From positions 1 to 64,000 of the forward strand of contig CACIRB010000003.1 in assembly GCA_902588925.1 (NCBI GenBank): DNA of 64,000 nt. The letters run 5' to 3'. The notes under the pieces were generated by a model that ran no database searches, was not told where the DNA came from, and saw nothing but the letters and a program-made list of their open reading frames with translations. Made by a program: the position numbers and the translations under genes. This document shows, one piece after another, positions 1 to 64,000 of the stretch; positions within the stretch are counted from its first letter, which is position 1, and every line of letters begins with the position of its first letter. This DNA is from an uncultured Pelagibacteraceae bacterium. GTDB lineage: Bacteria; Pseudomonadota; Alphaproteobacteria; Pelagibacterales; Pelagibacteraceae.

Positions 1-1275
1 TATTCCAATCATCAAATAAATATCAAAATTATTAAATGACATTACGTAAATTCCAGTAACAGAGAAAAATAAAATTAAAGGAATTAAGTAATTTTTAGGA
101 ACAGCAAGAATTCTAGCGATATAAGGTATAAGTGGTAAATTTAAAATAAGAAGAATTACCATTCCAATATACATAGACATAATTATTGACCAAAAAATCT
201 CTGGGTTAGTCATATAAAGTCTAGGACCAGGCTGAACACCAAAACCTAAAAGAGCACCTAGCATTACAGCTGTAGTTCCGCTACCAGGAATTCCTAAAGT
301 AAGCATTGGTACAAAAGAACCAGAGCAAGCAGCATTGTTTGCAGTTTCTGGTGCAGATAAACCATTAACACTACCTTTGCCAAATTTTTCTTTTTCTTTA
401 TCACTAACTACGTTTCGTTCCATTCCATAAGCTAAAAACGATGCAATTGTTGCTCCAGCACCAGGTAATACACCAATTAAAAAACCGATTACTGATGATC
501 TTGGAATTGTTTTGTACATTTTAGTTCGTTCTTCTTTGTTAATCTTAATTGAACCTAACTCAGTTAATGAAACTTGTTTGGCAGCACTAGTTGGATCATT
601 TCTCTTTAAAATAATAGATAAAGCTTCACTCATCGCAAAAGTTGCCATAACAACTAGTACAAAGCTAATCCCGTCAGTTAAATTCATATTGTTAAATGTA
701 TATCTTGTAATGTCAGACAAACTATCTTGGCCAACTGAAGCTAACATTAAGCCTAGAACAACCATCATCATTGCTTTTAGAAATTGTCCTTTAGATGAAA
801 AAGCAGCAATGGCAGTTAAACCTAAAATCATCAAAGCAAAATAATCAGGTGATCTAAAAGATAAACTTACTTTAGATAAGCTTGGTGCCATGAATAACAA
901 ATAAATTGCAGATAACGTTCCTCCTGCAAATGAACTCCATGCTGCAATAGCTAAAGCTTTTCCAGCCTTACCCTGCTGTGCCATTGGATAGCCGTCAAAT
1001 GAAGTTGCAACTGTACCTGGAACACCGGGGGCGTTTAATAATATTGAAGAAGTTGAACCACCAAATACTGCTCCATAATAAACTCCAGCCATTAAAATTA
1101 ATCCAGTTGCAGGTTCAAAACCATATGTAATAGGTATCATTAAAGCTATTGCGGTCATTGGACCAAGACCAGGAAGCATTCCAATAATTGTTCCAAAAAA
1201 ACAACCAACCATAACCATTAGTATATTTTGGAATGTAAGTGCTGTAGTTAATCCAATTAGTATTCCTTCAATCAT
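1..1275 (-). CDS. tctA: Tripartite tricarboxylate transporter large permease TctA (partial, C-terminus beyond window start)
   Basis: Reverse-strand frame from ATG at 1275 reads MIEGILIGLTTALTFQNILMVMVGCFFGTIIGMLPGLGPMTAIALMIPITYGFEPATGLILMAGVYYGAVFGGSTSSILLNAPGVPGTVATSFDGYPMAQQGKAGKAL..., a classic TctA sequence; overlaps tctB stop (ATGA). Absent from the ORF track because it runs off the edge. Confidence 0.93.
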   Translation of the reverse strand, partial: MIEGILIGLTTALTFQNILMVMVGCFFGTIIGMLPGLGPMTAIALMIPITYGFEPATGLILMAGVYYGAVFGGSTSSILLNAPGVPGTVATSFDGYPMAQQGKAGKALAIAAWSSFAGGTLSAIYLLFMAPSLSKVSLSFRSPDYFALMILGLTAIAAFSSKGQFLKAMMMVVLGLMLASVGQDSLSDITRYTFNNMNLTDGISFVLVVMATFAMSEALSIILKRNDPTSAAKQVSLTELGSIKINKEERTKMYKTIPRSSVIGFLIGVLPGAGATIASFLAYGMERNVVSDKEKEKFGKGSVNGLSAPETANNAACSGSFVPMLTLGIPGSGTTAVMLGALLGFGVQPGPRLYMTNPEIFWSIIMSMYIGMVILLILNLPLIPYIARILAVPKNYLIPLILFFSVTGIYVMSFNNFDIYLMIGI

Positions 1276-1742
1276 CCCATTACTCCAATTAATTGTAAAA
1301 ATGGATCTCTTAAATAAATATCAAGAATACCATGTAATAAATACATAAAGGCAGCAACAAATGGAAAGGATAACAAAAACATTAAAACCCATCTTCGTTC
1401 TCCTAAAAAATAATATGAAGCAAATAAAAATAATGAAGTGCTTAAAAAATAACCAACTTTTAAAATTGTAGCTCCGTAAATAATTGCAATTAATATAAGT
1501 ATACCTGTTTTTTTATACTCTAAATTTTTATGATCTACTTTAATTGTATTTGGGTCTGGTAAAATAAGTTTTAATCCAGAAAAAAATAATCCTGTATAAC
1601 CTAAATAAATTGGAAATGTTCTAGCATTAAATGGAGCATTTTCATCAAATGTGAAAACTTGAATTTGATAAGCTAAATATAAATAGAATGCAGAAAAAAT
1701 AAAGAAGAGCAGTGATATAATTTTTGTAGTATTTATATTCAC
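1272..1742 (-). CDS. tctB: Tripartite tricarboxylate transporter small permease TctB
   Basis: Small 4-TM protein between TctA and TctC. Confidence 0.85.
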   Translation of the reverse strand: MNINTTKIISLLFFIFSAFYLYLAYQIQVFTFDENAPFNARTFPIYLGYTGLFFSGLKLILPDPNTIKVDHKNLEYKKTGILILIAIIYGATILKVGYFLSTSLFLFASYYFLGERRWVLMFLLSFPFVAAFMYLLHGILDIYLRDPFLQLIGVMG

Positions 1743-1760
1743 TGCTCTAATTTTAATGTC

Positions 1761-1773
1761 TAACCAAAGGTTA
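1761..1773 (-). promoter_or_regulatory. Short hairpin overlapping tctC stop codon (TAACC-aaa-GGTTA)
   Basis: 5-bp perfect inverted repeat between tctC and tctB. Confidence 0.35.
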
Positions 1774-2751
1774 AATTACTCCTAGTTTTTTCATAAGAGC
1801 TGTCATTTCTTCAGTTTGTTTTTCTAAGAATTCAACAAACTTACCTTCTGGGTTATAAATATTAACCCAAGCGTTTCTTGCTCTTACCGCTTCCCACTCT
1901 GGTGTTTTTTGAACATCTCCAAGCTTTTTAGCAAGAGCTGATCTTTCAGATTCACTCATACCTGGAGGGCCAAAGAAACCTCTCCAGTTAACGAATTGCA
2001 CATCATAACCTTGCTCTTTAAGAGTTGGTGCATCTGGTGCATCAGAAACTCTTGAAGGAGCAGTAATACCAATGATTGTTACTTGGTCTCTTGCACCCAT
2101 CAATTCACCTAAACCAGTTGAAATGATTTGAGTTTCTCCAGATAAAAGTCCAGCTAACGCTTTTCCACCAGCATCATATGGAATGTATTGAACAGCATTT
2201 GGATCTGCACCTGCAGCCTGGAATGCTAAAGCACCAATTAAATGGTCCATACTTCCTCTTACTGATCCACCAGCCATTTTAACTGAGCTTGGATCTTTTT
2301 TATATGCCTCAACTACATCTTTAAAGTTTTTGTAAGGTGAATTTTTTGCAACTGCGATAGCACCGTAGTCACCAATTACACCTGCAATCGGCACAACATC
2401 TTTATAAGATAAAGTTCCACTACCTTTTACATAACCTTCGTGCCTAGTAATTGATCTTAGTACCAATGGTGTAGATTGAACTAAAATTGTGTTGGCAGGT
2501 TTAGTATTAATCATATAAGCAAGCGCTTTACCACCACCACCACCTGACATATTTTCAAATGATGCACTTTTTAACAAACCAGCTTTTGTTAAAGCCTCTC
2601 CAGTACCTCTAGCAGTTCCATCCCAACCACCACCAGCACCACCACCGATTACAAAGTGCAATTTTTCATGCGCTACTGAGCTAGTAGTTGTTGCTGAGAA
2701 TAATAGGATTGCTGAAAATAATACTGAAACTATTTTTTTTAAGTTTTTCAT
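1771..2751 (-). CDS. tctC: Tripartite tricarboxylate transporter substrate-binding protein TctC
   Basis: Signal peptide; VIGGGAGGGWDGTARG..., Bug/TctC family pattern, operon context. Confidence 0.88.
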   Translation of the reverse strand: MKNLKKIVSVLFSAILLFSATTTSSVAHEKLHFVIGGGAGGGWDGTARGTGEALTKAGLLKSASFENMSGGGGGKALAYMINTKPANTILVQSTPLVLRSITRHEGYVKGSGTLSYKDVVPIAGVIGDYGAIAVAKNSPYKNFKDVVEAYKKDPSSVKMAGGSVRGSMDHLIGALAFQAAGADPNAVQYIPYDAGGKALAGLLSGETQIISTGLGELMGARDQVTIIGITAPSRVSDAPDAPTLKEQGYDVQFVNWRGFFGPPGMSESERSALAKKLGDVQKTPEWEAVRARNAWVNIYNPEGKFVEFLEKQTEEMTALMKKLGVI

Positions 2752-2782
2752 TATTTATCCCTCTCTAATTTAAAAATGGTAG

Positions 2783-2820
2783 TTAATTATAGTCTTGGTC
2801 TTTATGCAACCTATAATTAA
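2783..2820. promoter_or_regulatory. Inverted repeat TTAATTATAG-18nt-CTATAATTAA upstream of tctC
   Basis: 10-bp perfect inverted repeat in the tctC/AbrB-like divergent intergenic region. Confidence 0.45.
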
Positions 2821-2965
2821 GTAACACAACTTTTAATTGAAAATGTTTTTTTATAAAATTTATCAAAAAAAACTAATAGTTTTATTTTTTAACAAATTGA
2901 ATTTTCACTTTTTTTACTAAAATATTTTTTCTTATCTTTTATATAGTTGATGGTAGAAGCTTTAA

Positions 2966-4042
2966 ATGATTAAAAATCAAATCAGATTTTATCTTGAAAA
3001 TGCAAAACAAATTTTTTCAATTAAATTTATTTCTGTTCTAATAATTTCTATTCCTAGTGCAATTGTTGCTTATTACTTCAATATTCCTTTAGCTTGGTTT
3101 TTAGGTCCAATGATTATCACATCAATTGCTGCTTTATCAGGACTTAAAATAATTATGCCTAAAATTGTATTAAGCTTTATTCTAATAATTCTAGGTTTGC
3201 ATATTGGAAATTACATAGATCAAAATCTATTTAACCAAATGATAAATTGGATTTGGACATCTCTAATTATGCTAATTTATATAATTATTTGTATTTTAGT
3301 TGTTGCTAAGTACCTTCAAAAATTTGCAAATTATGAGGAAAAAGCCTCTATATTTTCTGCTGCTCCAGGTGCTCTAGGCCCATTAATGATTTTAGCAGAA
3401 AATGAAAAAACTGATCTATCTCAAGTTGCGACTTCCCATCTAATTAGATTAATCATTATAATAACTGTAATTCCACTTATTATAGTAAATAATACTGGAA
3501 ATGATGTTTTATTAAATGATGAATTTAATTACTTGGCTCAAAATCATTTAAATTTAATTTTACTCATTATTGGATCTTTATTTTTTATTTTTGTTTTTGA
3601 GAAAATTAGAATTCCTGCGGCCTTACTCTCAGGAACACTATTTGCGAGTGGCTTGTTACAGATTACAGATTTAGCCACTTATAGATTACCAAATGAAACA
3701 GTAAATTTTTGTCTATTAATTCTTGGTTCCTCTGTTGGATGTAGATTTGCAGAAAAAACAGTAAAAGAGATTGCGAATAATTCTCTTCACAGTATTGTAG
3801 CAACAACTATCTTGGTAATATTAGGATTAATTACAGCTTACGTTGCAACTTTTTTTGTTGATACAAATATTTTAACTTTAATATTATCTTTTAGTCCTGG
3901 TGGAATTTATGAAGTAGCGGTTATAGCAATTGCTTTTGATCTAGATCCAGATTTTGTTGCTTTCCATCATATTATCAGATTACTTTTTATTCTTTTTACA
4001 GTTCCTATATTTTTAAGATTTCTAGAAAATGTTAAGAGATAA
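2966..4042 (+). CDS. AbrB-family (putative ammonia monooxygenase duplication) membrane protein
   Basis: Two similar multi-TM halves, PLAWFLGPMI and FSPGGIYEVAVIA motifs typical of AbrB duplication proteins. Confidence 0.75.
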   Translation: MIKNQIRFYLENAKQIFSIKFISVLIISIPSAIVAYYFNIPLAWFLGPMIITSIAALSGLKIIMPKIVLSFILIILGLHIGNYIDQNLFNQMINWIWTSLIMLIYIIICILVVAKYLQKFANYEEKASIFSAAPGALGPLMILAENEKTDLSQVATSHLIRLIIIITVIPLIIVNNTGNDVLLNDEFNYLAQNHLNLILLIIGSLFFIFVFEKIRIPAALLSGTLFASGLLQITDLATYRLPNETVNFCLLILGSSVGCRFAEKTVKEIANNSLHSIVATTILVILGLITAYVATFFVDTNILTLILSFSPGGIYEVAVIAIAFDLDPDFVAFHHIIRLLFILFTVPIFLRFLENVKR

Positions 4043-4973
4043 TTTCAGAAACTTTTTCAAAAACTTTTTCTGCAGATAGTTTAGATAATTCAGGGGCTTG
4101 TATTGCTTTAAAATTTTCTCTTTCAATACTAACTTTAAACGGAGTTGTATGTGAGCCAAATAAAGTAATGCCTTTTGATCCTAAGTGCGCCGTTATATGA
4201 GCAGGTCCAGTATCATTTGCGATAACAAATGAACTATCTTTTATTAATCCAGATAATTGTGAAATATCTAAAGCTTTACCTTTATCTAAAACACATAAAG
4301 CATTTATATTTTTTGCATCTTCAATTTCATCTGGTCCAGGTGCAGTAACCACTTTAAATTTATTTTCAAATTTTTGATTAATCATAGTAATTAAATCATT
4401 ATAGTAAGGCCATTTCTTTGAAGTTAAATGGGGTGAGCAAAAAGGAAAAAGTATTATGTATTTATCTAGTTCATAACTTTTTTTTATTTCTGAAATATCA
4501 ACTGCACTCCATGAAAAATCTGGTTTCATTGTATGATTGGTATTAATTCCCGAAGATTTTAACTGGTGATCAAATCTTGAAAGAACAGAGTCTTTATCAA
4601 AATCTTTTTTAGTTGTTCCTTCTGGTAGAGTTGTTTCTGTTGAACACCAGATAGTTTTATCAGATTTAGGAAATAATATATTTTTGTAAAATGATGTTCT
4701 GCTAGAATTTTGAAGATCATAAACTTTTGAGAAATTATATTTTTTAATCTCTCTCATTAGTAAATATAAATAAATTAAGTTAATCTTTGATAATCTCTTG
4801 TCTAGAATAACATTTGAAATATGTGGGTTTTTTTTAAATAATTCGTAATAAGGTTTAGAGGTTAATAAGTAAATTTGATCTTCTTTATGATTTTCAGAAA
4901 TATCTTGAATTGCTCCGCATGCTTGAGCTATATCGCCTAAAGATCCATGTTTAATAATTAAAATATTAGACAT
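4032..4973 (-). CDS. Glycosyltransferase family 9 (ADP-heptose:LPS heptosyltransferase-like)
   Basis: ILIIKHGSLGDIAQA N-term and FVIANDTGPAHITAHLGSKGITLFGSHTTP C-term motifs. Confidence 0.88.
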   Translation of the reverse strand: MSNILIIKHGSLGDIAQACGAIQDISENHKEDQIYLLTSKPYYELFKKNPHISNVILDKRLSKINLIYLYLLMREIKKYNFSKVYDLQNSSRTSFYKNILFPKSDKTIWCSTETTLPEGTTKKDFDKDSVLSRFDHQLKSSGINTNHTMKPDFSWSAVDISEIKKSYELDKYIILFPFCSPHLTSKKWPYYNDLITMINQKFENKFKVVTAPGPDEIEDAKNINALCVLDKGKALDISQLSGLIKDSSFVIANDTGPAHITAHLGSKGITLFGSHTTPFKVSIERENFKAIQAPELSKLSAEKVFEKVSEIIS

Positions 4974-5005
4974 AATTCTAACAACTTAACATAGTATAAA
5001 GTTTT

Positions 5006-5395
5006 ATGAATAAAATTATAGTCGAGGTTTCTGTCGGAGAGCTTTTAGACAAGATTTCAATATTAGAAATTAAACAAGATAAAATTAAAGACTCAGAAAA
5101 ATTAAGTTTTATAAACAATGAACACTCTATTCTTAAAAGTCAATTTGAAAAAAATGTTAAGTCTGATGAGAAGCTTGAAAAATTGTTTCAAGACTTAAAA
5201 GATATAAATGCTAAACTTTGGGTTATTGAAGATGAAAAAAGAGATTGTGAAAAAAATAAAGATTTTGGAGAAAAATTCATAAAACTTTCTAGAGATGTTC
5301 ATTTTTTAAATGATGCTCGGGCAAAAATAAAATTAGAAGTTAATAACCATACTGGTTCAGCTATTAAAGAGATTAAAGAATATACTAGTTACTAA
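5006..5395 (+). CDS. DUF6165-like protein
   Basis: VSVGELLDKISILEIKQDKI start typical of the family; next to a GT9 gene. Confidence 0.6.
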   Translation: MNKIIVEVSVGELLDKISILEIKQDKIKDSEKLSFINNEHSILKSQFEKNVKSDEKLEKLFQDLKDINAKLWVIEDEKRDCEKNKDFGEKFIKLSRDVHFLNDARAKIKLEVNNHTGSAIKEIKEYTSY

Positions 5396-6173
5396 AAACT
5401 TTCGGAAACCAATCCTCTCTCATCTGATCACCTGATTTTAAATTAATTCCATCAAATGGTGGCGATGTTGGACCACCTCTTTCAACAAAAGCAATATCAT
5501 CACCTATAAATCTCATTGAAAATGCTCTACGAGATTGAGAACTTTGATTTCCTGTGGAACCATGAACAGTTTTAAAATTAAATAAAACCGCATCACCTAA
5601 TTTTAAATCAGGAACTAATATATCTCTTTCAAATTCTTCTATTTTAGGAAGATTCATAAATGAGCTATCATCTTGATACCATGATTGATCATTTGACCAT
5701 TTGGTTGGTCTTAAAAGCTTTTGCCATTTGTGCGATCCTAAAATTAGTTTAAGATTATTTTCTTTATTCACTTCATCTAATGGTATCCAAAAACTGCCTG
5801 TATCATTTCCATCAACACAGTAATATGGCATATCTTGATGCCAGGGTGTTTCTTTGTTTGTTCCTGGATCTTTAACAAAAAGATGATCATGAAAAATTTG
5901 TATAGATTTTGAATTTGTAGCCTCAGCAACTATTTGGGCAGCAGGAGAATTGAACATACAATCTTTAAATTCATTTATTCTCTTCCAATTACAATAGTCT
6001 TCAAAAAACCTTCCCTCATTTTCACTCACATTTTCTCTTCCATGTTGACTTGGGTTGTCTAAAACTTTTTGAAAACCATTTCTTAATGGTTCAATCCAAT
6101 CTTTAAATGCATCTTTAATAATTATTGCACCATAATTTTGATAATCATTAATTTGTTTTTGAGATAGATACAT
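5385..6173 (-). CDS. Phytanoyl-CoA dioxygenase (PhyH) family Fe(II)/2OG oxygenase
   Basis: TPWHQDMPYY (HxD) and VHGSTGNQSSQSRRAFSMRF motifs. Confidence 0.88.
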   Translation of the reverse strand: MYLSQKQINDYQNYGAIIIKDAFKDWIEPLRNGFQKVLDNPSQHGRENVSENEGRFFEDYCNWKRINEFKDCMFNSPAAQIVAEATNSKSIQIFHDHLFVKDPGTNKETPWHQDMPYYCVDGNDTGSFWIPLDEVNKENNLKLILGSHKWQKLLRPTKWSNDQSWYQDDSSFMNLPKIEEFERDILVPDLKLGDAVLFNFKTVHGSTGNQSSQSRRAFSMRFIGDDIAFVERGGPTSPPFDGINLKSGDQMREDWFPKVFSN

Positions 6174-6175
6174 TT

Positions 6176-6853
6176 TTATTGTTGGAAACTATACTTTTTT
6201 TCTAAATACTTAATCACGTTGTGAATGATAAAGGTCATAAACAAATATATACCACCAGCTACAATAAATACTTCGATAGGCTTAAATGTTGTTGATATGA
6301 TATATTTTGCTACACCAGTTAAGTCCATTAGTGTTACGGTACTTGCTAATGAAGTACCTTTCATCATTAAAATTATTTCATTTCCATATGCAGGGAGTGA
6401 TTGTCTAATCGCGATAGGTATTTGAATTTTATAGAATATAATTCTATTTGAAATACCTAGACTTTTTCCAGCCTCAATAATTCCAGGTTTTATAGTTTGA
6501 AATGCTGATCTTAATATCTCAGACGTATATGCGCCTGTATTTAATGTAAAAGCAATAATTGCACACCAATAAGGTTCTTTTAAAACAACCCATAAAACTG
6601 TAGATCTTAAATATTCAATTTGTCCTAATCCAAAGTAAATAATAAAAATTTGAACTAATAATGGGGTGCCTCTGAAAACATAAGAGTATCCATAAGCAAA
6701 TTTGTTAATAAATATATTTTTATTTAATCGTAAAATTGCAAAAAATAATCCTAGAAATAATCCAAAAAATATAGAAGCTGATAAAAGTTTTAAGGTAATA
6801 ACAGTTGCTCCTAAAAGTTTTGGGAAACTAGTGATCATTAAATCAAAATCCAT
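6176..6853 (-). CDS. Polar amino acid ABC transporter permease (HisM-type)
   Basis: FRGTPLLVQIFIIYFGLGQ; TGAYTSEILRSAFQTIKPGIIEAGKSLGIS EAA motif. Confidence 0.92.
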   Translation of the reverse strand: MDFDLMITSFPKLLGATVITLKLLSASIFFGLFLGLFFAILRLNKNIFINKFAYGYSYVFRGTPLLVQIFIIYFGLGQIEYLRSTVLWVVLKEPYWCAIIAFTLNTGAYTSEILRSAFQTIKPGIIEAGKSLGISNRIIFYKIQIPIAIRQSLPAYGNEIILMMKGTSLASTVTLMDLTGVAKYIISTTFKPIEVFIVAGGIYLFMTFIIHNVIKYLEKKYSFQQ

Positions 6854-7545
6854 TAATAACCCCTGGTATATTTAACTTCTAATTTATTAATAAACTTCAT
6901 GCTTATGTAAGTAAGCAATAAATATAAAACTGCTGCAAAAGAATAAAAAAATAATGGATCTCTTGTGGATCCCGCAGCAATATAGGATTGTCTCATAATT
7001 TCGACCAAACCAGTTACTGATATTAAAGAAGTGTCCTTTAAAGTAATTTGCCAAACATTACTTAAATTTGGAATCGCTAGTCTTAACATTTGAGGAAGGA
7101 TTATTTTATAGAATTGAACAAACTTACTGATGCCTAAGACTTTTGCAGCTTCAAACTGACCTTTGTCAATTGATTGAATGGCTCCTCTAAAAACCTCTGT
7201 TGAATAAGCCCCTGAAATTATTCCAATAGCAACAGCACCAGTAATAAATGCGTTTATTTCTATATATTCGTAATAACCAAATATTGATGCAACATACATT
7301 ATTGCACCACTCCCACCAAAAAAAAATAAATATATGACTAATAGTTCCGGAACACCTCTAATTACTGTGGTATAAAAATTTCCAACAAAGTTAAGGGTTT
7401 TGTATTTTGAAAGTTTTAGTGGAGTAAAAATTAAAGCAAAAAGAAAACCAACTAACATTGCTGTAACAGATACAGCAACTGTCATTAAGGTTGCGTAAAA
7501 TAACTCGTCACCCCAACCTGTTTTTCCAAATGCAAGAAGTTCCAT
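6853..7545 (-). CDS. Polar amino acid ABC transporter permease (HisQ-type)
   Basis: IRGVPELLVIYLFFFG; GAYSTEVFRGAIQSIDKGQFEAAKVLGIS. Confidence 0.92.
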   Translation of the reverse strand: MELLAFGKTGWGDELFYATLMTVAVSVTAMLVGFLFALIFTPLKLSKYKTLNFVGNFYTTVIRGVPELLVIYLFFFGGSGAIMYVASIFGYYEYIEINAFITGAVAIGIISGAYSTEVFRGAIQSIDKGQFEAAKVLGISKFVQFYKIILPQMLRLAIPNLSNVWQITLKDTSLISVTGLVEIMRQSYIAAGSTRDPLFFYSFAAVLYLLLTYISMKFINKLEVKYTRGY

Positions 7546-7550
7546 ATAGA

Positions 7551-7577
7551 TTGGCGACTATATATTATAGCCGCCAA
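7551..7577 (-). promoter_or_regulatory. Hairpin between substrate-binding protein and hisQ-type permease
   Basis: Minus-strand TTGGCGGCTATA-ATA-TATAGTCGCCAA, 12 bp including one G.U. Confidence 0.55.
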
Positions 7578-7589
7578 ATCCAAAATTAA

Positions 7590-8441
7590 TTACATAGAAG
7601 CGTCAAAACCAAAGTGTTTAATGGCAAGTTCGCTAATAATTCCTTTTTTTCTAGCTTTGTTAATAGCTTTGTTGAAATCTTTTAAGATTTTAGCGTCTCT
7701 TTTTCCGATTTCGCTATCACTAGCTTGTCTAATTCCAACACCAACACCATTTCCAAATGCACCACCAGAAAAAGTTGGTCCTACTAATACAACTGGTTTA
7801 CCAGATTTATCAGCATAGTCTGTAAATGCTACAGCCGCAGCAAGTGCAACATCACATCTTCCAGAAGTTAAATCTAAATTAACCTCATCTTGAGTTTTGT
7901 AAGTTCTAACATTTACACTTCCAACGTCACCAGACTCTAAAAAGTTTTGGTGAATTGTACCTGTTTGAGTACATACAGTTTTTCCAGCTAAAGCACCTGT
8001 TAAAGTTTTTAAAGCTTTTTTAACATCAGACCCGCCTAAAGATAAATTAATACCTTCTGGTGTATCCATACCTTCTAAGCTTGAACCTTTCATTACAGCA
8101 AGAGATGCAACTTCATCAGCATATCCTTGTGAGAAAGTAATTGTTTTCTTTCTTTCATCAGTAATAGACATACCAGCCATAATTGCATCAAATTTTCTCA
8201 TTACTAATGCGGGTATCATTCCATCCCAATCTTGCTCAACAATTGTACATTCGTACTTCATAATTTTGCAAAGCTCTTGGGCTAGCTCAACCTCAAAACC
8301 AATTAAATTGCCAGAAGCATCTTTTGAATTCCATGGAGGATAAGCACCTTCAGTTCCAATTTTAATTTTCTCAGCAGAAACATTTCCGATGATTAAAAAA
8401 GAAGCTAGAACTGTTAAAATAGTTTTTTTGAATATATTCAT
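7590..8441 (-). CDS. Polar (lysine/arginine/ornithine-type) amino acid ABC transporter substrate-binding protein
   Basis: Signal peptide; KIGTEGAYPPWNSKDASGNLIGFEVELAQELC family 3 SBP signature. Confidence 0.92.
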   Translation of the reverse strand: MNIFKKTILTVLASFLIIGNVSAEKIKIGTEGAYPPWNSKDASGNLIGFEVELAQELCKIMKYECTIVEQDWDGMIPALVMRKFDAIMAGMSITDERKKTITFSQGYADEVASLAVMKGSSLEGMDTPEGINLSLGGSDVKKALKTLTGALAGKTVCTQTGTIHQNFLESGDVGSVNVRTYKTQDEVNLDLTSGRCDVALAAAVAFTDYADKSGKPVVLVGPTFSGGAFGNGVGVGIRQASDSEIGKRDAKILKDFNKAINKARKKGIISELAIKHFGFDASM

Positions 8442-8498
8442 ATTTTCTCCTTTAATTGGAATAATTATTTCACAATTTTTAGAAATAAAAAAGAAAAA

Positions 8499-9539
8499 TT
8501 AATGATTTATTGAGGATGAAAAGTTCCAAGCACAATCAAAACTTGGTATGTAAACCCTCGATAATTTAGCATTCCCAAAATTTTGATTAAATACATTTAA
8601 CCAACTATCAACTTGTTTGGGTTTTTTATCCTGACTACCAACTTGAGCTGTGATTACCCCTTTTGGCTTTAATATTCTTACCAATGAGTCCATATTTTTT
8701 GCTGCTAGATCGATACAAAATTGATCATCATTTAGATCAACAAAAATATGATCGTACGTATCATCTGCAACTGATTTAATACTTTCAAATGCATCTCCCC
8801 ATACACATTTAACTGAATTTTTTTCTGTAGCTTTTTTTCCGATATCGCCAAGATGCTTATTACAAACATCTACAACTTCTGGATCTAACTCATACCAATC
8901 AATAAAATTAAAATTTTTAGAAATACATTCTCTTGCAACACCACCATCTCCACCTCCAATGATAGCCGCTCTTTCATTATCTTTGTTTAGATTTAAACCT
9001 GATCCAACAAAAGTTGAGCTATATAAATGTTCATCAGTCGCAGCAACTTGAATTTCACCATCTATAAATAGTGATTTTCCAAACTGCTCAAGATCTAAAA
9101 TTTCAATATGCTGACCAACTTTGGATTTAAAATCTTCTAAAACATCATTTACAACATATGATTTTTGCAAACCTGGAGAACTATAAATGTCGTGATAAAG
9201 TGATTTTGTATCCCTATTAAATTCTTTTTTAACAATTCTTGTATGTTCAAATTCTTTTTTAATTATATCAATTGCAACAGATGGACTTACTTTTCCGCAT
9301 GTAAAAAAATCAAAACTAATAATTCCTTTTTCAGGAAATGTATGAAAGCTGATATGACTTTCTGCTAAAAGAGCCAATATTGTAAAACCTTGTGGTTCAA
9401 ATTTATATTTAGAAATATTTAATATCGTTACTTTTGCAGCTTTTGCGATTTCTTGAATTACTTTTTCATAAACAGAAGGATCATATTCTTTTGTTGTTCC
9501 AATGATGTCTAGAGTTATGTGCTCTCCAACTTTAGTCAT
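8499..9539 (-). CDS. Fused S-adenosylmethionine decarboxylase (SpeD) - spermidine synthase (SpeE)
   Basis: N-term LLAESHISFHTFPE (pyruvoyl SpeD motif) and FFTCG; C-term DEHLYSS..., IGGGDGGVARE, YELDPEVVDVC spermidine synthase motifs in one ORF. Confidence 0.88.
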   Translation of the reverse strand: MTKVGEHITLDIIGTTKEYDPSVYEKVIQEIAKAAKVTILNISKYKFEPQGFTILALLAESHISFHTFPEKGIISFDFFTCGKVSPSVAIDIIKKEFEHTRIVKKEFNRDTKSLYHDIYSSPGLQKSYVVNDVLEDFKSKVGQHIEILDLEQFGKSLFIDGEIQVAATDEHLYSSTFVGSGLNLNKDNERAAIIGGGDGGVARECISKNFNFIDWYELDPEVVDVCNKHLGDIGKKATEKNSVKCVWGDAFESIKSVADDTYDHIFVDLNDDQFCIDLAAKNMDSLVRILKPKGVITAQVGSQDKKPKQVDSWLNVFNQNFGNAKLSRVYIPSFDCAWNFSSSINH

Positions 9540-10174
9540 TAGCTATCCTTTTTATAATTTTTAGCTTTGGATAAAACTTTTTTCATTTCTTTTATAGAAA
9601 GAATTTTAGGCTTACCCAATTTCAGGCTCGTTATATACTGAAGGGATATATTTTCAACCTCTTCAGCTAACTCAAAAGCTTTGGACAAACTATCTTCAAA
9701 TGCAATCTGACCGTGATTTGCAATTAAGCAAGCTTTTCTTCCTTTTAGAGCTCTCAAAATATTTTTAGATAATTCTCTCGTTCCAAAAGTAGCATATTTT
9801 GCACATTTAATGTCATGGCCACCAGCCATTGCAACCATATAATGAAAAGAAGGGATCCCTTTATTGTGAGTAGATACAGCGGTTGCATTTGTTGAATGAG
9901 CATGAACAATCGCCTTAGCTTCTTTCTTATTTTTATAAATATCTTGATGAAATTTCCATTCTGAGGATGGAGTTCCTTTTTTTTTATCAAATTCACCGTC
10001 TAATGAAACGAAAACTATATCTTTAATTTTTAAAGTTGAATATTTTTTTCCAGAAGGAGTAATTAGAAAACCATTTTTATATCTAATTGATATATTTCCC
10101 GATCTTAAAGCTGATAATCTTTTTGTATTCAACATTTTTGAATATCGAATAATTTCAGAGCTTAAATTTTTCAT
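9539..10174 (-). CDS. Class II aldolase/adducin family protein (MtnB-like or methylthioribulose-P aldolase candidate)
   Basis: SGNISIRYKNGFLITPSGKKY, AIVHAHSTNATAVS, CLIANHGQIAF class II aldolase signatures. Confidence 0.82.
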   Translation of the reverse strand: MKNLSSEIIRYSKMLNTKRLSALRSGNISIRYKNGFLITPSGKKYSTLKIKDIVFVSLDGEFDKKKGTPSSEWKFHQDIYKNKKEAKAIVHAHSTNATAVSTHNKGIPSFHYMVAMAGGHDIKCAKYATFGTRELSKNILRALKGRKACLIANHGQIAFEDSLSKAFELAEEVENISLQYITSLKLGKPKILSIKEMKKVLSKAKNYKKDS

Positions 10175-11241
10175 TTAAATAAGTTTTTTAGTCCGTTGGA
10201 GGAAGCTTCACATACTCCTCTCTCAGTAATTAATCCACTTACATATTTTGCAGGAGTTACATCAAAAGCTAAATTCATTGCTTTACTTTTTTGTGGGTAT
10301 ATCAAAACTTTCTTAACTTGATTATTTTCATCAATCCCCTCCACATGAGATAATTCCTCAGAATTTCTTTCCTCAATAGGAATGTGTTTTGCATCATTGA
10401 TATTCCAATCAATTGTTGAGCTTGGCAGTGCAACATAAAAAGGGACTTTATTATCATGTGCAGCTAAAGCTTTTAGATAAGTTCCAATTTTATTACATAC
10501 ATCTCCATTTGATAGAGTTCTGTCTGTTCCAACAATACACATATCAACTTCGCCTCTTTGCATTAAAATTCCTCCAGTATTATCAGCAATTATTGTATTT
10601 GGAATTTCTTCCTCATTTAGCTCATATGAAGTTAAATTTGCACCTTGGTTTCTTGGCCTTGTTTCATCAACCCATACATGAACTGGAATACCTTTTTTAT
10701 GAGCATGATAAATGGGTGAAGTTGCAGTTCCCCAATTAATAGTTGCTAACCAACCTGCATTACAATGAGTTAAAATATTGACTGTACTTTTTTTCTTATT
10801 GTGAATTTCTTCAATTATTCTTAATCCATTAATTCCTATATTCTCACAAAACTTTTCATCTTCATCACAAATTTCTTTAGCTTCTTTTAAAGCTATATCT
10901 AAAATTTGATTATTATTTATTCCTGATAATTTGTTCATCATACGATCTACGGCCCATTTTAGATTTATGGCAGTAGGTCTAGATTGAACTAAATCTTCTG
11001 AACTTTTTTTAATAAATTCAGGATCATTACACTCTTGAATAGCCAAAACAATTCCATAAGCTGCAGTTGCTCCAATTAGCGGGGCACCTCTTACTTCCAT
11101 AACCTTTATTGCATTAATTGCGTCCTTTACTGTCTTTAATTCTTTAATAACGAAATTGTGTGGTAGCTTAGTTTGATCAATTATCTTAACAACACTTTCC
11201 TCATACCATATTGTTCGATATTCTTTTCCCTCTATTCTCAT
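10171..11241 (-). CDS. mtnA: S-methyl-5-thioribose-1-phosphate isomerase
   Basis: EVRGAPLIGATAAYG, THCNAGWLAT, VDETRPRNQGANLTSYEL, VGTDR. Confidence 0.93.
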   Translation of the reverse strand: MRIEGKEYRTIWYEESVVKIIDQTKLPHNFVIKELKTVKDAINAIKVMEVRGAPLIGATAAYGIVLAIQECNDPEFIKKSSEDLVQSRPTAINLKWAVDRMMNKLSGINNNQILDIALKEAKEICDEDEKFCENIGINGLRIIEEIHNKKKSTVNILTHCNAGWLATINWGTATSPIYHAHKKGIPVHVWVDETRPRNQGANLTSYELNEEEIPNTIIADNTGGILMQRGEVDMCIVGTDRTLSNGDVCNKIGTYLKALAAHDNKVPFYVALPSSTIDWNINDAKHIPIEERNSEELSHVEGIDENNQVKKVLIYPQKSKAMNLAFDVTPAKYVSGLITERGVCEASSNGLKNLFK

Positions 11242-11242
11242 A

Positions 11243-12172
11243 TTAATAAATTTTATTTAAATATTTAATTATCTCTTTGCTTCTAGGATCCTCGTCTGCA
11301 AAACATTTTGTTAAAGTTATTCCATGCCATCCACCAGTTGTTAATTTTTTTTTACAATTGGTATCGCTAACATCAACAAATATAACATTTTCAGAGTCAG
11401 ATAAAAATTTTAATGTTTTAGAATTTTCATATTTATCTTTTATATGACTAAAAACTAAAACATTTTCTAATTGTTCTAATTTAATTAATGATATTTTATA
11501 GTTTCTCCAATTTATCCAACCTTGATGTGGATTTTTTGAATTTGCAAATTTACTTGATTGTGCAGGATGAAAAGCTATTACACCTTTAATATCATTTGGG
11601 AAATTTGATTTTAATGTAAGCGAGTCCCATCCACCTGCAGAGTGTCCTGATAAAACTATATTTTTAAATCCATTGTTTTTAAATTCATCTATCTTAACTT
11701 TCATAACATTATTTCTTCTTTTTGGCCCCTTCCATTTATCAACTAACAAAATGCCATTTTTATCTTTAAGATTTAATACACTGTTTACGTCTTGATTATT
11801 TTTATCGTAAATTTCCCAAAATTTATCTTCTTCACTTTGAGTCCAGCCTCTTACTCCAGAACACAATTGATATGTTTTTATAATTAAATCTTTAATTTTC
11901 GTTCCATCTAATTGATAGATTGCAGGTGGTATTTTTCCCCAAATATTCTTGCATCCATTTACTTTTTGTTCGCCGCCCCAAGCGCCATGTGTGTAAATCA
12001 AAATTAAAGTTTTATCTTTATCAATGCTATTATTTATTTGATAATATTCACCTTTGTTGTTTACAAAAGAATTTAAATTAGAAATTTTTTTTAAATCCTT
12101 TTCAAATCTTTTATCAGCAAATGAATTTGTATTTATTAATAAAAAAAATATTAAAATTAATATTTGTTTCAT
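11243..12172 (-). CDS. Secreted alpha/beta hydrolase-like protein
   Basis: N-terminal signal peptide; VLSGHSAGGWDSL nucleophile elbow (GHSAG). Confidence 0.65.
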   Translation of the reverse strand: MKQILILIFFLLINTNSFADKRFEKDLKKISNLNSFVNNKGEYYQINNSIDKDKTLILIYTHGAWGGEQKVNGCKNIWGKIPPAIYQLDGTKIKDLIIKTYQLCSGVRGWTQSEEDKFWEIYDKNNQDVNSVLNLKDKNGILLVDKWKGPKRRNNVMKVKIDEFKNNGFKNIVLSGHSAGGWDSLTLKSNFPNDIKGVIAFHPAQSSKFANSKNPHQGWINWRNYKISLIKLEQLENVLVFSHIKDKYENSKTLKFLSDSENVIFVDVSDTNCKKKLTTGGWHGITLTKCFADEDPRSKEIIKYLNKIY

Positions 12173-13041
12173 TTTTTAAGAACTCTACCAGCAACAGTTC
12201 TGAGTTTATCTATTGTTTTTTGGGTTCGTTTTTCCGGAGCAGTAATAATAGCTACATCTAAGCAATTATTAGTTGGATCGTTTGGATCTATATAGTTCTC
12301 AAAATTATCAATTAAATTTTTGATCATTACTTTTGCTTTTTCAGCATTTCCTAGTAAAACTTTTATTACTTGTTGGACATCAACGTTTTCATGATCTGGG
12401 TGCCAACAATCAAAATCTGTTACCATTGAAACTGATGCATATCTAATTTCAGCTTCTCTTGCGAGTTTTGCTTCAGGCATGTTAGTCATTCCAATAACAT
12501 CTGCTTTCCAAGATCTATATAAATTAGATTCTGCTAATGTTGAAAATTGTGGGCCTTCCATAACAACATAAGTTCCATTTCTTTGATATTCTATGTTGGA
12601 TTTTTTAATAGCATCTTCGCATGCATTCATTAATCCATTTGATGTGGGATGTGCCATTGATACATGGGCAACAATTTCCTCATCAAAAAAAGTTTTTAAT
12701 CGTGCAAAAGTTCTATCAATAAATTGATCAACAATAACAAATTTTCCAGGTGGCAAATCTTCTTTTAAGGATCCTACAGCTGAAACTGAAACAATGTCTG
12801 TAACACCTAATTGTTTTAATGCATCGATATTCGCTCTAAAATTTATATTTGATGGAGAAACAAAGTGTCCTCTCCCATGTCTTGGTAAAAAATAAACTTC
12901 TTTATTGTTGTAATTAGTTTTTATAATTTGATCAGATGGTTTGCCCCAAGGGGTATTAACTTCTAACAATTCTCTGTTGGTAAATTCTTCAACATCGTAG
13001 AGGCCACTTCCACCAATTATTGCTAATTTATTTGTTGTCAT
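12169..13041 (-). CDS. mtnP: S-methyl-5'-thioadenosine phosphorylase
   Basis: LAIIGGSGLYD, LPRHGRGHFVSPS, VVMEGPQFSTLAES, GMTNMPEAKLAREAEI. Confidence 0.93.
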   Translation of the reverse strand: MTTNKLAIIGGSGLYDVEEFTNRELLEVNTPWGKPSDQIIKTNYNNKEVYFLPRHGRGHFVSPSNINFRANIDALKQLGVTDIVSVSAVGSLKEDLPPGKFVIVDQFIDRTFARLKTFFDEEIVAHVSMAHPTSNGLMNACEDAIKKSNIEYQRNGTYVVMEGPQFSTLAESNLYRSWKADVIGMTNMPEAKLAREAEIRYASVSMVTDFDCWHPDHENVDVQQVIKVLLGNAEKAKVMIKNLIDNFENYIDPNDPTNNCLDVAIITAPEKRTQKTIDKLRTVAGRVLKK

Positions 13042-13074
13042 AATTTGAAATATATTTATTTATAATTAAGTATT

Positions 13075-13602
13075 ATGAATTTAAAAGATCATATTAGATC
13101 AATTCCTGATTATCCTAAAAAAGGTATTTTATTTAGAGATATAACTACTCTAATTAAGAACGAAAAAGCTTTTGCCGAAACGATCAATCAAATTATTGAA
13201 AGATCTAAAAAATATAAAATTGATAAGATTGCTGCAATAGAATCAAGAGGTTTTGTGTTTGCTTCTGCAGTTTCTTATATCCTTAAAAAACCTTTTATAA
13301 TGTTAAGAAAAAAAAATAAATTACCAGCTGAGGTACATTCTGTAGATTTTGAATTAGAGTACGGAACGGCAACTATTGAAGTTCACAAAGATTCTATTTT
13401 AAAAGATGAGTCTGTTTTAATAATTGATGATCTAATTGCAACTGGAGGAACTGCAGAAGCTGCTGCGAAATTGGTAGAAATGTGTGAAGCTAAAGTTGGA
13501 GCGTTTATCTTTGTTATTAATTTATTTGATTTAGGTGGATCGGATAATTTAATTAAAAAAAATTACAAAGTAGAAAATTTAATTGATTTTCCAGGACATT
13601 AA
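13075..13602 (+). CDS. apt: Adenine phosphoribosyltransferase
   Basis: IPDYPKKGILFRDITTLI; VLIIDDLIATGGTAEAA PRPP motif. Confidence 0.95.
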   Translation: MNLKDHIRSIPDYPKKGILFRDITTLIKNEKAFAETINQIIERSKKYKIDKIAAIESRGFVFASAVSYILKKPFIMLRKKNKLPAEVHSVDFELEYGTATIEVHKDSILKDESVLIIDDLIATGGTAEAAAKLVEMCEAKVGAFIFVINLFDLGGSDNLIKKNYKVENLIDFPGH

Positions 13603-13603
13603 T

Positions 13604-13680
13604 TGGTAGCGGGAAGTGGGATCGAACCACTGACCTCGGGCTTATGAGTCCCGCGCTCTAACCAACTGAGCTACCCCGCC
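13604..13680 (-). tRNA. tRNA-Met (CAT), elongator-type
   Basis: Reverse strand GGCGGGGTAGCTCAGTTGGTTAGAGCGCGGGACTCATAAGCCCGAGGTCAGTGGTTCGATCCCACTTCCCGCTACCA; cloverleaf with CTCATAA anticodon loop and encoded CCA. Confidence 0.95.
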
Positions 13681-13737
13681 ATAAAAAAGTTACTTTTATT
13701 ATAAATCAATAATTTTTCAATAAACTTTTAATCTAAA

Positions 13738-13947
13738 CTAAATCAATAGATAAGCGATTATTCCACTAACAAGTGCTAATAAAATAGCGCTAAAGAAAAG
13801 TTTTTTTCTTAAAGATTTTTTTTGATCTAATCGAACTCTATTAAGGAGAATATTTACATTAGTAGTTTTATAAGGATCTAAATATAAATCTTTTCTTGGC
13901 TCTAAATCATTTTCATACGGACTAGGATCTCGATCTTTATTTTTCAC
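13738..13947 (-). CDS. Small tail-anchored membrane protein of unknown function
   Basis: 69 aa, charged N-term, single C-terminal TM; resembles the protein at 29688..29885. Confidence 0.65.
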   Translation of the reverse strand: MKNKDRDPSPYENDLEPRKDLYLDPYKTTNVNILLNRVRLDQKKSLRKKLFFSAILLALVSGIIAYLLI

Positions 13948-13989
13948 AATAATATTTAATCAGGTGTTTGATATTAATGCAAACTTAAA

Positions 13990-16434
13990 CTAATTATTTT
14001 TAAAATTAGTTTGTTTCAATGGCTTAAAGATAATTTCAGCTGGATATTTAATTTTTTCAATTTCTATTGAAATATCCCCATTTAAAAGTTCGTCATTTGA
14101 AAAGTCATTATCTATATATCCAAATGCAAGATTTTTTTTGAAATTAAAGGAATAATTGCCAGATGTTGTTCTTCCTACGATTTTATCATCTTTATAAATT
14201 GGCTCATCGTGAAGTAGAAGAGGTTTTCCAGGTTCATTGTTTTTAAGAATAAACATGGCAAACTTTCTATTAATTTTTTTATCTTTTATTTTTTCCAGCG
14301 CTTCTCTTCCAATAAAATTAAAATCTTTCTTGTAACTAATAGTGAAATTAAGACCTGCTTGGTATTGATTTTCTTCAGGTGAAATATCATGGCCCCAATG
14401 TAAAAAACCACTTTCCATTCTCATTGTATCTAATGCATGCATTCCACAATTAGATAAATTATATTTTTTTCCTTTTTCTATTATTTTCTCGTATATATTT
14501 TTAGAGTCAGAAATTTTAACATAAAGCTCATAACCTAACTCACCAACATAAGATAATCTTTGGGTCCAAATTTTAATATTATCGATTTCTATAAATTTTG
14601 AATTTGCAAATTTAAAATTTTCATTACTAAAATTATCTGAACTTAGTTCTTGCATTAATAATCTACTTTTTGGCCCAAATATTCCAAACACACAATAATC
14701 ATCAGTAATATCATTTAATTCAACATCTTGAGATAAATGTTTTTTAATATGAAATTTATCTCTTTCTCTTGTTGCTGCTGAACTAATAATTCTAAAGTGG
14801 TTTTGTTCAATACAAACCACTGTAAGATCTGTTTCTATTCCTCCATCTTTATTAAGCATATGAGTATAAGTACATTTTCCAGGTTCTTGCTTTATATTTG
14901 ATGTACAAATTCTCTGAAGATCTTCATGAGCTTTCTTGGATTTAATTTCAAATTTAGAAAACGGAGATAAGTCATATAGCCCAACATTTGTTAGGGTGTT
15001 GTTGGTCTCAAACTCAACTGATGGGTACCAGTTTTGGTAATTATAACTGTATTCATACTCAGCTTTTTCACCATCAAGAGCAAACCACATTGGTCTTTCA
15101 TATCCAGCTGAAACTCCAAAGCACGCACCAAAACTTTTTAATTCATTGTGGTAAGGTAATTTTTTTACATTTCTTGATGTTGTGTGTTGTTTGTAAGGCC
15201 AGTGCATTCCGTATAAATCTCCAAGGGACTCTGTGATACGATCTTTAATAAAACCTATATCTGAGTGAAACTTTTGAAATCTTTTTATATCATAATTAAA
15301 AATATCTTCATTAATATGACCTGTCATTAACCATTCAGCTGTAACCTTTCCAACTCCACCACCGCTACCAATACCAATACTATTTAAACCACAACTAACA
15401 AATAAATTTTTAACCTCAGGAACTTCACCTAATAAAGAATTTGTATCGGGAGTAAAAGATTCTGGTCCTGAAAAAAACTTTCTAATTCCAGCTTGTTCTA
15501 AAATTGGAAATCGTTTTATAGATTTTTCTAAATAAGGTTCAAAATGATCGAAATTTTCAGGAAATTCACCAAATGAAAAATCTTCTGGAACTTTATTTGT
15601 TTTGTTAAACGCTGGAATTGATTTTCCCTCAAATATTCCAATTAAAAGTTTTCCAGCATCTTCTTTTATATATGTGCTACTATCAAAGTCTCTTATAACA
15701 GGTAATGTTGGAGAAAGATTTTCAATAGGTTCTGTGATTACATAAAAATGTTCAGCTGGATATAAAGGAATACTTACTCCTATTTTTTCTCCTATTTGTC
15801 TAGACCACATACCTGTTGCAAGAACTACATATTCACATTCAATATCCTGTCCATTAACTCTAACACCACATACTCTTCCATTTTTAGTTAAAATCGTTTC
15901 AACAGGTGATTGCTCGAATATTTTTGCCCCACCCAATCTTGCACCTTTTGCCAACATGTGAGTAACACCACTTGGATCTGCAGCACCATCACCTGGCATT
16001 AACACTCCACCTTTTAAATCCTCTGTGTGCATGATTGGATAATTTTTCTTTATTTGATCTTTATCTAAAATCTTAATATCTACATCATACAGTTGAGCGG
16101 TAGTTGCTTGTCTTTGAAGCTCTTGCCATCTAGCATCTGTCTGAGCGATAGATAATGCTCCATTAATTCTTAAACCTGCAGAGTGATCAACTTCTTTTTC
16201 TAATTTTTTATAAAGATCTAAAGTATATTTTCTAATTTTTGTAACTGCAGCTGTGGGTCCTAATTGACTAACTAATCCTGCTGCATGCCAAGTTGTACCT
16301 GATGTCAATTGATCTCTTTCTAAAAGAACAACATCTTTCCAACCAAATTTTGTTAAGTGATAAGCAACAGAACAACCTATAACTCCACCTCCAACAACAA
16401 CTACTTTGGTGCTAGAAGGATATTTCTTTTCCAT
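13990..16434 (-). CDS. FAD-dependent oxidoreductase with GcvT domain (dimethylglycine/sarcosine dehydrogenase family)
   Basis: VVVVGGGVIGCSVAYHLTKFGWKDVVLLERDQLTSGTTWHAAGL; C-terminal GcvT fold (YVGELGYELYV, ALDTMRMESGFLHWGHDISPEEN). Confidence 0.9.
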   Translation of the reverse strand: MEKKYPSSTKVVVVGGGVIGCSVAYHLTKFGWKDVVLLERDQLTSGTTWHAAGLVSQLGPTAAVTKIRKYTLDLYKKLEKEVDHSAGLRINGALSIAQTDARWQELQRQATTAQLYDVDIKILDKDQIKKNYPIMHTEDLKGGVLMPGDGAADPSGVTHMLAKGARLGGAKIFEQSPVETILTKNGRVCGVRVNGQDIECEYVVLATGMWSRQIGEKIGVSIPLYPAEHFYVITEPIENLSPTLPVIRDFDSSTYIKEDAGKLLIGIFEGKSIPAFNKTNKVPEDFSFGEFPENFDHFEPYLEKSIKRFPILEQAGIRKFFSGPESFTPDTNSLLGEVPEVKNLFVSCGLNSIGIGSGGGVGKVTAEWLMTGHINEDIFNYDIKRFQKFHSDIGFIKDRITESLGDLYGMHWPYKQHTTSRNVKKLPYHNELKSFGACFGVSAGYERPMWFALDGEKAEYEYSYNYQNWYPSVEFETNNTLTNVGLYDLSPFSKFEIKSKKAHEDLQRICTSNIKQEPGKCTYTHMLNKDGGIETDLTVVCIEQNHFRIISSAATRERDKFHIKKHLSQDVELNDITDDYCVFGIFGPKSRLLMQELSSDNFSNENFKFANSKFIEIDNIKIWTQRLSYVGELGYELYVKISDSKNIYEKIIEKGKKYNLSNCGMHALDTMRMESGFLHWGHDISPEENQYQAGLNFTISYKKDFNFIGREALEKIKDKKINRKFAMFILKNNEPGKPLLLHDEPIYKDDKIVGRTTSGNYSFNFKKNLAFGYIDNDFSNDELLNGDISIEIEKIKYPAEIIFKPLKQTNFKNN

Positions 16435-16436
16435 TA

Positions 16437-17555
16437 CTAATGTTTGACAGCTTCTCCAGGTTCTACAAAATTGTGACCAAATACGTCTGCAACTGCTTTA
16501 TAAGTAACCATTCCTTTATGGACATTTAATCCAGCTAAAAAGTTTTTATCTTCACTTAATGCTTTCTGGTAACCATTATTTGCAAGTTTGACTAGATAAG
16601 GAAGCGTTGCATTGTTTAATGCTAAAGTAGAAGTTCTTGGAACTCCACCTGGCATATTTGCTACACAATAATGAACAACATCATCAACAATATAAGTTGG
16701 TTCTCCATGGGTGGTTGGTTTACTTGTTTCAACACATCCACCTTGGTCAATTGCAACATCAACAATTACAGAACCTCTTTTCATACTTTTGATCATATCT
16801 TTGCTAACTAATTTTGGAGCTTCTGCACCTGGAATTAAAACTCCTCCAACTAATAAATCTGCTTCAGAAACTAATTTTGGAAGATCAATTTTATCACTTT
16901 GCTCTGGAATAATTTTATCTCCAAACATTTCAACTAATTGTTTTAATCTAGCTTCTGATTTATCAACGATATGCACTTTAGCTTGCATACCTGTTGCAAT
17001 CACTGCAGCGTTTTCTCCAACTACACCACCACCTAAAATTACTACAGTTCCTCCAGTAACTCCTGGAGCACCTCCCAATAAAAGTCCTCTTCCACTTTGA
17101 TTTTTTTCTAGACAGTGTGCTCCTGCTTGTACTGACATTCTGCCAGCAACTGCACTCATTGGAGCTAGCAATGGTAATCTTCCATTATCATCTGTTACAG
17201 TTTCATAAGCTATATTAACACTCTTTGATTTAATTAAACCGTCAGTTAATTCTTTTGCGGCTGCTAGGTGAAGATATGTATAGACGATTTGGTTTTCTCT
17301 AATCATATCCACTTCAACTTTTTGAGGCTCTTTAACTTTAACAATTATATCTGCATCATTAAAAATATCAGCTGCTGTGCTTGCTATTTTTGCGCCTGCA
17401 TTTGTATACTGATCATTTTCAAATCCAGCTTCGAAGCCACCGTTGTTTTCAACAATAACCTCATGACCCTCTGAAACTAAAGTTTTAACACTTTCTGGTG
17501 TTAACCCTATTCTATTTTCTTGAGGTTTTATCTCTCTAGGTACGCCTATCTTCAT
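16437..17555 (-). CDS. ald: Alanine dehydrogenase
   Basis: MKIGVPREIKPQENRIGLTPESV...; start placed at the second Met. Confidence 0.95.
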   Translation of the reverse strand: MKIGVPREIKPQENRIGLTPESVKTLVSEGHEVIVENNGGFEAGFENDQYTNAGAKIASTAADIFNDADIIVKVKEPQKVEVDMIRENQIVYTYLHLAAAKELTDGLIKSKSVNIAYETVTDDNGRLPLLAPMSAVAGRMSVQAGAHCLEKNQSGRGLLLGGAPGVTGGTVVILGGGVVGENAAVIATGMQAKVHIVDKSEARLKQLVEMFGDKIIPEQSDKIDLPKLVSEADLLVGGVLIPGAEAPKLVSKDMIKSMKRGSVIVDVAIDQGGCVETSKPTTHGEPTYIVDDVVHYCVANMPGGVPRTSTLALNNATLPYLVKLANNGYQKALSEDKNFLAGLNVHKGMVTYKAVADVFGHNFVEPGEAVKH

Positions 17556-17585
17556 AAGCACTCTCCGTATCTTTAAATAAACTAA

Positions 17586-18932
17586 TTAATTCTTTTGGTT
17601 TTTTTGATAATTCGTAATACCTGTTCTTAGTTTATCAATAATCTCGTCTATATGTTTTTCTTCACATATAAACTGAGGAGCTATAATTAAACAGTCACCA
17701 GTTGCTTTAAAGTTTACTCCTGCTTCATAACAAGCTTTAAAACATTCAAGACCAGCTTTACCTGGTTTGGTATTCATTTTCATATCAATACCACCCATCA
17801 TTCCATAACCTCTTATATTCTCAACAGATTCTAAATCTTGAAGAGAAAATAATCCTTTTTGGAAATAAGGCGCTAAATTTTTTGCTCTGTTAAATATATC
17901 TTCTTTTTCAAAAATATCTTGAACCGCTAAACCTGCTGCTACAGCAACTGGAATTCCTGAATAAGTATAACCATGAAACAATTCAACAGATCCCATTGGA
18001 GAAGCATCCATCACTGCATCATAAATTTCATCTTTACATGCAACTACACCCATAGGAACAACACCGTTAGTTGTTGCTTTAGCCATAGTCATTAGATCTG
18101 GAGTAACACCAAACTCATGACTCGCAAAAGAAGAACCAGTTCTTCCCCAACCGGTAATTACTTCATCAAAAATTAAAAGTATTCCATGTTTGTCACAAAT
18201 TTCTCTTAATCTTTGCAAGTATCCTTTTGGAGGAACTAAAGTCCCAGTAGATCCAGCAATAGGCTCAACTATACAAGCTGCAATATTTTCTGGCCCAAAG
18301 TTACTTGCAATTCTCTCTAGATCGTCCGCAAGATCTCCACCTGTTTCAGGTTGACCACTTACAAATTTATGTTCTGGTAAATGTGTGTGTCTCATGTGTT
18401 GAACACCTGGCATTAAAATACTTGCAAATGTTTTAACATTATTAATCATTCCACCAACTGAAACACATCCTATATTCATTCCGTGATAACCTCTTTCACG
18501 TCCTACAAATCTAAATCTATGAGCATTTCCTTTTGCTCTGTGATAAGCAATAGCAATCTTAATTGCAGTCTCAACAGCAGTTGATCCACAAATAGTAAAA
18601 AACATTTTATTTAAATCACCTGGAGTGTGTTTTGAAATTTTTGTAGCTAATTCGAAAGAACCACCAAATCCTTGTTGAAATGGTTGAGCATAATCTAAAG
18701 TCTCTAATTGTTTAGTAACTGCTTCTGTAATTTCTCTTCTTCCATGTCCTAATGGATTACAAAACAATCCTGAGCTCGCATCAATTTGTGTTTTTCCATG
18801 GTGAGTTTTTAAATAAACTCCTTTTGCTTCAGTAATTAATCTTGGGTTTGCTTTAAAATCTTTATTCGATGTAAACGGCATCCAATGTTCATTTAATGAA
18901 TTTGGAACTGAAGTTCTTGTTTCTGAGCTCAT
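17586..18932 (-). CDS. Class III omega-amino acid:pyruvate aminotransferase (beta-alanine/taurine-pyruvate type)
   Basis: LNEHWMPFTSNKDFKANPRL..., ILLIFDEVITGWGRTGSSFA PLP-Lys region; adjacent to ald and tauABC. Confidence 0.85.
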   Translation of the reverse strand: MSSETRTSVPNSLNEHWMPFTSNKDFKANPRLITEAKGVYLKTHHGKTQIDASSGLFCNPLGHGRREITEAVTKQLETLDYAQPFQQGFGGSFELATKISKHTPGDLNKMFFTICGSTAVETAIKIAIAYHRAKGNAHRFRFVGRERGYHGMNIGCVSVGGMINNVKTFASILMPGVQHMRHTHLPEHKFVSGQPETGGDLADDLERIASNFGPENIAACIVEPIAGSTGTLVPPKGYLQRLREICDKHGILLIFDEVITGWGRTGSSFASHEFGVTPDLMTMAKATTNGVVPMGVVACKDEIYDAVMDASPMGSVELFHGYTYSGIPVAVAAGLAVQDIFEKEDIFNRAKNLAPYFQKGLFSLQDLESVENIRGYGMMGGIDMKMNTKPGKAGLECFKACYEAGVNFKATGDCLIIAPQFICEEKHIDEIIDKLRTGITNYQKNQKN

Positions 18933-19134
18933 ATAATTTTTTCTCTTTTAATTGACTGTTATATATAATTCCAACTATTAGACTAAATGAATTAGTTTGC
19001 TAGAAATATTTTGACCACCCAAAATGATGCGTCATAAATATACAACTTATGATTGAACATATCTTTTTGTTTTACAACCGTTCGAAATTGAATTTAAATG
19101 CCTTTAATTTAATTAAATTAACATAGGGGAATAA

Positions 19135-20076
19135 ATGAAAAAAATACTAAGTTTTATTCTAGGATCTATATTTGCTCTAAACCTTTCAATTTCAGTTGCA
19201 AACTCTGCAGCTAATGAAGTTAGAGTTGCATACTTTCTAGAATGGCCAAGTCCAAATCTAGAGGACATGCAGAAGAAAAATTTTGCAAAAGCTCTTGGTG
19301 TACCAGTTAAGTGGACAAACTTCACTAACGGTGGAGCTATGACTGATGCAATGTTAGCAGGAGATATCGATATTTCTTACTCACAAGGTTTAGTACCTTT
19401 CATTAACGCTGTAAAATCTAACGCGCCAATCAAATTAGTTGATATCGCAATGGAATACGGAATGGGTGGAACTACTTGTGTAACTTCAAATGCATCTGGA
19501 ATTACAAAAGCTAACGCTACTGAATTAGAAGGTAAAAAAGTTGCTGTTCCACTAGGAACAATGGCTGAGTACGTTTTTGATGAAAGTATGAAAGTTGTTG
19601 GTGCTGACAGAGGTAAAATGGATATCATTCAAATGGACCCAGAAGAAGGTGCTGCTGCATTAGTAAGCGGTGATGTTGTAATGGCATGTTTATTTGGTGG
19701 TAACTCTATTAAAGCAGCAACTGCAGTTGGTTCAAGATTGTTAACTGTAGATGAAGCAAGAGCTGCTGGTATATTAGGTATAGATATCACATCTGTTACA
19801 GATAAATTCATGAAAGAAAACCCAGGAATGTTAAGAACTTTCATCGAAGTAACTCACGAAGCAAACGATAGATACAGAGCAGGTAAATCTGATATGAATT
19901 CTATGGCAAAAGCTTCTGAAATGAAAGTTGCTGATATGAAAGAAACTTTAGGTGGATTTAAATTCTTAACTCCAGAAGAAACTAAAGCATCTATGGAGAG
20001 CGGAAACTTAGATGGTTTCTTAAAAGGAATGGGAACACCATCTGGTAACGTAGATACAAGTTTCTTACCTTTATAA
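19135..20076 (+). CDS. tauA: Taurine-type ABC transporter substrate-binding protein
   Basis: Signal peptide, VRVAYFLEWPSPNLEDMQKKNFAKALGVPVKWTNFTNGGAMTDAMLAGDIDISYSQG; followed by tauB/tauC. Confidence 0.85.
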   Translation: MKKILSFILGSIFALNLSISVANSAANEVRVAYFLEWPSPNLEDMQKKNFAKALGVPVKWTNFTNGGAMTDAMLAGDIDISYSQGLVPFINAVKSNAPIKLVDIAMEYGMGGTTCVTSNASGITKANATELEGKKVAVPLGTMAEYVFDESMKVVGADRGKMDIIQMDPEEGAAALVSGDVVMACLFGGNSIKAATAVGSRLLTVDEARAAGILGIDITSVTDKFMKENPGMLRTFIEVTHEANDRYRAGKSDMNSMAKASEMKVADMKETLGGFKFLTPEETKASMESGNLDGFLKGMGTPSGNVDTSFLPL

Positions 20077-20099
20077 TTTTAAAGGTTTAAAACTTTTTA

Positions 20100-20136
20100 A
20101 ATAGGCACTGATTTAAATAATTAGTGCCTATTTTTT
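20100..20136 (+). terminator. Rho-independent terminator-like hairpin between tauA and tauB
   Basis: AATAGGCACT-13nt-AGTGCCTATT followed by a T run. Confidence 0.75.
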
Positions 20137-20163
20137 TTAAAAAATTTCTAATATAAGTGCGCT

Positions 20164-20961
20164 ATGAGTGATCTTGTTTCTCAAAATCTAAATATGATTT
20201 TTAAAACTCCAAAAGGAGAAACAGTTCATGCATTAAAAGATGTAAGTTTTACCTTAAAAAAAGGAGAACTACTTACAGTTCTTGGTCCTTCTGGTTGTGG
20301 AAAAACAACTTTACTTAATATTACTGCTGGTTTTTTAAGACCTACTTCAGGAAAAATTACTTTAAACAATAATGAGATAGATGGACCTGGTGTTGAAAGA
20401 GGAATGGTATTTCAACAAGGTGCTTTATTTGAATGGTTAACAGTTGCTGAAAACGTGAACTTTGGTCTTCGTATGAAAAAAGAAGATCCAGAAGTAACAG
20501 CAAAAAAAGTTGAGGAATGGCTAGATATAGTTGGATTAAAAGGATTTGGTAACACTCCAACTTATCAATTATCTGGCGGTATGCAGCAAAGAGTTGCTCT
20601 TGCAAGATGCCTTATCAATGATCCTGATTTAATTTTAATGGATGAACCGTTAGGTGCATTGGATGCATTAACAAGAGAAAAGATGCAGTCATTAGTTTTA
20701 AAAATTTGGAAAGAAACTGGAAAAACAATTATCTTAATTACTCACTCAGTTGAAGAAGCTCTTTTACTTGGTGAAAGATTATATGTAATGGCACCTAGAC
20801 CTGGAAGAATACATAAAGAGTATAATCTTCCATTTGCAGAAATGGGACTTACTCAAGATTTAAGAGAAATTAAAAAAAATAAAGAGTTTTCATCTACCAG
20901 AGAAGAAATTTTATCCATGATCTGGAATATGGAAGAAGAAATAATGGGGAAAGATAATTAA
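20164..20961 (+). CDS. tauB: Taurine-type ABC transporter ATP-binding protein
   Basis: Walker A GPSGCGKTT, LSGGMQQRVALARCL, Walker B LILMDEPLGALD. Confidence 0.9.
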   Translation: MSDLVSQNLNMIFKTPKGETVHALKDVSFTLKKGELLTVLGPSGCGKTTLLNITAGFLRPTSGKITLNNNEIDGPGVERGMVFQQGALFEWLTVAENVNFGLRMKKEDPEVTAKKVEEWLDIVGLKGFGNTPTYQLSGGMQQRVALARCLINDPDLILMDEPLGALDALTREKMQSLVLKIWKETGKTIILITHSVEEALLLGERLYVMAPRPGRIHKEYNLPFAEMGLTQDLREIKKNKEFSSTREEILSMIWNMEEEIMGKDN

Positions 20962-22886
20962 TGTTAACCCAATTTGTAACAATACTAATTATCGTTTCAG
21001 TTATTGGATGTATTCTCTATGGAAGAAGATTAATCAGAACTGAAAAAGTAGATGCCGTTTTTGGAAACCCAGAAAGAGCTAAAGGTGGAACACACTGGGT
21101 AATAGTTGGTAGTAGTGCAATTCTGATGCTGTGGCTTTATTATTCATGGGATATTGCAAAAGGTTTTTATCCAAAATCAGCGAATGAATTATGCCAGGTT
21201 GCTAAAATTAATGAGTCTTTATTAGGTCTAAAATATCAGTTCCCTATTGAGGAAAGAGAATTCAAAAGCACATCAATTATTAAAATTGAAAATAAAAATC
21301 TAATAAAAATTGCAAATGAAATAAAAGCATCTCCCGATCTTAATGATCAACAAAAAACAATACTTGTAAGTTACATTGATAGAACTTCTAAATTAATTCC
21401 ATTTTTAACAAGTGAAGAGTTAATGGAAATGGATACCAAAATTAAGCTTCAAGAAATGACAGAAGAAATAAAACTTCTTAGTTCTAATTTCCAAAAGAAA
21501 GATTATCCCTTTGAGACAGATGCTCAAAAAACTGAAAGACAAAAACTTATAAATGAACAAGGCGGCTGGGGAATTACCACAATAGACTCTGGAACAGGTA
21601 CAATTGAAAATACAATTGAAATACCAACTGCACCACAAACTATCAAAGGCTTAAAATTTCATGCAGCTGCAGCAGAACTAAAAAAAATTGACGACAAATT
21701 TTTCAAATTAAAAAACCATAACCCACAATTCAAAAGCTCAATAAAACAACTTAAAGCTGATATTAAAGCTTACAGAAAAGGTTTAGATGACAGTGGAGAA
21801 ATAGCATCTGACTATGCAAAAAATATTGTTAAAATTGCAAGAAGAATAGAGTTTGCGAGCATCTATCCTCCTAATGCATTAAATGAAATGCAAGCAGCAA
21901 TCATAGAGTTTGACGAATTACAAAATAAAGAACAAGGTGGATTACGATTAATTGATATTCTTCTATTTCCAGCAGGAACAATTGTAGCAAGTGGACCAAC
22001 ATGTTCTGAACAAGGCTCAGGTAGATGGCTACCTAAACCATCAGATACATTTAATAAGTTTGTTTTGATGTCTAAACCAAGTGTTGGATACAAAAATATT
22101 CCTCTTTTATGGATTGAAATGGTTGATGTAAGTAAAATGATAGGCTTCATTTTACCGGATTGGATCGCAGATATGTTGCCTGGTGAATATCCAGTGCATA
22201 CAAAAGATGGAATTGTAAAAGAAAACTTTAAAAGTAACGTTTTAAAAGTTGTCACTGGTGACTTTAAATTATTTAAAGTACCTGTTCCGTATGGACACAT
22301 ATGGGACTCATTCTTAAGGGTATTTTTAGGTTTAGTTTTTGGAATTCTTATTGGGGTGCCATTAGGATTGTTTATGGGTCTAAATCGATTTGCCAAAGGC
22401 TTCTTTGATCCTTTAATCGAATTATACAGACCTGTTCCACCGTTAGCTTGGGCACCATTGATTATTTCAGTTCTTGGAATAGATAATACAGGTAAAATAT
22501 TTTTATTATTCATGGTCTCACTTTCAATTATGATTATTTCTGCAAGAGCTGGTGCATCAGGAACACAGCTTTCAAAAATACATGCTGCACATTCATTAGG
22601 CGCTACTAAAAAACAAATTTTAAGATATGTGATTTTCCCTAATTCACTCCCGGAAATTCTCACAGGTATTAGGGTTGCTGTAGGTATGTGCTGGGGAACA
22701 CTTGTTGCTGCAGAATTTCTGGCAGGTACAACTGGTATTGGTTTTGTTGAAAATGTTGCAAAAAAGTACTTTCAGTATGAAGTGATTTGGATAACAATTT
22801 TCATAATGGGTATGCTGGGTCTTTTGTTTGATATATCTTTAAGAAAAATAATAGATAAGACTATTCCTTGGAGAGGCAAAGGTTAA
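20961..22886 (+). CDS. tauC: Taurine-type ABC transporter permease with very large N-terminal region
   Basis: C-terminal ~200 aa is a TauC/SsuC permease (EAA-like HAAHSLGATKKQILRYVIFPNSLP); preceded by ~370 aa hydrophilic region. Confidence 0.88.
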   Translation: MLTQFVTILIIVSVIGCILYGRRLIRTEKVDAVFGNPERAKGGTHWVIVGSSAILMLWLYYSWDIAKGFYPKSANELCQVAKINESLLGLKYQFPIEEREFKSTSIIKIENKNLIKIANEIKASPDLNDQQKTILVSYIDRTSKLIPFLTSEELMEMDTKIKLQEMTEEIKLLSSNFQKKDYPFETDAQKTERQKLINEQGGWGITTIDSGTGTIENTIEIPTAPQTIKGLKFHAAAAELKKIDDKFFKLKNHNPQFKSSIKQLKADIKAYRKGLDDSGEIASDYAKNIVKIARRIEFASIYPPNALNEMQAAIIEFDELQNKEQGGLRLIDILLFPAGTIVASGPTCSEQGSGRWLPKPSDTFNKFVLMSKPSVGYKNIPLLWIEMVDVSKMIGFILPDWIADMLPGEYPVHTKDGIVKENFKSNVLKVVTGDFKLFKVPVPYGHIWDSFLRVFLGLVFGILIGVPLGLFMGLNRFAKGFFDPLIELYRPVPPLAWAPLIISVLGIDNTGKIFLLFMVSLSIMIISARAGASGTQLSKIHAAHSLGATKKQILRYVIFPNSLPEILTGIRVAVGMCWGTLVAAEFLAGTTGIGFVENVAKKYFQYEVIWITIFIMGMLGLLFDISLRKIIDKTIPWRGKG

Positions 22887-22902
22887 GCAAACTTTTAAAG
22901 AA

Positions 22903-23412
22903 CTAGACCTTTTTTATAAAACCAATGGCAGCACCAATGGTAGTCAAAAATCCAGCTAACGGTAGAATAGCAACTGCGTATTTTTTAGGCATATAATTTG
23001 GTTTAAACTCAATACCTTGCATACTAATTTCTAAATACCACATTTCCCAATACTTACCTCGCATACCCTCTACAAGTTCAATTCCATAAATAATTAAGAC
23101 TACACCAATTATCATAATCATAATTTTCCAAAACTGGCGTATGTATAATGAAAGTCGCTCTGGTAATTTTTCATAAATTAAATTTAGAGCTACATGTTCA
23201 TTATCTCTAGCTGTTAAAGAGAGCGCTATAAACATTAACCAAATATTACTTAATACTGTTAGCAAATCTCCCCAAACAGGAGGGTTGTTAAAAACATATC
23301 GCATTGTAACATTGTAAAGTGTGAAACCAACCATAGCAGCCAACAAGAGTGAGCACATAGCTTCCAAAATACGATGAATAAAACGATCAATACTGTTTAA
23401 AAATTTTATCAT
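22903..23412 (-). CDS. TRAP transporter small permease (DctQ)
   Basis: 4-TM protein adjacent to DctM; FTLYNVTMRYVFNNPPVWGDLL. Confidence 0.88.
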   Translation of the reverse strand: MIKFLNSIDRFIHRILEAMCSLLLAAMVGFTLYNVTMRYVFNNPPVWGDLLTVLSNIWLMFIALSLTARDNEHVALNLIYEKLPERLSLYIRQFWKIMIMIIGVVLIIYGIELVEGMRGKYWEMWYLEISMQGIEFKPNYMPKKYAVAILPLAGFLTTIGAAIGFIKKV

Positions 23413-24695
23413 TAATTACTCAATAAGTTTGGAAGGAACATTGTTAATTCTGGAACAACTAATATAAAAAATAAAAGTAAAAAAAGACCAACAAGATAAG
23501 GAATTAAAGCAACAGCTACTTTTTCTAAACGAACTTGTGCTATAGTTGCAGATGTAAAGTACGCAACCCCAACTGGTGGTGTAACTGATCCTATCAAAAA
23601 TCCTACTATTACAACCATCGCTGCTTGTACTTCAGGAAAGCCTGCTTGAGACATAACATTTACAAGAACTGGACCAACAATGATAATGTTAACTGCTGAG
23701 TCCATTACCGTTCCAAGAAGAAAAATAAATAATATTAATGCTAAAATAAATAATATTGGAGAATCCGCTAAACCTAAAAGCCAAGCTTCAAGATCACCAA
23801 TTGCTCCAAGAGAAGTAAGTAACCAACTAAAAGGTCCTGATGCAGCTATGATTATAAAAACCATTGCTGAATTACGGAATGCTCTTCGGAAAGCCCCTGT
23901 ACAATCTTTCCATTTAATAGTTCGATAAACAAACACACCTGTAAACAATGCAACTAAAGCAGTAATAGCTCCTGCCTCAACAACCGATGCGACACCTCCC
24001 ATTACTGAACCAACTAAAACTAAAGGTATTAACAAAGCAAATGAAGAACGATACAATTCTTTACCGGCTCTACGAACTGAGAATGGTTCATCGCTACGCT
24101 CGAAATTATATTTAACTGCAAAGTAATGATTGATTACCATGATCACAACACCAATCAAAATCCCTGGAACAATCCCAGCTGCAAATAAAGATGCAATTGA
24201 AATTTCAGTTGCATTAGCTAGTACAATCATCATGATACTAGGTGGAATAATCCCTCCTATAGTGGAACTTACACCTGTAACCGCAGCTGAAAATGCAGCA
24301 GGATATCCAGCTTTCTTCATAGCTGGTAAAACTAATGCTCCAACTGTTGCCGTATCTGCTACAACAGAACCATTCATACCTGCAAAAAACATACTCACAA
24401 GAACATTAACTTGAGCCAATCCCCCTCTTATACGTCCAATTAATGCTCTACTTAAAGCAACTAAACGGTCAGTGATTGTTGCACTTGTCATCAACTCACC
24501 TGTTAACATAAAGAATGCAATAGCAGTCAATGGAACCGAGTCTATGGCGGTAAACATTTGACTGGGAATTAAAACAAGAGGAACAGCATCTGTTAGTAGA
24601 ATATAAACAAACGGTATCAGTATTAATATAAAACCAATAGGAGCTCCTAATAAAATTAGAAAAAGGAGTACTACGAGTAAAATAATACTTTCCAT
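23412..24695 (-). CDS. TRAP transporter large permease (DctM)
   Basis: GAPIGFILILIPFVYIL; PPSIMMIVLANATEISIASLFAAGIVPG; TPPVGVAYF. Confidence 0.93.
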   Translation of the reverse strand: MESIILLVVLLFLILLGAPIGFILILIPFVYILLTDAVPLVLIPSQMFTAIDSVPLTAIAFFMLTGELMTSATITDRLVALSRALIGRIRGGLAQVNVLVSMFFAGMNGSVVADTATVGALVLPAMKKAGYPAAFSAAVTGVSSTIGGIIPPSIMMIVLANATEISIASLFAAGIVPGILIGVVIMVINHYFAVKYNFERSDEPFSVRRAGKELYRSSFALLIPLVLVGSVMGGVASVVEAGAITALVALFTGVFVYRTIKWKDCTGAFRRAFRNSAMVFIIIAASGPFSWLLTSLGAIGDLEAWLLGLADSPILFILALILFIFLLGTVMDSAVNIIIVGPVLVNVMSQAGFPEVQAAMVVIVGFLIGSVTPPVGVAYFTSATIAQVRLEKVAVALIPYLVGLFLLLFFILVVPELTMFLPNLLSN

Positions 24696-24724
24696 AAATA
24701 TTTATAAGTTATGATTTTTTTTAG

Positions 24725-24767
24725 GTAAAGACCATCTAATTCTAAAATAGAACTAAATGGTCTTTAC
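24725..24767 (-). promoter_or_regulatory. Two-tier hairpin between dctP-type SBP and dctM
   Basis: GTAAAGACCAT ... ATGGTCTTTAC (11 bp) with inner TTCTA/TAGAA. Confidence 0.6.
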
Positions 24768-24784
24768 ATAGTTTTGTTTGAAGA

Positions 24785-25825
24785 TTATAGAGCTCCAGCT
24801 TTTTCTAACTGAGCTACAAATCCATCCATACCTTGTTCTAGAAGTACTCTTTTAGCTACTTCTGGTTCAAAAGTACCCTTAGCGTCTAACCAAGCACCGA
24901 TTGCACCTGCTCTCCACTTAGTCATTTCCGCTTCTGTTGGTACATACCACTCTTTTGCAGATGCTTTAATTGCATCTTCACCATTTTTAATCCAAGCGTT
25001 ATCCAACTCGTTTACTTTCTCTCCATAAGCATCAGCTGCTTCGTGTAACCACTTTCTTTGTTGGTCAGTCAAAGCATTGTACTGTTTAGCATCCATCGCT
25101 AAAATATTTCCAGACCACATTCCTCCGATCTCAGTGAAATATTTTGCAACTTCATGAAGTTTTGCTACATGCTGCCATGGACTAGCAACATACTGACCTT
25201 CTACTACACCTGATTGAAGACCTTGATATAATTGGCTCCAGTCATAAGGCGTTGGTGTTGCACCCCAGTTTTTAACTAACATGAACTCAACTGGACTTTT
25301 AGTAGTTCTCCACTTAAGTCCTTTCATATCATCTGGTTCATGAACAGGTTTAGTTGCATTTCCAAGCTGTCTAAATCCTCCACTTGAATATACAGAAAGG
25401 CAAATATGACCAGCATTCTCAAGAGCTAGTTTACATTGTCTTTCAGCTAACCATTCGTCTGAAATTCTTTTAGCATCCTCTAATGATTTGAAAATAAAAG
25501 GCAAATCGAAAATTGCTAATTCAGGCCCAAAGTTACCGTAGTTTGCAGTAGAACTAGTCCATAAAGCTATAAGTCCTTGGTTAGCTTGTTCACCACATTT
25601 TTGTTCTGCGCATAAGCTTCTTTGATAATGAGGTTCAATTTTCATTTTACCTCCAGATGCTTTCTCCATAGCTGGTATCAGCGCCTGATCTATTGCGTCA
25701 CCAATTGGCATACCCAATCTACCAGTAGTTCCAAGCTTAAGAGTTACCTCAGCATAAGCAGCTTGTGCAAAGAAAATAATCGCAACCACTTTGATAAGTG
25801 TCTTGCTAATTGTTTTAATAAACAT
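24785..25825 (-). CDS. TRAP transporter substrate-binding protein (DctP)
   Basis: Signal peptide; GLKWRTTKSPVEFMLVKNWGATPTPYDWSQLYQGLQSGVVEGQ. Confidence 0.93.
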   Translation of the reverse strand: MFIKTISKTLIKVVAIIFFAQAAYAEVTLKLGTTGRLGMPIGDAIDQALIPAMEKASGGKMKIEPHYQRSLCAEQKCGEQANQGLIALWTSSTANYGNFGPELAIFDLPFIFKSLEDAKRISDEWLAERQCKLALENAGHICLSVYSSGGFRQLGNATKPVHEPDDMKGLKWRTTKSPVEFMLVKNWGATPTPYDWSQLYQGLQSGVVEGQYVASPWQHVAKLHEVAKYFTEIGGMWSGNILAMDAKQYNALTDQQRKWLHEAADAYGEKVNELDNAWIKNGEDAIKASAKEWYVPTEAEMTKWRAGAIGAWLDAKGTFEPEVAKRVLLEQGMDGFVAQLEKAGAL

Positions 25826-25982
25826 TTTATTTATCTCCTCTTAGTTAGTTTAAAGTATCAATTTAAATTAATTTTAGCCTAATTAAGTTTCCAACGGAAG
25901 TACACACAAAAAAAAACTTGTCTAATCAAAATGGGATTGCAATTAAAAGTTGTATTAATAATTTGATAGTTAATCTATTTAT

Positions 25983-26009
25983 TTTAGTCTCAAGGTGTCT
26001 TAGACTAAA
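25983..26009. promoter_or_regulatory. Inverted repeat TTTAGTCT(c)AAG-gtgt-CTTAGACTAAA upstream of ALDH gene
   Basis: 11-bp stem with a 1-nt bulge in the dctP/ALDH divergent region. Confidence 0.5.
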
Positions 26010-26048
26010 TTTAATAAATAAAATAAATACAATTTATAGGAAAAATTT

Positions 26049-27536
26049 ATGAGCTCAGGTAACAAATATAAAGTAATTGCTAGTAAAATTAAATTTGAAG
26101 GAAGAGCGTTTATTAACGGAAAATATGTGAATGCTATTGATGGTAAAAAATTTGAAACTATCAACCCTGCCACTGGTAAAAAACTTTGTACTGTTGCAAA
26201 ATGTAATCATAAAGATGTTGACTTAGCAGTTAAAGTTTCAAGAAAAGCTTTTAATAGTGGAGTTTGGTCTAAAAGTTCACCTGAGCATAGGAAAGAAGTT
26301 TTATTAAAATTTGCTGAATTACTTAGAAAACATGGTGATGAAAATTCAGTTTTAGAATGTATTGATACAGGTAAACTAATAACAGATTGTATTAATGAAG
26401 TTGCAAATGATGCGCCAATGCATTTTCAATGGTATGGAGAATTAATTGATAAGGTATTTGGAAAAGTTGGTCCAACAGAACCCTCTATTACTAGTTTAAT
26501 TGTTAAAGAACCAATTGGGGTTGTTGCTGGAATTGTTCCTTGGAACTTTCCTTTAATGATGGCAGTATGGAAAATGGCACCAGCTCTTGCGGCTGGCTGT
26601 TCAGTAATAATTAAGCCAGCAGAAGATACACCTCTTACAGCAATTAGAGTCGCTCAAATTGGAAAAGAAGCAGGAATACCAGATGGAGTTTTGAACGTGC
26701 TTCCAGGTTATGGTGATGTTGGTGAAGCTTTGGGTCGACACAAAGATGTTGATGCAGTTTCTTTTACAGGTTCAACTGAGGTTGGAGGATACTTTTTAAA
26801 ATATTCAAGTGAAAGTAATTTAAAACCTGTAGCACTAGAGATGGGAGGAAAAAGTCCATTTATAGTTTTAGAAGATGCTAAAATCACTGACGATCTGATA
26901 GATAATGCTATGAATTCTGCATTTTGGAATGGTGGACAAAACTGTTCAGCAAATATGAGACAGATAGTTCATAAAAAAGTTAAAGATGAATTTTTAGATA
27001 AAGTTATTAAAAAAGTTAAAAAGTTAAAAGTAGGAGATCCATTAGATCTTAAATCGAATATGGGATCTATGATTTCAAAAGGTCATTTGCAAACTGTTGA
27101 TGGGTATATTCAAAAAGGTATAGACGAAGGAGCAAAACTTTTATCTGGAGGTGTTTCAAGCAAAAGCCAAAAAGGTTTTTATGCAAAACCAACCTTATTT
27201 GATGGATTAAAAGAAAATATGACAATTGCTCAAGAGGAAATTTTTGGACCAGTGCTTGGTGTTTTAACGGTAAAAAATGATGAGGAAGCGTTGAAAATTG
27301 CAAGTAATTCTAAATACGGATTGCATGCAAGTGTGTTTACTCAAGACATTAATAGAGCATTTCATTTAGCTAAAAGCTTACCTTGTGGAACTGTGTCAGT
27401 GAATACTTTTTCTGAGGGAGATATTAAAACTCCTTTTGGAGGATATAAGCAATCAGGATCCCTAAGTAGAGATCAAGGCACTGAAGCTTTAAATTCTTTT
27501 CTACAAACAAAAACAATCTGGATAAGTCATAATTAA
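26049..27536 (+). CDS. NAD(P)-dependent aldehyde dehydrogenase
   Basis: VPWNFPLMMAVWKMAPALAAG; VALEMGGKSPFIV; NGGQNCSANMR. Confidence 0.95.
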   Translation: MSSGNKYKVIASKIKFEGRAFINGKYVNAIDGKKFETINPATGKKLCTVAKCNHKDVDLAVKVSRKAFNSGVWSKSSPEHRKEVLLKFAELLRKHGDENSVLECIDTGKLITDCINEVANDAPMHFQWYGELIDKVFGKVGPTEPSITSLIVKEPIGVVAGIVPWNFPLMMAVWKMAPALAAGCSVIIKPAEDTPLTAIRVAQIGKEAGIPDGVLNVLPGYGDVGEALGRHKDVDAVSFTGSTEVGGYFLKYSSESNLKPVALEMGGKSPFIVLEDAKITDDLIDNAMNSAFWNGGQNCSANMRQIVHKKVKDEFLDKVIKKVKKLKVGDPLDLKSNMGSMISKGHLQTVDGYIQKGIDEGAKLLSGGVSSKSQKGFYAKPTLFDGLKENMTIAQEEIFGPVLGVLTVKNDEEALKIASNSKYGLHASVFTQDINRAFHLAKSLPCGTVSVNTFSEGDIKTPFGGYKQSGSLSRDQGTEALNSFLQTKTIWISHN

Positions 27537-28694
27537 TTGATGATCAAACCATATAAGATAAGTGTGCCTAAAAGCACACTTAATAATATCTATAAAAAAG
27601 TAAGAGCCTATCCATGGAAGATGATGCAAAATGTAGATGGATGGGAATATGGAACTAATTATAATTTTTTAAAAAAAATATCTAAATATTGGGTTTCAAA
27701 ATATAATTGGAAGAAATTTCAAAATAAAATAAATTCTTTTAAAAACTATAAGACTAATGTTGATGGTATAAATCTACATTTTATTATTGAAAAAAGTAAA
27801 AATCCTAAATCAAGACCATTGTTATTGTTACATGGTTGGCCAGGTAGCGTAATTGAGTTTTTTAATATCATTCCTAGGCTTGCTCATCCTGAAAAGTTTG
27901 GCGGAAAAATTGAAGATGGTTTTGACGTCATTGTCCCCTCTTTACCAGGATTTGGTTTTTCTACACCAATTAATAAAGCATTAGGTCCAAGAAGGATTGG
28001 AAAAATTTTAAATAAATTTATGGTCAAAAACTTAGGTCACAAAAATTATATTGTACAAGGTGGAGATTGGGGAGCAACTATTGCTGCATGGATTGGTCTT
28101 GATAGTGCAAAAAATTGTAGGGGAATTCATATTAATTGCTTACCAATCAGACATCCTAAAGGGCCAAAAAATAATAAAGAAAAAAAATGGGAAAAAAAAT
28201 TCAATTTTGATCAAATAATGCAGGAAGGATATAGAACTCAACAAGCAACAAAACCTCAAAGTTTATCTTATGCGATGATAGATAGTCCTGTAGGAACAGC
28301 AGCATGGATTTTAGAAAAATTTCATGGTTGGTCTCACTTAAATAAAGGCAAGATAGAAAAAACATTTTCAAATGATGAGCTGATATCCAACATAATGATC
28401 TATATAATTACAAATAGTTTTAATACTGCAGCTTGGATATATTTTGGAAGAAGAAAGGAAGGTGGTCGATCTTTTCCAAAAAATTTTAAAAAAATAAAAG
28501 TTCCAACGGCAATAGCAGAATTTCCAAAAGAAATGCTAGAATGGCCTCCAAAATCTTACGTTAATAGAATTTTTAATATTAAAAGATGGAAAAAATTTCC
28601 TAAAGGTGGTCATTTTGCAGCTTTAGAGGTTCCAAATTTATTAATTAATGATATTAAAAATTTTTTTAACGAAGATTTAAAAATATTCAAATAA
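27537..28694 (+). CDS. Epoxide hydrolase family (EHN N-terminal domain) alpha/beta hydrolase
   Basis: LLLLHGWPGSVIEFFNIIPRL; YIVQGGDWGATIAAWIGL. Confidence 0.85.
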   Translation: MMIKPYKISVPKSTLNNIYKKVRAYPWKMMQNVDGWEYGTNYNFLKKISKYWVSKYNWKKFQNKINSFKNYKTNVDGINLHFIIEKSKNPKSRPLLLLHGWPGSVIEFFNIIPRLAHPEKFGGKIEDGFDVIVPSLPGFGFSTPINKALGPRRIGKILNKFMVKNLGHKNYIVQGGDWGATIAAWIGLDSAKNCRGIHINCLPIRHPKGPKNNKEKKWEKKFNFDQIMQEGYRTQQATKPQSLSYAMIDSPVGTAAWILEKFHGWSHLNKGKIEKTFSNDELISNIMIYIITNSFNTAAWIYFGRRKEGGRSFPKNFKKIKVPTAIAEFPKEMLEWPPKSYVNRIFNIKRWKKFPKGGHFAALEVPNLLINDIKNFFNEDLKIFK

Positions 28695-29699
28695 GTGAAA
28701 ACACCTCTATTAAAGAAACAAATAATTAAGATTTTTAGAAAGTTTGGTTTAAGTAAAGATCATGCTTTAATTTCAGCTAATGCTTTAATCAATGCAGAAC
28801 TAGTTGGCGCGTACGGTCATGGTTTATCAAGACTTAAAATGTATTGTGATCGAATTTCAAAAAAAGTAATTAACCCTAAACCAAAAATTAAAATTAAAAA
28901 AATTTCATCTTCAATTTCCCACATTGATGCAAATAATAGTATTGGATTTGTTGCTGCTGATCTTGGAATTAAAACTGCAATTAAACATGCACAAAAAACT
29001 GGTATAGGGATGGTAGCTGTAAAAAATAGTGGTCACTATGGTTTATCAGGTTATTACGCCGAACAAGCTGTTAAGAAAAATTTAATAGCAATGATTTATA
29101 CAAATGCTCCTCCAGCAGTTGCTCCTCATGGTGCATTAAAAACATTATTTGGAACTAATCCAATTTGTTTTGGAACCCCTACTGGATCAAAAGTTCCTTT
29201 TATTTTAGATACCTCAATTTCAATGATTAACAGAGGTAAAATTAGAGTTGCTGCAAGGAACAAAAAAACAATTCCTGCAGGTGTGGCATTAGATAAATTT
29301 GGTAAACCAACTATTGATGCAAAAAAAGCTTTAGCGGGTGTGCAATTACCAATTGCAGGTTTTAGAGGCTCAGGACTAGCTTGGATGGTTGATATTTTAA
29401 GTGGGGTATTAACTGGAGGAAATCATGCAGGTCGAGTTAAAGATCCTTTTGATGATTTTTCAGGACCACAAAATATTGGACACTTGTTTATAACTTTTAA
29501 AGCAAACTTATTTCAAAAAAATTATAATCAAAGAATTAAAGAAAATATTAAAACAATAAAAAAACTTCCTAAAATTAAAGGTGTAAAAGAAATAATGTAT
29601 CCAGGACAAAATAAATTTAATCGTTATAAACAAAATCTTAAAAAAGAAATAAATATTCCAGATATTATTAAAAAAGATTTAGAAACTTTAATAAGTTAA
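28695..29699 (+). CDS. Malate/L-lactate dehydrogenase (Ldh2/ComC family) oxidoreductase
   Basis: ELVGAYGHGLSRLKMYCDRI; GMVAVKNSGHYGLSGYYAEQAVKKNLIAMIYTNAPPAVAPHG; GTG start. Confidence 0.88.
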   Translation: MKTPLLKKQIIKIFRKFGLSKDHALISANALINAELVGAYGHGLSRLKMYCDRISKKVINPKPKIKIKKISSSISHIDANNSIGFVAADLGIKTAIKHAQKTGIGMVAVKNSGHYGLSGYYAEQAVKKNLIAMIYTNAPPAVAPHGALKTLFGTNPICFGTPTGSKVPFILDTSISMINRGKIRVAARNKKTIPAGVALDKFGKPTIDAKKALAGVQLPIAGFRGSGLAWMVDILSGVLTGGNHAGRVKDPFDDFSGPQNIGHLFITFKANLFQKNYNQRIKENIKTIKKLPKIKGVKEIMYPGQNKFNRYKQNLKKEINIPDIIKKDLETLIS

Positions 29700-29885
29700 A
29701 AAAGTTAAAACTCCTAAAGAAGCAACAACAGAAGAAACTATAATTGTTCTCTTAACTTTTTCTTTTTTTTTCTCTACAATGAGCCTTTGCTTTAGAACAT
29801 CCACGTTAACCCTTTTTTGAGCATCAACATATTGAGAGGGGGTCTCTACAATCTCGGATGTTCTATTTAAGCTTTCTGTACTCAT
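29688..29885 (-). CDS. Small tail-anchored membrane protein of unknown function
   Basis: 65 aa, C-terminal TM; similar organisation and motif to 13738..13947. Confidence 0.5.
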   Translation of the reverse strand: MSTESLNRTSEIVETPSQYVDAQKRVNVDVLKQRLIVEKKKEKVKRTIIVSSVVASLGVLTFLTY

Positions 29886-29955
29886 ATTTATTTTATAAGA
29901 TCAATTTAAATCATTATTAGCTTTATTTTTACATACTAGGATTGTCCAAAATGGG

Positions 29956-29984
29956 TTGACACAAATTTCACTTTTGTTCATATT
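29956..29984 (+). promoter_or_regulatory. Candidate sigma70-like promoter for the two-HTH regulator
   Basis: TTGACA-17nt-CATATT, ~17 nt upstream of ATG 30002. Confidence 0.4.
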
Positions 29985-30001
29985 GGGTTTTTTATAAAAG
30001 C

Positions 30002-30961
30002 ATGAACACTTTACCTAGTATTTCCGCTCACATTAATGAAAAGGTAATCAATAAAGTAATTCAAGAAAATTTTGCCGCACTGGCACCCTCTTATTTTACT
30101 TTAACCAGTAATTGGTTTGTCAGAGCATATGATCATTACAAAGATATAGATAAATTCATCATCATTATATATTTGATAAATATCAACCTTATATATTTTA
30201 GGCAAAATGGATTAAAAATAGACTACGACACTTTTTATAAGGATAAATCAATCGAAATTACCAAAATTAACATTTCAGATATCTCAAAAGATCTAGGGGT
30301 GCCTAAAGAAAGTATTAGAAGAAAAGTTTTAGAATTAGAGAAAGAAGGAACAATCAAAAGGTCTGGTAAAAAAATATTTATTGTAAGAGATACATTGTAC
30401 TCAGCTAGAGCAACTAATACGCTGACAGAGATTGCAACTATTTTGCATGAATTTAATAAAATTTTAAAAAAAGAAAAACTATCAACTGAGATCTATTCGG
30501 TAGATGAAATAATATCCGCAATGAAAGAAAATTTCTCTTACTGTTGGTATCAGTTTAATAAATTCTGGTTTATTTATATAAATAGATGGAGAGCTGAGCT
30601 TAAAGATTTAGAATATTTAGCTATTGGAATGGTAGTTATAATCAATGCAGTAAAGAATAAAGAATTTTCTTCAAAAAAAAATATACGTTCATACCATAAA
30701 GCGGTTATGGGTTCTGATGTAAGAGGTGTAAATGCTATGTCAATTTCTGAGATAACCGGTATTCCAAGACCTACTGTTGTTAGAAAATTAAAATTTTTAA
30801 TTGATAAAAAATATCTTCATATTAATGAAAAAAAATTAATCACATTTAATGCTAAAGATAGTGCCTTTCAAAAAACTGGTAAAATGATAAACCAAAACAT
30901 GCTTAGTTTAAGTAATTTTATCTATAAAATTTTTAATCAAATAAGAATAATAAATCCTTAA
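30002..30961 (+). CDS. Putative transcriptional regulator with two winged-HTH-like segments
   Basis: INISDISKDLGVPKESIRRKVLELEKEGTIKRSGKKIFI and MSISEITGIPRPTVVRKLKFLIDKKYLHINEKKLITF. Confidence 0.65.
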   Translation: MNTLPSISAHINEKVINKVIQENFAALAPSYFTLTSNWFVRAYDHYKDIDKFIIIIYLININLIYFRQNGLKIDYDTFYKDKSIEITKINISDISKDLGVPKESIRRKVLELEKEGTIKRSGKKIFIVRDTLYSARATNTLTEIATILHEFNKILKKEKLSTEIYSVDEIISAMKENFSYCWYQFNKFWFIYINRWRAELKDLEYLAIGMVVIINAVKNKEFSSKKNIRSYHKAVMGSDVRGVNAMSISEITGIPRPTVVRKLKFLIDKKYLHINEKKLITFNAKDSAFQKTGKMINQNMLSLSNFIYKIFNQIRIINP

Positions 30962-31809
30962 TTAGATTTTCTTAAAAAAGAAATAAAAATAAATCCTGTA
31001 ATATACATAATCAGCGCGTAAGCACCTGTTGGTAATGCATATAATATATCAGTACCAAATATTTGCGTAGAAACAAATAACGCTAACGTTCCATTTTGTA
31101 ATCCACATTCCAAAGCAATACACTTCATTTGTTTAACACCCGAAGCAAAAGCTTTTGCAATGTAATATGCAATTACCATCATTGATATATTTAAAATTAA
31201 AGCAATTAGACCTGCTTGTTTTATAAAGCTTATAATACTATCTCTTTCTTCATAAAATGCCGCAATGAAAAAAATTACAAACAACACAATGTTAAGTTTG
31301 TTAAATATTTCAACTTTAGATGAAATAAAATTTTCAGCAAATCTTCTTATAATCATCCCTAAAATAACAGGCACAGTCACAACTAAAAACATTTTTAAAG
31401 CTATTCCTGTCATTGAAATATTTCGAGAAACTTCTGTTATTCCAAGCAAATCTGCAGATGTAAAGATTATAAGAGGAACAGTTATAATGCTAAGTAAACT
31501 AATTACAGCAGTTAAAGATATAGATAATGCAACATCACCATCGGCAAATTTTGTCATTACATTAGAGGTTACTCCCCCAGGTGCCGCAGCTATAATCATA
31601 ACCCCTATTGCTATTTCAGGTGGTGTTCTTAAAATTAAAATTAATATGTAAGCTACAATTGGAAGAATTATTAATTGAGAAATAAAACCAACTATAAAAT
31701 CTTTTGGTGTTTTAAATACTCTTCCAAAATCATCTAGTTTTAATCCTAGGCCTAAGCCTAACATTATCAAGGCTAAAATAATTGGCGCAATTTTAGTTAC
31801 AATTTCCAA
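30958..31809 (-). CDS. Bile acid:sodium symporter (BASS) family transporter
   Basis: IIAAAPGGVTSNVMTKFADGDVALSISLT; ALECGLQNGTLALFV. Confidence 0.9.
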   Translation of the reverse strand: MEIVTKIAPIILALIMLGLGLGLKLDDFGRVFKTPKDFIVGFISQLIILPIVAYILILILRTPPEIAIGVMIIAAAPGGVTSNVMTKFADGDVALSISLTAVISLLSIITVPLIIFTSADLLGITEVSRNISMTGIALKMFLVVTVPVILGMIIRRFAENFISSKVEIFNKLNIVLFVIFFIAAFYEERDSIISFIKQAGLIALILNISMMVIAYYIAKAFASGVKQMKCIALECGLQNGTLALFVSTQIFGTDILYALPTGAYALIMYITGFIFISFLRKSN

Positions 31810-31910
31810 AGTCTCCCCCGCTCAAAACCAATTATATAAACTTGTTAAATTTATATAAAGAATTTTTTTTTATATACATGTTCAGTTTTTTCACTTATTT
31901 GTAGAAAAAA

Positions 31911-32822
31911 ATGCTCTCAAACAAAGAAATTGTCTGTCCAAACAACTTATTAGATTTAGCTCATAAAAAAAAAGGAGTTACAGTTGCGGTTGTAAATGCT
32001 GGTAAACCTTTACCCATGTTATCAGTTCAAGATGCGGTTAATGAAAATTTAATTGAGCCAATATTTATTGGTCATGAAGTAGAAATTCAAAAATGCGCTG
32101 AAGATATCAAATGGGATATTTCTAAATATGAACTTATCCATGAACCTGTAGAAAATGATACTGCTAAAATTGCAGCTAAATTAGCAAGTGAAGGCAAGGT
32201 GCAAATAATAGTGAAAGGCCATATTCATACGGATGTGCTTATGAAAGAAGTGCTTAAACGTGAATATAATTTATTGGGAAAAACAAGATTAAGTCATATC
32301 TGGCATATGACTACCGGTAAAGATGATAAACCATTAATTATTACTGATGGAGCATTAAATGTTTTGCCGAATGTTAAAACAAAAATGCACATTCTTAAAA
32401 ATGTAGTTAATTTTTCAAATAGAATAGGAATTGAAAGACCGAAAGTATCTGTATTATCTGCAACTGAAGAAGTATTAGAAAGTGTACCAAGTTCTATTGA
32501 GGCTGCAGAAATTACAAAATTAGCCAAAAAAGAAAATTTAAATGCTGATGTTTTTGGACCTTTAGCATTTGATAATAGTATTTCAAAAAAATCTGCTGGA
32601 ATAAAAGGGATTAAAAATACAGTTGCGGGTGAGGCAGATGTGTTATTAGTGCCAAGTGTTGAGGCAGGTAATGCCTTGGTTAAAATGCTTATATACTTTA
32701 GTGGTGCATGTGCGGCAGGAGTAGTAGTTGGCGGAAAAGTGCCAGTGGTAATAACTAGTAGATCTGATGAGGCTCAAGCACGTTTAGCTTCAATTGCAGC
32801 TGCGGTAGTAGCTTTAGACTAA
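31911..32822 (+). CDS. Phosphate acetyl/butyryltransferase family protein
   Basis: VPSVEAGNALVKMLIYFSGACAAGVVVGGKVPVVITSRSDEAQARLASIAAA. Confidence 0.85.
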   Translation: MLSNKEIVCPNNLLDLAHKKKGVTVAVVNAGKPLPMLSVQDAVNENLIEPIFIGHEVEIQKCAEDIKWDISKYELIHEPVENDTAKIAAKLASEGKVQIIVKGHIHTDVLMKEVLKREYNLLGKTRLSHIWHMTTGKDDKPLIITDGALNVLPNVKTKMHILKNVVNFSNRIGIERPKVSVLSATEEVLESVPSSIEAAEITKLAKKENLNADVFGPLAFDNSISKKSAGIKGIKNTVAGEADVLLVPSVEAGNALVKMLIYFSGACAAGVVVGGKVPVVITSRSDEAQARLASIAAAVVALD

Positions 32823-32831
32823 ATGTTTCAT

Positions 32832-32851
32832 TGAATTTCAAAAGAAATTCA
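32832..32851 (+). promoter_or_regulatory. Hairpin TGAATTTC-AAAA-GAAATTCA between Pta-like and HpsN-like genes
   Basis: 8-bp perfect stem, 4-nt loop. Confidence 0.35.
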
Positions 32852-32882
32852 TTTAAATAAATTGAAATTTAAAAGGAGAGAA

Positions 32883-34169
32883 ATGGCAATTACATACTTA
32901 AAAAAATCACCAAAAACATCATCAACTGACGACACAAAAACAAGAGAAATTGTTGAAAATATTCTTAAAGATATTGAGACTAGTAAAGAAGAGGGCTGTA
33001 AGGAGCTTTCGAAAAAATTTGATAAATATGAAGGTGATGTAATTGTTTCAAAAGAAAAAATTGAAGAAATAAAAAAAAATTTAGATCAAAAAACTAAAGA
33101 TGATATTCAGTTCTCTCATGAAAGAGTTAGAAAGTTTGCTGAAGCACAATTAAAAAATTATGGTCAAGACTTTGAAGTTGAATTATCTGACGGTTTATTT
33201 GCTGGACAAAAACTTATTCCTGTAAACACAGCAGGTTGTTATGTGCCTGCTGGAAGATACGCTCATATAGCTTCAGCCGTAATGAGTGTAACAACAGCAA
33301 AAGTAGCTGGTGTTAAAAATATTATAGTTTGTAGTTCTCCTAAACCTGGAGTTGGAGTACATCCATCAATTGTTTATACAGCTGACTTATGCGGAGCTGA
33401 TGTAATAATGAATTTAGGTGGTGTACAAGCTATTGCAGCAATGACAAATGGATTATTTGGTAATGCACCTGCAGATATTTTGGTTGGGCCTGGAAACCAA
33501 TTTGTTGCGGAAGCAAAAAGAATTTTATTTGGAAAAGTTGGTATAGATTTATTTGCAGGACCTACAGAAATTGCAGTAATTGCTGATGAGACTGCTGATC
33601 CTGAGATGGTAGCATATGACTTAGTTGGACAAGCTGAGCATGGGTACAATTCTCCTGCTTGGTTGTTTACTAAAAGTAAAAAAGTTGCAGATTATGTAAT
33701 GGAAAGAGTTCCAGAATTAATTGCAGATTTACCAGATCTTCCAAGAGAAAATTCAGGTGCTGCATGGAGAGATTATGGTGAAGTAATTCTTTGTGACACT
33801 GATGAAGAGATCGCTAAAGTTAGTGATGAATACGCTCCAGAACATTTAGAAGTCCAAACTAAAAATTTACAATGGTACCACGATAGATTAAAAAATTACG
33901 GATCTTTATTCATTGGTGAAGAAACAACTGTTGCTTATGGAGATAAATGTTCAGGTACAAATCACATTTTGCCGACAAAAGGTGCAGGTAGATACACAGG
34001 GGGTTTGTTTGTTGGTAAATTTATTAAAACATTAAGTTTCCAAAGAATGAGTAAGGCTGCAACAAAAGAAGTTGGTGCTGCTTGTGCAAGAATTTCTAGA
34101 TATGAAGGAATGGAAGCACATGCTAGAACAGGTGATGTGAGATTAAGAAAATACGGTTTTCAAAACTAA
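32883..34169 (+). CDS. Histidinol dehydrogenase family protein, sulfopropanediol 3-dehydrogenase (HpsN)-like
   Basis: HisD fold (VPAGRYAHIASAVMSVTTAKVAGVKNIIVCSSP; SGTNHILPTKGAGRYTGGLFVGKFIKTLS); not in a his operon; start set at MAITYL after AAAGGAGAGA. Confidence 0.8.
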   Translation: MAITYLKKSPKTSSTDDTKTREIVENILKDIETSKEEGCKELSKKFDKYEGDVIVSKEKIEEIKKNLDQKTKDDIQFSHERVRKFAEAQLKNYGQDFEVELSDGLFAGQKLIPVNTAGCYVPAGRYAHIASAVMSVTTAKVAGVKNIIVCSSPKPGVGVHPSIVYTADLCGADVIMNLGGVQAIAAMTNGLFGNAPADILVGPGNQFVAEAKRILFGKVGIDLFAGPTEIAVIADETADPEMVAYDLVGQAEHGYNSPAWLFTKSKKVADYVMERVPELIADLPDLPRENSGAAWRDYGEVILCDTDEEIAKVSDEYAPEHLEVQTKNLQWYHDRLKNYGSLFIGEETTVAYGDKCSGTNHILPTKGAGRYTGGLFVGKFIKTLSFQRMSKAATKEVGAACARISRYEGMEAHARTGDVRLRKYGFQN

Positions 34170-34186
34170 TAATTTAGGGATTTTAA

Positions 34187-34552
34187 ATGAAAAAATTTGA
34201 TGAACTTATGAGTGTAGGAAGTGAAATTGAAAACATTACTGCTGAAGATGCAAAGAAAAAATTAAATGATCCTAATGTTCAATTTATTGATGTAAGAGAT
34301 AAAGATAGTTTTTCTAATGGTACAATAGGAAATGCCATACACCTGGACAGAGGATTGCTTGAATTTTATTTAGCAGAGGGAAGTCCCTTAGAAAATGATA
34401 TTTTTAAAAATAATCCAGATAAAGAGTTTGTAGTTTTTTGTGGTTTAGGCGGTCAAGGCACTCTTGCCACAAAAACAATGAAAGACATGGGTGTCAAAAA
34501 TGTTAAAAACATTACTGGCGGAATGTCTGAGTGGGATAAGTTAAAAGACTAG
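34187..34552 (+). CDS. Rhodanese-like domain protein
   Basis: VQFIDVRDKDSFSNGTIGNAIHLDRG; VVFCGLGGQGTLA (Cys at active site); GGMSEW. Confidence 0.88.
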   Translation: MKKFDELMSVGSEIENITAEDAKKKLNDPNVQFIDVRDKDSFSNGTIGNAIHLDRGLLEFYLAEGSPLENDIFKNNPDKEFVVFCGLGGQGTLATKTMKDMGVKNVKNITGGMSEWDKLKD

Positions 34553-35634
34553 TCCTTTATTAAATCTAAAACATCAATACCTATTTGCTTAAGTATATGT
34601 ATTAAGTCTATAGGTACCCAGTTTTCTCTAATTTTACCTTCATGGTGATGGTAAAAATCCATTACTCTCATAGTTACGTTTTGATTATCAGATTTGTATC
34701 CTAACCAATCATCTGATCCGTAAACTGCTTGTATGCTATGCCAGCCAGCAGTCATTGAAAAATTTCCATCACCAAGTTCACAGTAATGTCCTAGTTTCCA
34801 ATAATTTCTTTCTTTAAAAGTTTTTCTAAATGGTAACTGATGGTTATCGACAAATCCCTCTAAGTTTCTTCCAGTACCTATTCCACTTGGCCCATACCAT
34901 ATCATTTTATCATGCCAAAATTCACTTTGTGGATGATTAATTAATTTTTCTTTTAATTCTTTATCTGAATTAGTTTCTAATTCTGGCTTTATGTTCAAGC
35001 TTCTTTGCATCGTTAAAGATTGGTCTAAACTTGCTTCAGAAACTTTCATATCTTTTTCAAAATAATCTACACCATCGGTATTAATTGGGTTTAGCCAATT
35101 TCCCTCTGAACCTCTTGAAGGTTTGATTGGATTTTTACCTGTTTGAAATATCAAATCTAATAGATCGATTAAAATATAACTTTCTACTATTTTATCATTT
35201 TTCAATTCATGAACTTCACAACATTTAAGATTTACCATTTTATTAATTGGCTTTATCCCAAAAATAGGTTTTTTGAATGTGCCTGAAAGCATAGATACTG
35301 ATCCAACTTGAACTTTATCTCTAAATGTACCTCCAATGACTATCTGTTCTCTTCTCTCAATGTCTGGGAAAGCTTCAAATAGAGGTAGCCAAAATTTTTC
35401 TTTAAATGTATTTGCACCCTCAAATTCATTAACAGGATGAAAACAATTAACTTTTACATCTTTATCAAAATAATTTTCTATATTTTGACCTAATTTAGAT
35501 ATTCCACCTTCTATGATTGTTTTTAAGTAGCCTCTTACTTTTGTTTTATTATTGAAATTTTCTTCAGGTGTAATTTCTAATTTTTTTACACCATGTTGTT
35601 CTTTTAAACCTGTATCAAATTGTTGTATTGGCAT
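34549..35634 (-). CDS. SnoaL/NTF2-like protein (two NTF2-like halves)
   Basis: HPVNEFEGANTFKEKFWLPLFEAFPDIERR and GTGRNLEGFVDNHQLPFRKTF ester-cyclase/SnoaL-type patterns. Confidence 0.65.
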   Translation of the reverse strand: MPIQQFDTGLKEQHGVKKLEITPEENFNNKTKVRGYLKTIIEGGISKLGQNIENYFDKDVKVNCFHPVNEFEGANTFKEKFWLPLFEAFPDIERREQIVIGGTFRDKVQVGSVSMLSGTFKKPIFGIKPINKMVNLKCCEVHELKNDKIVESYILIDLLDLIFQTGKNPIKPSRGSEGNWLNPINTDGVDYFEKDMKVSEASLDQSLTMQRSLNIKPELETNSDKELKEKLINHPQSEFWHDKMIWYGPSGIGTGRNLEGFVDNHQLPFRKTFKERNYWKLGHYCELGDGNFSMTAGWHSIQAVYGSDDWLGYKSDNQNVTMRVMDFYHHHEGKIRENWVPIDLIHILKQIGIDVLDLIKD

Positions 35635-35683
35635 TTATAATAATTTAAATAGGGTTAATATCATAATTCAATTAGAATAACAT

Positions 35684-36628
35684 ATGGAAAATAGGTTAGC
35701 AAAATTTAATGAGTTGGTTCCAAGCACCTTGCCCTTTGTGGAGGGAAAACTCGAAGGTCACAAAGAAAGAAAAAATTATTCTATAGTTGGACCTGGTGTA
35801 GCTGAAGATAGCAAACAATTTATAAAAATTGCTATGCCTCATAGTTTTAATTTAGGTGCTGTGTCAGCATTACCCAAAAATGGATCGGGTTTACATAGTC
35901 ACACAACTGCAGAAGTATTTTTAATTTATTCTGGTAGATGGAGGTTTTATTGGGGAGCGGAAGGAAAAGATGAAACAATCTTGAATGCTGGGGACATAAT
36001 TTCAATGCCAACTAACATGTTTAGAGCATTTGAAAACGCAGGCGATGAAGAAGGATTAATTTTTGTTGTTTTAGGAGGGGATGATCCTGGAATAATAACT
36101 TGGGTACCAAGTGTTTTAGAAAAAGCAAAAAAAACTGGTATGGCGCTTTTAAATGATAACTCGTTAATTGATTTATCTATTAATAAAATTCCAGAAGGAA
36201 AAACAATTCTTAAGCCTATTTCTCAAGAAGAAATTAAAAAATTTGATAACTACAAACTAAATCAACTAGAAAAATTTATATGTAAAAATAGTGAAAATTC
36301 AAAATATGAAAATAAACTAAATGAGAATATTTATTTAATTCAAATTATTGGAAACAAATTTGAAAAAAAAGAATTCTCTCCAGTAATAAAACAAGATACC
36401 GGATTTAATCTTTCGATTTTAAAATCCAGTAAAGGTCATATAACTAATTTAAAATTTGAAAAACCTACAATAATGTTTTCAAGGACTGGAAAATGGGAAA
36501 TTATGATTGATGATTTTCAATGTATTTTAAATCCTAAAGATACAATTTCTATTCCAATTAATTCAAATGTTAATATTAAAATAGATGAAAATGAGTATTG
36601 TTACTTGAATTGTGTAACACAAATCTAA
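35684..36628 (+). CDS. Bicupin-like protein
   Basis: N-terminal cupin GSGLHSHTTAEVFLIYSGRWRFYWGAEGKDETILNAGDIISMPTNMFRAFEN; second cupin-like beta region at C-term. Confidence 0.75.
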   Translation: MENRLAKFNELVPSTLPFVEGKLEGHKERKNYSIVGPGVAEDSKQFIKIAMPHSFNLGAVSALPKNGSGLHSHTTAEVFLIYSGRWRFYWGAEGKDETILNAGDIISMPTNMFRAFENAGDEEGLIFVVLGGDDPGIITWVPSVLEKAKKTGMALLNDNSLIDLSINKIPEGKTILKPISQEEIKKFDNYKLNQLEKFICKNSENSKYENKLNENIYLIQIIGNKFEKKEFSPVIKQDTGFNLSILKSSKGHITNLKFEKPTIMFSRTGKWEIMIDDFQCILNPKDTISIPINSNVNIKIDENEYCYLNCVTQI

Positions 36629-37590
36629 TGAAGGGTTTTGATCCAAAATATAAAAACTTTCCTGATTACATACTAAAAATAACTAAACAAATTTGGGAAA
36701 ATAAAGATGTTGAGTCTATTGGTCAGTTTTATAGTGATAACATTCCAGTTAGATCACCGTTTGGTGTCACATATGGAAATAAACCTGTAATTGATGCTAC
36801 CTATGCAACATTAAAAGAATTTCCTAACAGGCAACTGCTTGGAGAAGATGTGATTTGGAATGGAAATGATGATGTCGGTTATCATTCGTCTCATAGAATT
36901 TTAAGCAAAGGAACACATCTTGGTGATGGTTCTTATGGCAAACCAACTGGTAAAGATATTTATTATAGAGTAATTGCTGATTGTGCATGCAAAAATAATC
37001 AAGTCTATGATGAATGGATTGTTCGTGATCAAGGTGCGATGGTAAGACAAATAGGATTTACACCAAAAGATTTTGCTCAAATGCTTATAGATAAAGAAGG
37101 TGGTTTTGAAAAAGCAAAACAATTATTTAATTCAAATTCTGAGATGAATTCAGATTACAAACAAGGCATTGTTCCTGATGATTCTGCTGGAGGTAAATAC
37201 TCCAAAATATTGACAAATATCTTCAAGGATAATTATGATTTTTCAGATTATGCAAGAGCTGCAACTATTTATTGGCCTGGAAATAAAATTGGACATGGAA
37301 GAGAAGATATAATCAAATTTTGGAATGCTTTAAAGAATACTTTGACCGATATAAATTTTTCTATAGAGCACATTGGTTATTTGGAAGAACCAGATAAAAA
37401 TCCTAAAGCGTCAATAAGATGGTTTCTGGAAGGTAATCATTCTAAAGACACTGAAGAATTTGGAAAAAATTCAAATAAAAATATTTTTATAATGGGTATA
37501 AACCATGCAGAAATAATTCATGGAAATGTTATAAGAGAATGGGTTTTGTATGATGAGGTTGCAATTTGGAAACAAATTTTAATGAAATAA
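36628..37590 (+). CDS. SnoaL/NTF2-like protein (two halves)
   Basis: VRSPFGVTYGNKPVIDATYATLKEFPNRQLLGEDVIWNG; second half YWPGNKIGHGREDIIKFWNALKNTLTDINF; start at TAATG overlap with the bicupin. Confidence 0.65.
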   Translation: MKGFDPKYKNFPDYILKITKQIWENKDVESIGQFYSDNIPVRSPFGVTYGNKPVIDATYATLKEFPNRQLLGEDVIWNGNDDVGYHSSHRILSKGTHLGDGSYGKPTGKDIYYRVIADCACKNNQVYDEWIVRDQGAMVRQIGFTPKDFAQMLIDKEGGFEKAKQLFNSNSEMNSDYKQGIVPDDSAGGKYSKILTNIFKDNYDFSDYARAATIYWPGNKIGHGREDIIKFWNALKNTLTDINFSIEHIGYLEEPDKNPKASIRWFLEGNHSKDTEEFGKNSNKNIFIMGINHAEIIHGNVIREWVLYDEVAIWKQILMK

Positions 37591-37593
37591 ATT

Positions 37594-38721
37594 ATGAGTA
37601 AAATTAAAACAACACATGTAGGAAGTTTACCAAGATCAAATGAATTATCCGATCTCTTATTCAAGAAAGATCAAAAAGAAAAAATAGATTTAAATCAATT
37701 TGATGAGATTGTTCAAAGAGATGTAGATAATATTGTTAAAAAGCAAATAGAGGTTGGAATTGACTATATTAGTGACGGTGAAATGTCTAAGATTAGCTAT
37801 GCAACTTATGTTAAAGATAGAATTGATGGCTTTTCAGGAGAGAGTGAAAGAAAAGCGCCAAAAGATTTAGATGACTTTCCATCTTTTAAAGAAAGAATTG
37901 CAAGAACAGGTGGTACTCCTACTTACACAAGACCTTGTTGTACAAGTGAATTAAAAATTAAAGACAAAACCTCTTTAACAAAAGATATTAATAATTTTAA
38001 GCAATCATTAGAAAAAAATAATCACAAAGACGCTTTTATGAATGCTGCTTCTCCAGGAGTTATTTCAGCTTTCTTACCAAATAAATTTTATAAAAATGAT
38101 GATGAATATTTAGAAAATTTATCTAACCTAATGAAAGATGAATATGAAGAGATTACATCAAATGGATTAAAACTTCAGTTAGATTGTCCAGATTTAGCAT
38201 TAGCGAGACACATGACTTTTAAAGATTTATCTGAAGGAGAATTTTTAATTAGAGCAGAAAAACAAATAGAATGTTTAAATAATGCAATTAGTAATATCGA
38301 TAGCTCCAAAATAAGAATGCACATATGCTGGGGTAATTATGAAGGACCCCATTTACACGACATTGGACTAGAAAAAATTATGCCAATAGCTTTAAAAGCT
38401 AATGTACAAACTTATTTAATTGAGTCTTCTAATCCAAGACATTCTCATGAGTGGCAAATTTTTGAAAATTTAAAAATTCCAAAAGATAAAATAATTGCTC
38501 CTGGGGTCATTGACTCTACTACAAACTTTGTCGAACATCCCGAGGTTGTAAAAAATAGAATTGTAACTTACTCAAAAATAATTGAAAAAGATCAGCTAAT
38601 TGCTGGAACAGATTGTGGCTTTAGCACCTTTGCTGGCTTCGGAAATGTTGATGAAAATATAGTTTATAAGAAACTAGAGTCTTTGGTGCATGGTGCTGAA
38701 CTTGCGTCAAAAGTGATTTAA
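37594..38721 (+). CDS. Cobalamin-independent methionine synthase (MetE C-terminal)-like / UROD-superfamily methyltransferase
   Basis: TTHVGSLPRSNEL; DYISDGEMSKISY; Zn ligands HICWGN and GTDCGF. Confidence 0.82.
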   Translation: MSKIKTTHVGSLPRSNELSDLLFKKDQKEKIDLNQFDEIVQRDVDNIVKKQIEVGIDYISDGEMSKISYATYVKDRIDGFSGESERKAPKDLDDFPSFKERIARTGGTPTYTRPCCTSELKIKDKTSLTKDINNFKQSLEKNNHKDAFMNAASPGVISAFLPNKFYKNDDEYLENLSNLMKDEYEEITSNGLKLQLDCPDLALARHMTFKDLSEGEFLIRAEKQIECLNNAISNIDSSKIRMHICWGNYEGPHLHDIGLEKIMPIALKANVQTYLIESSNPRHSHEWQIFENLKIPKDKIIAPGVIDSTTNFVEHPEVVKNRIVTYSKIIEKDQLIAGTDCGFSTFAGFGNVDENIVYKKLESLVHGAELASKVI

Positions 38722-38806
38722 TTTCCTCTTTAATTTAAACTACGTAATAGATATAGTTTTTGAACTTAAATTATAATTAAACAATTAATATAAAGAGAGA
38801 AAACAT

Positions 38807-40027
38807 ATGAGAAAAATACTAGTTAGTTTGTTGTTTTTACTTTTTGGAACTTCTGCTTATGCAGATTGTAACATTAAAAGTGGTTCAATAAATATTTTGG
38901 CTAATGATTTTCCTGCATTAAGAACTTTCGTTGAAACTTCTAAACAATGTAAAGGAAGCGCAGATTTTAAAGTGACTCATTCATCAGAGCACAATAAAAT
39001 CGCAGTGCCAGCTCTTACTGCAAATCCATCTGAATTTTCAGCTAGAATTGCAGCAAACAGTTCAATCGTTCCTTTAATGAACCAAGATTTAATAAGACCT
39101 TTAGATGATCTTGTTAAAAAATATGGAAAAGGAATTCAAGACTCTCAATTGATCACAATTGATGGAAAAGTAATGGCTGTAGCATTTATGGCTAACACTC
39201 AACACTTATACTACAGAGAAGATGTTTTAAAAGATCTTGGTATAGCTGTTCCAAAAACATATGAAGAGGTAGTTGCTGCTTCTGAAAAAATTAGAGCTTC
39301 AGGAAAAATGCAATATCCGTATGCCGCTGCTTACAAAGCTGGTTGGAACTTAGCAGAAGAGTTTGTTAACATGTATATTGGTCATGGTGGTGAATTCTTT
39401 AAGTCTGGAAGTGCAGAACCAAATGTAAATAATGCAAAAGGTGTTGCTACTTTAAACATGCTTAAAAAATTATCTGAATTAAGTAACCCAGATTATTTAA
39501 CACATGATAGTGAAGCTATTAAAGTTGAGTGGGAATCTGGAAATGTTGCTTTAATGACATTGTGGGCTTCTAGATCAGGTACACTTTTAGATGATGAAGG
39601 TGATCCTAATATTACTAAAGCTACAAAACTAACTGGACCAGCTACAGTTGGAGGTGGAAATATCCCTGCTGCAACTTTATGGTGGGATGGTTTCACACTT
39701 GCAAAAAACAGATCTGACGCTGATGCAGAAGCTACATTTAGAGCTTTAGCTCACGCAGCATCAAATAAGAAAATGGTTGCTGACGCTGCTGACCAAGCTG
39801 TTTGGTTGGTAGAAGGATTTGTTCCAGGACCAAAATCTATTGGTGTAATTGAAGCTGTAAAAATGGGCGCAAAACCATATCCAATGTTACCGCAAATGGG
39901 TTTAATGCATGGTGCATTAGGAAGTGAGATTGTTGAGTTTTTACAAGGTAAAGAATCAGCTGAACAAGCATTGAAAGATGTTGAGGCTGCTTACACTAGT
40001 AAAGCTAAAGAACAAGGCTTTCTATAA
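38807..40027 (+). CDS. Sugar-type ABC transporter substrate-binding protein (family 1)
   Basis: Signal peptide; YYREDVLKDLGIAVPKTYEEVVAASEKIR; EWESGNVALMTLWASRSG. Confidence 0.88.
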   Translation: MRKILVSLLFLLFGTSAYADCNIKSGSINILANDFPALRTFVETSKQCKGSADFKVTHSSEHNKIAVPALTANPSEFSARIAANSSIVPLMNQDLIRPLDDLVKKYGKGIQDSQLITIDGKVMAVAFMANTQHLYYREDVLKDLGIAVPKTYEEVVAASEKIRASGKMQYPYAAAYKAGWNLAEEFVNMYIGHGGEFFKSGSAEPNVNNAKGVATLNMLKKLSELSNPDYLTHDSEAIKVEWESGNVALMTLWASRSGTLLDDEGDPNITKATKLTGPATVGGGNIPAATLWWDGFTLAKNRSDADAEATFRALAHAASNKKMVADAADQAVWLVEGFVPGPKSIGVIEAVKMGAKPYPMLPQMGLMHGALGSEIVEFLQGKESAEQALKDVEAAYTSKAKEQGFL

Positions 40028-40037
40028 AATCTAATCT

Positions 40038-40064
40038 TTAAGTGGGGACTTGGTCCCCACTTAA
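40038..40064 (+). promoter_or_regulatory. Perfect 12-bp hairpin between sugar SBP and permease genes
   Basis: TTAAGTGGGGAC-TTG-GTCCCCACTTAA; no T run follows. Confidence 0.75.
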
Positions 40065-40076
40065 CAAAAAATTTCA

Positions 40077-41105
40077 ATGCCTAATAAAACTTTTTTTTGG
40101 TTTTTTTTACCAACAGGATTAGCAATGGTCCTATTTATTGGGCTTCCCATCATTTCTACAGGAGTTCAATCTTTTTACGCTCAGCATGATCAAGTAGTTA
40201 AAGAGGTCAAAAAATGTGATCCATTTGGTTGTACTGTTTCAATTGTAGTCGACAATGAAGAAACTACAAAAATTAGAGAAGCAAAACCTCTTGGAAAGTT
40301 TAATGGTTTCGGTACGTATGTAGACAGAAACCATTTGGCAACAGAAGAAATAAAAAAATTTTGGAATGAAACGGAAACTTTTGGTGAATTTGTCGATCAA
40401 GTAACAAATCTACCATTTTATAAGGCACTAATATTTACATTAACTTATTGTATATTTGTTACACCAAATGTCTTGTTATTAGGTTTTATTATTGCCTTGA
40501 GTTTAAACGCAATCTCAAGAAAAATTAGAGGTCCTTTAATCTTTGGTACTATTTTACCAATGATTGTAACTCCATTAGTTGGATCTTTAGTATTATTCTG
40601 GATGATAGACTCTCAAGGAATAATTGGAGCCAACATTCAAAATTTGATGAATGATCCATATTTATCTTTAAAATCCTCTAAAACTCTTACTTGGATAACA
40701 ATTATAATATATGGAATTTGGCATCACTCCCCTTTTGCATTCGTAGTTTTCTATGCTGCACTTCAAACAGTACCTCAGGAACCTATTGAAGCTGCAATTA
40801 TTGATGGTGCTTCAAGATTTCAGAGAATAAAACATATTGTACTACCTCATATTTACCCGGTGGTAACATTTGTTGCATTAATATCATTGATGGACAATTT
40901 TAGAGTTTTTGAACCGATTATAGGTTTTAGTGCCGAGGGTAGTGCGCAATCTCTTTCATGGTTAATTTACGATAACCTAGTAAATGAAGAAGTAATTTTG
41001 TTTGGTTCGGCTGCAGCAACATCGATGATGACAATCATTGGGATAGCTATTTTGCTTGCACCTGTATTAGTTAGAACATGGAAAGAATTTAAAACTGCGA
41101 GATAA
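40077..41105 (+). CDS. Sugar-type ABC transporter permease (MalF-like)
   Basis: EAAIIDGASRFQRIKHIVLPHIYPVV EAA motif; extra periplasmic segment after TM1. Confidence 0.88.
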   Translation: MPNKTFFWFFLPTGLAMVLFIGLPIISTGVQSFYAQHDQVVKEVKKCDPFGCTVSIVVDNEETTKIREAKPLGKFNGFGTYVDRNHLATEEIKKFWNETETFGEFVDQVTNLPFYKALIFTLTYCIFVTPNVLLLGFIIALSLNAISRKIRGPLIFGTILPMIVTPLVGSLVLFWMIDSQGIIGANIQNLMNDPYLSLKSSKTLTWITIIIYGIWHHSPFAFVVFYAALQTVPQEPIEAAIIDGASRFQRIKHIVLPHIYPVVTFVALISLMDNFRVFEPIIGFSAEGSAQSLSWLIYDNLVNEEVILFGSAAATSMMTIIGIAILLAPVLVRTWKEFKTAR

Positions 41106-41107
41106 GT

Positions 41108-41989
41108 ATGGATTATGGGTTAGATAAAAAAACAAATACTTTAAAAACATTTAATACCATATTTATTATTTCTTGGTTGTTAGTTGCATGTTTTCCATTC
41201 ATCTGGACTTTTTGGGGATCATTTAAAGTAAGAGCAGATTTTTTTTCAAGATCAGATTGGTGGTATGCAATTTCAGCTTTCAATACATTAATTGAAACTG
41301 GTGAAAAGTTTACGACAAATGCTTATCATGAAGCTTGGTTTGAAGGAGAATTTTGGAAAGCATCAAAGAATACCATAATCGTTACTGTATTTGTCGTTAG
41401 TATTTCATTGTTTTTAGGAACTTTAGGAGCATACGCTCTTTCAAGATCAACTGAGAAATATGCATTTTGGATTTTAATGGCAGCTTTAATCTTTAGAGCT
41501 ATGCCACATATAACTTTAGTATCAGGTTATCTATTTCCTTTTTTTGAATTACAAATATGGGGAATACTTCCAACAACTATTGTTGTTTTGGTTGCTATTA
41601 ATCAACCGTTTACATTATGGTTGCTATATTCATTTTTTAAAACAATACCAAAAGAACTTGATGAAAGTGCGTTGATTGATGGATGTTCATATTTTCAAGC
41701 ATTTAGACATATCATAATGCCAGTCATGTGGCCCGGGGTTATTACTGCTGGATTATTTAGTTTAATGCTTGCTTACAATGATTTCACTGTAACGGCTTTG
41801 CTTCTTAATCAAGAAAATCATACAATGGTTCCAAAGATACAAAGTTATTTAGGAACTAACCAACACGAAGGTAATCTAATGTGGGCAGTATCTGCTGTAG
41901 TGTCTGCAACAGCTCCATTGTTTATGCTAGTAATGTTCTTCCAGAGACAAGTCATCAGTGGTTTAACTACTGGGGCTGTAAAAGGTTGA
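41108..41989 (+). CDS. Sugar-type ABC transporter permease (MalG-like)
   Basis: ESALIDGCSYFQAFRHIIMPVMWPGVI EAA motif. Confidence 0.9.
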   Translation: MDYGLDKKTNTLKTFNTIFIISWLLVACFPFIWTFWGSFKVRADFFSRSDWWYAISAFNTLIETGEKFTTNAYHEAWFEGEFWKASKNTIIVTVFVVSISLFLGTLGAYALSRSTEKYAFWILMAALIFRAMPHITLVSGYLFPFFELQIWGILPTTIVVLVAINQPFTLWLLYSFFKTIPKELDESALIDGCSYFQAFRHIIMPVMWPGVITAGLFSLMLAYNDFTVTALLLNQENHTMVPKIQSYLGTNQHEGNLMWAVSAVVSATAPLFMLVMFFQRQVISGLTTGAVKG

Positions 41990-42651
41990 AAAAATATTAC
42001 AAAGCTTTGTTATTCGGTTCTATTGGAACACTTGTTGAAACTTCTGAAATTCAGAGAAAGTCTTTTAATCAGGCTTTTAAAAATAAAGGTTTGAATTGGT
42101 ATTGGACTAAGGAGGAATATATCAAACTACTAAACAAATCAGGTGGCAGCGATAGAATAAAAGAATACGCAAAGAAAAAAAATACGAAAGTTAATGCGAA
42201 GCAATTAAGAGATTTAAAAACTAAACTGTTCAATAATTACTTGAAGAAAAATCATTTAAAATTAAGACCAGGTGTTAAAAGTATAATTAATCTCTGTAAT
42301 AAAGAAAAAATTAGATTAGCTTTTGTAACCTCTACCTCAAAAAATAATATTAATTCTATTCTTTTCTCATTAAGAAAATCAATTAATCGAAAAAATTTTA
42401 GTTTTATTGGAAATTCAAATTTAATTAAAAATTTAAAACCAAATCCAGATATATATCTTCTTGCATTAAAAAAACTTAAATTAAAATCTACAGAATGTTT
42501 AGCTATTGAAGATTCTCAAGAAAGTTTAAACTCTGCAGTTAATGCTAAAATTAAATGCATAATTTTTCCAGGAAAGTTTCATCTAAATAAAAATTTTAAG
42601 AACGCTTATAAAAAAATAAGTAAATTAAATAAAAATATCATTCTGAAATAA
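41986..42651 (+). CDS. HAD-superfamily hydrolase (beta-phosphoglucomutase/CbbY-like)
   Basis: TTG start overlapping permease TGA; KKYYKALLFGSIGTLVETSEIQRKSFNQAF, RPGVKSIINLCNKEKIRLAFVTST, LAIEDSQESLNSAVNA. Confidence 0.75.
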   Translation: MKKYYKALLFGSIGTLVETSEIQRKSFNQAFKNKGLNWYWTKEEYIKLLNKSGGSDRIKEYAKKKNTKVNAKQLRDLKTKLFNNYLKKNHLKLRPGVKSIINLCNKEKIRLAFVTSTSKNNINSILFSLRKSINRKNFSFIGNSNLIKNLKPNPDIYLLALKKLKLKSTECLAIEDSQESLNSAVNAKIKCIIFPGKFHLNKNFKNAYKKISKLNKNIILK

Positions 42652-43393
42652 AATCATTTACTAGATTATTAAATCTATCTGGTTCTTCTAAGTGAACATT
42701 ATGACTACAATTTTTAAATATTTCTAAACGACTATTCTTAATATTTTTATTTAACGTATCCACTTGTTCAAAATTATATGAGATATCTTTATCACCCCAT
42801 ATAATTAAGGTTTCATTTTTAATGTTTTTTAAATTTTCTATACCCCTCCAATTTTTCATTGCTATTAGAGCATTATCAGCAGTTTCTAATGAAACATTTT
42901 TAACTGCATTGGCACACAAAAAATAATTTTTATCCTTATCTCCCTTTACAAACCATTTAGGAGGAACTCTTGCAAATGATGCCTCTGCACCTTCTTTTTT
43001 AAGTTTTTCTCTTGTTTCATCCATAGTTTCAAATCTACCAGGGATATCTCCTATAGATCCTGTTGCAAAACAGATTAATTTGTTAACTCTATCATCAACA
43101 ATTTTTGTGATTTCTTGAACAATCATTCCACCCATTGAATGTCCAATTAAATTAAATTTTTCGATGTTTTTTTCATCTAGTATTTCAATTATTATTTTTG
43201 CCATCGCATTAATAGAATTTAATGATTGAGCATTATAACTTTCACCAAAACCAGGAAGTGCTGGAGCAATAACTCTATGATTTTTAGAAAAATAATCTTT
43301 TTGAAAGCACCACATATCTGAGGAGCCTAAATACCCATGCACTAAAACAAATGGAAAACCTTCACCTTTATCATCTACAAAAATATTACTCAT
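42638..43393 (-). CDS. Alpha/beta hydrolase
   Basis: FVLVHGYLGSSDMWCFQ; FNLIGHSMGGMIVQEI; catalytic NCSHNVHLEEPDRF. Confidence 0.88.
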   Translation of the reverse strand: MSNIFVDDKGEGFPFVLVHGYLGSSDMWCFQKDYFSKNHRVIAPALPGFGESYNAQSLNSINAMAKIIIEILDEKNIEKFNLIGHSMGGMIVQEITKIVDDRVNKLICFATGSIGDIPGRFETMDETREKLKKEGAEASFARVPPKWFVKGDKDKNYFLCANAVKNVSLETADNALIAMKNWRGIENLKNIKNETLIIWGDKDISYNFEQVDTLNKNIKNSRLEIFKNCSHNVHLEEPDRFNNLVNDFISE

Positions 43394-44007
43394 AAAAGCT
43401 TAATTATCATTTCCTTTAGAATAAACAAAACTAAAAAACTCATAAAAGCAATTATAAAAATATTTATTATCTGCCAAATTTTTTTATCATTAGCATATTT
43501 AGAAAGATAATTTGATAAATATCCTAGTGTAAAAAAAAATAAAAAAGAAGCTAAAGAAGCTCCTATTCCAAATGCAAGTTTTTGATTAAATAAGTAATTC
43601 TTAGAAAAGTTTCCAAGAATAAAAACTGTATCAGAGTAAACATGTGGATTTAAATATGTGAACCCTAATGTTTTTAAGAAAATATTTAACTTTGATATCG
43701 CACTAACATTACTTTGAAAATTAACTTCTTTATAATGAGTTTTAATTTTTGAATAAATAAAATGAATTAAAAAAACTACTAAAAGAAGGTTTAAAATAAA
43801 TTCTATTATTGGGTTAAAAAATTGATTAAAAAAATGAAATAAAAAAATTCCAAAAAAAATTAATATTAAATCAGAAATAGAGCAAACTAAACAAACTAAA
43901 AATACATACTGCTTTTTTAAACCTTGTTCAATTACAAAAATATTTTGAGCACCAATTGCTAAAATTAAGCTTAGGCCAGTAATAAAACCTAACAGTGCGT
44001 ATTCCAT
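43390..44007 (-). CDS. LysE-family amino acid exporter
   Basis: MEYALLGFITGLSLILAIGAQNIFVIEQGLKKQYVF; start set at internal Met to avoid overlap. Confidence 0.82.
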   Translation of the reverse strand: MEYALLGFITGLSLILAIGAQNIFVIEQGLKKQYVFLVCLVCSISDLILIFFGIFLFHFFNQFFNPIIEFILNLLLVVFLIHFIYSKIKTHYKEVNFQSNVSAISKLNIFLKTLGFTYLNPHVYSDTVFILGNFSKNYLFNQKLAFGIGASLASFLFFFTLGYLSNYLSKYANDKKIWQIINIFIIAFMSFLVLFILKEMIIKLL

Positions 44008-44014
44008 TGAATTC

Positions 44015-45526
44015 TTAAACTCTTTTTCTACCCTGAACAACTCTATCAAGAATAAGAGCTACAAATAATATCGCAACACCTGCTAAAATACCTTGTCCTA
44101 CATTAGCGTATTGAAGTGCTTCTAATACATCTTGACCTAAACCTTTGGCCCCAATTAATGAAGCAACAACTACCATTGCTAAACTTAACATTACTGTTTG
44201 GTTAACACCTGCTAATATAGATGGAGTCGCTAACGGTAGGTCTACTTTTCTAAGCAAATACCATTTAGATGCACCATATGCAATTGCAGCTTCTCTGATT
44301 GTTTCAGGCACTCCTCTTAAACCAAGAACAGTTAATCTAACTACAGGTGTTCCGCCAAAAATCATTGTAATAATTACTGCTGCAACTTTTCCGGTACCAA
44401 AAAATGCTATAACGGGAATCATGAATACGAAAGCAGGCATTGTTTGCATGAAATCCATAATCGGTCTAATCATTGAATAAAATCTTTGCCGCCTTGCACA
44501 AAAAATTCCAAGTGGAATACCAATTACAATACTTAATACCGCTGCCGTTCCTAAAAGAGCTAATGTAGTCATAGCTTTAACCCAGAAACCTAAAAATCCC
44601 ATGTAACACAAAAATCCTGCTGAATAAATTGCAGCCCTAGGTCCTGCCGCTAATCCAGTAAGGGTTACAATGGTTGTAATAATTACTATCCATGGAGTTT
44701 TAACAAATAGTAACTCTAAGAAATCTAGTACTGATCTAATACCAATTGTGATTGCTGTAAATAACGCATCTCCTTTTAATACCGCATAATCGAAGATCGT
44801 TTCCACCCATTTTATTGACGTTAATCTGATATCTGGATGAGTTGGGAAGTCATCCATTAATGTAATTACACCTGGAAAACTATAATGTACCACAGAAAAA
44901 AACATAATAACTGCAGCAAATATTGTGCTGGAAACAAAGTTCTTAACTTGCATTCCAGGTTTTAAAGTTTTATCTGATAACCATTCTGAATATCTTTTTT
45001 CTAATATTGAATTAGCCAGTATTCCTTGAACAATTTTACTGGCAATTAATAATCCAATACCAAAAATTGTAATCCAAATAGCTGATGCTTCAATTCTTGC
45101 TACTTCATCTATGTAGCCTTGCATTGCATCTTCTAGTGATTTGATATTTCTTTTATAAACGTCAACTTTATCTGGATTATTTGTTATGGCTGCCTCTAAC
45201 TGTTTGTTTCTAAAAGCTATTGTTGATTCAACCTGTTTTATTTTTTCTACAGCTTCTTTAGTAATATTACCAAATAAACCTCTAATAATTTGAACAACAG
45301 AAAAAGTTTCAATAATTAAAAAAGCTAGAGCCCAATTCCAAATATTTCTCATTCCAAACCAAATTGGTCCTAGAATTCCAGCATATAAATTAAATGAAAA
45401 TGAAAAAGAAGGTTTACTTCCAATTTTTTGAAATTCTTTAATATAATATTTAGGATTAGATTTTACAAAATCTGTAATTAATTCTGATCTAGTTGGATTA
45501 TATATTTGTTTATTCTCCATCTCCAC
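44015..45526 (-). CDS. Glycine betaine/proline-type ABC transporter permease (ProW-like) with N-terminal extension
   Basis: C-term MDFMQTMPAFVFMIPVIAFFGTGKVAAVIITMIFGGTPVVRLT; EAAIAYGASKWYLLRKVDLPLATPSI. Confidence 0.92.
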   Translation of the reverse strand: MEMENKQIYNPTRSELITDFVKSNPKYYIKEFQKIGSKPSFSFSFNLYAGILGPIWFGMRNIWNWALAFLIIETFSVVQIIRGLFGNITKEAVEKIKQVESTIAFRNKQLEAAITNNPDKVDVYKRNIKSLEDAMQGYIDEVARIEASAIWITIFGIGLLIASKIVQGILANSILEKRYSEWLSDKTLKPGMQVKNFVSSTIFAAVIMFFSVVHYSFPGVITLMDDFPTHPDIRLTSIKWVETIFDYAVLKGDALFTAITIGIRSVLDFLELLFVKTPWIVIITTIVTLTGLAAGPRAAIYSAGFLCYMGFLGFWVKAMTTLALLGTAAVLSIVIGIPLGIFCARRQRFYSMIRPIMDFMQTMPAFVFMIPVIAFFGTGKVAAVIITMIFGGTPVVRLTVLGLRGVPETIREAAIAYGASKWYLLRKVDLPLATPSILAGVNQTVMLSLAMVVVASLIGAKGLGQDVLEALQYANVGQGILAGVAILFVALILDRVVQGRKRV

Positions 45527-46571
45527 CCTCTATAACTGCTTTTAAAAGATCTGATTGCATTAACACACCAATATTATTTTGATTATTATCTTTAACAATT
45601 AATGGTCCTTCGCTAGATTTTGATAATTCAATTAACTTACTTAATAATTCATTTTCTCCTACACTTTGATTATTTTCATCTAATTTTCCGTTAGCACTTT
45701 CGTAATTTTCTATCGATTGCATGATAGTTTTGGCTTGAACAACTTTTAGTCTTGAAATTCCTTTTACAAAATCAGCAACATATTCATCTGCAGGACTTAC
45801 AACTATTTCCTCAGGTGTACCTATTTGAATAACTTTTCCATCTCTCATAATTGCAATTCTGTGTCCTACTCTTACTGCCTCATCTAAATCATGAGTAATA
45901 AATACTGTAGTTTTTTTCATTTGTTTTGAAAGTTTAATGAACTCAGCCTGAAGCTGTCTTCTAATCAATGGATCTAATGCGCTAAATGGCTCATCCATTA
46001 AAAGAAATTCAGGATCAGCTGCTAGCGCTCTAGCAAGACCTACCCTTTGTTGCATTCCTCCAGATAATTCATGGGCAAACTTATTACCCCAACCTTGTAA
46101 TTCTACAATTTCTAAAATTTTATTTGCAGCATCCAATCTATCATTTTTACTTACACCTCTTATCTCAAGCGGCATTGCAATGTTATCAACAACAGATCTA
46201 TGAGGCATAAGCGCAAAGTTTTGAAAAACCATTCCTATTTTTTTGTTTCTTAATTCTTGAAGGTTTTCTCTATCTAGGGCCATTACATCCTGACCATTAA
46301 TTAAAATTTTGCCTGATGTTGGTTCTAAAAGTCTATTAATATGCCTTACTAATGTAGACTTTCCGCTTCCAGAAAGCCCCATAACACAGAATATTTCTCC
46401 TTGTTTAACGTCAAAAGAAACATCTGAAACACCAATAACTGAGTTGTAATTTTCTAAAGCTTCTGTTTTTGAAATTTTTTTATTTTGGATTGCATCCAAT
46501 GCTTCTTTGGAATTATTTCCAAATACTTTCCAAACATTTTGAATTTGTATTGCTGAACTCGATGAATCCAT
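45510..46571 (-). CDS. Glycine betaine/proline-type ABC transporter ATP-binding protein (ProV-like, CBS remnant)
   Basis: MGLSGSGKSTLVRHINRLLEPTSG; LSGGMQQRVGLARALAADPEFLLMDEPFSALDPLIR. Confidence 0.94.
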   Translation of the reverse strand: MDSSSSAIQIQNVWKVFGNNSKEALDAIQNKKISKTEALENYNSVIGVSDVSFDVKQGEIFCVMGLSGSGKSTLVRHINRLLEPTSGKILINGQDVMALDRENLQELRNKKIGMVFQNFALMPHRSVVDNIAMPLEIRGVSKNDRLDAANKILEIVELQGWGNKFAHELSGGMQQRVGLARALAADPEFLLMDEPFSALDPLIRRQLQAEFIKLSKQMKKTTVFITHDLDEAVRVGHRIAIMRDGKVIQIGTPEEIVVSPADEYVADFVKGISRLKVVQAKTIMQSIENYESANGKLDENNQSVGENELLSKLIELSKSSEGPLIVKDNNQNNIGVLMQSDLLKAVIEGGDGE

Positions 46572-46594
46572 TTTTGTCTTTTATTATAGGAAAA

Positions 46595-46625
46595 TATACT
46601 CGGCAATCTTAAATTGCCGAGTATA
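46595..46625 (-). promoter_or_regulatory. Hairpin between proX-type SBP and proV
   Basis: TATACTCGGCAAT-5nt-ATTGCCGAGTATA, 13-bp stem. Confidence 0.7.
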
Positions 46626-46639
46626 AATTTTGATTTAGG

Positions 46640-47602
46640 TTATAGTCCTAACCAACCGTCTACAGTTGATTTGTTTGCTTCCATCCAAGCTCTTGCTACA
46701 TCAGCTGGATCTTTTTTCTCAACTGAAACTGCATAAGCCATTGCAGAAACATCATCAGCTGTTAATTGAAAATTCTTGAAGAATTCTACAATTGCTGGTG
46801 ATTGACTTTCTAAAGAGGTAGCCCAACCGATTTGGATTTGCTTAAGAGCATCTTTTGATGCAACATAAGATTTCTTGTACCAGTCAGCATCTGCTTTAGG
46901 TTGAATCATTTTATATTTTGCAGGATCATATTTTGGTTCTGTTAACATCACTACGTCAGCCATTCCCCAAATTGCATGAGGTTTGTAACAATAGAATGCA
47001 TAACCTTCACCTTTTTTGATTGAGTCTAGTACTCTAGCATTTTTAACTGCTTCAGCAGCTCTAACTGCTTCGATACCAGCATCATATAAACCATAGTCTC
47101 TTAATTTAACTTGGTTAACATTTGCAGAAGCCCAACCATCAGCACCAATCCAAAACTCACCTTTACCATTTCCATCGCTGTCCATTGCTTTAACAACTTC
47201 TGGTCTAGCTAAGTCTTCAATTGCTGTGATATTCATTTTTTTAGCAAATTGTTGAGAAACACAGTAACCTTGGTTTCCTTCATATGGTTTGCTACTTAAT
47301 TTTAAAGTTCCTTTTGGAACTAAATCATTAGTGTAAGCTTCTTGGTTTGGTAACCAAATATCAGGGTGAACATCAATTTCACCTTTTCCTCTATCAATTG
47401 CTGCATAAATTGCAGTATTGTTTCCAGGAACTAGTTCAGCTTCACCACCCATTTTATCTGTGACTACTGCAGCAAGTAAATTTGCTATAGCAGTTGCACC
47501 TGTCCAACCTGGATCCCCGATTTTAACTTTTTCTGCATTTGCAGAGAAGATTGCTAAAATTGAAATTAATCCAGCTACAAGTGTAGTTTTAATCATTTTC
47601 AT
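46640..47602 (-). CDS. Glycine betaine/proline-type substrate-binding protein (ProX/OpuAC family)
   Basis: KVKIGDPGWTGATAIANLLAAVV; IDVHPDIWLPNQ; YCYKPHAIWGMADVVMLTEP. Confidence 0.9.
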   Translation of the reverse strand: MKMIKTTLVAGLISILAIFSANAEKVKIGDPGWTGATAIANLLAAVVTDKMGGEAELVPGNNTAIYAAIDRGKGEIDVHPDIWLPNQEAYTNDLVPKGTLKLSSKPYEGNQGYCVSQQFAKKMNITAIEDLARPEVVKAMDSDGNGKGEFWIGADGWASANVNQVKLRDYGLYDAGIEAVRAAEAVKNARVLDSIKKGEGYAFYCYKPHAIWGMADVVMLTEPKYDPAKYKMIQPKADADWYKKSYVASKDALKQIQIGWATSLESQSPAIVEFFKNFQLTADDVSAMAYAVSVEKKDPADVARAWMEANKSTVDGWLGL

Positions 47603-47710
47603 AATTTCTCCTTAATTATTTAAAATTAAAGTCTAACGTGGATTTAGAACGGGAGTCAAAGAAAATAGATATGCTATTATTGCAATATAGATTAGAACAA
47701 TTATAAGAAA

Positions 47711-48121
47711 TTAGTCTGGATTTGAGGTAAGTGTCTTGATTTCTAAAATGTTCTCGTTAGGGTCTTTAACAAAAAAAGTCTCTTGCTCGTATTTTGTTCC
47801 TTTAAATCTTAAATAAGGCTCATCGTAATATTTTGTTCCACTGTCTTTTAATCTTTGTTTAAGAGCATCAAAATCTTTTCTCGACAAGTGAACTCCAAAA
47901 TGAGGAACTGATACATTACCCATGTCAACGTCATGTCTTTCATTATCCAATTTATGTTCACTCTTATGAAGAGTAAGTTCATTTCCCCAGAAATCTACGT
48001 CTGCCCATTCTTGAGCTGAATTATCAAGTCTGCATCCTAAAGTTTCGCTATAAAACTTTTTCGCAACCTCAAGATCACCACATGGGATTGCTAAATGAAA
48101 ACAATTAGTATTCTTATACAT
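47711..48121 (-). CDS. VOC (glyoxalase/bleomycin resistance) family protein
   Basis: FHLAIPCGDLEVAKKFYSETLGCRL; FFVKDPNENILEIK. Confidence 0.9.
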   Translation of the reverse strand: MYKNTNCFHLAIPCGDLEVAKKFYSETLGCRLDNSAQEWADVDFWGNELTLHKSEHKLDNERHDVDMGNVSVPHFGVHLSRKDFDALKQRLKDSGTKYYDEPYLRFKGTKYEQETFFVKDPNENILEIKTLTSNPD

Positions 48122-48201
48122 ATAAACCTCTTTTAATTGAGCAATTAACTACTATATAAGGCATATAATTTTTTAATCAACACCAGCTAAATTAAATAAA
48201 A

Positions 48202-48786
48202 ATGAGTGATTTTTTACAATCCATAATTGATAGAGACCCTGCAGCAAGGTCTAAGTTAAGTTTAATTTTAACTTATCCAGGTGTCAAAGCAGTATTCTTC
48301 CATAGAGTGGCTAACTTTTTTAGCACTGCTAAGTTTCATTTAATTGCAAGAATCATATCTCAATTATCGAGGTTCTTAACTGGAATTGAAATACATCCAA
48401 ATGCAAAAATTGGAAAAAATTTATTTATTGATCACGGTATGGGGGTTGTTATTGGAGAAACATCTGAAATTGGTGATAACGTAACTATTTATCATATGGT
48501 AACTTTAGGTGGAATTGCTCCAAGTATTAATTCAAATGATCAACGAAATTTAAAAAGACACCCGACTATAAAAGAAGATGTTGTAATTGGTTCAGGTGCA
48601 CAAGTTTTAGGACCAGTAGTTGTTGGTAGAGGTGCAAGAATTGGAGCAAACGCAGTTATTACTAAAGATGTTGAAGAAAATTCTGTGATGGTTGGAATTC
48701 CAGCAAGAAGTGTTGGAATAGCTGATAGTGAATTTAAACCTTACGGAATTACTCCTGATAGTGATAAAAAATCAGATAATGAATAA
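48202..48786 (+). CDS. cysE: Serine O-acetyltransferase
   Basis: [41 protein letters not shown] left-handed beta-helix hexapeptides. Confidence 0.93.
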
Positions 48787-49780
48787 TACACAAAACGATT
48801 TTATTTCTGGGATTGGAAATACTCCTCTAATTAAATTAAGAGCAGCATCCGAAATTACTGGTTGTAATATTTATGGTAAAGCTGAATTTTTAAATCCAGG
48901 TGGATCTGTAAAAGATAGAGCTGCACTTGCATTAATTAAAGATGCACAAGAAAAAAAGCTGATCTCTAAAGGAGGAACTGTTGTTGAAGGTACAGCTGGT
49001 AATACTGGAATTGGTTTGGGTCTTTTAGGAAATTCTTTAGGTTACAAAACTATAATTGTCATGAACGATAATCAAACTCAGGAGAAAAAAGATTTACTTA
49101 GAAATCTTGGAGCTGAACTAAGACTAGTTCCACCTAAGCCTTATAAAGATGACAATAATTTTGTTAAAGTTGCTGCAAGACTAGCGGATGAGTTAAGACC
49201 AACAAATAATAACGGTGTAATTTGGGCTAACCAGTTTGATAATAAAGCAAATGCTAAAGGTCATTATGAAGGGACAGGACAAGAAATTTGGGAACAAACT
49301 GAAGGTAAAATAGACGGTTTTGTCTGCTCTTCTGGAACTGGAGGAACTATTTCTGGTGTAAGTAATGCTCTTAAAGAAAAGAACAAAGATATAAAAATTT
49401 ATTTATCAGATCCAAAGGGTTCTGCGCTATACAATTATATAAAGAATGGTGAACTTAAGTCAGAGGGTGGTTCAATTACTGAAGGGATTGGCTCAAGTAG
49501 AGTAACAGCTAATTTTGGTGAAGCTAAAATTGATGACGCATATTCAATTGATGACCATGAAGCTCTGCCTATTCTTTATGATTTAATTCAAAACGAGGGA
49601 TTAAGTTTAGGAACTAGTTGTGGAATAAATATTGCAGGAGCAATTAGAATGGGAAAAGAATTAGGGCCAGGAAAAACTATTGTAACTATTCTTTGTGATA
49701 GAAGTGACAAATACGCGACCAAAATGTTTAATAAAAAATTTTTAGAAGAAAAAGGTTTGCCGATACCTAATTGGTTTTAA
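48779..49780 (+). CDS. cysK: Cysteine synthase A family (PLP)
   Basis: [32 protein letters not shown]-Lys; [10 protein letters not shown]; start ATG overlaps cysE. Confidence 0.93.
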
Positions 49781-50193
49781 ATATAAATTTTATCAGCTAA
49801 TCCGTAAGTAAGAATAGCACTTAAAATTGTAAGTACTCCAGCAGCTATTACACCTTCACTGTTAGTCTTTTCAGTGTGTCCAAGTTTATTTATGTAAATG
49901 GTATAAATACCAAATATAAAGTACATTAAATTTTGAACAAATACTAAATTAAAGAATGCCCAAGTTCCATTTACTCCACCGTCCCTAACGAACATAATAT
50001 AAAGAGCCATTAAGAAAGACCCAACAAAAGGAGCTCCAAAAAATCTTGTAATCACAGCTGCCGAATGATCGATGTTATATTGATCCATAAAACTCTTTGT
50101 TCCAACTATAGCTCTAAAAGCATAAACAGCGTAAACAAGGAAATGAACAATAAAAATTATTAGATAAATAATTCCATTAAATTTTTCGATCAT
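49777..50193 (-). CDS. Conserved membrane protein of unknown function
   Basis: 138 aa, four predicted TMs. Confidence 0.6.
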   Translation of the reverse strand: MIEKFNGIIYLIIFIVHFLVYAVYAFRAIVGTKSFMDQYNIDHSAAVITRFFGAPFVGSFLMALYIMFVRDGGVNGTWAFFNLVFVQNLMYFIFGIYTIYINKLGHTEKTNSEGVIAAGVLTILSAILTYGLADKIYI

Positions 50194-50350
50194 AATTATT
50201 TATTATCAAATATTTACGTTAAATAAAACAGCATAATCAAGATTTTTTACCCTCTAAAATTGCATAACTGTCGCGCGCTATAAACACAAGAGACTCCTAA
50301 ACAATTATGAGAGAATGTTAGATAAATTAAGTTAATTTATAGGAGTAATA

Positions 50351-50749
50351 ATGAGAAAAATTTTATTTGTTATGATGTTTTTAACTATTTCAAATTATTC
50401 TTTGGCGGATGGACATGTGAAGAGAATTATATCCACTAGTGAAACTGGCATGGGTAACGAAATAGTATACCCCTCAGGTAAAGCGATGATAACAGCTTTT
50501 GAATTTAACGTTCCTGTTGGGGGTCCAGTTGTTCCTCATACTCACTCTTTTCCAGTGCTAATAATGATCCAACAAGGAGAGATTGAACTTACCCAAGGCG
50601 GTAAAAGCTATATCTATAAAGCTGGAGATGCATTTGTAGAAGATGTAGGTGTAGTACATGAGTCGAAAAATATTGGGAATGTTCCTGTTAAAGCGATTGT
50701 AGTTGCGATAGGAGTTGAAGGTCAAAAAATTATGACACCAGTTAAATAG
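50351..50749 (+). CDS. Secreted small cupin-domain protein
   Basis: Signal peptide; PVVPHTHSFPVLIMIQQGEIELTQGGKSYIYKAGDAFVEDVGVVHES. Confidence 0.85.
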   Translation: MRKILFVMMFLTISNYSLADGHVKRIISTSETGMGNEIVYPSGKAMITAFEFNVPVGGPVVPHTHSFPVLIMIQQGEIELTQGGKSYIYKAGDAFVEDVGVVHESKNIGNVPVKAIVVAIGVEGQKIMTPVK

Positions 50750-50788
50750 AAAGAGAAAATGAAAAAAATAATTTATGGAGGATAAAAT

Positions 50789-51079
50789 ATGATTATAAAA
50801 ATAGAGGAAAATATAAAATCTTTTTCAGCATGGAGAGATATGGTTGAAGATAATGCTGAAAAAATTAAAGGATTTGGTGCAACCATTATTTTTGCTGGTG
50901 TATCAAAAGAAGATGCTTCAAAATTTACAGTAATTGTAAAATATGCAACTATGGAGGGGTTTGAGGCTTTTAAAAATGATAAAGAACTTCACGCTGCAAG
51001 AGCTGCAGCTGGGGTTGATTTAGATTCTGCAAAAATCACTCCCATGGATGGGGACTTTATGGAAAATTTTTCAGGATAA
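50789..51079 (+). CDS. Small dimeric alpha/beta-barrel-like protein
   Basis: 96 aa, good RBS (TGGAGG), ferredoxin-like fold pattern; operon member. Confidence 0.6.
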   Translation: MIIKIEENIKSFSAWRDMVEDNAEKIKGFGATIIFAGVSKEDASKFTVIVKYATMEGFEAFKNDKELHAARAAAGVDLDSAKITPMDGDFMENFSG

Positions 51080-51095
51080 TAAAATAGGAGGAAAA

Positions 51096-51380
51096 ATGGA
51101 AAAAGAAATGCTAGTGGTAGCAAAGTTAAAAGAAGGTACTTTTGAAAAATTTATGGGATTTATGCAATCTCCTGAAGGACTTGCTGAAAGGGCTAAAGTT
51201 GCTGTGGTTGAAAAAACAATTGGAACTGTAACTCCAGACAAAAGTACTGTAATGTTTAAAATATTTTGTACTGATGAAGCTGCACTTCATAAGTTTATAG
51301 AAGGTACAGAGGTATCAAAGCCAATAATGGATGAAGTGTTAGACAGTTATTCAATATACGATTTAACTAAGGTTAAATAG
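51096..51380 (+). CDS. Small dimeric alpha/beta-barrel-like protein
   Basis: Start at MEKEML after AGGAGG; same size class as upstream gene. Confidence 0.6.
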   Translation: MEKEMLVVAKLKEGTFEKFMGFMQSPEGLAERAKVAVVEKTIGTVTPDKSTVMFKIFCTDEAALHKFIEGTEVSKPIMDEVLDSYSIYDLTKVK

Positions 51381-51418
51381 AAAGCTGAGGCTACACATAC
51401 TGACTAATCTCTGCTAGA

Positions 51419-51442
51419 ATTAGTAACTAAATCATTAGTAAC
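51419..51442. repeat. Two direct ATTAGTAAC repeats (15-bp period)
   Basis: ATTAGTAACTAAATCATTAGTAAC immediately upstream of AAGGAGG. Confidence 0.5.
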
Positions 51443-51453
51443 AAGGAGGAAAA

Positions 51454-51804
51454 ATGGCTGGAATAGAAGTAAAAAGTTTTGATAAAGCAGATGAAGTAAA
51501 TGATAAATTTAATAACGCTAAAATTGAAGCGGTCAAAGTTGGAAATCAAAGATTGATGAAACTTACCTTGCAACCTGGTTGGCAATGGTCAAAAGACATA
51601 AAGCCAACAGTTGGTGGCGACAGCTGTCAAGCTACACATCTTGGTATAATTATCTCAGGTGCTGTTTGTGCAAAACATAATGATGGAACTGAACTAACTT
51701 ATAAAGCTGGTGATGCATATTCGATACAACCAGGTCATGATGGATGGGTTGTTGGAGATAAACCAGCAGTAGTATATGAATTTCATGGAATGTGGGGTGA
51801 GTAA
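51454..51804 (+). CDS. Small cupin-domain protein
   Basis: CQATHLGIIISGAVCAKHNDGTELTYKAGDAYSIQPGHDGWVVGDKPAVVYEF. Confidence 0.82.
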   Translation: MAGIEVKSFDKADEVNDKFNNAKIEAVKVGNQRLMKLTLQPGWQWSKDIKPTVGGDSCQATHLGIIISGAVCAKHNDGTELTYKAGDAYSIQPGHDGWVVGDKPAVVYEFHGMWGE

Positions 51805-52127
51805 TGTCTAAATTTTATGTAATTGGAAAAGCAAGTCCTGAGTTATTAAAAAAAATGCATGCTGACCCTGCTGCAGATAGAGGTGCAGTGATGAAATCCA
51901 TGTGTGATAGCTTAGGAGTTAAAGCAATAAGTTATGAGTGGTTAAGAGGACGTTTTGATGTTCTTTTTTGTGTAGAGGGGGACTATGAAAGTGTTCTTGC
52001 AATGAAAGTAACCGTTCTAAATAGCGGAATGATGTCGGATCTGATGGTTCATGAAGTATTTGACTACAACAGTGCATTTAAAAAAGCCTCTGATGCATCT
52101 AAAAGTTACAAGAAGCCAGGTGAATAA
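51804..52127 (+). CDS. GYD-domain-like small protein
   Basis: GRFDVLFCVEGDYESVLAMKVTVLNSGMMSDLMVHEVFD pattern typical of GYD proteins; ATG overlaps upstream stop. Confidence 0.6.
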   Translation: MSKFYVIGKASPELLKKMHADPAADRGAVMKSMCDSLGVKAISYEWLRGRFDVLFCVEGDYESVLAMKVTVLNSGMMSDLMVHEVFDYNSAFKKASDASKSYKKPGE

Positions 52128-52417
52128 TGTCAGCTGGTTATGCAATATTTAATATCAATGTTACTAATCCAGAAAATTATAAACATTATATTGAACAAGT
52201 TGTATCAGTAGCTGAGAAGTTTGGAGCTGAATACATTGTAAGAGGAGGAGAAAATCAAGTGATAGAAGGAGTTTGGCAACATCCGAGAACTGTAGTTATG
52301 AAATTTCCCTCATATGAAAAAGCTTTGGAATGGTATAACTCAGAGGAATATCAACCAATTAAACAAATTCGATTAGATAACGCTGAAACTAATGGGATAA
52401 TAATAAAAGGAGTATAA
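52127..52417 (+). CDS. DUF1330 family protein
   Basis: GYAIFNINVTNPENYKHYIEQVVSVAEKFGAEYIVRGGENQVIEG...RTVVMKFPSYEKALEWYNSEEYQPIKQIRLDNA. Confidence 0.9.
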   Translation: MSAGYAIFNINVTNPENYKHYIEQVVSVAEKFGAEYIVRGGENQVIEGVWQHPRTVVMKFPSYEKALEWYNSEEYQPIKQIRLDNAETNGIIIKGV

Positions 52418-52421
52418 AATT

Positions 52422-52742
52422 ATGTCTATATTAGAAAAATATAGTGCTGCATTAAAAAATAAAGACGAAGCTACAATGAATGATTTGTTGCATGATGATT
52501 TTAAATTCACAATGCATAAATCAGGAAATGTTTTAACTAAAGGTGATGTTATTAAATGGGCTATGAGCGGTGACATTAATCAAGATAAGGCAAGAATTGT
52601 TTATGAAAATGATGAAGTTGGAATTCATCATGCATTTGTAACATTCAATGATGGAAATGTTGAAGCGGTAATGGCAGTTTATAAATATGACAATGGAAAA
52701 ATTGTTAGTTTAGAAACTGGTGCTACTCCAATGCCTAAATAA
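52422..52742 (+). CDS. SnoaL/NTF2-like small protein
   Basis: YSAALKNKDEATMNDLLHDDFKFTMHKSG. Confidence 0.75.
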   Translation: MSILEKYSAALKNKDEATMNDLLHDDFKFTMHKSGNVLTKGDVIKWAMSGDINQDKARIVYENDEVGIHHAFVTFNDGNVEAVMAVYKYDNGKIVSLETGATPMPK

Positions 52743-52753
52743 TTATATATATT

Positions 52754-52793
52754 TAGCGGGATTTCATTTAATATCATTAAATGAGTCTCGCTA
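52754..52793 (+). promoter_or_regulatory. Long hairpin enclosing the start codon of the first SMR-like gene
   Basis: TAGCGGGATTTCATTTAAT-atc-ATTAAATGAGTCTCGCTA, about 18 bp with G.U pairs and one bulge; ATG 52781-52783 lies in the 3' arm. Confidence 0.65.
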
Positions 52794-53113
52794 CTTCATA
52801 CTTGTTCCTAGGTGTTGCTGTATTCCTAGGAGTTACCTCTAATAGTTTTGCTAAAAGTGCGGAAGGCTTTACTCTTCTTGTTCCAAGTATAATTACAGCA
52901 ATTACAATTGTCTTATGCATGTATGCACTTTCACTGGTGATGAAGAATATACCAATGGGTATCACTTACGCTTCGTTTGCAGGATTAACAATCATTGCAA
53001 CAGTTATAGTAGGTGTAATCAAATATAACCAAGTTCCAAATCTTTACTCCATAATTGGATTAGCATTTATAATTATTGGAGTTTTAATGGTTAATTTGTT
53101 AGGTAGTAAATAA
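52781..53113 (+). CDS. Small multidrug resistance (SMR)-like membrane protein lacking the Glu14 equivalent
   Basis: 110 aa, 4 TM, AKSAEGFTLLVPS...IPMGITYASFAGLTI...IIGVLMVNLLG. Confidence 0.82.
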   Translation: MSLATSYLFLGVAVFLGVTSNSFAKSAEGFTLLVPSIITAITIVLCMYALSLVMKNIPMGITYASFAGLTIIATVIVGVIKYNQVPNLYSIIGLAFIIIGVLMVNLLGSK

Positions 53114-53114
53114 C

Positions 53115-53450
53115 ATGAAGCCTCTTATAGGATATTTATTTTTAGCTAACGGTATAATTTTTGGAATAGCTTCAAATAGTTTTGCTAAAATTTCTGAAGG
53201 TTTTACAAAGCTAACTCCTTCAATTTTATGTATCCTTTTTATGTGTATTACAATGTTTTCAATTGCAAAAGCTATGCATGCAATACCTGTTGGATTTGCT
53301 TATTCAATTTATAGTGGCTTAACAGTAACAGGTGTTGTTCTTTTTGCTGTATTAAAATTTAACCAAGTTCCTAATATTTATGGAGCTATAGGAATTATTC
53401 TAATTATTATTGGTGTAATAATGGTTAATTCTCTTGGAAAATTAAATTAA
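53115..53450 (+). CDS. Small multidrug resistance (SMR)-like membrane protein lacking the Glu14 equivalent
   Basis: 111 aa paralogue of the upstream SMR: AKISEGFTKLTPS...IPVGFAYSIYSGLTV...IIGVIMVNSLG. Confidence 0.82.
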   Translation: MKPLIGYLFLANGIIFGIASNSFAKISEGFTKLTPSILCILFMCITMFSIAKAMHAIPVGFAYSIYSGLTVTGVVLFAVLKFNQVPNIYGAIGIILIIIGVIMVNSLGKLN

Positions 53451-53464
53451 AATAACTTAATTTT

Positions 53465-55930
53465 TTAATTTACGTTTGTTTTTAAGTAGCTCAATATTGA
53501 ATTACTTCCACTTAGCATAGCCTCAAAGAATTCAAAAGACTCAGCATCATCAATTTCTGAAAAATAATCGTGAATACATTGTTGTTCATTTACTAATTTT
53601 TCATTATCAGTTTCACTTATAAAACTCATCCAGCCCCATTGATTTAGTAGTCTGGTACCACATTTACCTTGAATATTTTCACGATGTCGAAATAATGGCA
53701 TAATGGCATCTTGTCCTGGTTCCTCTCCTATATAAACCACAAGCATTTGATCATCAGTCTCAAACTTTCTTTTATAAACCATTGCCTCATCCAATATAAT
53801 TTTTTTATTTTTTGTATTGGTTAAATTTCCATTGATAATTGATTTATATAATTGATCCTCTTTTTGTCGCTTTGGTTTAATGGGATTTGTATTTGATGTG
53901 AAATTTACATCATTTGATTTAAGCTTAAATGTTCCATTTTCAAAATTGAAGATTGAAAAATTTTCTTCTTTCGAGTCTAAAATTGATTCATTCAATTCTA
54001 ATTTAGCTATTTGCTTTTCAGGATTTTTCAAATAATCTAAAATAGAATTTGTACCAGCCAAAATAGTCTCAAACAATTCCAAGGACTCAACGTCATCTAT
54101 TTCTGCAAAATAGTCGTGAATACATTGTTGGATTTTTGCAAAATTTAAATTGCTAGTCTCACTTACAAAATTCATCCAACCATATTCAATAAAATTGAAC
54201 CCATTGAATAATGTGTTACATTTTTCTTTAATACTTTGACTGTGTCTAAATAGAGGTAAAATAGCATCTTCATTTGAACTCTCTCCTATATAAATAGATA
54301 AAATCTGATGGTTCATCTCTTCAAATGAATCCTGGTAAACCAATGCTTCATTAAATTTAATTTTTTTATTTTCCTCAGTTATCAAATTTCCCTTAATAAA
54401 AGCTTTGTATAATTCATGATCATTTTGTTTTTTTGGCTTAATAGGATTTGTGATCGATGCAAATTTTACATCATTTGATTTAAGTTCATATCTTCCACTT
54501 GCATTTTTATTAAAAATTTTAAATTCAGAAAATCTATATTTTTTTTCATAATCCTTTGGTTTTTCAGATAATTTTTTTATCCAAAGGTTCTCTCCTTCTG
54601 ACATTATATTTGCATTAAAAATTTCAAAAGCTTGAATATGATAGTATAAGCTTAGCCACGGGTATACTTTAATTTCATGTGGTGTAAATTTTCCATTTAA
54701 CCACTCTGGATGTTTTTCTGAAACAAATCTTATAGACCAGTTTATAAAATCATCTTTATTTCTTATCCAATTTTCTTCTAGAGCCTCTTCGTATCCCTTT
54801 TTACCACCATGTTCATATACGGTATGCTTTTGATGAGTCTTAAAAGGTTTTCTTCCACAACTCGCTGCACCTATTGCTTTTTTTGCGATATGCTTTGAAA
54901 TAGTAATATCTTCATATTGTTTAAAAAGTACCTCATAAGCATCCGATATTGTTTTTCCATGTCTCGTTTTGTAATCTAATAAATCAAAGCTAGCTAATCT
55001 CAAAAGCTCAACATTCATGGAGAATAGTTTGCTTGTATCCCAAGTATAGCCTAAGGCTTTACATCCTTTTGCAGATAACGGGACGAAGAAACCTTTATCA
55101 TTAGTCATACTTAAAACATAATCTAAATCCCATAAACCTTTGGCCCAAAGTTCTTTGTCTTGTGACACAATTGCTAAAGCCAGTTCTGCAGAGGCAAACC
55201 GAAGTCTAACAGTTCCACAATTATTAACTTTGTGTTTTTTTCCACTCAATTTCATTGGATTATCAATTGGACAAAGTTTTGTTCTACTACGATTGCCATC
55301 TCTATCAAGTCGTTCGATCATCGCTTTATTTTTAAAATAGTTTTGGATAGTTTTATGCTGATCTTCTGTGTAATTAAACTGATCATAATTAACTGCATAA
55401 AATGTTACTAGAGGAGAAAGAACTCCCCATAACTGATAATCTCTAGGATTAAAATTATCTTTGCCTGAATTTTCATAAACCCATTTGTCTTTATCTGCAT
55501 TTGCTATATTAAAAATTATTTTCTCATGTAATTTTATTCCGCCTTCAAAATCTATAAGTGCATAATCCCTTAAAGCACCTAAACATCTTTTAAATACTTC
55601 CTCCTGAATTTTTGGAGTGGTTGGTACTTTGAATTCAATAATAACGCTTGTACAAAAGTCTTTAGTTAATTTTTTTCCATCTAATTCATCTTTCCAAACA
55701 TAAGAAGTGTAATGCCAGTTATTAGCCATTACATTTGTTCGATAATATTTGTATCTTTCATAATCTTTTATAATTCTATTTATTTTGGGAAGTGGAACTT
55801 TGAGAAGCTCACTAGATTTTACATGATCATCCATCATCTCTTTTGCTTCATCTGCATAAATCACCTCAGATGCAAGTGAATTTATGAAATTAAATAAAAA
55901 TAAAAAAAAGATGATTAAAAATTTAAACAC
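53465..55930 (-). CDS. Large secreted protein: alginate-lyase (AlgL/PL5)-like N-terminal alpha-helical domain plus two tandem copies of an uncharacterised C-terminal domain
   Basis: Signal peptide; NNCGTVRLRFASAELALAIVSQDKELWAKGLWDLDYVL...FVPLSAKGCKALGYTWDTSKLFSMNVELL; internal duplication visible by eye. Confidence 0.6.
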   Translation of the reverse strand: MFKFLIIFFLFLFNFINSLASEVIYADEAKEMMDDHVKSSELLKVPLPKINRIIKDYERYKYYRTNVMANNWHYTSYVWKDELDGKKLTKDFCTSVIIEFKVPTTPKIQEEVFKRCLGALRDYALIDFEGGIKLHEKIIFNIANADKDKWVYENSGKDNFNPRDYQLWGVLSPLVTFYAVNYDQFNYTEDQHKTIQNYFKNKAMIERLDRDGNRSRTKLCPIDNPMKLSGKKHKVNNCGTVRLRFASAELALAIVSQDKELWAKGLWDLDYVLSMTNDKGFFVPLSAKGCKALGYTWDTSKLFSMNVELLRLASFDLLDYKTRHGKTISDAYEVLFKQYEDITISKHIAKKAIGAASCGRKPFKTHQKHTVYEHGGKKGYEEALEENWIRNKDDFINWSIRFVSEKHPEWLNGKFTPHEIKVYPWLSLYYHIQAFEIFNANIMSEGENLWIKKLSEKPKDYEKKYRFSEFKIFNKNASGRYELKSNDVKFASITNPIKPKKQNDHELYKAFIKGNLITEENKKIKFNEALVYQDSFEEMNHQILSIYIGESSNEDAILPLFRHSQSIKEKCNTLFNGFNFIEYGWMNFVSETSNLNFAKIQQCIHDYFAEIDDVESLELFETILAGTNSILDYLKNPEKQIAKLELNESILDSKEENFSIFNFENGTFKLKSNDVNFTSNTNPIKPKRQKEDQLYKSIINGNLTNTKNKKIILDEAMVYKRKFETDDQMLVVYIGEEPGQDAIMPLFRHRENIQGKCGTRLLNQWGWMSFISETDNEKLVNEQQCIHDYFSEIDDAESFEFFEAMLSGSNSILSYLKTNVN

Positions 55931-55990
55931 TACTTGATTATAAGCATATTCTTCAAATATGTAATGTTATTATGTTAAATTTTTGTTAAT

Positions 55991-56332
55991 TTAAAATTTT
56001 GGAATTTTATGATGACCTTTTTCATCCAAAGTTAATTCAAACTCATCAACAACTGTGCTTGTATCTAATGCAGAATATAAATGTGGGTACATATCACCAT
56101 TTGATGCTTGTTCCCAAAGTAAGTGTTCAAGTTTAAATGCATTTACTCTCAATAAAACTAGGTTTTCTTTATTTGGGTAATGTTTTTTTAAGGTTTCCTC
56201 AACTTGGTCTTCCTCTGAAAAATGAATGTAACCATCTTTAATATCTTTTTCGGAACCTCCATAAGTCCCAGATTGTTTGGCTTTTTGCCACTCTTCCTTA
56301 TCTATTACTTTAAAAATATACTCTAAATTCAT
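55991..56332 (-). CDS. DUF952 family protein
   Basis: EYIFKVIDKEEWQKAKQSGTYGGSEKDIKDGYIHFSEEDQVEETL. Confidence 0.88.
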   Translation of the reverse strand: MNLEYIFKVIDKEEWQKAKQSGTYGGSEKDIKDGYIHFSEEDQVEETLKKHYPNKENLVLLRVNAFKLEHLLWEQASNGDMYPHLYSALDTSTVVDEFELTLDEKGHHKIPKF

Positions 56333-56333
56333 T

Positions 56334-56897
56334 TTACCAAGAAGAGTTGGGTCCTTTTAAAAATTCTAGTTCTTCTTCGGTAGACTCTCTTCCTAAAATT
56401 TCGTTTCTATGTGGATATCTGTGAAATTGTCTAATTGCTTTTGTATGATCCTGCCAAAATTTTTTTATTTCATTGTAACCTTCGTGTTCTCTTAAATATT
56501 TATTTAATAAATAATATGCCATCTCATGATCGCTTATTTCTTCACTATGAATTAAAGGTAACAACATAAAAAATCTTTGATTTACATTCATAGCTTCTAA
56601 ATAACCTGAATAAACTGCATCATTTACAATCAATCTGGTTTTTTGATCTTGTGCAAAAGCCTTTTTATCATTTCTAAACATATTTCTAGAAAACTGATCA
56701 AACAAAATAACTAGCGCTAAACAACTCATAGGATTATCTTGCCAATCATCATACTCATTTTGACAGGCAAGTTCATAATCATTTAAAAAATTATCTTTAA
56801 TTTTTTGATCAAACTTTTCATCTTTTTTGAAACGCATTTCAGAGGGAGTTTCTTTAAACCAGAAATCTAGAATTTTTTGCGCTCTTTCTGGTATCAT
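56334..56897 (-). CDS. DUF924 family protein
   Basis: AQKILDFWFKETP; CLALVILFDQFSRNMFRNDKKAFAQD; ERFFMLLPL-like region. Confidence 0.9.
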   Translation of the reverse strand: MIPERAQKILDFWFKETPSEMRFKKDEKFDQKIKDNFLNDYELACQNEYDDWQDNPMSCLALVILFDQFSRNMFRNDKKAFAQDQKTRLIVNDAVYSGYLEAMNVNQRFFMLLPLIHSEEISDHEMAYYLLNKYLREHEGYNEIKKFWQDHTKAIRQFHRYPHRNEILGRESTEEELEFLKGPNSSW

Positions 56898-57700
56898 TCA
56901 GCTAAAGGCTTTAATAATTTTAATATTTGTTTATGATTTGCTTTATTATTTGAAACAATAATATTTCCTCCTACCACAGGATTTTTATTTCCCCATGTAG
57001 TTACTATTGCCCCACTTGCTCTAACTATTGGCATAATCGGATGGATATCCCAAATTTTGTTTGCACATTGCGCAACCATTTCAAGTCTACCTTCAGCTAG
57101 TTGACAATATGTTAAAGCGTCAAAACATGGAAATTGCATTCGTTTTATAAATTTTTGAATTTTAGATTGTTGTTTTAGAGTTAATTGATTGTGAAATGCT
57201 GCAGCTAATTTTGCATTAGCAAAATTTAATTGAGAATTAACTTTTAGTTTTCTTTTTTTGTTATTTTCAAAAACGTAGGCTGTATTTTTATTTATATTTA
57301 AATAATATTTTTTCATTTTAGGAAAATTTGCTAATCCTAAAATTGGTTCCTCATTATAATTTAAAGAAATTAAATTACTCCAACTAGGATTGCCTACAAC
57401 ATATGATCTAGTTCCATCAATTGGGTCGATTACCCATGAAAACTCACTTTTGGTAAGTTTATGACCATACTCCTCACCAATGATTTGGTGGTTTGGAAAT
57501 TTTTTTGAAATTTTAGATCTTATAAATTTTTCAAATGCTTTATCAGATGTAGTTACAGGATCATAACCTTTACCTTTCATCTTATTGGTTATCTTGAATG
57601 GTTTATCTAATTTAGCGTAGTAAAATCTTGTTAAATCTTTAGCAAGTTGATTTAAAAAGCTTGCATATATTGGATATTTTTTTGAATCAAATTTTTTCAC
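56894..57700 (-). CDS. Inositol monophosphatase family protein, histidinol-phosphatase-like
   Basis: GEEYGHKLTKSEFSWVIDPIDGTRSYVVGNPSW; IWDIHPIMPIVRASGA. Confidence 0.88.
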   Translation of the reverse strand: MKKFDSKKYPIYASFLNQLAKDLTRFYYAKLDKPFKITNKMKGKGYDPVTTSDKAFEKFIRSKISKKFPNHQIIGEEYGHKLTKSEFSWVIDPIDGTRSYVVGNPSWSNLISLNYNEEPILGLANFPKMKKYYLNINKNTAYVFENNKKRKLKVNSQLNFANAKLAAAFHNQLTLKQQSKIQKFIKRMQFPCFDALTYCQLAEGRLEMVAQCANKIWDIHPIMPIVRASGAIVTTWGNKNPVVGGNIIVSNNKANHKQILKLLKPLAE

Positions 57701-57767
57701 AGTGAACTCTTACTATTTAATTTATGTTGATTAAAGTTAAATTTTAAATAATCCTTGCCTTAGTAGT

Positions 57768-58871
57768 ATGAAAATTGAGCTAATTGAAAATAAAGTTTAT
57801 TTTAATAATGGATCTGAAAAAAAAGAAATTCACCCATTCTGGTTACGTGAAAGGGCGAACGGTGAAGAGTATTTAGATAAAGGAACTCAGCAAAGACTTT
57901 TTGATCCAACCTTTCTAAGTAATAATATTTCAATAAATAAAGCCAACATTAATGAAAAATATTTAGAAGTTGATTTTAATGATGGTGTTAATTCAAAATT
58001 AGAAATAGACAAAATTGCATCTGAGTTTTTTAAAGAAGATACTGTAATTAGATCTATAGAAAAGACTAAATGGGACTCCACTCTAAAAAATATTAAAAAT
58101 TTCGAATACCAAGAAAATTTTTATGAGAGTAGAGAAATGCATGATTTACTTGTTTGTTTCTATAAATTTGGATTTGTTGTAGTAAAAAATATTCCAACAT
58201 CAAAAAATTACATCGTGGAATTTGCAAACTCAATTGGGAGTGTAAGAAGAACAAACTTTGGAGAATATTTTGATGTAAAATCTAAACCTGATCCTAACGA
58301 TCTTGCCTATACATCATTAGCTTTAGCACCACATACAGATAATCCCTATAGAAATCCTGTTCCTTGTATTCAGCTTTTACATTGTATTGAAAGTAAAGTT
58401 TCAGGAGGATTATCGACATTAGTAGATGGTTATACAGTTACTGAAGATTTAAAAAATGAATATCCAGAATTTTACAAAATATTAACAGAGGTAAAAGTAA
58501 GATTTAGATTTATTGATAAAGAAGTTATCTTAGAAACAATTTCTCCTTTAATTGAATTAAATGATGATAAAAGTTTTAAACAGGTAAGATTTAGTCCTAG
58601 ATTAGACTATGTCCCAATTTTAGAAAAAGAAAAATTAGATCTTTACTATAGTGCGAGAAAAAAAATATCCGAAATGTATAATTCAGATAAATATAGAATT
58701 GAATTTAAACTCGAGCCAAAAGACTTAATGATGATGGATAATCATAGATTACTTCATGGACGAACAGTCTATGATGCAAATGAAGGAGAAAGATTTTTAC
58801 AAGGTTGTTATATCGATTACGATAGTACTGAAGGAAAATTGAGACATTTAAAAAGAAAGTTTAATCTCTAG
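57768..58871 (+). CDS. Gamma-butyrobetaine dioxygenase-like TauD/TfdA family 2OG-Fe(II) oxygenase
   Basis: HPFWLRERANGEEYLD N-terminal domain; LAPHTDNPYRNPVPCIQLLHC; LMMMDNHRLLHGRTVYD. Confidence 0.9.
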   Translation: MKIELIENKVYFNNGSEKKEIHPFWLRERANGEEYLDKGTQQRLFDPTFLSNNISINKANINEKYLEVDFNDGVNSKLEIDKIASEFFKEDTVIRSIEKTKWDSTLKNIKNFEYQENFYESREMHDLLVCFYKFGFVVVKNIPTSKNYIVEFANSIGSVRRTNFGEYFDVKSKPDPNDLAYTSLALAPHTDNPYRNPVPCIQLLHCIESKVSGGLSTLVDGYTVTEDLKNEYPEFYKILTEVKVRFRFIDKEVILETISPLIELNDDKSFKQVRFSPRLDYVPILEKEKLDLYYSARKKISEMYNSDKYRIEFKLEPKDLMMMDNHRLLHGRTVYDANEGERFLQGCYIDYDSTEGKLRHLKRKFNL

Positions 58872-59448
58872 AAATATTTTCTATTTGAGCTTCTGCATCT
58901 CTAATTGATTTTTCATAGTCTAAAGCCATTTGATCAGCACTAATTACTTCAACTTTTTCTATTCCAAAAAAGTTTAAAATAAATTTTAACCAAGGCGTCA
59001 AAAAATCCTCAGAGCTATTTAGTTTAGTTCCACCTGAAGTAATTACTAAATATGCTTTTTTGTTTTTTAATAGCCCTTCTCGTCTACCATTAGGTTTAAA
59101 TTTAAAAGTTTCCCCTATTCTAGCAGCTAAATCTGACCACGCTTTAAGTGTTGCTGGAGGACCATAATTATAAATTGGGGCTGAAATTATAATAATGTCA
59201 CTTTCTTTTAATTCTTTTACAAGCTTGTCAGAAAGTTCAAACATTTTTTTGTGTTCTTCTGTTTGATCTTTCTCGTCAATTTTCATTCCAGACTCTGTTA
59301 AGCCACTTACAAAAAGCATCTCATCATCTAAATCTCTATAAATTACCTCATCTCCTGGTTTTTTTATTTTATCTAAAAGTTTTTTCGCTAAAGCTCTAGA
59401 AGTAGAACCTTTTTTTCTAGCGCTGGAATCTATTTGATAAATTTTCAT
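58861..59448 (-). CDS. FMN-dependent NADH-azoreductase/NAD(P)H oxidoreductase (flavodoxin-like fold)
   Basis: SARKKGSTSRALAKKLLDKI; IISAPIYNYGPPATLKAWSDLAARIGETF. Confidence 0.88.
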   Translation of the reverse strand: MKIYQIDSSARKKGSTSRALAKKLLDKIKKPGDEVIYRDLDDEMLFVSGLTESGMKIDEKDQTEEHKKMFELSDKLVKELKESDIIIISAPIYNYGPPATLKAWSDLAARIGETFKFKPNGRREGLLKNKKAYLVITSGGTKLNSSEDFLTPWLKFILNFFGIEKVEVISADQMALDYEKSIRDAEAQIENISRD

Positions 59449-59456
59449 TCAATACA

Positions 59457-60164
59457 CTAACCAAAATTTTGCATAAAAGGAAAGATCTTAATTATGTAAA
59501 AACCAATTACTTGTAATTGATTAGTTAAAATCAAAATTCCAGTTATAAGTAGAGTTATACCGCCGATTTTTGATATTAAATTAATATTCTTTTTGAAGTT
59601 TTTAGAAAATAATAAAAATCTTTGAATTAAGTATCCAGATAAGACAAATGGAATAGCAAGACCTAATGAATAAGAAATTAACAGAATTACTGCTCTTGAT
59701 AAAGTTTCTTCAATAGATGCTAAAGCTAAAATTGAACCCAAAATTGGTCCAATACATGGTGTCCAGCCAAAACCAAAAGCAACACCAATTACATATGGAA
59801 ATAGAATATTTCTTGATTCTTTTGCATCAAATCTTTTTTCAAAATTTAAATATGGAATATTGATTATTCCAATTAATTGAAGAGAAAAAATTATGATAAC
59901 TATACCGGCTAAAATTCTTAGCACTTCTGAATTTTGTAATAGTGCCTGTCCTAAAAATGATGCTGATGCACCTAAAATAACAAAAACAGTCGAGAAGCCT
60001 AAACAAAATAAGATTAATGGAAAAATATTTATTTTTCGTTGATTTAAAATTTCTTGTAATGATTGACCGGAAATATAGGAAATATATCCAGGTATCAAAG
60101 GTAGAACACATGGAGACAAAAAACTTATAAGTCCTGCTCCAAAAGCAATTAAGTATTCAAACAT
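59457..60164 (-). CDS. ccdA: Cytochrome c biogenesis protein CcdA
   Basis: AGLISFLSPCVLPLIPGYISYISG; FGFGWTPCIGPILGSIL. Confidence 0.94.
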   Translation of the reverse strand: MFEYLIAFGAGLISFLSPCVLPLIPGYISYISGQSLQEILNQRKINIFPLILFCLGFSTVFVILGASASFLGQALLQNSEVLRILAGIVIIIFSLQLIGIINIPYLNFEKRFDAKESRNILFPYVIGVAFGFGWTPCIGPILGSILALASIEETLSRAVILLISYSLGLAIPFVLSGYLIQRFLLFSKNFKKNINLISKIGGITLLITGILILTNQLQVIGFYIIKIFPFMQNFG

Positions 60165-62855
60165 TTATCCAGTATTTTTCATTGCTGCAGAGATACCTGC
60201 AATCGATGTCATTAAAGCATCTTCAAGAAACTTTTTATCTAAATTTTTATATTTTTTATTTGTTAATTTATTCATGACATTTGCCTGTAGTATATTTAAC
60301 ATCTCTGTATAATGGTTTCTTATAAATAAAGATTTTCTAAATTGTTTTCTCTCTTTTACCACTTCCTTAGGAGTAATTTTATTATGCAATTTGACCAGTG
60401 CATCAAATTGAAATCTTAATTTCTTACCAATTCTTTTTAATGAAGCATCAGCTAAATTATTTTCATAAATAACTGATATTTCTGGATCCACCTTAGAAAT
60501 TACCATATCCAAAATATCCATAGTTGATACAAAGTATGGCCAATTTCTTTCCATATCAGTCATTGTTCTTCTAAACTTTTTAATAGAACCATATCTAAGC
60601 GCTTCAGTGGTACCTAGCCAAGCAGGTAACATTAGTCTAATTTGCGTCCAAGCAAATACCCAAGGAATAGCTCTTAAACTCTGAATATTATCGACATTCT
60701 TTCTTTTGGTTGGTCTTGATCCAATAGCAAGCTTTCCAAGTGATTTATGTGGCGTAACTGTTTTAAAGTAACGAATAAAATCCTCACTTTGATTTAGATA
60801 TTTTCTATATGAAGATGTAGAAATTTCTGACATTTTTTGAATTAATTCACGCCAATTACTTTTTGATCTTGGTGGAGGATTTAAAGAAGCATCCATTACA
60901 GAACCTATATAACTACACAAATTATACTCAGCTAAAGGTTTGTAACCGTACTTTTGTTGAATTACTTCACCTTGATCAGTAATTCTAATTTTTCCATTAA
61001 CTGTACCAGAAGGTTGTGATTTTAAAGTAGCCTGAATTGGACCGCCTCCTCTCCCTGGAGATCCGCCTCTACCATGGAAGAAAACAAGATCTATCTTATA
61101 TTTTTTTGCTAAATTTCTAAGCTCCTCTTGAAGTTTGTATTGATGCCAACTTGCAGATAGTTTTCCAGCATCTTTACTCGAGTCCGAGTACCCAATCATC
61201 ACTTCCTGTTTTGACTTAATCATTTTTCTGTACCATGGAAGTTTGAATAAATTTGTCATAACTCTGTTAGCATTTTTTAGATCATCTAAAGTTTCAAAAA
61301 GTGGCACAACTCTTAATAAATTTTTGTTTTGTGCCTGCATTTGTAAAAAATAAACAGATAAGATATCAGATGCTGTTGATGTCATTGATATTACATATGC
61401 ACCTAGGCATTCAATTGGTGTTTTTGCAATCTGTTTGAAAGTATTCCAAACTTCTTTATTTTCTTTATCTTTTAATTTTATTTTATCTACAAAATATTTT
61501 TTTTCTTTTATTGATTTATTTAATAATTTTATTTTTTCTAATTCAGTTAAAGAAGAATATTTTACATTTTTTTTCTTTTTAAAAATTTCGTTTAAAAGTT
61601 TTTCATGTCTATCTGCCTCTTGTCTTATATCTAATCTTGCTAAATTAATTCCAAAACACCTCACTCTTCTCATTAAATCTAATAAGTCTGCGTTTGCAAT
61701 ATGCTCTCCTCTATTTACTTTTAATGAGTTTCTTACTTCTCTTAATGGAAGAGTTATTTCGTTTTTATTTTGAATTAATTTTTTTTCATCTAAAGGTACA
61801 TTTTTATTTAAATGATTTTCAATTAATTGGTGGGTTAGTCTTACCTTGTCTCTGATTGGTCTCAAATAAACTCTATAAGGTTCGTAACTGTTTCCTGTTG
61901 CTCTTTTAATTTTTGTTGAGCATTCTTCCATTGATAAATCTTGTATTAATTTGGTAAGTTCTTTCTCATATAATTTTGCAGCTTGCCATCTAGAAAATAA
62001 AATTACTTTCTTGGTTACTTCTGCAGTTACATTTGGATTCCCATCTCTGTCTCCGCCCATCCATGAACCAAATTGAATAGGATTAAAATCACGAGGCAAA
62101 TCTTTCTTTAAATTTTTTCTAAAAATGTCGTTAAGTCTTTTGTAAACTTTAGGAATGGTATCCCACAAACTATCTTCTATTACGGCTAATCCCCATCTTG
62201 CTTCGTCTAATGGAGAAGGCTTTGTTCTTTTAAGTTCATCTGTTTTCCATATTATTGCAATTTCTGAGTATAGTTTTCTATCTAATTCGATGATTTTTGA
62301 GGGGTATTTTTTGTAGAGATGTCTTTGCTCCATAATTTCAATTAAATTTGCATATTTTTGAATTAAGGTTCTTCTTTTAACTTCTGTTGGATGCGCAGTA
62401 AGAACTATTCCAATATCTAGTTTTGTTGCTAAATTATAAATTTTATTATTTGGAATATTTTTATTTTTAAAAAGTCCCTCAATAATATCCTCAATAAATA
62501 AGTTTTGATTTTTGCTGTTAAAGTATGGATTTTCATATTCATTTAATTTTCTAGAAGCATCCAATGACTCAGCTAAATTCATTAAATTAAGGATGTGTGA
62601 AAAAGCCCTTGTGATTTTAAAAGTTTTTTCTGGTGAAAGTTTTTTTACTTCCTTTGATATTTTTGAGAAAACTTTACTTTTATTTTTGTCTGATAAAGTG
62701 TTTTTTGATAATAATCTAAATTTTTCAACAATTTCAAAAAAAACTAAACCTTCTTGATCTTTAATTACTCTTCCTAAGAATGTTCCTAATAATCTAATGT
62801 CTTCTCTTAAAAGCTTTGTAGGTATTCGCTCATAGTAAAGATCTCTTTTCTTCAT
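60165..62855 (-). CDS. ppc: Phosphoenolpyruvate carboxylase
   Basis: VLTAHPTEVKRRT; GSWMGGDRDGNPNVT; FFHGRGGSPGRGGGP; C-terminal MKNTG. Confidence 0.97.
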   Translation of the reverse strand: MKKRDLYYERIPTKLLREDIRLLGTFLGRVIKDQEGLVFFEIVEKFRLLSKNTLSDKNKSKVFSKISKEVKKLSPEKTFKITRAFSHILNLMNLAESLDASRKLNEYENPYFNSKNQNLFIEDIIEGLFKNKNIPNNKIYNLATKLDIGIVLTAHPTEVKRRTLIQKYANLIEIMEQRHLYKKYPSKIIELDRKLYSEIAIIWKTDELKRTKPSPLDEARWGLAVIEDSLWDTIPKVYKRLNDIFRKNLKKDLPRDFNPIQFGSWMGGDRDGNPNVTAEVTKKVILFSRWQAAKLYEKELTKLIQDLSMEECSTKIKRATGNSYEPYRVYLRPIRDKVRLTHQLIENHLNKNVPLDEKKLIQNKNEITLPLREVRNSLKVNRGEHIANADLLDLMRRVRCFGINLARLDIRQEADRHEKLLNEIFKKKKNVKYSSLTELEKIKLLNKSIKEKKYFVDKIKLKDKENKEVWNTFKQIAKTPIECLGAYVISMTSTASDILSVYFLQMQAQNKNLLRVVPLFETLDDLKNANRVMTNLFKLPWYRKMIKSKQEVMIGYSDSSKDAGKLSASWHQYKLQEELRNLAKKYKIDLVFFHGRGGSPGRGGGPIQATLKSQPSGTVNGKIRITDQGEVIQQKYGYKPLAEYNLCSYIGSVMDASLNPPPRSKSNWRELIQKMSEISTSSYRKYLNQSEDFIRYFKTVTPHKSLGKLAIGSRPTKRKNVDNIQSLRAIPWVFAWTQIRLMLPAWLGTTEALRYGSIKKFRRTMTDMERNWPYFVSTMDILDMVISKVDPEISVIYENNLADASLKRIGKKLRFQFDALVKLHNKITPKEVVKERKQFRKSLFIRNHYTEMLNILQANVMNKLTNKKYKNLDKKFLEDALMTSIAGISAAMKNTG

Positions 62856-63741
62856 TACTTAATATAAATTTTTTTTGTAAAACTCCTTTTGCGTTTGTTT
62901 TTACACTAAAAAAGAATCCTGAATATCTAAATTTTCGCAAATCAGCTTTGTCCATTCCTTTTGTTGCAGTTGAAACATACAGTTCTTGATTATTCTTTCC
63001 CCCAAATGCACAATTAGTTATGTTTTTAGCTGGAAATTGAATTCTATGAATTAATTTTGCTCTACTATTAAATACTGAGACACATGCCCCACGAAAATGT
63101 GCAACCCATAAATTTTTATTTTTATCTAAAGTCATTCCGTCTGGAACTCCTTCCTCAGGTGTTAACTTTTTAAATATTTTTTTACTAATTATTTTATTAT
63201 TTTTATTTATCTTAATTTTATAGATAGTTTTTTTAGGACTATCAGTGTGGTAAAAGTTATGTTCATCAATAAATGCTGGACCATTTGTAATTCTATAATT
63301 TTTATCAACTCTAGTTAATTTTAGATTTTTATCTAATTTATACAAAGATCCTTTTTCAATTTTTCTCTCTAAATTATCCATAGTACCAAACCAAAGATTT
63401 CCAGCAGGATCAGTTTTACCATCGTTTATTCTATTTAACTTTATTTTTGGCTCTATAGGTATTGATTTTAAAACTTTTTTTGATTTTAAATTTTGAATTC
63501 TTAATTCACCTTGCAATCCTAAAATAAATATATGATATTTTATATGAGCAATGAAACCTACTTCTTTATTAACTTTAAAGATTTTCTTTTTTTTATTTTT
63601 GATATTTAAAGAACAAATTTTTTTTTTCTTTATATCTACAAAATAAATACTGTTATGCTCTTTAACCCAAAGTGTTCCTTCACCTAAAGTACATCTTATT
63701 TTCCAAATTGCTTTTGGTTCTGTAGTTTTAATTTTATTCAT
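62830..63741 (-). CDS. SMP-30/gluconolactonase/LRE family protein
   Basis: LGEGTLWVKEHNSIYFVDIKKKKI; RINDGKTDPAGNLWFGTMD; PDGMTLDKNKNLWVAHF. Confidence 0.92.
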   Translation of the reverse strand: MNKIKTTEPKAIWKIRCTLGEGTLWVKEHNSIYFVDIKKKKICSLNIKNKKKKIFKVNKEVGFIAHIKYHIFILGLQGELRIQNLKSKKVLKSIPIEPKIKLNRINDGKTDPAGNLWFGTMDNLERKIEKGSLYKLDKNLKLTRVDKNYRITNGPAFIDEHNFYHTDSPKKTIYKIKINKNNKIISKKIFKKLTPEEGVPDGMTLDKNKNLWVAHFRGACVSVFNSRAKLIHRIQFPAKNITNCAFGGKNNQELYVSTATKGMDKADLRKFRYSGFFFSVKTNAKGVLQKKFILSNEEKRSLL

Positions 63742-64000
63742 TTACCTCAAACTCTTTAATAAAGTCTTCATTAGGGTTTATACCAATACCTACATTGTCT
63801 GTCACTGATGCAAATCCATTATTATTTTTGACCTGATCTAAAATTGAAAAATTCTCTTTTGGTAAATCTGTAATAAATATATTTTTCTCTGTCGTATCAA
63901 ACTCTAGCATAGATTTTGTAGGGAATAGTCCCCCTGGCATGTCGGGTTGTGCAGTCAATAAATGAAGATTTACCGCTATACTTACAGCAGATCCCCAAAC
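63734..64000 (-). CDS. Mandelate racemase/muconate lactonizing enzyme family protein (partial, N-terminus beyond window)
   Basis: Open frame continues to window edge: VWGSAVSIAVNLHLLTAQPDMPGGLFPTKSMLEFDTTEKNIFI...DNVGIGINPNEDFIKEFEVNE, the usual C-terminus of the family. Confidence 0.75.
   Translation of the reverse strand, partial: VWGSAVSIAVNLHLLTAQPDMPGGLFPTKSMLEFDTTEKNIFITDLPKENFSILDQVKNNNGFASVTDNVGIGINPNEDFIKEFEVNE

Follow-up and report, generated by a model that had tools for sequence, protein, structure and literature searches.

A variable, operon-like cassette of tiny genes behind cysE-cysK in SAR11, with SMR-like proteins lacking Glu14

Organization of the locus

The window, a 64,000-nucleotide stretch of SAR11 (Pelagibacteraceae) DNA, carries nine tiny genes at 50351-53450, all on the plus strand. 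A sequence-only reading had placed and oriented these open reading frames correctly, as a check confirmed, but had taken them as the whole unit. They are part of a larger conserved locus, in which cysE-cysK is followed by an inverted tenth member, TM138, and then by the cassette. The features are as follows.

48202..48786, plus strand: CysE-type serine O-acetyltransferase, an open reading frame named by sequence inspection; upstream anchor
48779..49780, plus strand: CysK-type cysteine synthase; fixed left anchor
49777..50193, minus strand: TM138, orphan helical membrane protein; tenth locus member
50262..50294, plus strand: conserved upstream element GCATAACTGTCGCGCGCTATAAACACAAGAGAC; presumed promoter/operator region
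50351..50749, plus strand: cupA, small cupin; Pfam Cupin_2 3.9e-13
50789..51079, plus strand: dabA (gene 2), DUF3764-like DABB protein; DUF3764 5.5e-5
51096..51380, plus strand: dabB (gene 3), orphan DABB-fold protein; no Pfam family, predicted fold
51454..51804, plus strand: cupB, second small cupin; Cupin_2 3.7e-4, below cut-off
51804..52127, plus strand: GYD-like DABB protein (gene 5); GYD 3.1e-6, and relatives
52127..52417, plus strand: DUF1330 protein (gene 6); DUF1330 5.2e-32, PDB 2fiu 2.7e-16
52422..52742, plus strand: SnoaL/NTF2-like protein; DUF4440/SnoaL 3.1e-6, SnoaL_2 (Pfam)
52781..53113, plus strand: SMR1, F63 type, Glu14-less; PF00893 4.8e-16, Gly codon at 52829-52831
53115..53450, plus strand: SMR2, Y63 type, Glu14-less; PF00893 4.6e-16, Gly codon at 53163-53165

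Two details of the earlier gene models had to be corrected: gene 3 starts at 51096 instead of 51048, and the overlaps described as ATGA-type are two in number, at 51804 and 52127, and of the TAATG type. Nearly all genomes of the genus that we examined carry a tiny-gene cassette at this fixed site, and the locus with its content was recovered in well over 100 cases. The cysK anchor was found in 28 genus genomes with 80-100% identity, in most loci of the genus cysE comes immediately 5' of cysK and the cassette, and the cassette, of 2-15 genes, is mostly on the cysE-cysK strand. TM138 is present in 78% of the loci. Inverted in the window, it shares the strand of the cassette in many relatives and lies inside it there. 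No family above cut-off was found for it in a Pfam/NCBIfam profile search, and its AlphaFold2 model (pLDDT 87) gave no fold match in a Foldseek search against the PDB. HIMB59-like genomes and G357 carry the cassette without adjoining cysE-cysK. We found no description of a cysE-cysK tiny-gene locus in the open-access SAR11 literature searched.

The fixed position directly behind cysE-cysK, mostly on the same strand, might suggest that the cassette is expressed together with these genes and acts on sulfur compounds. However, the cassettes of HIMB59-like genomes and G357 dispense with this neighbor, the inverted TM138 intervenes between cysE-cysK and the cassette in 39 of 120 loci (those with distinct cysK), and in HTCC1062 sulfur limitation did not raise the expression of cysK or cysE (PMC5069961). 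We consider a role in cysteine or sulfur metabolism improbable.

The upstream element is conserved in loci with divergent TM138. It occurs once in the genome of the window and once in one relative, at the locus in both, and not at all in controls. Because an Rfam search of 47500-54500 gave no matches, the element does not belong to a known RNA family. Scans for sigma-70 promoters and terminators performed no better than on shuffled sequence, and in cysK-adjacent loci the TGTAAC..GTTACA repeat of the element, with T residues behind it, may be no more than the terminator of cysK. The strong AGGAGG sites proposed earlier were borne out by comparison with the surroundings: at least 5 nt of this motif precede 28.8% of cassette genes, as against 6.4% of flanking genes, and the enrichment lies in the tiny soluble genes, not in the SMRs. 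An intergenic linker, AATAGAAAG, was considered as a recombination signal and set aside; it accompanies 9% of tiny genes and 0.3% of flanking genes, but also appears at 6% in shuffled sequence.

Soluble proteins of the cassette

Pfam confirmed several of the family assignments made by the sequence-only reading, namely Cupin_2 for cupA, DUF1330, DUF4440/SnoaL and both SMRs, whereas dabA, cupB and the GYD-like protein remained below cut-off. The DUF1330 assignment of gene 6 is clear (110.5 bits against a gathering score of 23). Gene 2 falls just short of DUF3764 (23.7 bits, gathering score 24.0) and gene 5 short of GYD (27.6 bits, gathering score 31.4). By inspection only, cupA has a signal-like stretch at the N terminus and the HxH...H residues of cupins; some plasmid-borne relatives of cupB in other bacteria carry a cupin annotation. 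For dabB, the earlier guess of a ferredoxin-like fold agrees with the AlphaFold2 model (pLDDT 95.7), whose best PDB matches are DABB/antibiotic-biosynthesis-monooxygenase proteins, so that dabB is predicted to adopt the ferredoxin-like DABB fold. It is the commonest soluble DABB protein at the locus and was found in 3 of 289 genomes of the class. The most widespread soluble member is SnoaL, with invariant residues H24, D25, D26, H32, E62, N63, E65, H70, E98 and T99. PDB sequence searches with cupA, cupB, SnoaL and GYD returned no matches. The two members searched for a phage-borne module gave no sign of one, with no homologues of dabB in IMG/VR and none of GYD in phage records.

The predicted fold of gene 3 is that of known DABB proteins (ABM, LsrG, olivetolic acid cyclase, NIPSNAP, DUF1330, GYD and DUF3764), with family resemblance extending to genes 2, 5 and 6. 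The locus differs from these known cases in that gene 3 has no Pfam family and several distinct DABB families occur within one exchangeable operon.

Gene-by-gene turnover of the cassette

As the operon interpretation of the earlier reading would have it, the neighborhood recurs across the genus, with SnoaL in 93 of 113 high-quality genus genomes. The median dN/dS values of cassette genes against their relatives are 0.03-0.38 (cupA 0.14, dabA 0.08), and the genes are under purifying selection. The low dN/dS and the recurrence of the locus together argue that the nine genes are more than a chance assembly.

The content, in contrast, is fluid. The loci draw on a pool of about 20 families comprising DABB-fold proteins, SnoaL, cupins, TM138 and orphans, usually with one or two SMR-like proteins at the end, and the 120 loci display 88 gene orders. 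SMR, SnoaL, dabB, TM138, c37 and DUF2798 are common members, whereas the remaining genes of the nine are not: cupA occurs in 7% of loci, dabA in 17%, GYD in 21%, cupB in 28% and DUF1330 in 46%. Mapped on the cysK tree, single genes were gained and lost repeatedly (26 changes each for cupB and c97, 20 for c38, 16 for DUF1330), and the DUF1330 gene of the window is a clean one-gene insertion relative to its nearest relatives, with DNA breakpoints at 52127 and 52402-52421. A DsbA-like gene present in 47% of loci, but missing from the window, matches 2-hydroxychromene-2-carboxylate isomerase (PDB 2imd, 1.4e-13); no naphthalene-type pathway was seen near the cassette. In some strains there is a hydroxychromene-carboxylate-isomerase (HCCI)-like GST, a CopI-like cupredoxin or a TPR protein. 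While flanking genes track cysK distances (r 0.56-0.71), most genes of the cassette do not: the correlation is 0.09-0.38 for TM138, SnoaL, dabB, c37, c50, DUF1330 and SnoaL2, while DsbA/HCCI (r 0.92), cupB (0.61) and c38 (0.59) follow cysK.

The locus thus has variable content between conserved flanks, as genomic islands and hypervariable regions do. The number of gene orders, the gene-by-gene turnover and the discordant gene histories would fit an insertion hotspot, in which unrelated accessory genes without common function pile up behind cysK through tolerated recombination between conserved flanks, and the SAR11 genome is known to have hypervariable regions at other places (HVR1-4; PMC2217521). 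Like the cassette site, HVR1-4 hold many unknown genes between conserved flanks; the cassette differs from them as a small, operon-like unit of tiny single-domain proteins exchanged gene by gene. HVR3 is the bhmT/osmC region, and we found no mention of cysK, cysE, cupin or multidrug genes in the main text of that paper. A mere hotspot is unlikely in our view, since the loci always draw on one small set of families of one size class, share strand and upstream element, and show strong Shine-Dalgarno sites, purifying selection and a frequent core. Other alphaproteobacteria have some of these families grouped together, which also speaks against it: HIMB59-like genomes group dabB and SnoaL with cupB, or with cupB and c50, and another alphaproteobacterial family has a trio of DUF3764-like, DUF1330 and SnoaL genes.

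SMR-like proteins without the central glutamate

Both SMR-like proteins of the window match PF00893 well above the curated cut-off (59.5 bits each against 23.7). The sequence-only reading was right that two such genes are present, but they are not ordinary SMR pumps. The position of EmrE Glu14 is Gly in all 197 locus-type SMR matches, amounting to about 140-150 distinct Glu14-to-Gly proteins, and the position of Trp63 is Phe or Tyr in all of them. Both residues are intact in the canonical SMRs that five SAR11 genomes encode at other sites. Tyr60, the tyrosine switch of EmrE, is retained in 202 of 202 SMRs. The GXG fulcrum of TM3 (EmrE 65-67) is altered, with G65 mostly kept and Thr or Cys at position 67 in aligned members. 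The membrane-spanning parts hold no conserved acidic residue, and Asn is invariant at EmrE position 18. Only one SMR type occurs in 55 of the 126 loci with SMR matches, and the Lys/Arg bias is near zero in both types, without the opposite biases of an obligate heterodimer.

In Gdx, Qac and polyamine SMRs the central Glu is essential and carries the proton, and uncoupled transport has been suggested for Glu-less lipid SMRs (PMC9574504). The locus SMRs resemble EmrE, Gdx and MdtIJ in length, PF00893 membership, the Tyr60 switch and, in many loci, side-by-side gene pairs, but differ in the replaced Glu14 and Trp63 and in the fulcrum. They share the loss of the central Glu with lipid-type ArnE/ArnF and Bacillus YvaD; however, many lipid SMRs have Asn at this position instead of Gly, and the locus SMRs, with their invariant Asn18, are nearest to Qac by sequence. 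SMR1 did not match the ArnE/ArnF models, SMR2 reached only 18.9 and 16.8 bits against cut-offs of 99 and 92, and no lipid-modification genes were seen nearby.

The PF00893 match and the best NCBIfam scores, which go to Qac models, could be taken to indicate a drug or quaternary-ammonium efflux locus with a proton-coupled SMR pump and detoxifying enzymes. We regard this as very improbable: the score of 80.6 bits is far below the Qac equivalog cut-off of 160, Glu14 and Trp63 are both lost with no substitute acidic residue in the membrane, and related genomes have a canonical SMR elsewhere.

The co-directional, tightly spaced genes and the recurrent neighborhood had led the sequence-only reading to propose one defined pathway, with each of the nine genes as a step and the SMR pair exporting or importing a metabolite. 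Most members, however, are missing from most loci, and the exact nine-gene set of the window had no second instance among the loci listed. Fluid content and Glu14 loss together therefore do not support a fixed pathway of nine steps in which export is driven by protons, and the single SMR type in many loci adds to the case against it; we judge such a pathway quite improbable.

Discussion

The site behind cysE-cysK is a fixed chromosomal position occupied by one operon-like cassette of co-directional genes, with a conserved upstream element specific to the locus in front of it. SnoaL, dabB, TM138, c37 and the Glu14-less SMR form a frequent core, around which tiny genes from the pool of about 20 families are exchanged singly. 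As to function, we favor, at a probability of about 0.5, an accessory operon of modular build, in which independent small-molecule enzymes or binders are combined with an uncoupled Glu-less SMR facilitator. In such an operon, the tiny soluble proteins of DABB, NTF2-like and cupin folds would be strongly translated, self-sufficient enzymes or binders that isomerize, cyclize, oxidize or bind small reactive organic molecules. Since they have lost the acidic residue to which cations and protons bind, the SMR proteins would offer a passive membrane path for a non-cationic molecule, and strains would exchange members to suit the compounds they encounter. On the other hand, the DABB, NTF2 and cupin folds cover many chemistries. 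A more specific version of the modular operon, a plug-in metabolic operon of SAR11 with one upstream element, a small core, interchangeable single-domain enzymes and a new Glu-less SMR subtype through which a neutral or anionic metabolite would pass by uncoupled, facilitated transport, is a tentative and somewhat doubtful possibility.

SAR11 bacteria are among the most abundant cell groups of the ocean and have streamlined genomes. Nearly every genus genome examined nonetheless retains this uncharacterized operon, with content that turns over quickly. If the cassette handles small organic compounds, it would provide a direct handle on differences between strains in the dissolved molecules they touch. 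The uniform Glu14-to-Gly replacement in its SMRs, with canonical paralogues elsewhere in related genomes, makes them a natural experiment in which the proton coupling of the smallest transporters can be studied.

A gene cassette at a fixed site

The nine tiny genes form a cassette at a fixed site behind a common upstream element, exchange members one gene at a time under purifying selection, and encode small multidrug resistance-type (SMR) membrane proteins without the central glutamate. The window falls in SAR11, its nearest named records being single-cell genomes of Pelagibacteraceae. In genus loci, cysE-cysK lies directly upstream. The window has the following arrangement:

49777-50193 (-): TM138, an orphan helical membrane protein, inverted between cysK and the cassette
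50262-50294: conserved upstream stretch
50351-53450 (+): cupA, dabA, dabB, cupB, GYD, DUF1330, SnoaL, SMR1, SMR2
53465-55930 (-): exported-looking 821-aa protein immediately after the cassette, found at this place in none of the relatives compared; internal duplication (53517-53942 versus 54063-54500, ~69% DNA identity)

Many relatives carry TM138 within the cassette, on the same strand as its other genes. The nine ORFs proposed by the sequence-only reading are present where it placed them, except that relatives set the start of the third gene, dabB, at 51096. Pfam matches were, in gene order, cupin, weak DUF3764, none, weak cupin, weak GYD, DUF1330, SnoaL/DUF4440, SMR and SMR. Because pairwise dN/dS medians against relatives are low (0.03-0.38 across all nine), we regard the ORFs as real genes. 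The strong AGGAGG sites reported by that reading were borne out, with at least 5 nt in place in 28.8% of cassette genes versus 6.4% of flanking genes, an enrichment seen in the tiny soluble genes (dabB, 83%; cupB, 97%) but not in the SMRs (0.7%). The supposed ATGA-type overlaps turned out to be of the TAATG type.

The upstream stretch takes the form GCATANCTGTCGCGCGNTATAAAC..GAC with divergent TM138, and GCATANCWG...TGTAAYAAAAC..TTACA with cysK directly upstream. In pattern searches, each form occurred at most once per genome and at this locus only, with zero control matches, and the element matched no Rfam family. The element may act as a promoter or operator, though the second form could partly be the cysK terminator. 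The cassette may be connected to cysteine metabolism, but the case is weak: in some genomes it is located away from cysE-cysK, and sulfur limitation in HTCC1062 did not induce cysE/cysK (PMC5069961). The L180 locus (genome G357) carries dabB-c38-c50-c37-TM138-SnoaL-DsbA-DUF2798 with no adjoining cysE-cysK, and a Glu-less SMR lies separately at C1:200286 of that genome.

Gene content and turnover

The survey covered 120 loci, each with a distinct cysK and an entire cassette. A simple script with a minimum ORF length of 65-70 aa called the genes, and the smallest ones may therefore have escaped it. The number of genes per cassette is 2-15, with a median of 10, and 88 gene orders occur.

Gene families of the cassette: percentage of the 120 loci; fewest presence changes on the cysK tree; correlation (r) of pairwise distances with cysK distances. 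Asterisks mark percentages inflated because many loci were retrieved through these genes.
SMR: 96%
SnoaL: 92%*; r 0.25
dabB: 87%*; r 0.38
TM138: 78%; r 0.33
c37: 77%; r 0.09
DUF2798: 72%
DsbA/HCCI (DsbA-like, matching 2-hydroxychromene-2-carboxylate isomerase): 47%; 12 changes; r 0.92
DUF1330: 46%*; 16 changes; r 0.23
c38: 45%; 20 changes; r 0.59
c50: 42%; 13 changes; r 0.23
c97: 37%; 26 changes
cupB: 28%; 26 changes; r 0.61
GYD: 21%; 13 changes; r 0.51
SnoaL2: 19%; r 0.27
TPR: 18%
dabA: 17%
cupA: 7%

Independently of locus retrieval, SnoaL was found in 93 of 113 genomes at least 90% complete. The change counts are many for one locus, though below those of shuffled labels (about 23-40). Flanking genes correlate with cysK at r 0.56-0.71; most cassette families are weaker, GYD is intermediate, and DsbA/HCCI, cupB and c38 are exceptions that track cysK. 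At the DNA level, the window and its nearest relatives differ by indels of one gene each, with breakpoints at gene boundaries. DUF1330 (52127-52421) is absent from L036, L042, L043, L054 and L058; extra genes are present in L054, one between cupA and dabA and another between the SMRs, and in L036, one between SnoaL and SMR1. Some strains have, in the slot separating SnoaL from SMR, a 2-hydroxychromene-2-carboxylate-isomerase-like protein, a CopI-like cupredoxin or a TPR protein; these are nearly exclusive (two together in 3 of 82 loci), and the DsbA-TPR exclusion was not significant once corrected for relatedness. A fixed nine-step pathway does not fit such turnover. The main rival explanation is a functionless hotspot behind cysK.

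For the orphan family dabB, a dimeric alpha/beta-barrel fold is predicted with confidence; among the solved structures closest to it are antibiotic-biosynthesis monooxygenases, LsrG, NIPSNAP proteins and plant olivetolic acid cyclase. Some closed relative genomes we take to be HTCC7211, HIMB59 and HIMB5, and the label HIMB59-like is used on the same assumption. Among 289 class genomes, dabB occurred outside the genus in two HIMB59-like genomes. HIMB59-like genomes have partial groupings of dabB and SnoaL with cupB, or with cupB and c50; another alphaproteobacterial family has a trio of DUF3764-like, DUF1330 and SnoaL genes. Tiny-gene groupings extend beyond the cysK site, since L249 (G319, HIMB59-like) has a separate cluster of SnoaL-like, SnoaL2, DUF3764-like and c78-like genes.

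A second DUF1330 copy (G000:C2:1136-1423, 57% identical; relatives L020-L028) has a distinct conserved context, in relatives often adjoining a 170-aa CysE-like acetyltransferase. By inspection, a second SnoaL-like and cupin group in the window, 34549-41989 (34549-35634 (-), 35684-36628 (+), 36598-37590 (+)), also holds a MetE-like protein (37594-38721) and an ABC sugar-type transporter, and looks like a further uncharacterised small-molecule locus. An apparent AdoMet decarboxylase-spermidine synthase fusion (8499-9539) adjoins methylthioadenosine salvage genes (region 8499-13602), also by inspection.

SMR proteins without the central glutamate

In all 197 locus-type SMR matches (152 or 140 distinct sequences, according to the treatment of duplicates), Gly replaces EmrE Glu14, Trp63 is Phe or Tyr, and Tyr60 is retained; Asn is invariant at position 18. 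Glu14 and Trp63 are both present in five canonical SMRs encoded at other places in SAR11 genomes. A search across the class showed Glu14 in nearly all the other SMRs read; those with Gly instead came from the genus and one HIMB59-like genome. The locus-type proteins split into F and Y types, neither with a conserved acidic residue in its membrane-spanning parts. Both types occur in 71 loci, Y only in 32 and F only in 23. Single-type loci and a Lys/Arg bias of ~0 in both types make an obligate antiparallel heterodimer unlikely. Gdx, Qac and polyamine SMRs cannot work without the central glutamate (PMC9574504), and a proton-driven cation pump does not fit its loss here. Lipid SMRs, which may be uncoupled, often carry Asn at this position (PMC9574504), whereas the locus-type proteins carry Gly; YvaD likewise lacks Glu14 (PMC2716321).

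Implications

The tiny proteins may be individually useful enzymes or binders of small reactive organics, probably produced in quantity, while a non-cationic molecule would equilibrate through the SMRs between the two sides of the membrane. No description of this locus was found in the open-access literature searched, and, judging by the papers, the hypervariable regions already known in SAR11 are other loci. What is new is a locus hypervariable at the grain of single genes, together with a Glu-less SMR group, both of known kinds.
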